A DNA stretch of 23,431 nt from a virus: positions 1 through 23,431 of the IMG/VR virus record IMGVR_UViG_3300048818_000405; one strand, 5' to 3'. A program made the position numbers and the translations under genes. The notes under the pieces were generated by a model that ran no database searches, was not told where the DNA came from, and was given only the letters and a program-made list of their open reading frames with translations. This document shows, piece by piece, positions 1-23,431 of the stretch; position 1 is the stretch's first letter; every line of letters starts with the position of its first letter.

Positions 1-1079
1 AGGAAAGCGAGAAGCTTCTCCATGACTCGGTTTTCCAGTTCCTGCGCCGGTACACGGGTTAGACCATTTTTCTCGGTCACCGTGTTCTTGATAACAAGTT
101 GCGAAACGTAGTAGCGATATCGTCGGCCTCGTTTGACCGTAAACGATGGGGTATACCGGTTGCCATGCTCGTCTTCAACCAGCCCCGTCAATAGACTCGA
201 CGCCTGTTCCCGAACCCGGTTCCGGCGCTTCCGGAGATTGCTGTTCAGCTGGGCCTGGACCCGATCCCAGAGTGCTCGCGCTATGATGCTCTCGTGTTCT
301 CCGGGATACCACTGGTCGCGATGGCGGGTTTCGCCGAGATAGAGCCGATTCCGCAGCAGATGGTACAAGGCACCACGGGCGAAGGCCACTCCTCCCAGTC
401 GAGCCCCAGTCCGTGTCCTCCAAACCTTGGTTCTGATCTTTTCCCAGTCGAGTCGCTCGGCTAGCTTCCGGACGCAGCCCAGTTCGAGATACAGCGAAAG
501 GATCTTGCCTATGAGTTCTGCTTCTTGCGGATTCGGAACCAGCTTGCGTCCCTCCAGGTCGTAGCCCAAGGGCACCAGTCCTCCCATCCACATGCCTTTC
601 TTCTTCGAGGCTGCGATCTTGTCCCGAATCCTCTCCCCGGTCACTTCCCGTTCAAACTGTGCGAAGGACAGAAGGACGTTGAGGGTAAGCCGCCCCATCG
701 AGCTCGTGGTATTGAACTGCTGGGTCACCGAGACAAAGGAAACCCTCTTGGCATCAAGCGTTTCGACGATCTTGGAGAAATCAGCCAGGCTCCGGGTGAG
801 CCGGTCGACCTTGTAGACGACAAGGACGTTGATCTTGTTCGCGGCGACGTCGGCGAGCAGCTGCTTCAGGGCGGGCCGCTCCATACTGCCGCCGGAATAT
901 CCTCCGTCGTCGTAGTGGGTTGCGATCGCTTGCCAGCCCTCATGCCGCTGACTGGCGATAAAGGCCTCGCAGGCCTCGCGCTGCGCATCCAGCGAGTTGA
1001 AGGATTGTTCGAGACCCTCTTCGGAAGACTTCCGCGTATAGATGGCACAGCGCACCATTGGTTTTCGATCCGCACTCAT
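1..1079 (-). CDS. Large serine recombinase (site-specific integrase), C-terminus beyond window edge
   Basis: This is a DNA-cutting site-specific recombinase of the resolvase/invertase superfamily, probably the integrase of the element at the left of the window. Reading the minus strand from ATG at 1079 gives about 359 codons, still open at base 1. The N-terminal catalytic domain carries IYTRKSSEEG, with the nucleophilic serine at residue 18, then YDDGGYSGG, VVYKVDRLTR and SFAQFEREVTGERI, the usual resolvase-fold motifs. A Recombinase domain follows (about 170-270), then a DNA-binding region with YRYYVSQ near residue 330. In that region I see none of the paired cysteines that many large serine recombinases have; this matches, from memory, a subfamily common next to DUF2924 genes. 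The start overlaps the stop of the DUF2924 gene (ATGA), so the two are probably translationally coupled. Confidence 0.93.
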   Translation of the reverse strand, partial: MSADRKPMVRCAIYTRKSSEEGLEQSFNSLDAQREACEAFIASQRHEGWQAIATHYDDGGYSGGSMERPALKQLLADVAANKINVLVVYKVDRLTRSLADFSKIVETLDAKRVSFVSVTQQFNTTSSMGRLTLNVLLSFAQFEREVTGERIRDKIAASKKKGMWMGGLVPLGYDLEGRKLVPNPQEAELIGKILSLYLELGCVRKLAERLDWEKIRTKVWRTRTGARLGGVAFARGALYHLLRNRLYLGETRHRDQWYPGEHESIIARALWDRVQAQLNSNLRKRRNRVREQASSLLTGLVEDEHGNRYTPSFTVKRGRRYRYYVSQLVIKNTVTEKNGLTRVPAQELENRVMEKLLAF

Positions 1080-1537
1080 TGGACCTCCTGCGATTTGTCG
1101 CTTGTAGATTCGTTCTTGATTCCGAAAAACAATGGCCCAGACCACCGCGTGCCGGTAATCCGGCGGGCGATCTCGGAGAGGCTGCGGTAGCGAGTGCCTT
1201 GGTACTCGTAGCCATTAATATGCACGTTCACCAGGTGAACCTGATCCCCCCACTGACGAACCAATCGCGTTCCTGGGCGAATTCGCGGTACGCCGGTAGC
1301 GGCGGAATCGCTTCCTTTTTCGAAGGCCAGACTGAGCTGGCGAAGTCGTTCGCGGTTACGGGCGCTGAGCGATCCGAAGGCCTGCTCCTGGATTCGGTAC
1401 GTAAGGATCGGAATCATCAAGTCCCGTCGCAGGTCGGACGAGGGATCGGAATGGAACAACTGTTTCCAGAGATCACACAACTCCGCTTTGCTCATTGTGG
1501 GCAAGGCAGCAAGGCGCGTCTCAACTGGATCCGGCAT
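1076..1537 (-). CDS. DUF2924 family protein, recombinase partner
   Basis: This 153-residue protein matches the DUF2924 family as I remember it: an N-terminal helical part starting MPDPVETRLAALPTMSKAEL, a middle LMIPILTYRIQEQAFG, and a C-terminal beta-rich module with PGTRLVRQW, YEYQGTRYRSLSEIAR and ITGTRWSGPLFFG. Its biochemical role is unknown. Genes of this family usually sit immediately upstream of a serine recombinase in prophages and integrative elements, and that is the arrangement here: the stop TGA at 1076-1078 overlaps the recombinase ATG. The last module resembles a small DNA- or protein-binding fold, so an accessory role in recombination or its control is a reasonable inference. 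About 125 bp without a gene separates it from the zinc-finger gene upstream. Confidence 0.88.
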   Translation of the reverse strand: MPDPVETRLAALPTMSKAELCDLWKQLFHSDPSSDLRRDLMIPILTYRIQEQAFGSLSARNRERLRQLSLAFEKGSDSAATGVPRIRPGTRLVRQWGDQVHLVNVHINGYEYQGTRYRSLSEIARRITGTRWSGPLFFGIKNESTSDKSQEVQ

Positions 1538-1662
1538 AGGAAATCCTCCCAGCTGGACATTGACGCTTCCTTGGCGCTAACAATCAAGTGAAATCTGGCA
1601 CCAAGGGGTGCTAGAAGGGGCTTGGATGGACGCAGTCTGCGACGGTCGCTAACATTTGGCCA

Positions 1663-2409
1663 TTACAGGCCGTCTTCTTCTCTCTTCTGACGTTCACGCA
1701 GCGCGCGCTGCGCTACCACGTGGGCACATTCCGGACCGCAATAGATTTGGTTGTGGCCCGAGCGATGGGCAAAGGGAATTCCGCAATCTGCGCGAGCGCA
1801 GCTTCCGAAGTCGGCATGGCGGAGCAGGTCCAGGTGAGTGGTGGCCATCAGCATTTCCACGCCTGTGATGGTTTCTGCCACGGCAAGAGCGCCATCACGT
1901 CTCCACTCGATGTGCATGGAAAATTCATTCATCATTCTGTTTTGTAAAGCGAACATTAGTTTCTGAAAGCTGTGCGCGCTCGTGGACGGCGGTGGTCCGA
2001 GACGTTTTTTCAGTGCTGCAGGATCGCGCAGTGTCTTGAGCCACCACCGTTGCCTTCGCCAGAGAACGTCTAACGGAACCGGGAGTGCCCGGCCGTTGAA
2101 CGCGCGGGCACCGAACGCTCCGCTGACCAACTTATCCCCCTCGTTCAAGGATGCCCCGCTATCGGGTTCGGCTTGCCACACTCCTACGTCCTGCAGGAAC
2201 TGAAGCGCCGCTTTCCGGTCCCCCGGCTTCAGCCGCAGAAAGCGCCGGCGTAGTCCCCAGCCATCAATCTCGGCAATCTTGGCCGATGTTGCTTGAGTCA
2301 CCGCCGGTACCGCCACCCAGCGGAGTTTATCGTTTCTTTCCATCGTCCACTCGGTCGGGATACGAAGGAAAGCGATTTCTACCGATAACCAAAGTTTTTC
2401 GCGTGACAT
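1663..2409 (-). CDS. Hypothetical protein with C-terminal CGNR-like zinc finger
   Basis: I do not recognise this protein as a whole. The C-terminal 45 residues contain a likely zinc-binding knuckle pair, CARADC followed 15 residues later by YCGPEC and then a basic helix (RALRERQKREE). This resembles the CGNR-type finger of predicted transcription regulators. The middle contains a tryptophan-rich stretch (LWRRQRWWLKTL). The start is uncertain. The frame is open to a TTG at 2532, with ATGs at 2445, 2409 and 2343, none preceded by a clear ribosome site. I chose 2409 because a good -10 hexamer (TATAAT, 2449-2444 on the minus strand) lies 35 bp upstream, although I see no convincing -35. It is divergent from the methyltransferase gene at 2567, so it may regulate that phage-like run; this is inference. 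Confidence 0.6.
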   Translation of the reverse strand: MSREKLWLSVEIAFLRIPTEWTMERNDKLRWVAVPAVTQATSAKIAEIDGWGLRRRFLRLKPGDRKAALQFLQDVGVWQAEPDSGASLNEGDKLVSGAFGARAFNGRALPVPLDVLWRRQRWWLKTLRDPAALKKRLGPPPSTSAHSFQKLMFALQNRMMNEFSMHIEWRRDGALAVAETITGVEMLMATTHLDLLRHADFGSCARADCGIPFAHRSGHNQIYCGPECAHVVAQRALRERQKREEDGL

Positions 2410-2566
2410 GATTAGTTCATTGTGTCGAATGCTCACCAGTGACATTATAAATCTCAGATAGTGTATCACGCATAAACGGGAAAATGAATCATGTAAGGAG
2501 GCACTGGATTTTTGGCTGATGTGACGGGACAAACCACACTTTTTCAGAATAAGGAGTTTAGAAAAA

Positions 2567-3880
2567 ATGTCGATAAATCAGTTAACGGTTACGTATGAAG
2601 AGATTCAGAACTTGGTTCCGTACGCAAGAAACGCGCGAACCCATTCGAAACGCCAAATTCGTCAGATCGCCAACAGTATCCGCGCCTTCGGCTTCACCAA
2701 TCCCGTCCTGGTGAATCGCTCGCGCATGATCGCTGCCGGCCACGGTCGCGTTGAGGCCGCCAAGCTCTTAGGAATGAGGAGCGTTCCGACGATATGCCTC
2801 GAGAACCTTACCGAGGACGAGATCCGGGCCTACATTCTGGCCGATAACCGGCTGGCCGAAAAAGCAGGCTGGGATAATTCGATTCTTGCGATTGAGCTGC
2901 AGCACTTGACCGCTGTCGACCTTGGGTTTGATGTCGTAATCACGGGCTTCGAGGTCGGAGAAATCGATCTGATCCTGCAGGAAGCAGCAGAAGAAGAACA
3001 AAAGCCGGAGGAAGAATCGGTCGAAATCAGATCTGGCGCGCCGGTTACAAAGCCTGGGGACATTTGGTTATTAGGGGATCATCGCCTGATCTGTGGCGAC
3101 GCTCTCGAAGAATCGACCTACTCAGTACTCATGAATGGCCAAAAAGCCGATGTTGTCTTCGCCGATCCTCCCTACAACGTGAAGATCGATGGAAACGTCT
3201 GCGGCAAGGGGGCGATCCGGCATCGGGAATTTGCCATGGCTTCGGGCGAGATGAGTGAATCAGAGTTTTTCGATTTCTTATGTAGCTCATTTTCTCTCCT
3301 CGAACGTCATAGCCGCGATGGCTCGGTTCACTTCCTCTGTATGGACTGGCGGCATGCAGCAGAGGTCTTGCTGGCTGGCAAGAAGACCTACGACACACTC
3401 CTTAACCTTTGTATCTGGATGAAAGACAATGGCGGGATGGGTTCGTTTTATCGCTCTCAGCATGAGCTAGTTTTCGTATTTAGAAAAGGAAAAGAATCCC
3501 ATCGGAACAACATTCAGCTGGGAAGATTTGGGCGGAATCGCACCAACGTATGGCGCTATCCAGGCGTGAATACGTTGTCGAAGTCAGGGGGCGAAGACAA
3601 TCTATTGGCCCTCCACCCCACGGTAAAGCCGGTAGCGATGATCGCCGACGCGATTCTCGACTGCTCCTCGCGTGGCGACATCATACTCGACAACTTTGCT
3701 GGCGTCGGTTCCACAATTCTTGCAGCAGAGAAAGTGAGCCGTGTTTGCTATGCCATCGAGATCGATCCCTTGTACGTCGATACCGCGATCAGGAGATGGG
3801 AAAAGCAGACCGGGGAAAAAGCGGTTTGCGCCGCAACTGGCGAGCAGTTTGATCAAGTGGAGGTGCTCAATGGCGAATGA
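2567..3880 (+). CDS. ParB-like domain / DNA methyltransferase fusion (phage type)
   Basis: A 437-residue two-domain protein. Residues 1-110 form a ParB/Srx-like domain (LVNRSRMIAAGHGRVEAAKLLG at about 48-69). Residues 160-415 form an amino-methyltransferase with catalytic DPPYN at 200-204 and, further on, HPTVKP at 350-355 and the SAM-binding FAGVGST at 377-383. Motif IV before motif I gives the beta-class order, so the product should be N6-methyladenine or N4-methylcytosine. No restriction endonuclease partner is adjacent, so it is probably a solitary phage methylase protecting or marking phage DNA. A clear ribosome site (AAGGAG, 2551-2556) lies 10 bases before ATG. The stop overlaps the next gene, so it belongs with the packaging genes. 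The key catalytic residues are intact. Confidence 0.92.
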   Translation: MSINQLTVTYEEIQNLVPYARNARTHSKRQIRQIANSIRAFGFTNPVLVNRSRMIAAGHGRVEAAKLLGMRSVPTICLENLTEDEIRAYILADNRLAEKAGWDNSILAIELQHLTAVDLGFDVVITGFEVGEIDLILQEAAEEEQKPEEESVEIRSGAPVTKPGDIWLLGDHRLICGDALEESTYSVLMNGQKADVVFADPPYNVKIDGNVCGKGAIRHREFAMASGEMSESEFFDFLCSSFSLLERHSRDGSVHFLCMDWRHAAEVLLAGKKTYDTLLNLCIWMKDNGGMGSFYRSQHELVFVFRKGKESHRNNIQLGRFGRNRTNVWRYPGVNTLSKSGGEDNLLALHPTVKPVAMIADAILDCSSRGDIILDNFAGVGSTILAAEKVSRVCYAIEIDPLYVDTAIRRWEKQTGEKAVCAATGEQFDQVEVLNGE

Positions 3881-4256
3881 TACTGAAGATCAGGCTGGTT
3901 ATAAGAAACCACCGAAAGCATCTCACTTCCAAAAAGGGCGCTCTGGCAACCCTAGTGGACGCCCTCGGAAGGTCCCCGGGATCCCAGAGTTGCTCGCGAA
4001 GATTGGGAAACAAAAAGTCCTGACCCAGGGGAAACATGGCCCCAAGTCGATGACCAAGATCGAAGCCAGCTTCACCCAGTTGCTGAACAAAGCAGCCAGT
4101 GGTGATCTGAAAGCATTAAAGCTTCTCGCGGACCTAGTGATCCGCTTCCCAGAGCTCGTAAAGCAAGGAGACATGAAAACCATGGAATCAAGCGTCAGAG
4201 AAAAGCTCCTGGCGGTACTGGAACGCCATGAACGAGAGGAAAACAATGAAAGCTGA
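3870..4256 (+). CDS. DUF5681 protein, probable small terminase-like subunit
   Basis: A 128-residue basic protein whose N-terminal signature FQKGRSGNPSGRPR fits the DUF5681 family as I remember it. Such genes usually lie directly upstream of a large terminase gene, so a role in recognising phage DNA for packaging is likely but not demonstrated. The remainder is helical and polar (TQLLNKAASGDLKALKLLADL). The frame stays open to an ATG at 3741, but I take ATG at 3870 because GGAGG at 3859-3863 sits 6 bases before it and because it overlaps the methyltransferase stop by only 11 bases. Its own stop overlaps the terminase start by 11 bases, so the three genes form one translationally coupled operon. 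Confidence 0.85.
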   Translation: MANDTEDQAGYKKPPKASHFQKGRSGNPSGRPRKVPGIPELLAKIGKQKVLTQGKHGPKSMTKIEASFTQLLNKAASGDLKALKLLADLVIRFPELVKQGDMKTMESSVREKLLAVLERHEREENNES

Positions 4257-5607
4257 TCGATTCAAAGCTCTTTCGAAGGCGGCGCGCCGCAACGTGATCG
4301 CAGAACTTTCCGATGAGGAAGCAAATGTACTTTTGCATGACTGGGAATTCTGGGCCCGGTCGAACCAACTCGCTCCGCCTGGCGACTGGGTCAACTGGCT
4401 GATTCTCGCTGGTCGTGGATTCGGGAAAACGCGCATGGGCGCCGAGCAGGTCCGGCGTTGGGCCAAGGAGTTCGCGATCGTGAATCTGATCGGTCCCACG
4501 GCTGCCGACGTCCGCGACGTCATGGTGCAAGGCATTGGCGCCGGCTCCGCGATCCTGGAGGTCTGCCGCAAAGATGAAGCCCCGGTCTATGAGAAGTCGA
4601 AACGCCGGCTGGTTTGGCCGAACGGCGCCATCTCTCTCCTGTTCTCGGCCGAAGATCCTGAGAGTCTCCGCGGACCGCAACACATGAAGATCTGGTGCGA
4701 CGAGATCGCCAGCTGGAAGTATCCCGAGGCTTGTTGGGAGCAAGCCGAGTTCGGATTGCGCCTCGGTGCGAAGCCGCAGACGGTGATCACAACGACGCCG
4801 AAGCCGACAAAGCTGATCAAGATGCTTGCGCACAGTCCATCGACCTACCTCATCCAGGGCACGACCTATGATAATCGCTCCAACCTGTCGCCGGCCTTCT
4901 TCGAAACGATCATCGGGAAGTACGAAGGCACCCGGCTCGGCCGCCAGGAGTTGAATGCCGAGATTCTAGACGACCGTTTAGGTGCGCTCTGGACGCTGAA
5001 AGCGATCGACACTGATCGCGTGTTTCAGTTGCCAGCGCTTCGCCGCATTGTCGTGGGCGTTGATCCCGCTGTTAGTAGCGGCGAGGAATCCGCGGAGTGG
5101 GGCATTGTTTGCGTCGCGGAAGGTATGTCTCCATCGGGTCAGGAGTGGCCGCCCCACTACTACGTGTTCGACGATCTCAGCGGTCGCTACACGCCGAACG
5201 ATGCTGCAAAGTTTGTGGTCAACGCTTACCAAGCCCACAAAGCCGATCACATCGTTGCTGAGGTCAATAACGGCGGCGACCTGGTCGAAGCGATTCTCCG
5301 AAATGTCGATCACGCCCTTGCTTACAAGCCCGTACACGCCTCGCGCGGCAAACTGACACGCGCGGAACCGATTGCTGCCCTCTACGAGCAGCACCGGGTT
5401 CACCACCTCGGCGTCTTTGGCACACTTGAAGATCAGATGTGCGATTACGTGCCGATGGCCTCGAAGTCGCCTGATCGTATGGACGCGCTTGTTTGGGCGC
5501 TCACGGAGTTGAGCGGCGACTGCGAGCAGGAAGTGACCTGGGAGTATTCCGAGCTCCACTCGATCTCGCCGGATCTCGATGAGTTTCCCGATTTCAGGGC
5601 CTTTTAA
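4246..5607 (+). CDS. terL: Phage terminase large subunit (ATPase/nuclease)
   Basis: This is the DNA-packaging motor of a tailed phage. The 453-residue protein has an ATPase domain with Walker A AGRGFGKT (55-62), Walker B IWCDE (149-153) and a coupling segment TTTPKP (182-187). An RNase H-like nuclease domain follows, with acidic residues in VGVDPAVSSG (D273), VAEVNNGG (E339) and SPDRMDALVWAL (D410, D413). All expected catalytic acids are visible, so the protein looks intact and of normal length. ATG at 4246 is preferred over 4228 because GAGAGGA lies just upstream. The stop TAA overlaps the ATG of the portal remnant, as in intact phage packaging modules. The gene is stranded: there is no portal, protease or capsid downstream. 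Confidence 0.95.
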   Translation: MKADRFKALSKAARRNVIAELSDEEANVLLHDWEFWARSNQLAPPGDWVNWLILAGRGFGKTRMGAEQVRRWAKEFAIVNLIGPTAADVRDVMVQGIGAGSAILEVCRKDEAPVYEKSKRRLVWPNGAISLLFSAEDPESLRGPQHMKIWCDEIASWKYPEACWEQAEFGLRLGAKPQTVITTTPKPTKLIKMLAHSPSTYLIQGTTYDNRSNLSPAFFETIIGKYEGTRLGRQELNAEILDDRLGALWTLKAIDTDRVFQLPALRRIVVGVDPAVSSGEESAEWGIVCVAEGMSPSGQEWPPHYYVFDDLSGRYTPNDAAKFVVNAYQAHKADHIVAEVNNGGDLVEAILRNVDHALAYKPVHASRGKLTRAEPIAALYEQHRVHHLGVFGTLEDQMCDYVPMASKSPDRMDALVWALTELSGDCEQEVTWEYSELHSISPDLDEFPDFRAF

Positions 5608-5720
5608 TGGGACTCTTCGACCGATTCCGCAAGTCGCAACCGATCAAGGAAGTGACTTACTCTTCGCCCGAGATGGCGGACTTTCTCGTCGAGCTCTCGT
5701 GGACCGGCATAGAACAGTGA
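5607..5720 (+). pseudogene. Truncated phage portal protein, first ~30 codons only
   Basis: A reading frame starting in the TAATG overlap with the terminase stop encodes MGLFDRFRKSQPIKEV and continues to about SSPEMADFLVE. This looks like the N-terminus of an HK97-type portal protein, the expected next gene. After about 30 codons the frame runs into LSWTGIEQ and a stop, and nothing downstream resembles a portal. The break lies near 5690-5700, just before a perfect hairpin at 5717-5734, so the rest of the prophage was probably lost by a deletion or insertion at this point. The portal identity rests on position and N-terminal style, not on a domain match. Confidence 0.6.
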
Positions 5721-5734
5721 CCACTTTCGGTCAC
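5717..5734. repeat. Perfect inverted repeat at the prophage break point
   Basis: GTGACC and GGTCAC flank a 6-base loop ACTTTC. It overlaps the last codon of the truncated portal frame. There is no following T run, so I do not call it a terminator. It might be the end of a lost insertion sequence, but I cannot identify the family. Confidence 0.45.
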
Positions 5735-5787
5735 ACATCGCCAGGGATTCGCCGTTCGAACTCATGCCCAAACCGCACTAGTTAGCA

Positions 5788-5812
5788 CGACTGCGTGGCT
5801 ACCGCGCAGTCG
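5788..5812. repeat. Strong GC-rich hairpin, 8-11 bp stem
   Basis: CGACTGCG pairs with CGCAGTCG across 9 bases, and the inner TGG/CCG can extend the stem to about 11 bp with a CTA loop. No T run follows on either strand. It may be a relic structure or a protein-binding site; I cannot assign a role. Confidence 0.45.
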
Positions 5813-5877
5813 CGGAGAATGCTTTGAGTAGCGCTCTCCCGCAGCCTACGCACACGTCGGGCCTTCGCCTCAACGAG

Positions 5878-5912
5878 TTGTACCGACGGTTCGAATGTCC
5901 CTCCCTCCGCCA
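5878..5912 (+). pseudogene. Degenerate tRNA-Ser-like 3' end (T arm, acceptor, CCA)
   Basis: The plus strand contains TTCGAAT (a T-loop sequence) preceded by ACGG and followed by CCCTCCCTCCGCCA. This resembles the 3' end of a bacterial tRNA-Ser with encoded CCA. The T stem is imperfect: the base after the loop is G, where C is needed to pair with G53. I find no matching acceptor 5' strand or D arm within 90 bases upstream. It is therefore a fragment or pseudo-tRNA, possibly an old attachment-site scar beside the truncated prophage. Confidence 0.3.
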
Positions 5913-6632
5913 CACAGTCTGAAGTGCAGAGATATCGGTCTGGATTCCTCTGGAAATTGCGCAAAATGGGCGCAGTTTCGCGATTGTTGCTTTCAAACCG
6001 GACTGGAGAAAATGTCTTACTGATTTCTTTTGGCGAGCTTTGCGGCCAGTTTCTCCCGAGGGCGTTAGCGGTAGTTAGTGGAATCAATTTCATCAATTGA
6101 GCAAGGTTTTTGTGGCACCGCCCTGCGAAATCCTGGAAGACCCGGCTTAGGCAGCCTGGATTTCAGCTTGATGCACCTTGCTAAGCTGCGCACCCCATTC
6201 CCAGATTGGAAGATTGAGGGTGGCTTGCCCTGAGTACGCCAGATTTGAAACACCATCCGTACTGAATGCGAAATGCGTGGTATCGAGCCCGCTTTACGAA
6301 GAGGGTGACGTTCCTCATGCGGAATTGCAGTCCCTCCATGAGTCGTTGACGCTGGCGGACGAAGCCGTCTCGCAGCCAGCACGTGCGGGATAAGGTGAAT
6401 GAGATTTTCGCTTAGCAACGAGGAGTCTAGTTCTCACGTTGACTTGATCTTACGGGCGTGAGCAAAGACGGGTCAAATGTTTGCGGGGGTTGTACACTTC
6501 GGGAAAAATTCAGCTACACCCTGGTCCAATTGGATGGAGGACTAAAGGGGCCAAAGGACGCACCAGACGGCGGCGGAGGACGTTGACCCGTGCAAATCGC
6601 TGGAGTAGCGTTGATGGTGGGGTAAAGCAATC

Positions 6633-6884
6633 ATGAGATACAAATTTAATCATCCGTACTGGAATGTCTGGATGAGCACCCGAACGGCAGAAGTTGTGGC
6701 TTGCGGCGTGCTCGTGCTGTCGCCTGGTCTGGTCATCAGTGAGCATGTTTACGATCAGCCGCACATGCACGTGGACAGCGGAGCACTGGAGCCGACAACT
6801 ATAAACACGATGTTCGCTTCAGGGGGTGCCAACACGAGTGCCCGCGTGGTGAGCAATTTTCGGATTCCATTTGAACAGGGCTAG
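6633..6884 (+). CDS. Possible small exported protein remnant
   Basis: An 83-codon frame beginning at ATG 6633, without a good ribosome site. Residues 14-36 look like a signal peptide (basic MSTRTA, then VVACGVLVLSPGLVIS), followed by EHVYDQPHMH. From memory the YDQPHM part resembles the start of small secreted acidobacterial proteins in which a helical domain follows, but here the sequence changes character (GALEPTTINT) and ends soon after. I read it as a truncated or frameshifted small exported protein; it may also be spurious. Confidence 0.3.
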   Translation: MRYKFNHPYWNVWMSTRTAEVVACGVLVLSPGLVISEHVYDQPHMHVDSGALEPTTINTMFASGGANTSARVVSNFRIPFEQG

Positions 6885-7174
6885 TTCCCGAGGACCTTTC
6901 GGTTCTCTCGAATTTTTTCGATGAGCCCTCCGCGCGCGTTGACGCTCCTCTATCGCCGACAAATTGCCACCGATGCACTGCTTCAGCGCGCAGCAGACTC
7001 GACCTCAGCGTTCATTCCGCCTCCTGCCTTCGCTTGTTGCTCGACAGAAGGAACAAATTGCAACAGATGGCTTTGGTTTTTTTTTCAAGGCCCGTGCGGC
7101 TCAAAGAGGTCTCAGCGGATGAAACCCTTCTTCGGCCTCGGTGGTTGGTAGTGTCCTAATAGTGCGTTGCTGGA

Positions 7175-7810
7175 TCATTCGCCGTCTTCGCCGTGAGGGA
7201 TGTAACGGCGGGCGATAAAAATGCCGGACACTAAAACGGTCGGCCAGTGGTCATGGATGATTGATTGCATGGCCTTAAAGTGGCACCCTGTTGTGAGCAA
7301 GTCGTCGAATATCGCCACTTCCCTGGGCACTTCGCGGACGCGAAGATCAGGATCCAATTCGTAATAGGCTTTGAGTTGATAAGGGCGAAGACGGTAGCCA
7401 TCGTGAAAACTATCCAAGTTGTCGTTTTGAATTACCAGTTCTTGAACGTCGCATGGGAGACCATCCGTGGTCCGTTGTAAGACTTGCAACATCCGGTCGT
7501 CGTAAAGCGGATGGTTTTTTTGTTTCGAACAAGGAACCGGAACCAACGTAGCCGAGGCTATCCATTGTGCACTCAGCGCTTCGCGAAGCAGGGCGCTAGA
7601 ACGCTGAATAGCCCACTCTTTGTAGCGATATTCCGCGCGTCCGCGACGATCGACGGATTTCTTAAGATTTAGAATGATGTCATTGGCAGAGCTAAACGCA
7701 AATCCTTCGCGGGGAGTATATTCCAGCAGGTAATAACATTCATCGTTCTCGTCCAGGTAGGAATGGTCCGGACGGGTATGCTCATCAATTTTCTGGAGTC
7801 GGATCGGCAA
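7175..7810 (-). CDS. Phosphoribosyltransferase-fold protein, second gene of DprA-PRTase unit
   Basis: A 211-residue protein with a ComF-like phosphoribosyltransferase core: VPVPCSKQKNHPLYDDR (91-107) and the PRPP-binding loop VAIFDDLLTTGCHFKA (165-180), with the two aspartates and TTG expected for binding ribose-phosphate. No ComF-type N-terminal zinc finger is present; the N-terminus instead contains YYLLEYTPREGFAFS. The frame lacks an upstream ATG. The likely start is TTG at 7810, with GGAAG just upstream, overlapping the DprA-like stop by 26 bases, so translation is probably coupled. From memory, a PRTase paired with a DprA-like protein is the make-up of ShosTA, where the PRTase protein is the toxin. 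A nucleotide-salvage or competence role is less likely given the defence neighbours. Confidence 0.75.
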   Translation of the reverse strand: MPIRLQKIDEHTRPDHSYLDENDECYYLLEYTPREGFAFSSANDIILNLKKSVDRRGRAEYRYKEWAIQRSSALLREALSAQWIASATLVPVPCSKQKNHPLYDDRMLQVLQRTTDGLPCDVQELVIQNDNLDSFHDGYRLRPYQLKAYYELDPDLRVREVPREVAIFDDLLTTGCHFKAMQSIIHDHWPTVLVSGIFIARRYIPHGEDGE

Positions 7811-8681
7811 GATGCTTCCGGATGTCCTCGTATTCTTTGACGCGGATAGCGCCCATTTCCTGATATTTCTTCGGCCACGTCAGACCGGAATCTTGGAAGC
7901 AGCTATCAAGGATGAATAGTTTGCGCTTCTGCTGAATGGCGGCGGCGGCTTGCATGAGTGTCCCGGAGGTTTCACCAGCTTCGACAATAACCGTAGCAGC
8001 ACTGAGTGCTGACATCGTAATATTGCGTTGGGGAAAAAAGCTCCTGTTGCTTCGCCAGTCTTGCCGCGAATACCTGATAACGGGCACCTGGCTGATCAAC
8101 AGATAATCGCGCGCAATCCGCTTCTGAAGATCGGCATTTTCGGGCGGGTATACTCGGGACAGGGGCGTACCGATAACAGCTATGGTTCGACCTTCGCTTC
8201 CTATCGCGGTCTGGTGAGCTACGGTGTCGATTCCCGCCGCAAGGCCCGACATTATCGTGTAGCCGTCTTTGACCAAGTTCCGCACAAGCTTTTCGGTCCT
8301 TGCGAGGCCTGCATCAGTAGGTTTTCGCGTTCCCACCACAGCTACACTAGGGGTGTGCAGTAAATCCCACCATCCCTGAAAATACAGCAGTTCCAAGGGA
8401 TTCTTGGCATCGCGCAGTCTTTCCGGGTAATCTCCCGTGCCGTACACGCGGATACCAAAGTGCTTAATATGCGCCCGCACGAAAAGCTCGGTTGCCTCTT
8501 TGGCGCACTGTTCCGCGAAAGGACGAAGAATGAAGTCAGACGGTAAAGCGTCCTCTTTGTCGCGGAAGAGGTCGGCAATCTTCTTGAATGTTTGGTGTGC
8601 GTTTGTCCACAAATACTCGTATGCTCCCATTTCCAACCAAGGGGAGATGGGCCGGGACAACGCTAGGGGCAAACTTGCCAT
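7785..8681 (-). CDS. DprA/Smf-like Rossmann protein, first gene of DprA-PRTase unit
   Basis: A 298-residue DprA-type protein. Residues 111-250 carry the Smf signatures in order: SVAVVGTRKPTDAG (112-125), IMSGLAAGIDTVAH (143-156), AVIGTPLSRVYPPEN (168-182), FFPQRNITMSALS (215-227) and VIVEAGETSGTLMQAAAA (231-248). The N-terminal 100 residues are helical. No C-terminal winged helix of housekeeping DprA is evident. In transformation DprA loads RecA on single-stranded DNA; here the partner is a phosphoribosyltransferase and the neighbour is a restriction operon, so a defence or antitoxin role (as in ShosTA, from memory) is more likely. The frame stays open to 8936, but I choose ATG at 8681 because a near-consensus promoter ends 7 bp upstream of it. 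Confidence 0.82.
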   Translation of the reverse strand: MASLPLALSRPISPWLEMGAYEYLWTNAHQTFKKIADLFRDKEDALPSDFILRPFAEQCAKEATELFVRAHIKHFGIRVYGTGDYPERLRDAKNPLELLYFQGWWDLLHTPSVAVVGTRKPTDAGLARTEKLVRNLVKDGYTIMSGLAAGIDTVAHQTAIGSEGRTIAVIGTPLSRVYPPENADLQKRIARDYLLISQVPVIRYSRQDWRSNRSFFPQRNITMSALSAATVIVEAGETSGTLMQAAAAIQQKRKLFILDSCFQDSGLTWPKKYQEMGAIRVKEYEDIRKHLADPTPEN

Positions 8682-8688
8682 GCCTGTC

Positions 8689-8717
8689 ATTATAGGCGAA
8701 TAAAAGGCGAATGTAAA
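8689..8717 (-). promoter_or_regulatory. Sigma-70-type promoter of the DprA-PRTase unit
   Basis: On the minus strand TTTACA (8717-8712) and TATAAT (8694-8689) are separated by 17 bp, a near-consensus housekeeping promoter. The ATG at 8681 is only 7 bp beyond the -10, so transcription would begin at or next to the start codon and the mRNA would be leaderless or nearly so. An operator-like box fills the spacer. Confidence 0.72.
8698..8712 (-). promoter_or_regulatory. 15-bp direct-repeat operator, copy 1 (LexA-box-like)
   Basis: Minus strand ATTCGCCTTTTATTC: two ATTC half-sites 7 bp apart. It lies between -35 and -10, 3 bp from the -10 and sharing one base with the -35. It is 13/15 identical to the box at 16223-16237, differing only in the first base of each half-site. 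The form matches the GTTC-N7-GTTC LexA site known in Alphaproteobacteria, so repression by a LexA-type protein is inferred. Confidence 0.6.
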
Positions 8718-8949
8718 GCTTCGCCTCAACCATTTATTGAAGGGAATATAGCACGGCATCCGTGAGGGCACAACACGGTCATTCAGGTTGATACTAATTC
8801 CCCCGTCGACAAAGTGTTCTGTGGCACTCAGCAGCCCTTCAGATTGCGATCCAGCTCCGAGGCCTTCTTGATGAAGAGAGCAGGATTGAGATTTGGTGCA
8901 CCGAACAAGAGAGGTGGCTTCGCGCCGATCTCTCACGACAGTCAGTGGC

Positions 8950-11900
8950 TTACATTGCCCACTTCACTCCCTGGCTTGCGTAGTTAACCATTAAGTCAAA
9001 GACCTCATTGCACTTTTCGGTGAAGATGACGCGGTCATAGCTCTTGGGTAGATGCGCGTCTAAGACTGATTCAACCTCAGACCGAACTCGACCCTTGGAC
9101 TGCACGTCCTTATACCAATCCGTTACCAACACGTTCGGACTTTCTTCGTGGAGGCGGCGCAACAAAGACTTCGCGGCGAGACGAACCTTGATAGTTTCTT
9201 CATCGGTCATCTTGTCTTCTTTCAAGAGATCGAAGAGTTCCAATTCGTCTTCTGTGAGGCCCTCGCGAATATGGCGCTCCGATTCATCTTTCAAATCCTG
9301 GGTGAACTTCACCAATTCGTCGAAGTAGTTATCAGCCGATGAACTGCCAGCGTTGTATGCATCAATGATGCCTTGAAGTCGCGTAGCGAAATCGGTACGC
9401 GTGGAGTTTTCCCTGAGCATCTGTTCGAGCTTATGACTAATGAAGGCACGTAGATCGGTGATCTCGATGTTTTTGTATTTCGCCGCTCGGAAATCCTCCT
9501 TTAGTTTCTCGAAATTCATCCTGCTCAAGTCCCAAGTCTTGCCTGATTGGGTGATACGGAATTCTGTCTTGCCGTCGAGTTTGCCATCGACGACGAGGCT
9601 TTCATCCAGCAGCTCGCCGACACGAATTGCGACCGCGTCAAAATCCTTCTGTTCAACAATGGCATCGACCACTCCGCGTAAATATTGAAACGCCGCGACA
9701 GAGCGCACCACAGGGCTTCCAAGAATCTCAGGTTTGCAAGCTTCGTAGAGGCTGGTAATCGTATTTTCGTAGACTGCAAATCCTTTTCGCCATTCATCTT
9801 TTGTCAATAATTTGTTTGCATATTCGGCAAAGGCGTCAACGTTCTTGAATACATCTTTGTTCTGCAAAAGAGCCGCTATATCAATAGCTAGTTCGGAGCA
9901 AAAAGCGGTACCTTGGTTGATAGCGTCGTCGAGAAGTTTGAACAAGTCCGCTTTATCGTGCACCGGCAGGTCTTCTTGTCCCTCTTGCCTTTGGGCATAG
10001 TCTTTCAATGCCTTTCTCATGTTTCGGAAAACGTTGTAGTAATCAATGAGTTCGCCATTTTTCTTCTCAGCGCCATCTATTTTCCAGGACGTGACACGGT
10101 TTGCCCGAGCAATGGTCTGCATCAAGGTGTGATCTTTCATCGGTTTGTCGAGGTATAGAGTGGAGAGGGTAGGAGCATCAAAGCCCGTGAGCCACATCGC
10201 GCAGACGAAGACCAATTGCAACGAGCTCGCCGGATCCTTGAAGTTATATTCCACATCATGGCCGTGGTCATCCACCACGCTCATCCGCTCGCGATGTGGC
10301 TTGATGTTGAGGTTTTGCTTGGCAAACTTCTTTTCTTCTTCGCCTTCTTCGCTTACGATCACAGCCATTTCCACTGATCGCATGTAATCCCGCTGTTTCT
10401 GTAACCGGCTTTTCTCGTCAGCGTCCGTTGACTTCTTGATGGCACCGCTCAGTTCCTTAATTTGCTCTTTCCATAATCGCGCGACCTTGTCATACATCTT
10501 CACTGCTGTAAATTTGTCCAGAGAAACGGCCATTCCCTTACCGAGGTATCCGCGTCGGGGGAAGTGATAGACAATATCCTTTGCGATCGTTTCAAGTCGA
10601 TCTTCACGTTTAATAACTTCGATTTCTTTTGCGAACCTGTTTTCCAGTTTTGACTGCTGGGCGTCATCGAGATTCTCATCCTCGACAATATCGGCGAGGT
10701 CATCGTCGAGGTCATCGTTTTGGTTCAGCACTTGCGGAACACGCTTCTTGTAGAACAATGGGACCGTTGCGCCGTCGTCCATTGACTGCTGAAAGTTGTA
10801 TTCCGATACGTAGTTGCCGAACCATTGGTTGGTTTTTCGACTACGACCGAGCAAAGGAGTGCCGGTAAAAGCCATGTACTGTGCGTTCTTAAGACCAGCC
10901 CGCATGTTTTCGGCCAGCGTCTTGTACTGAGTGCGGTGTGCTTCGTCAACCATCACAATGATGTCACTACGTGGAGACAGTTCGGGATACGTCTTGCCAG
11001 CAGGCCAACCAAATTTCTGGATAAGCGTAAAAACCAGCCGCTTATTTTGGCCAAGGAATTTCCGCATCTCCTCGCTATCTTTAGGCTGTGCCGCGTCAGC
11101 CTTCGTGACTGTGTCCGTGTGCAGAAAGTTACGATAGATCTGCCCGTCTAAGTCCTCGCGGTCGGTAACGACTACAAACGTGAAGTTGCCTGTTTCCTTG
11201 CGGAAGATCTTACGGACGAAAAAGATCATCGAGAAACTCTTGCCCGAACCCTGCGTGTGCCAAAACACTCCGAGTTTGCCTTCTAGTTCTTCCCGTCGAA
11301 GAAAGGATTCATAGGCGCGGTTCACGCCGATAAATTGGTGATTCTGCGCGATAATTTTCTGCTTGTTGTCGTAATAGAGGACAAAGTTCTCAACATAATC
11401 CAACAGTCTTTGCGGCGAGAACAAGCCAGCGATTAAAGCTTCCAGACTCGTGCCGCTCCGCTCGATCTCCTTACGATCAACTTTCTCTTTCTCGTCGTCC
11501 GCACGGAGCCATTTGAAGAAATGCTCCCATTCGGCAGTGATACTGCCGACTTTGGTCTCGATTGCGTTTGAGAGCACGCAAAAAGCGTTCGTGAGGAAAA
11601 GCTGGGGAATTTCCCGCTTGTAATTCGTGATGTTATCGTCGAACGCATTTTTGAGCTTCACGTTGGAGTTTTTCAGCTCAATGAAAACCAGCGGGAGTCC
11701 GTTGACGTAGAGCAACACGTCGGGACGACGGAACCCGCGCTCGCCTTTGACCCACAGTTGCGTCACAGCCATGTAGTGGTTCTTGCCCGCTTCGTTGAAG
11801 TCAATCAGCTTCACGTGCTCTTGCTGCTTTACACCCTTGGAGTCGTCGAACTCCACTGGGATGCCGTCGCGCAGCAGGTTGTAGACTTCCTGGTTAGCGG

Positions 11901-12165
11901 CAACGAGCGACATCGCCTGGCGCCGGTCCAGCAACTTTTCCAGCGCATCATCAATGACTCTTGCCGGTATGTCACGGTTCAGGCGGACGGCAGCTTCCTT
12001 GACGCGATCCACCAGCATTACATCGCGCTTGTTGGCTCGTCCCGAGCCGTCATTCAAATCCTCTGGGTCTTCCGTGCGACAGTCGAGCGTGTCGAATCGG
12101 TACAGCTGGCGAAGCTTCTGCACCAAAGCCCGCTCAATTTGGTCTTCGGAGATGAAGTTAGGCAT
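8950..12165 (-). CDS. hsdR: Type I restriction endonuclease subunit R
   Basis: The motor and nuclease subunit of a Type I restriction system, 1071 residues, a normal length. The N-terminal PD-(D/E)XK nuclease shows RRPDV (D149) and FIELKNS (E163, K165). The SF2 helicase has Walker A TQGSGKS (304-310), the DEAH box VMVDEAH (405-410 region), FTGTP and motif VI-like QTIARANR. A C-terminal helical region of the HsdR/DUF3387 type binds the methylase core. It cleaves unmodified DNA after ATP-driven translocation when bound to HsdM2S. The ATG overlaps the hsdS stop region by 8 bases, so it is the third gene of the hsdM-hsdS-hsdR operon. All catalytic residues I can check are intact, so it looks functional. 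A 268-bp gap holding its own promoter separates it from the DprA-like gene downstream. Confidence 0.96.
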   Translation of the reverse strand: MPNFISEDQIERALVQKLRQLYRFDTLDCRTEDPEDLNDGSGRANKRDVMLVDRVKEAAVRLNRDIPARVIDDALEKLLDRRQAMSLVAANQEVYNLLRDGIPVEFDDSKGVKQQEHVKLIDFNEAGKNHYMAVTQLWVKGERGFRRPDVLLYVNGLPLVFIELKNSNVKLKNAFDDNITNYKREIPQLFLTNAFCVLSNAIETKVGSITAEWEHFFKWLRADDEKEKVDRKEIERSGTSLEALIAGLFSPQRLLDYVENFVLYYDNKQKIIAQNHQFIGVNRAYESFLRREELEGKLGVFWHTQGSGKSFSMIFFVRKIFRKETGNFTFVVVTDREDLDGQIYRNFLHTDTVTKADAAQPKDSEEMRKFLGQNKRLVFTLIQKFGWPAGKTYPELSPRSDIIVMVDEAHRTQYKTLAENMRAGLKNAQYMAFTGTPLLGRSRKTNQWFGNYVSEYNFQQSMDDGATVPLFYKKRVPQVLNQNDDLDDDLADIVEDENLDDAQQSKLENRFAKEIEVIKREDRLETIAKDIVYHFPRRGYLGKGMAVSLDKFTAVKMYDKVARLWKEQIKELSGAIKKSTDADEKSRLQKQRDYMRSVEMAVIVSEEGEEEKKFAKQNLNIKPHRERMSVVDDHGHDVEYNFKDPASSLQLVFVCAMWLTGFDAPTLSTLYLDKPMKDHTLMQTIARANRVTSWKIDGAEKKNGELIDYYNVFRNMRKALKDYAQRQEGQEDLPVHDKADLFKLLDDAINQGTAFCSELAIDIAALLQNKDVFKNVDAFAEYANKLLTKDEWRKGFAVYENTITSLYEACKPEILGSPVVRSVAAFQYLRGVVDAIVEQKDFDAVAIRVGELLDESLVVDGKLDGKTEFRITQSGKTWDLSRMNFEKLKEDFRAAKYKNIEITDLRAFISHKLEQMLRENSTRTDFATRLQGIIDAYNAGSSSADNYFDELVKFTQDLKDESERHIREGLTEDELELFDLLKEDKMTDEETIKVRLAAKSLLRRLHEESPNVLVTDWYKDVQSKGRVRSEVESVLDAHLPKSYDRVIFTEKCNEVFDLMVNYASQGVKWAM

Positions 12166-13417
12166 AGGCGGCTGCCGTGGACTCGGCTTCCAATTCTTCT
12201 GCCATGCCGGGAGGAAAGTGGATGTCGCGATTTTCGACGGAAAGCTTGCCGGACATGAGCCGGGGAAGCAGCGACTCCCTTGCTCGCGTCAGGACTGCGG
12301 TTGCTTTCGTTAGTTGTTCCTTCTGCTCGTGAAGGGGCTTGACGGTGGTATCAAATTGTCTTTGCAACTGCTTATCGGGAACGGCCATCTTGATTCCGTT
12401 AATGTGATTCCGATTCAGTGTTGGAACGCCCGCACCCGAGTTGAAATTTTCGAGCCCCATGTTCTTCAGCGTATAAAAGATTAGATACGGTGAATTTCCA
12501 CAGAAGTCCTTGACATATAAAGCTGTATTCAGCGGCCATGCCCTGCAGTTGACCATCAGCACAGTTCCAAGACTCCCGGACCTACCAGTGGTAATTACCG
12601 GAGGCTCTGCCTTGAATTCATCGTGGTAAGTTTTAATGGTTGTCGAGGCAACCACAGGATAGCTTCCCGGTGTTACATTCTGCTCAGGCAAATCGTAGCC
12701 ACGTTTTAGCACGCAGAACTTACCGAATGTTGTGTTGTCCCATGTCTGCGGCGTGCCTTTGATGAATTTTGCGCTTTCATGGCCCGGAAAGCGTAGGCGG
12801 ACAAACCATTCGCAGTAGACTTCCTCAGTCAGCTTTTCCAGCAATGCGATCCGTCGCATGTTGTTTTCAATCAGTTCATCGTAAGCTGAAAGAATCGCCG
12901 CAATCTGTCGTTGGACTCGCAACTCCGGTATTTGCAGTTCCGTGTGCTTCTTGAAGGCTGTGTATTGAAACCTCGAAACACCGGTGTGCTGGATGTTGAA
13001 AACTGCCATATATCCGGTCCGATGCAGCTCTTGGAGTAGATAGTAGATAAACCGCGGCGAATATTTGCTCGTGTTGAGACGTAGATGTCGACTGAAACTC
13101 GCGCACAGTACGGGGATGTCTGAGTGGTGGAGAAAGAAAGACTTCTTTAAAATGGCGGTTCGTCCGGTTGACTGGGTCGACGTACCGCCCGCCGTTTCTA
13201 AAATGATGTCCCCCGGTTGAAGATGCTTTCGCTCAGCAATGTGGTCCCTGACCCACCGTCGTGGAAACTCAGTACTCGGATTGTCAAGGTTCGCGAAGTC
13301 CGTCCCGCGAATGATTGTTACTTCGCAAAAGCCAACTAATTGTTCGCTCTTGCCCCACTCACCATCTTTGCTGTCTAGAAGGATCTGCGAGAATGACGTG
13401 ACTTTCCAACCCCTCAT
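12158..13417 (-). CDS. hsdS: Type I restriction-modification specificity subunit S
   Basis: The DNA-recognition subunit, 419 residues. It has the standard two-target arrangement: TRD1 (about 1-165), a central helical spacer (RQIAAILSAYDELIENNMRR, 170-189, then IALLEKLTEEVYCEWFV), TRD2 (about 222-360), and a second helical spacer near the C-terminus (LQRQFDTTVKPLHEQKEQL). Each TRD reads half of a bipartite site; the sequence alone does not tell me which bases. The first TRD is unusual in having RGTDFANLDN and GGTSTQSTGRTAIL rather than the more common G-N/D-I-PFG pattern. The start ATGA overlaps the hsdM stop and the end overlaps the hsdR start by 8 bases, which fixes it in one operon. Both halves appear complete. 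Confidence 0.93.
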   Translation of the reverse strand: MRGWKVTSFSQILLDSKDGEWGKSEQLVGFCEVTIIRGTDFANLDNPSTEFPRRWVRDHIAERKHLQPGDIILETAGGTSTQSTGRTAILKKSFFLHHSDIPVLCASFSRHLRLNTSKYSPRFIYYLLQELHRTGYMAVFNIQHTGVSRFQYTAFKKHTELQIPELRVQRQIAAILSAYDELIENNMRRIALLEKLTEEVYCEWFVRLRFPGHESAKFIKGTPQTWDNTTFGKFCVLKRGYDLPEQNVTPGSYPVVASTTIKTYHDEFKAEPPVITTGRSGSLGTVLMVNCRAWPLNTALYVKDFCGNSPYLIFYTLKNMGLENFNSGAGVPTLNRNHINGIKMAVPDKQLQRQFDTTVKPLHEQKEQLTKATAVLTRARESLLPRLMSGKLSVENRDIHFPPGMAEELEAESTAAAYA

Positions 13418-15489
13418 AGGTCGCCCGTAATCACTTTGATGTTTGCAGAGATAGTTTCTTGAAGCTTAGCGGCGCTGGCGCTCAGTGTGGCAATCTCGCT
13501 GCCAAAGCTGAGTATCTCGGAAATGAACTCCTCCTCCGTTTTTCCATCGTTCTCAATTACCACCCCGACGTAACGGCCTGGATTGAGCGAATATTCCTGC
13601 TCTTTCAAGTCAGCGGGTGCGGCGAGTTTACACAGGCCAACCACATTCTCGTATTCCGCCTTTGGGAAGCGTTCCTGCAACCAGCGGATGTGCTGATAGA
13701 AACTTTCCGCGTTCTTTGTCTCCTTGTGGAGTTCCTCCAGCGCGGTTTTGAGAGCCTTGGTCTTGCGGTCGATAACAGCCCTTCTGCCGTCTGCCTGCGC
13801 CTGTTCGGCCTGTCGCTTCTCGTGCTGGCGCACCGTTTTATCCAACTGTTTGAGACCATCATGCAGCGCGGCAAAAAAAGGGTCAAAGTCTTCGCGTAAC
13901 TGGTGCTGAGCTTTGTTCTTCTGATCCACGGCTTTTTCGCCGGAGTGCTTCGTTACATAGTGCTCGTAGCGGACTTGGAGTTTGTTGAGGCCCGTCCATT
14001 GCTTCACAAGTTCAGCCACTGCCTGCTTACCCGCTGCATCGTCGAGCACTTCGAGCAATTGAGCAGAGACGGGTTCCACACGAGCCTTGTTCTCAACAAG
14101 CCGTTGCGCACCCGCAGCAAAATAGCGATCAACAAGGTGCACAAACTTCTCCCGGCGGCCTTTGTGAAGCTGGCTGATTATGGCGATATTCTTGATTTGC
14201 TCGTCGGAGAATTCACGGTGGGCGCGGTCGATCTGGGTGAAGATATTGCGAGCATCTATGAAGAGGATGCGGTCGTCGGCCTTGTCTTTATCGAAAAACC
14301 AGAGTGTGGCGGGGAGTGTGACGGTATAGAACATGTTCGAAGGCAGCGTCAGCATGGCGTAGATGAGATTTTCTTGAATCAACTTTTGACGGATGGCGGC
14401 TTCGGAGTGGCGCGCGTCGGAGGCAGAGTTGGCCATCACCAGCGCGGCGCGTCCCTTCGGTTTCAGCGACGTTGCAAAGAGATTAATCCACAAGTAATTC
14501 GCATTCGGGACGGTTTCCTTACCCTTATCTTTTTTCTTTGCTTTGGTCTTCTTGCGTGGAATGCCGTAGGTATTAAAGCGCTTGTCCTTCTCCACACTGG
14601 TGAGGCTCACGTCGTCCACGTTGAACGGCGGATTAGCGAGGACGTAGTCGAACGCGCCGAAACTGCCGAACGGATCGTCGTAGTAGGTGTTTGCCTTCTT
14701 AATATCGCCACGGAGACCGTTCACTGCGAGATTCATCTTTGCCAGGTTGATGGTCTCCAGCTTGTTCTCCTGTCCGTAAACGTAAACACCGCTGTCGGAC
14801 TGCTTGAGGTCCTTCCGGTGTTCAGCGATGAAGTGGGCTGATTGAACGAACATGCCACCTGACCCGCAAGCAGGGTCAAAGACCTTTCCGCCGTGCGGCT
14901 CGATCATCTCCACCATGAGACGAACTACAGAGCGCGGTGTGAAAAACTCGCCACCCTTCGATCCTTCGGTGCGTGCAAACTCAGCGAGGAAATATTCATA
15001 AATCTGTCCGAACAGATCACCGGTGAAATCCGCCGGAATGTTGGCGAAATTCTTAAGCAGCTGATTAGGAATGGTTCTCGTCTTCTCGTCGCGGGTTAGG
15101 CGGAAGTACTCATCCTTTGGTAAGACGCCGTCAAGTTCGGGTTTGTATTCCTCGATAGCTTTCATCGCCTCTTTGAGGGCTTTGGCGATGTTCTTTTCCT
15201 CGGGCAAGTTCAGTAGGTGGTCATAGCGGGCATGGTCGGGTAAGTAAAATCCGCACTTTTCGACGGCGATCTCCGAAATCTTTTTCTCGCGTCGTGTGCC
15301 CTTCCGTTTTTGGTATTCCGCAAGGATTTCAGCTTCGTGACGACGGTAATTATTGTCCGCGAACTTCAAAAAGATCAGCCCGAGCACTGGCGTGGAGTAC
15401 TCGCTGGATTTTAGGTCGGAGTTGGCGCGCAGGTTATCAGCGGCACTCCAAAGGTCAGCTTCGAGTTGCTTCAGTTGTTCACGAGTCAT
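13414..15489 (-). CDS. hsdM: Type I restriction-modification methyltransferase subunit M
   Basis: The adenine-N6 methylase subunit, 691 residues. An HsdM N-terminal helical domain (1-150) is followed by GGEFFTPRSVVRLMV (179-193), SAM-binding motif I DPACGSGGMF (205-214) and catalytic NPPFN (286-290), the gamma-class order. The C-terminus ends in the YSLNPGRYVGV motif typical of full-length HsdM plus a coiled tail. A lysine-rich insertion (RKKTKAKKKDKGKE) lies after NPPFN at about 318-331. The C-terminal half is highly charged and probably coiled. It is the first gene of the operon. The 113-bp upstream region has no strong ribosome site; two GATAATCT repeats could supply a -10 but I see no good -35. 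Confidence 0.96.
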   Translation of the reverse strand: MTREQLKQLEADLWSAADNLRANSDLKSSEYSTPVLGLIFLKFADNNYRRHEAEILAEYQKRKGTRREKKISEIAVEKCGFYLPDHARYDHLLNLPEEKNIAKALKEAMKAIEEYKPELDGVLPKDEYFRLTRDEKTRTIPNQLLKNFANIPADFTGDLFGQIYEYFLAEFARTEGSKGGEFFTPRSVVRLMVEMIEPHGGKVFDPACGSGGMFVQSAHFIAEHRKDLKQSDSGVYVYGQENKLETINLAKMNLAVNGLRGDIKKANTYYDDPFGSFGAFDYVLANPPFNVDDVSLTSVEKDKRFNTYGIPRKKTKAKKKDKGKETVPNANYLWINLFATSLKPKGRAALVMANSASDARHSEAAIRQKLIQENLIYAMLTLPSNMFYTVTLPATLWFFDKDKADDRILFIDARNIFTQIDRAHREFSDEQIKNIAIISQLHKGRREKFVHLVDRYFAAGAQRLVENKARVEPVSAQLLEVLDDAAGKQAVAELVKQWTGLNKLQVRYEHYVTKHSGEKAVDQKNKAQHQLREDFDPFFAALHDGLKQLDKTVRQHEKRQAEQAQADGRRAVIDRKTKALKTALEELHKETKNAESFYQHIRWLQERFPKAEYENVVGLCKLAAPADLKEQEYSLNPGRYVGVVIENDGKTEEEFISEILSFGSEIATLSASAAKLQETISANIKVITGDL

Positions 15490-15602
15490 GGCGTTTGCTT
15501 AGACGTTGCAGATTATCTCTGTTACGCGCAATCAGCAAGCGTGAGATTATCGTCGTAAAAATTCGGTCTGCTTTTCTCCGTAACGAAGGTTGTTTTTGAG
15601 AG

Positions 15603-16016
15603 TTAGGAGGCTGATATCCTAGCCAGCCTTGCCAGCAGTTCCCAATGTCGCGGGTGCGGAATATAGCCTTCGCGAATCCGAGCGGCGTACCAGCGAGAAA
15701 TGCCGAGGCAGGAGCGAATGGTTGCTGTGGAAATTTTCGCTAACAGGGGCTGGACTTGTTGCGAAAATACTTCGGCTGTTAACCAAGTTGGTTGCTTCGA
15801 AGCGTCCCATGCTGAACTTGCTTCTGCGTGTCGTCGCCGCGAAGCTATGTGTTTGGCGCGAGCTTCGGGACTGCGCGCCGCTATTCGCCCAATCCGTGCG
15901 GCAGTCGCGAGGCGTATAGTCGCTCCCTCAATGGCACATTCAGCACAGTTAGTGCTTCCAAATTGAAGGGTTTTTCCGCACCCGCGACACAGATTCTCTC
16001 TCGGTGTGGCCGACAC
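15603..16016 (-). CDS. Hypothetical protein with N-terminal zinc ribbon and HTH-like C-terminus
   Basis: The supported part of this frame starts with CRGCGKTLQFGSTNCAECA, a CxxC...CxxC zinc ribbon. A helical linker follows (LATAARIGRIAARSPEA), then a C-terminal segment with STATIRSCLGISRWYAARIREGYIPHPRHW. From memory this C-terminus belongs to a family ending in a helix-turn-helix-like module with IRxGxxxPHPRHW. The function is unknown; sequence-specific DNA binding is a reasonable guess. The frame is open to 16214, but its first 55 codons are antiphase to another gene start (16207), so I place the start at GTG 16016 or nearby; the true N-terminus could be missing. It lies just upstream of the restriction operon in the same direction, with 113 bp between, so it might regulate it. 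Confidence 0.5.
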   Translation of the reverse strand: MSATPRENLCRGCGKTLQFGSTNCAECAIEGATIRLATAARIGRIAARSPEARAKHIASRRRHAEASSAWDASKQPTWLTAEVFSQQVQPLLAKISTATIRSCLGISRWYAARIREGYIPHPRHWELLARLARISAS

Positions 16017-16039
16017 CCGCGCTAGCGAACTGCCAAATG

Positions 16040-16207
16040 CTATGCAAACCCGACAATCGAACGAAGTCGGGGAAATAATGACCGCGCTATGACGCTGCCC
16101 TTGTAGCAGGTGATCGGTATATCGAACAGATCGTCCGTCGTCTTCAGGTGCCGCGCCACCAGAATTCCCGCCACAATCGCCAGCACGCGCTTGCGTCCCT
16201 CGTCCAT
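16040..16207 (-). CDS. Small protein, probably truncated, under boxed promoter
   Basis: A 55-codon frame starting MDEGRKRVLAIVAGILVARH and continuing LKTTDDLFD, then diverging to a basic tail and stop. From memory the first 20 or so residues match small acidobacterial proteins of unknown function beginning MDEGRKRVL. The conserved part seems to stop after about 29 codons, so the rest is probably a junction product. What makes it credible is its promoter: the same boxed design as the DprA-like gene, with the -10 ending 6 bp before ATG. GGAG lies too close to ATG to serve as a normal ribosome site. The 3' side overlaps the antiphase N-terminal extension of the zinc-ribbon frame. Confidence 0.45.
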   Translation of the reverse strand: MDEGRKRVLAIVAGILVARHLKTTDDLFDIPITCYKGSVIARSLFPRLRSIVGFA

Positions 16208-16213
16208 GCTCCA

Positions 16214-16242
16214 AATATATATGTTCGCCTTTTGTTCGTCTA
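16214..16242 (-). promoter_or_regulatory. Promoter of the small gene at 16207
   Basis: On the minus strand TAGACG (16242-16237, 4/6 to consensus) and TATATT (16219-16214, 5/6) are separated by 17 bp. The ATG follows the -10 by 6 bp, implying a leaderless or near-leaderless mRNA. Spacing of -35, box, -10 and ATG copies that of the DprA-PRTase promoter. Confidence 0.6.
16223..16237 (-). promoter_or_regulatory. 15-bp direct-repeat operator, copy 2 (LexA-box-like)
   Basis: The plus strand reads GTTCGCCTTTTGTTC, an exact GTTC-N7-GTTC, and the minus strand GAACAAAAGGCGAAC. Compared in position with copy 1 it is again 3 bp from the -10 and overlaps the -35 by one base. It could also act on the divergent HD-domain fragment at 16336. 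Confidence 0.6.
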
Positions 16243-16335
16243 CATGCTACAGTGGTTTTTCCGAATGAAGAATTGAAGAGGTTTCGATGGACTTTTCACC
16301 CTTGTTTGCTTACAGTTGGGCACGACACCGCTTTC

Positions 16336-16560
16336 GTGACGAATTTACATCGACAGTACGAGATTCGTTGTCCCATCCATGGCTTCATCACGCTGAACTC
16401 CTGGGAAAAAGAGATCATTTCTCAACCCGCGTTCCAGCGTCTTCGCCGGATTCGCCAACTGGCGTGGACAGACCAAGTCTATCCCGGAGCTATGCACACT
16501 CGGTTCGAACACTCGCTGGGCGTAATGCAGTCTATGGCGTCCACGTCCACCCTTTTGTAG
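16336..16560 (+). pseudogene. Truncated HD-domain phosphohydrolase (SAMHD1/dGTPase-like N-terminus)
   Basis: From a plausible GTG start at 16336 the frame encodes YEIRCPIHGFI, then EKEIISQPAFQRLRRIRQL, WTDQVYPGAMHTRFEHSLGV, the hallmark N-terminus of HD-domain nucleotide phosphohydrolases related to SAMHD1 and dGTPases. Proteins of this family run several hundred residues, but here the frame ends 13 codons after SLGVM, before the HD dyad and the rest of the catalytic domain. Beyond 16560 the DNA belongs to another gene on the opposite strand. It is a gene fragment with no expected activity. The frame is open upstream to 16252 without conserved sequence. Confidence 0.75.
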
Positions 16561-16561
16561 T

Positions 16562-16942
16562 CTAGTGCTGATTTTGGCATTCCTTCTTCTGGCTATACCA
16601 GCGGATGCCGACAGGTGTAACGGTGAGGGAATCTATTGGTCCTCCGACTTCACGGCTGTCGGAATGAGCGTCCAAAACACTCTGAATCAAACTGACCGCA
16701 GTGAGAACATCCCAGTCATCTTTCGGAGCGGTAGCCAATCGACTTTGCCGCTGAACAGTCTTGTCGGAGTCTGAGAATAGAGTCACTCGGAATTGGCCGC
16801 CAGTGATTACAACTTCGGCATTCCCTTGAGAAACAGACCATCCTTTGATTGTGTTCGTAGCCTTGAGCCAATGCCATTCGCGATCAGCTCCCAAGGCAAA
16901 GGCTCCCGACAGTAATAGCGCAGAGAATATTAGGAAGCGCAT
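16562..16942 (-). CDS. Small exported protein of unknown function
   Basis: A 126-residue protein beginning MRFLIFSALLLSGAFALGAD, a clear Sec signal peptide with a likely cleavage near residues 16-19. The mature part starts EWHWLKATNTIKGWSV and has alternating beta-like segments (AEVVITGGQFRVTLFSD; VGGPIDSLTVTPVGIRWYS) with few cysteines. I do not recognise the family. ATG at 16942 is chosen because GGAG lies 6 bases upstream and the signal peptide begins there; the frame is open to 16990. It converges on the HD fragment, the two stops being 1-4 bases apart, which suggests a recombination junction. A periplasmic role unrelated to the defence genes is likely. Confidence 0.6.
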   Translation of the reverse strand: MRFLIFSALLLSGAFALGADREWHWLKATNTIKGWSVSQGNAEVVITGGQFRVTLFSDSDKTVQRQSRLATAPKDDWDVLTAVSLIQSVLDAHSDSREVGGPIDSLTVTPVGIRWYSQKKECQNQH

Positions 16943-17091
16943 GAAGCTCTCCATCCCGTTAGGATAACTGTTGTAACCAGGCGATTTCACTAATTGACGG
17001 TTGTTAGTGCAATGTCAATTGTTCGCCAATTGAGGTAGTGGCCGAAATCTGCGTTGAAGACATCCAAGGCATCCCTCAAGCGTCTTCTGTG

Positions 17092-18831
17092 TCAGTCAAT
17101 GGTCATCTGTTCTGGTGATTCGGATTCTTCATCCTCGTCTCCATTCGAATCGGCCTCGCGTTCCCATGCAGTTGGTACTGAAAAGTCTGCGGTCATCCAA
17201 ATATCGGAGCTGATCACTTTAGCCAGCAACTGCTTGAGGTCGGGAATGATCTCAATGGTGTTTTCGAGAATCCAGAGCAATTTCAGCAACTCATCATCAA
17301 ACTGCCATCCGTTAGGCCGAAGAAGATCAAGAGGTGACGTTTTCTTGCCTGCGCCTTTCTTCATGCGGAAGGCAAGCCATGACTGAACGACATTGAATCC
17401 TGAGACGCTGAACTCCCAAAGTTCGGGTTCGATATGCTCAAACACACCAGCGCCGACATAAAGCTCTTTCGTAGGAGCGCTGTATGAGAACACTTCAGGA
17501 TAGTGCTCTGAATCTGTCGGGGTGCCCACTTTGCAGCGGGCTTTTCCCGGTGGAATGTGGCCGGGCATGGTTCCATTCGGGACGAATCGCTCACCAAATG
17601 TGTGGAGCCAGATCAGTCGCTTTCCAAAGCTCACTGTGTCTTTGAAAAGAGCGGTTGTCTTCGTAATCGGAATCCTCGGCCCCGGCGTCGTCAATTCTTC
17701 CCAGAACATTTTGGCATAATCAGGCGAAAACAAGACTGCATAGCAGTAGGCAAATAAATCCCCCGGCGTTACATCCTGAAGGATCAGCAATACTCCCGAC
17801 GTAATGTTGGGCTTAGTAGCAGCACTGTCCCTCCACAACGGGATGATATGCTTACCGCCAAATGAACCTCTGAAGTGGTGCAAGTCTGGGATCAGCGCTG
17901 TCGTGATCGCACTCGGTCCCTCCCCCAACACCTCGGTAAGGAGGCTTGTCAAATAGAGTTGCTCAGGGCCGTGTGCAGCACACAATTTTCTTCGAGGCCG
18001 ATCGCAAAGACGCACGTCGAGAAGGGCCAATCGGCGGTCGAAGCTCCTGAACGCATATCCCATGGGCGGAACGGAAGGCGTGTTTGCACTCAGCTCATTT
18101 AGAGGGACAGTCTTTTTTTCATCTCCGCTGAGTGGTTTGTACTCTCTTTCAATAGTCCTCGCCGTTGTCTCTCTTAGCGCCAGGCGTTGACTGTTGCCTT
18201 GGCGACCCAACAGGGCCTTCCAGCGCTCCTGAAGGAGTTCCGCAGTTTCGCCAATCGGCCAATTTCTCTTGAACTGGACGCCGTTTTCTTGCCAAGGAAA
18301 GATGTCAGTGATTAGCGGCCAGTTCCAGTAGTTATTGGTCGTCGTCGGTATAAAACTATCAAACCATCCGATGGGAGCGTCTCGCCATGGAATATCGGTG
18401 AAGTGCTTCACTTTTGCAAGACGCTGGAGCTTCTCGTCTGCCGTTCCTGTAAATCTGGCATATCGGACCTTTGCGGGGCCTTCACTGGGAGCACCGTACC
18501 GGACGCCGACCGCAATGACCACGGGAGTCTGAATTGCGAAGACGTTTTCTGTAACCCTTGCGCCACGGCTGTCGCCTTCGAGATCGATCAGCCAGAGATC
18601 ATCAAAGGTCTGCCGCATGACCTTGCGCATGCCCGCGAATCCCGGACCGCGTAGGTATGAAGCCGCAGTAATAAAGCTCACAATGCCTCTTGGTGACAAA
18701 GTTTCGAACACTTTCCAAAGAGCCCATCGCCAAAAGTAAACGTAGTCGTTGTAGAGGTTCTTTGCGTGTACGCCATCTCCAGTTTCCGACAGCGGCGCAA
18801 TGAAACCCTGCAAGATTCCGGTTCCATCCAC
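17092..18831 (-). CDS. C-terminal part of frameshifted restriction-methyltransferase (specificity region)
   Basis: This frame continues the methylase that starts at 20380 after a +1 shift in the G run at 18857-18863. It carries the region after catalytic NPPY: HAKNLYNDYVYFWRWALWKV, RGIVSFITAASYLRGPGF, ENVFAIQTPVVIAVGV, then a long C-terminal target-recognition region with GDLFAYCYAVLFSPDYAKMF, like the C-terminal specificity domain of Type ISP/IIG enzymes. The tail is acidic (SNGDEDEESESPEQ). With the shift corrected, the protein is about 1095 residues. No independent start with a ribosome site is visible, so alone it is unlikely to be made as a functional protein. Confidence 0.85.
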   Translation of the reverse strand: MDGTGILQGFIAPLSETGDGVHAKNLYNDYVYFWRWALWKVFETLSPRGIVSFITAASYLRGPGFAGMRKVMRQTFDDLWLIDLEGDSRGARVTENVFAIQTPVVIAVGVRYGAPSEGPAKVRYARFTGTADEKLQRLAKVKHFTDIPWRDAPIGWFDSFIPTTTNNYWNWPLITDIFPWQENGVQFKRNWPIGETAELLQERWKALLGRQGNSQRLALRETTARTIEREYKPLSGDEKKTVPLNELSANTPSVPPMGYAFRSFDRRLALLDVRLCDRPRRKLCAAHGPEQLYLTSLLTEVLGEGPSAITTALIPDLHHFRGSFGGKHIIPLWRDSAATKPNITSGVLLILQDVTPGDLFAYCYAVLFSPDYAKMFWEELTTPGPRIPITKTTALFKDTVSFGKRLIWLHTFGERFVPNGTMPGHIPPGKARCKVGTPTDSEHYPEVFSYSAPTKELYVGAGVFEHIEPELWEFSVSGFNVVQSWLAFRMKKGAGKKTSPLDLLRPNGWQFDDELLKLLWILENTIEIIPDLKQLLAKVISSDIWMTADFSVPTAWEREADSNGDEDEESESPEQMTID

Positions 18832-18838
18832 GCCTGCC

Positions 18839-20380
18839 TCACCAAAACGAACCCATCCCCCCCTTTCGCCTTTCTAATCCAGCATCCTGTTCTTCGATTT
18901 CTTGGCGGTCGTACGGAGGATTCCCGAGACACACAAGAACTGGAGTTTCTGCTTTCACCTTCTGAGCCCGCTTGTGTTCTTCACCGAGGTTTTTGTACGT
19001 GAGAGGAAGGTGCTGAGGGGGTACGGCGTGTGGGGATTCTAAAGTGTCAGTCAGGTAGACGTGCACGCCATCTGCCGGAACCGCGCTGTTTTCCGCGATG
19101 ATCTGCTGAGTGAGCCGCAGATGAGCAACCGAGTAGGGACCGACAAGTATCTCAAAAGCATGCAGATTGGTTGCCGCGATTGTAGCAGCGTTGACCCGCA
19201 TGCCTTGCCCTTTCGCAGCCTCGATTTTATCCAGAGCGTGACGCAGCGCAGCCAGAACATAAGTACCTGTTCCGCATGCGGGATCGAGTGTAACAACTTT
19301 GGAGTCAGCAAAGGAATCTTCCGCGCCGAACTTGCTGGCTAGAAGTTCGTCGATCAAGCACACTTGAGCTTGGACCACCGCAACGGGCGTATAGTACACG
19401 CCTCGGTCCTTTTTCATTTTCGAGTCGTAAGCTCCGAGGAAATCCTCGTAGAAATAAAGCCAAAGGTCCCCCTCGGACTTGGCAGACAGCTTCGAGACAT
19501 CGACCGCTCCAATGACCCGTTCGAGAAGACTGACCGGAATCTCGATTGCCTTTCGCGCATCATCGACGCTCAGAATCTTGAGGGCATCCGAGAGTAATTT
19601 ATGCCCAGCCTTTATAGTCTTTGCAGCGCTGTCGGTTGTGAGGATCGAAGCACCAGAAAACTTGGCCAGTAAGAGCGCGTAGGTTAGGGTTTGTGCGTAG
19701 GCGTCGGCAAATTGCTTGTCATCCGCGTCGGGGAAGAGGTATCTCCGCCAGTCTTTTGCAAGGTTGCTAAGATCGGAAGCGGGATCTTGCACTGCTTCGA
19801 GGACATCGGACTTCAAGAAACGGCAAAGAGGAGCAAGTATCTCGGCCAGCGCTTTCGGAGTGGATGGAACAACTGGCTGCCAAGATAAGAAGTCGTGGAA
19901 CAGCAGGTCTAGACGATCCGCATCCTTCTCCGTGATAGCAGCAGCGCCATCTTGCGTCACGTCTCCTGAAAACCTAATCAGGCTACCAACCTTCTCTCCA
20001 TTGCGAAAAAGTACCCATTCGCTGCCGTTCGTATAAATCAGATTCGGCAAATCCTGAAACTTGTGCCATTGAATTCTGTCGTTGCCCTTGAACTTCTTTG
20101 GATCGGCACCCTTTTCCGGAGCCTTCAACTCGACATGTCCAATGAGCAGTTGGTTGACGGTAACACCCATGTCGGGACGACCCGAGACCTCTGAAACATG
20201 GACTTCCGTGACAACCTCAACGGTTTTGCCGGACGGCGAGCCGATAGATTTGAACAACTCTTCAACCGGAGACGTGAGTTGAGCCTCGGGAGAGAAATCC
20301 ACTTTGAGCGAGAATTTTTTCCTTACTTGCTCTGCAAAGTGGCAGACGGACTCAAAAGGCTTCACCTTTGGCTTTTCCAT
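18839..20380 (-). CDS. N-terminal part of frameshifted single-chain restriction-methyltransferase (Type IIG/ISP-like)
   Basis: Residues are counted from the GTG at 20386. The N-terminus holds a PD-(D/E)XK nuclease, GRPDMGV (D72) and VELKAP (E86, K88). A helical connector (150-320) follows, then GVYYTPVAVVQA (329-340), SAM motif I DPACGTGTY (368-376) and catalytic NPPY (489-492). This is the layout of Type IIG enzymes, cutting and adenine-methylating in one chain; I see no helicase, unlike true Type ISP proteins. After RRKGG the frame reads MGSFW and stops; removing one G from the seven-G run restores GGWVRFGEAG and joins the C-terminal part. I use ATG at 20380, with GTG at 20386 possible. There is no ribosome site; the transposase remnant ends within this start, so native upstream control is missing. 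Confidence 0.88.
   Translation of the reverse strand: MEKPKVKPFESVCHFAEQVRKKFSLKVDFSPEAQLTSPVEELFKSIGSPSGKTVEVVTEVHVSEVSGRPDMGVTVNQLLIGHVELKAPEKGADPKKFKGNDRIQWHKFQDLPNLIYTNGSEWVLFRNGEKVGSLIRFSGDVTQDGAAAITEKDADRLDLLFHDFLSWQPVVPSTPKALAEILAPLCRFLKSDVLEAVQDPASDLSNLAKDWRRYLFPDADDKQFADAYAQTLTYALLLAKFSGASILTTDSAAKTIKAGHKLLSDALKILSVDDARKAIEIPVSLLERVIGAVDVSKLSAKSEGDLWLYFYEDFLGAYDSKMKKDRGVYYTPVAVVQAQVCLIDELLASKFGAEDSFADSKVVTLDPACGTGTYVLAALRHALDKIEAAKGQGMRVNAATIAATNLHAFEILVGPYSVAHLRLTQQIIAENSAVPADGVHVYLTDTLESPHAVPPQHLPLTYKNLGEEHKRAQKVKAETPVLVCLGNPPYDRQEIEEQDAGLERRKGGMGSFW
18857..18863 (-). repeat. Seven-G homopolymer causing the frameshift
   Basis: Seven C on the plus strand (G7 in coding sense) inside the methylase gene. 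Six G would give one continuous frame of about 1095 codons with GGWVRFG; seven give a stop 7 codons later. Either a sequencing/assembly error, a mutation, or a phase-variable tract. Confidence 0.8.
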
Positions 20381-20382
20381 GA

Positions 20383-21190
20383 TCACGATGCCAGCAGTTC
20401 ATCCAAAGTCCAGACATGATCTGTGATTCCCGCTTCCATGCTCGGGGTGACACGCAAACTTTGATGCACGCGGCAGAAGTTATAATACGCGAAGTGCAAC
20501 GCGACCGCCGCTCTCAGGTTCTCCCATTTTTTCGAGAACGCATTGGTGAGCCGAGTCAGCCTGCGAATCTGCATCCGCATGGTGAGGTTCTGGCGCTCTA
20601 TATGTGACGTGCAAACGCGCTCGAAATCTGGCATTCCGGCTCTTGGGACTACCTCCACGTCTACGATCTCTGCGGGTGAGTACCGTTGCTCACCATCACG
20701 AGAAGCGCCGTAGACTTTGATTAACTGCGCGTAGTCGATTTCACTTCCGAACACGCGCTCAACTGCATCGGGATATGAGGGCCAGCCATCCGTGGTTAGC
20801 TGGAATTTTCCTTCCGTGGCGCGGCGAAGTTTCACGATGAATTGCAGCGTGTCTTGCCGATTGCGCTTGCCCAGATGCCACGCCAGAATCAGCTTTGAGT
20901 TACGTTCCATTGCGACGTAAGTGTAAGCGTCTCCGAGCGTATCCGCCTGCGTTGTACAGATTCGCCTTCGCTCTTTCCTTCATGCCCACATAGCCCCAAA
21001 TTTCATCGGCTTCGACATCGCGGACGTGAAGTTTTTGGATCGTGTCCGCTAACAGTTTTTCGCAGCGTTCCCCGGCACCGCACAAGCAGGGTCGCTATGG
21101 TAGTCCGGTCTAAGCCAGTGATCCTCTCAGTGCTCCGAATGCTGTTTCCTTCAAGCAGGAGCCGGGTTGATTCCCTGCGGCGAAAAACTC
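20383..21190 (-). pseudogene. IS1-like transposase remnant, at least two frameshifts
   Basis: Three reading frames together give most of an IS1-family DDE transposase. The N-terminal part is NSIRSTERITGLDRTTIATLL (about 21094-21155), the middle is GERCEKLL...VEADEIWGYVGMKERAK (21085 to about 20965), and the C-terminal part is GDAYTYVAMERNSKLILAWH through TTDGWPSYPDAVERVFG, HIERQNLTMRMQ and ALHFAYYNFCRVH to 20383. The DDE residues are visible in ADEIW, TTDGW and HIERQ. A single extra T near 21088 breaks the first junction and another shift lies near 20945-20965, so the gene is dead. I see no terminal inverted repeat on the 20383 side; the frame stops inside the methylase start, so that end of the element is missing. 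Confidence 0.85.
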
Positions 21191-21312
21191 AACCAGTAGT
21201 CATCGCGGTACTTGGGCTGACTGCGAAACGCGATAATTGGAATAACGGCAAAGGCAGCGACGAGCTTCAGCGCTAAGATACCCGAAACACATAGCAGTGT
21301 GATTCCGAACCC
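21151..21312 (-). pseudogene. Possible membrane-protein remnant
   Basis: A frame open from a stop at 21313-21315 to a stop at 21151-21153 encodes GFGITLLCVSGILALKLVAA, then FAVIPIIAFRSQPKYRDDYW and LSFSPQ. A 28-residue hydrophobic run followed by basic residues looks like a transmembrane segment. There is no start codon, an in-frame stop precedes it, and its end overlaps the transposase N-terminus near 21170. It may be a gene piece truncated by the insertion; chance is also possible. Confidence 0.25.
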
Positions 21313-21388
21313 TTACGCACCTAACTCCCATTCATAAGCACCAACAAAAGCGACTACCACGATGTTCGATAACTGCTGTTAACAGGCG

Positions 21389-21534
21389 TGGCTGTTGAAA
21401 AACTCCTTCTCGTGAAATTCCCGAAAATAAAATTGCGTCAGGAAGCCCCACAATCGATCTTCTCGGATCGGGTGGACATTTTCTATCCTCCAAATTTTGG
21501 CTGTTTTGAGAAAAGTGGACTTTTTCAACAGCCA
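21389..21534. mobile_element. 146-bp MITE-like element with inverted ends
   Basis: The ends are inverted copies: TGGCTGTTGAAAAACTCC on the left and, read on the minus strand, TGGCTGTTGAAAAAGTCC on the right (17/18). CAGGCG occurs immediately outside both ends (21383-21388 and 21535-21540), a probable 6-bp target duplication. The interior has no transposase. From memory, GGCTGTTGAAAAA ends occur in IS5/IS1182-type elements, so this is probably a non-autonomous derivative or a solo deletion relic. Confidence 0.7.
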
Positions 21535-21701
21535 CAGGCGATTACACTAACTGAGAATTGCGCCACTCGCTCATTCCACCCCGTCAGCTAGCCCCGCTCG
21601 CGAGCACGCTCCCCGCGTCCCAGGGGTCCAGTTCCGTGGGGGTCGACAATTTTTCCCTCACGGTATAACCCCCTCAAACAATTGGGGGGGTGAGAACACC
21701 A

Positions 21702-21721
21702 CGGGATGGAATATGAACCCC
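21702..21721 (+). repeat. 20-bp direct repeat, left copy
   Basis: CGGGATGGAATATGAACCCC, identical to 22379-22398. The two copies bracket the P-loop kinase-like gene. Similarity continues with TGCG after a one-base C difference. Just upstream is a small CCCCC/GGGGG hairpin at 21668-21691. Confidence 0.75.
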
Positions 21722-21761
21722 CTGCGACTAATCACCACCGTTCAGCAGCAGTCGACCGCTT

Positions 21762-21790
21762 GCGACAATTCCGCAAGACGATTCGATAAT
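21762..21790 (+). promoter_or_regulatory. Possible promoter of the P-loop gene with overlapping inverted repeat
   Basis: GCGACA (21762-21767) and GATAAT (21785-21790) are 17 bp apart. The -35 lies within a perfect inverted repeat CTTGCG-N7-CGCAAG (21759-21777), which could be a repressor site. The -35 matches consensus in only four positions. Confidence 0.4.
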
Positions 21791-21819
21791 GTCCTTAAAA
21801 TCAAATAGCCTTTAGGTCC

Positions 21820-22347
21820 ATGATTTCCAAACCCATCTCTCCTCAGAAATATAGAAGGATCGTCCTCGTGTGTGGTATCCCGGGTTCCGGAAAGACGATC
21901 TATAGCATGTGGCTAGCTCAGCAAAAGGGGTTTGATCACCTGGATTTTGACGAACTACTCTCGGGACGAGGTACTCCAACGCAGCTTAAATTGATCGAAC
22001 TTCTGAAAAAAAGTCCGAACGGTTTTGTTCATAAACTTTCTAGGAGAGGGCGCACGGTAATTGACTGGGGCTTTCCGCCCACCAATATTCCGCTCATCCG
22101 CACGTTGCAGGAGCGGGGAATTTCTGTCTGGTGGTTTGACGGGGATCGGGAAGCTGCGCTGCAGAGTTTCACTGCTCGTGGCACTGTGTCTCTGGATGCT
22201 TTCTGGATTCAAATGGACGCTATCGAAGAGGCATGGAGTCAGATCAAAGAGATTATTGGGGACCGTATCATCAACGCTGTCGCAGCAGGACCAACTCACT
22301 TAGCGTCGGAGAAGATCTTTGTCGAGATGTTTAGATCGGGTGAATGA
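21820..22347 (+). CDS. P-loop kinase-like protein (zeta-toxin/AAA_33-like)
   Basis: A 175-residue protein with a textbook Walker A, GIPGSGKT at residues 19-26, directly after a beta strand (RRIVLVC). Acidic DHLDFDELL and TVIDWGFPP follow, and later WWFDGDREAALQSF. This fits small predicted nucleoside or zeta-toxin-like kinases (AAA_33 type) that phosphorylate a small molecule or RNA, but I cannot name a substrate. The length is near the family minimum and it appears complete. The ribosome site is weak (AGG 6-8 bases before ATG). It stands alone between two 20-bp direct repeats, with a candidate promoter 30 bp upstream. No antitoxin-like partner is adjacent, so a toxin role is not supported by context. 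Confidence 0.72.
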   Translation: MISKPISPQKYRRIVLVCGIPGSGKTIYSMWLAQQKGFDHLDFDELLSGRGTPTQLKLIELLKKSPNGFVHKLSRRGRTVIDWGFPPTNIPLIRTLQERGISVWWFDGDREAALQSFTARGTVSLDAFWIQMDAIEEAWSQIKEIIGDRIINAVAAGPTHLASEKIFVEMFRSGE

Positions 22348-22378
22348 GTGGATGACACGGACTTCCCGTTTGACCGCC

Positions 22379-22398
22379 CGGGATGGAATATGAACCCC
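22379..22398 (+). repeat. 20-bp direct repeat, right copy
   Basis: Perfect second copy of the repeat at 21702-21721, 677 bp further on, located 31 bp after the P-loop gene stop. Followed by TGCGTTCGACC. Confidence 0.75.
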
Positions 22399-22634
22399 TG
22401 CGTTCGACCGAGGTGGATTAGTTCCGGTTAGCCCGTCACTCGGGCTGAAAGAGCGATCGATCTCCAATGGGCCGCGAATCATCCTCTCGCGTTCACCGGT
22501 TCGGTAAGCTCCCGGATCGTCGGTTACTCTTACCTTGGGATTATTTCAGGGTTTCCCGTGATCCAGGCGCAATTGCAAAAACCACGCGGGCTGGGTCTGA
22601 AACGAAACCCCCGCTCACTTCTTACGCGTCCGCA

Positions 22635-22660
22635 ACTCTTCCATAACTATCTGGAAGAGT
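22635..22660 (-). terminator. Hairpin, possible terminator of radical SAM gene
   Basis: ACTCTTCCA and TGGAAGAGT pair perfectly (9 bp) around an 8-base loop, 10 bp beyond the stop of the minus-strand radical SAM gene. No T run follows, so intrinsic termination would be weak. Confidence 0.45.
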
Positions 22661-22670
22661 GAATTCAGAT

Positions 22671-23431
22671 TTACACGTACTCGCGCTCGGTCCGCCGAAT
22701 CGCTCGATACCTCTCGAACACTTTCTTCTCGCTTTCCAGTCCCACCGCAGAGCGGATTGAGCTTCCCCGGAAGGTATGGGCCCACATCTTCCATCCCTGG
22801 AAGAGGACGAAGCCCGGGTCATGCCTAAGAACCGCGGGTATGTGGTGAATCTTCATCCAGCGCTCTGCCTTCCAGCGCATGAACTCCACCTCTTCGGCTG
22901 GCAGGTGCTCAGTGCGGACCACGGCCGTGGTGCCATCGTATTCCTCGAGCCGCTCACTCATGATCAGCCCTTGATCGCGGAAGTCTTTCGTCATCGGCGT
23001 GCGCGGGTACGGCGTTGGGTGCTGAATGTAGGGCCAGTCCACGTAGCGGCGCGCAAATTCGAGGTTGGCTTCAATCGACTCGCGTGTGTCGCTCGGACTG
23101 CCAACGATCAATCCGCCGACCACATACATCTGGTTGCGGTGCAGGTAATCGATCGCTTTGAGGGTGGCGTTACCGGTGTTTTTGCCATTCATACGCTCAG
23201 TGTTCTTGGCGGAGGCCCGCAGAAACTCCAGATCGCCTTCCAGGATGTTCTCGATGCCCAGAAAAACGTAGCGGAATCCGGCTCGCCGCATCAGCGGCGC
23301 GAGAGTTTCGCCGTGGTTTGCGATGGCCGAGGTCATGGCCTGCACGAAGTAATCAAGCCTGTGCAGCTCGGCCGCAATAATGGCCTCGCACAGGGCTTCA
23401 AAACGCCGCACATTCAGCGTGATGTTGTCGT
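22671..23431 (-). CDS. Cobalamin-binding radical SAM protein, C-terminal part
   Basis: The visible 253 residues are the C-terminal portion; the frame runs off the right edge, where DNITLN is read, a motif that follows the radical SAM cluster domain in B12-dependent family members. Next come FRYVFLGIENILEGDLEFLR, VVGGLIVGSPSDTRESIEAN and WPYIQHPTPYPRTPMTKDF, typical of the later TIM-barrel strands, then a basic C-terminal helical tail (KKVFERYRAIRRTEREYV). The CxxxCxxC iron-sulfur motif and the B12-binding domain would lie outside the window. The enzyme class does methylations or other radical chemistry on lipids or natural products; the substrate here is unknown. It is undamaged and looks like normal chromosome rather than mobile DNA. 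Confidence 0.85.
   Translation of the reverse strand, partial: DNITLNVRRFEALCEAIIAAELHRLDYFVQAMTSAIANHGETLAPLMRRAGFRYVFLGIENILEGDLEFLRASAKNTERMNGKNTGNATLKAIDYLHRNQMYVVGGLIVGSPSDTRESIEANLEFARRYVDWPYIQHPTPYPRTPMTKDFRDQGLIMSERLEEYDGTTAVVRTEHLPAEEVEFMRWKAERWMKIHHIPAVLRHDPGFVLFQGWKMWAHTFRGSSIRSAVGLESEKKVFERYRAIRRTEREYV

Follow-up and report, generated by a model that had tools for sequence, protein, structure and literature searches.

The closest characterised relatives of the gene described here are TaqIII and TaqII of Thermus aquaticus YT-1, two Type IIC/IIL enzymes (PMC5587805) sharing about 45% identity with it over nearly the whole length. A Type IIL enzyme, DrdV, is available as a structure (PDB 7LO5, identified as DrdV in PMC11842806). 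Poly-G phase variation is described for the Type IIG gene cj0031 of Campylobacter jejuni, where it is confined to a subset of alleles, with many homologues lacking the tract (PMC4889913). In Campylobacter, G tracts of eight or more have been shown to switch, most of them 9-10 long, and seven G serves as the lower cut-off for phase-variable tracts, at which mutability may be <1e-5 (PMC6321876).

The window analysed here is the whole 23,431-nucleotide stretch of an uncultured, virus-classed IMG/VR contig (IMGVR_UViG_3300048818_000405). A gene on its minus strand (20386-17092) has two halves, of 515 and 579 codons, in different frames owing to a run of seven G. The initial annotation took this run for a possible phase-variable switch. 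The reading we favour, at roughly even confidence, is a private, recent loss-of-frame indel in a known kind of restriction-modification (R-M) gene, real in the organism.

One gene in two frames

The G7 homopolymer lies at 18857-18863 (minus strand; C7 on the plus strand), and the minus strand across it reads GAAAGGCGAAAGGGGGGGATGGGTTCG. The N-half ORF (20386-18839, 515 aa) ends in ...RRKGGMGSFW*, with its stop six codons past the run, and the C-half ORF (18831-17092) encodes 579 aa. RRKGG is read in the N-half frame and WVRFG in the C-half frame, which puts the extra base in the run; protein alignments likewise placed it between Lys508 and Trp511, i.e. inside the run. With G6 or G9 a single frame of 1097-1098 codons is open up to the natural stop, and with G5, G7 or G8 the frame is broken. 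G9 was rejected as the intact length, since relatives read KGGW at this position and none of those shown in the alignment has an additional Gly. The claim that removing one G rejoins the two frames was thus confirmed, G6 giving one open 1097-aa frame.

The run in itself is unremarkable: the window has two G/C runs of seven, against 2.1 ± 2.0 expected from shuffles, and none longer. It stands out only because an otherwise good gene is broken by it.

Both halves matched one PADLOC Type IIG model consecutively (PDLC03631, called REase_MTase_IIG; N half 18-483, C half 501-1068 of 1086), which supports one broken gene and agrees with the single-chain Type IIG-like enzyme first proposed. The N half has a PD-(D/E)XK-type nuclease motif, a helical linker and N6-adenine methyltransferase motifs I and IV, and matched N6_Mtase (PF02384). 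The C half has the rest of the methyltransferase domain and a target recognition domain, and matched Type_ISP_C (PF18135, E 1.3e-69). The nuclease motif (RPD...GHVELK), SAM motif I (DPACGTG) and motif IV (NPPY) are all present, and they are conserved in the family alignment and in alignment with DrdV. NPPY stands ~16 residues ahead of the run, and the break thus falls just past the catalytic motif. Enzymes of the TaqII/TaqIII/DrdV kind carry a nuclease, a methyltransferase and a recognition domain on a single polypeptide of ~1000-1100 aa. The 1097-aa G6 reading agrees with this; the deposited G7 sequence encodes two pieces.

Judged by its sequence, the gene is a single-chain Type IIC/IIG/IIL-like R-M enzyme of the TaqII/TaqIII kind, more distantly related to DrdV and frame-broken as deposited. 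This kind of enzyme is already known, and the gene is a further, frame-broken example. Two other assignments were rejected. Neither half has the helicase domain of a Type ISP enzyme, and the PDB match to that type was limited to the methyltransferase and recognition part. The gene is not a Pgl/BREX methylase either: the full-length match was to the Type IIG model, and PADLOC reported no PglX or BREX family among the ten proteins scanned.

Expression in spite of the break, by +1 recoding, by transcriptional slippage at G7, or by two separately translated halves that reassemble, is highly improbable. A G7 run can slip, a possible GTG start lies at 18831, 7 bases past the N-half stop with a GAGG-like element between, and two-subunit methyltransferases exist. 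Against these points, halves translated separately would be missing the conserved WVRFG, and no aligned relative has a frameshift or split here. The shift needed is +1 or -2, so the classical -1 heptamer does not fit, and a -1 programmed frameshift was rejected.

The KGGW site among relatives

The intact spelling would be AAG GGG GGA TGG (Lys-Gly-Gly-Trp), with G6. Across 85 relatives, the residues downstream of NPPY are [R/K]KGGWVRFG or a near variant, with G509 conserved in 84, G510 in 78 and W511 in 83 of them, and the G6 reading restores this KGGWVRFG. TaqII, TaqIII and an Oceanithermus relative have AAG GGG GGT TGG, also with G6 in frame at the KGGW codons. From the gene's own codon usage, the chance of G6 or more at KGGW is ~0.06, which is uncommon, but not exceptional.

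The alignment across the site covered 89 relatives, with loci from plasmids, genomes and viruses. Not one of them is broken or carries G7 at this point, and in most there is no run of even five G; the nearest is only ~60% identical, so their lack of G7 says nothing about length variation within the species. Homopolymers are depleted in the relatives when compared with codon-shuffled genes, both for coding runs of at least seven (30 observed, 81 expected) and for G runs of at least six (29 observed, 63 expected). Together with the 0/89 count, this depletion speaks for a one-off breakage. No close alleles of the gene were found in viral contigs, searched with two exact patterns flanking the run, or in plasmids, searched by megablast.

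The 89 relatives had been picked by full-length score and lean to intact genes, so a separate survey was done with the C half only. Among 796 genomes of two phyla, 31 had a match, and most of the well-matched members have frames of ~1090 aa or longer. In the broken members examined, the breaks are at scattered other sites and none is in a G run: one lies ~30 residues upstream of the run position (G044), one near residue 430 (G080), and one gene is interrupted by a 4.2-kb gap near residue 653 (G398). Short open frames in the survey were checked for a break at the KGGW site, and none was found in a G run.

In other genomes, two relatives (L092:2230-2400 and L096:2720-2900) have lost their frame upstream of KGGW with no homopolymer involved, which is scattered decay within the enzyme family. 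On the Thermus sp. WG plasmid pWG16, a locus (L005:1964-5267) has been annotated as a pair of genes, and the sequence between query residues 354 and 404 is scrambled; it is another broken TaqII-like gene.

Phase variation, in which slippage between G6 (on) and G7 (off) would reversibly switch restriction and methylation, is unlikely. It has a precedent in Cj0031, a Type IIG enzyme put into two frames by G9/G10, most homologues of which also lack the tract (PMC4889913). Both halves being intact is what a switch would leave, and seven G reaches the PhasomeIt cut-off (PMC6321876). However, G6/G7 is within chance expectation for the window, and it falls short of the characterised switching tracts and of the length, beyond chance and of eight or more G, by which SSR-mediated phase-variable genes are recognised. 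The low mutability possible at the seven-G cut-off also counts against it, and length variants are not known. The comparison of relatives also gives no support to the switch proposed at first: the tract is not conserved and is explained by the KGGW codons, relatives avoid homopolymers, and those that are broken break at unrelated, non-homopolymer sites. Given that cj0031 homologues often lack the tract, poor conservation lowers the probability of switching and does not abolish it. The more specific case, in which a very short G6/G7 tract at the active-site loop switches a TaqII-like Type IIC/IIL enzyme of an uncultured bacterium (or of a mobile element in it) and restriction is lost along with modification, is likewise unlikely. 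If true, it would extend phase variation to the TaqII-like group.

Age of the break and its neighbourhood

Near-invariant residues are kept at 92 of 95 positions in the N half and 92 of 94 in the C half, where the relatives' medians are about 0.99. Both halves are therefore otherwise intact, as had been noted, and this normal retention means that the break is recent or artefactual.

A decayed IS1-family transposase lies directly upstream (20383-21200, minus strand), with a nonsense TGA near its start, two frameshifts and a C-terminal truncation. Its stop codon overlaps the first codon of the R-M ORF, so the native leader of the R-M gene seems gone. No sigma-70-like promoter was found on the minus strand in 16900-21900. 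The decayed transposase fits a degenerating neighbourhood, while its two single-base shifts could instead point to indel errors.

The main alternative to a fixed mutation, itself tentative, is an error of sequencing or assembly. The organism would then have G6 and an intact Type IIC/IIL enzyme, and the consensus one G too many. Four facts suit an error: apart from the run, the 1097 codons show no damage; the reading frames of TaqII and TaqIII contain G6; the contig is from an uncultured source; and the transposase has two more single-base shifts within 2.3 kb. Several observations count against it. Other runs of at least 7 bases in called genes of the contig (near 7515, 13873, 18113 and 22006), among them the seven-base A/T runs of other ORFs and of the C half, do not disrupt the frames; this speaks against systematic homopolymer errors, though these are A/T runs. 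The nonsense codon beside the two frameshifts makes the IS1-family gene look like a true pseudogene, with decay not explained by homopolymer errors. A run of seven G is also short for miscalling by short-read platforms.

Under the favoured reading, a fixed mutation, the extra G would most likely have come from slippage during replication of the G6 run in the conserved KGGW codons. It would shift the frame just past the NPPY motif, and translation would now end six codons beyond the run. The predicted N-terminal product would have the nuclease, but neither a complete methyltransferase nor the target recognition domain, so the gene should lose restriction along with modification. This would be a recent inactivation private to this allele, in surroundings that are themselves degenerating, with no dedicated switch. 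Three points weigh on the other side: the allele is known from one consensus sequence, which a consensus error fits too; the downstream half is otherwise undamaged, as it would be in the case of an error; and relaxed selection is not evident within the gene itself.

Several other features were seen in the window. A ShosT (PRTase-like) and ShosA (DprA-like) pair, a defence or toxin-antitoxin-like system known in PADLOC, lies at 7175-8936 (minus strand). A complete-looking Type I R-M system follows at 8950-15489 (minus strand; HsdR 1071 aa, HsdS 419 aa, HsdM 691 aa). With the Type IIG-like gene, these make the segment a small defence island with two R-M systems. On the plus strand, 2567-5607 encodes a ParB-like N6/N4 methyltransferase, a DUF5681 protein and the large terminase subunit; for ~1.5 kb beyond these genes the plus strand has no long ORFs. 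A serine recombinase and a DUF2924 protein lie at the left end of the window, and together with the terminase-side genes they look like a prophage remnant. A short ORF at 16252-16560 (plus strand) resembles, by eye and with no Pfam match, the N-terminal part of an HD-domain phosphohydrolase; it ends after 102 codons and is probably another gene fragment.

If G7 is real, this is another R-M inactivation on a defence-rich, possibly mobile segment. One slip would then remove nuclease targeting and methylation together, so that self-cutting is avoided. More generally, a gene-breaking homopolymer may be there simply because a conserved Gly-Gly pair is encoded at that point, and comparison of relatives tells it from a contingency locus.

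Comparison with known systems

Cj0031 of Campylobacter jejuni is a single-chain Type IIG enzyme, and a length change in a poly-G run divides its gene between two frames, as in the window (PMC4889913). Its tract is G9/G10 with demonstrated switching, whereas the gene in the window has G7, and no variants of it were seen. The Type ISP enzymes LlaGI and LlaBIII (PDB 5FFJ and 4XQK) have methyltransferase and Type_ISP_C recognition domains as found here, but also a helicase-like ATPase, and no helicase domain was found in the gene in the window.

DrdV (PDB 7LO5/7LVV) gave a full-length match over positions 9-1034 (E 5e-63) with a six-sequence profile, and this match gave the domain layout. It is distant in sequence, and after NPPY it does not conserve the KGGW stretch. 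The enzymes of Thermus aquaticus are nearer: by accession and length, the plasmid relatives L009 and L003 are taqIIRM (1105 aa) and taqIIIRM (1101 aa). Unlike the frame-broken gene in the window, the TaqII and TaqIII genes are intact and the enzymes proven active (PMC5587805). They share with it a single chain of ~1100 aa, the same domain order and G6 at the KGGW codons.
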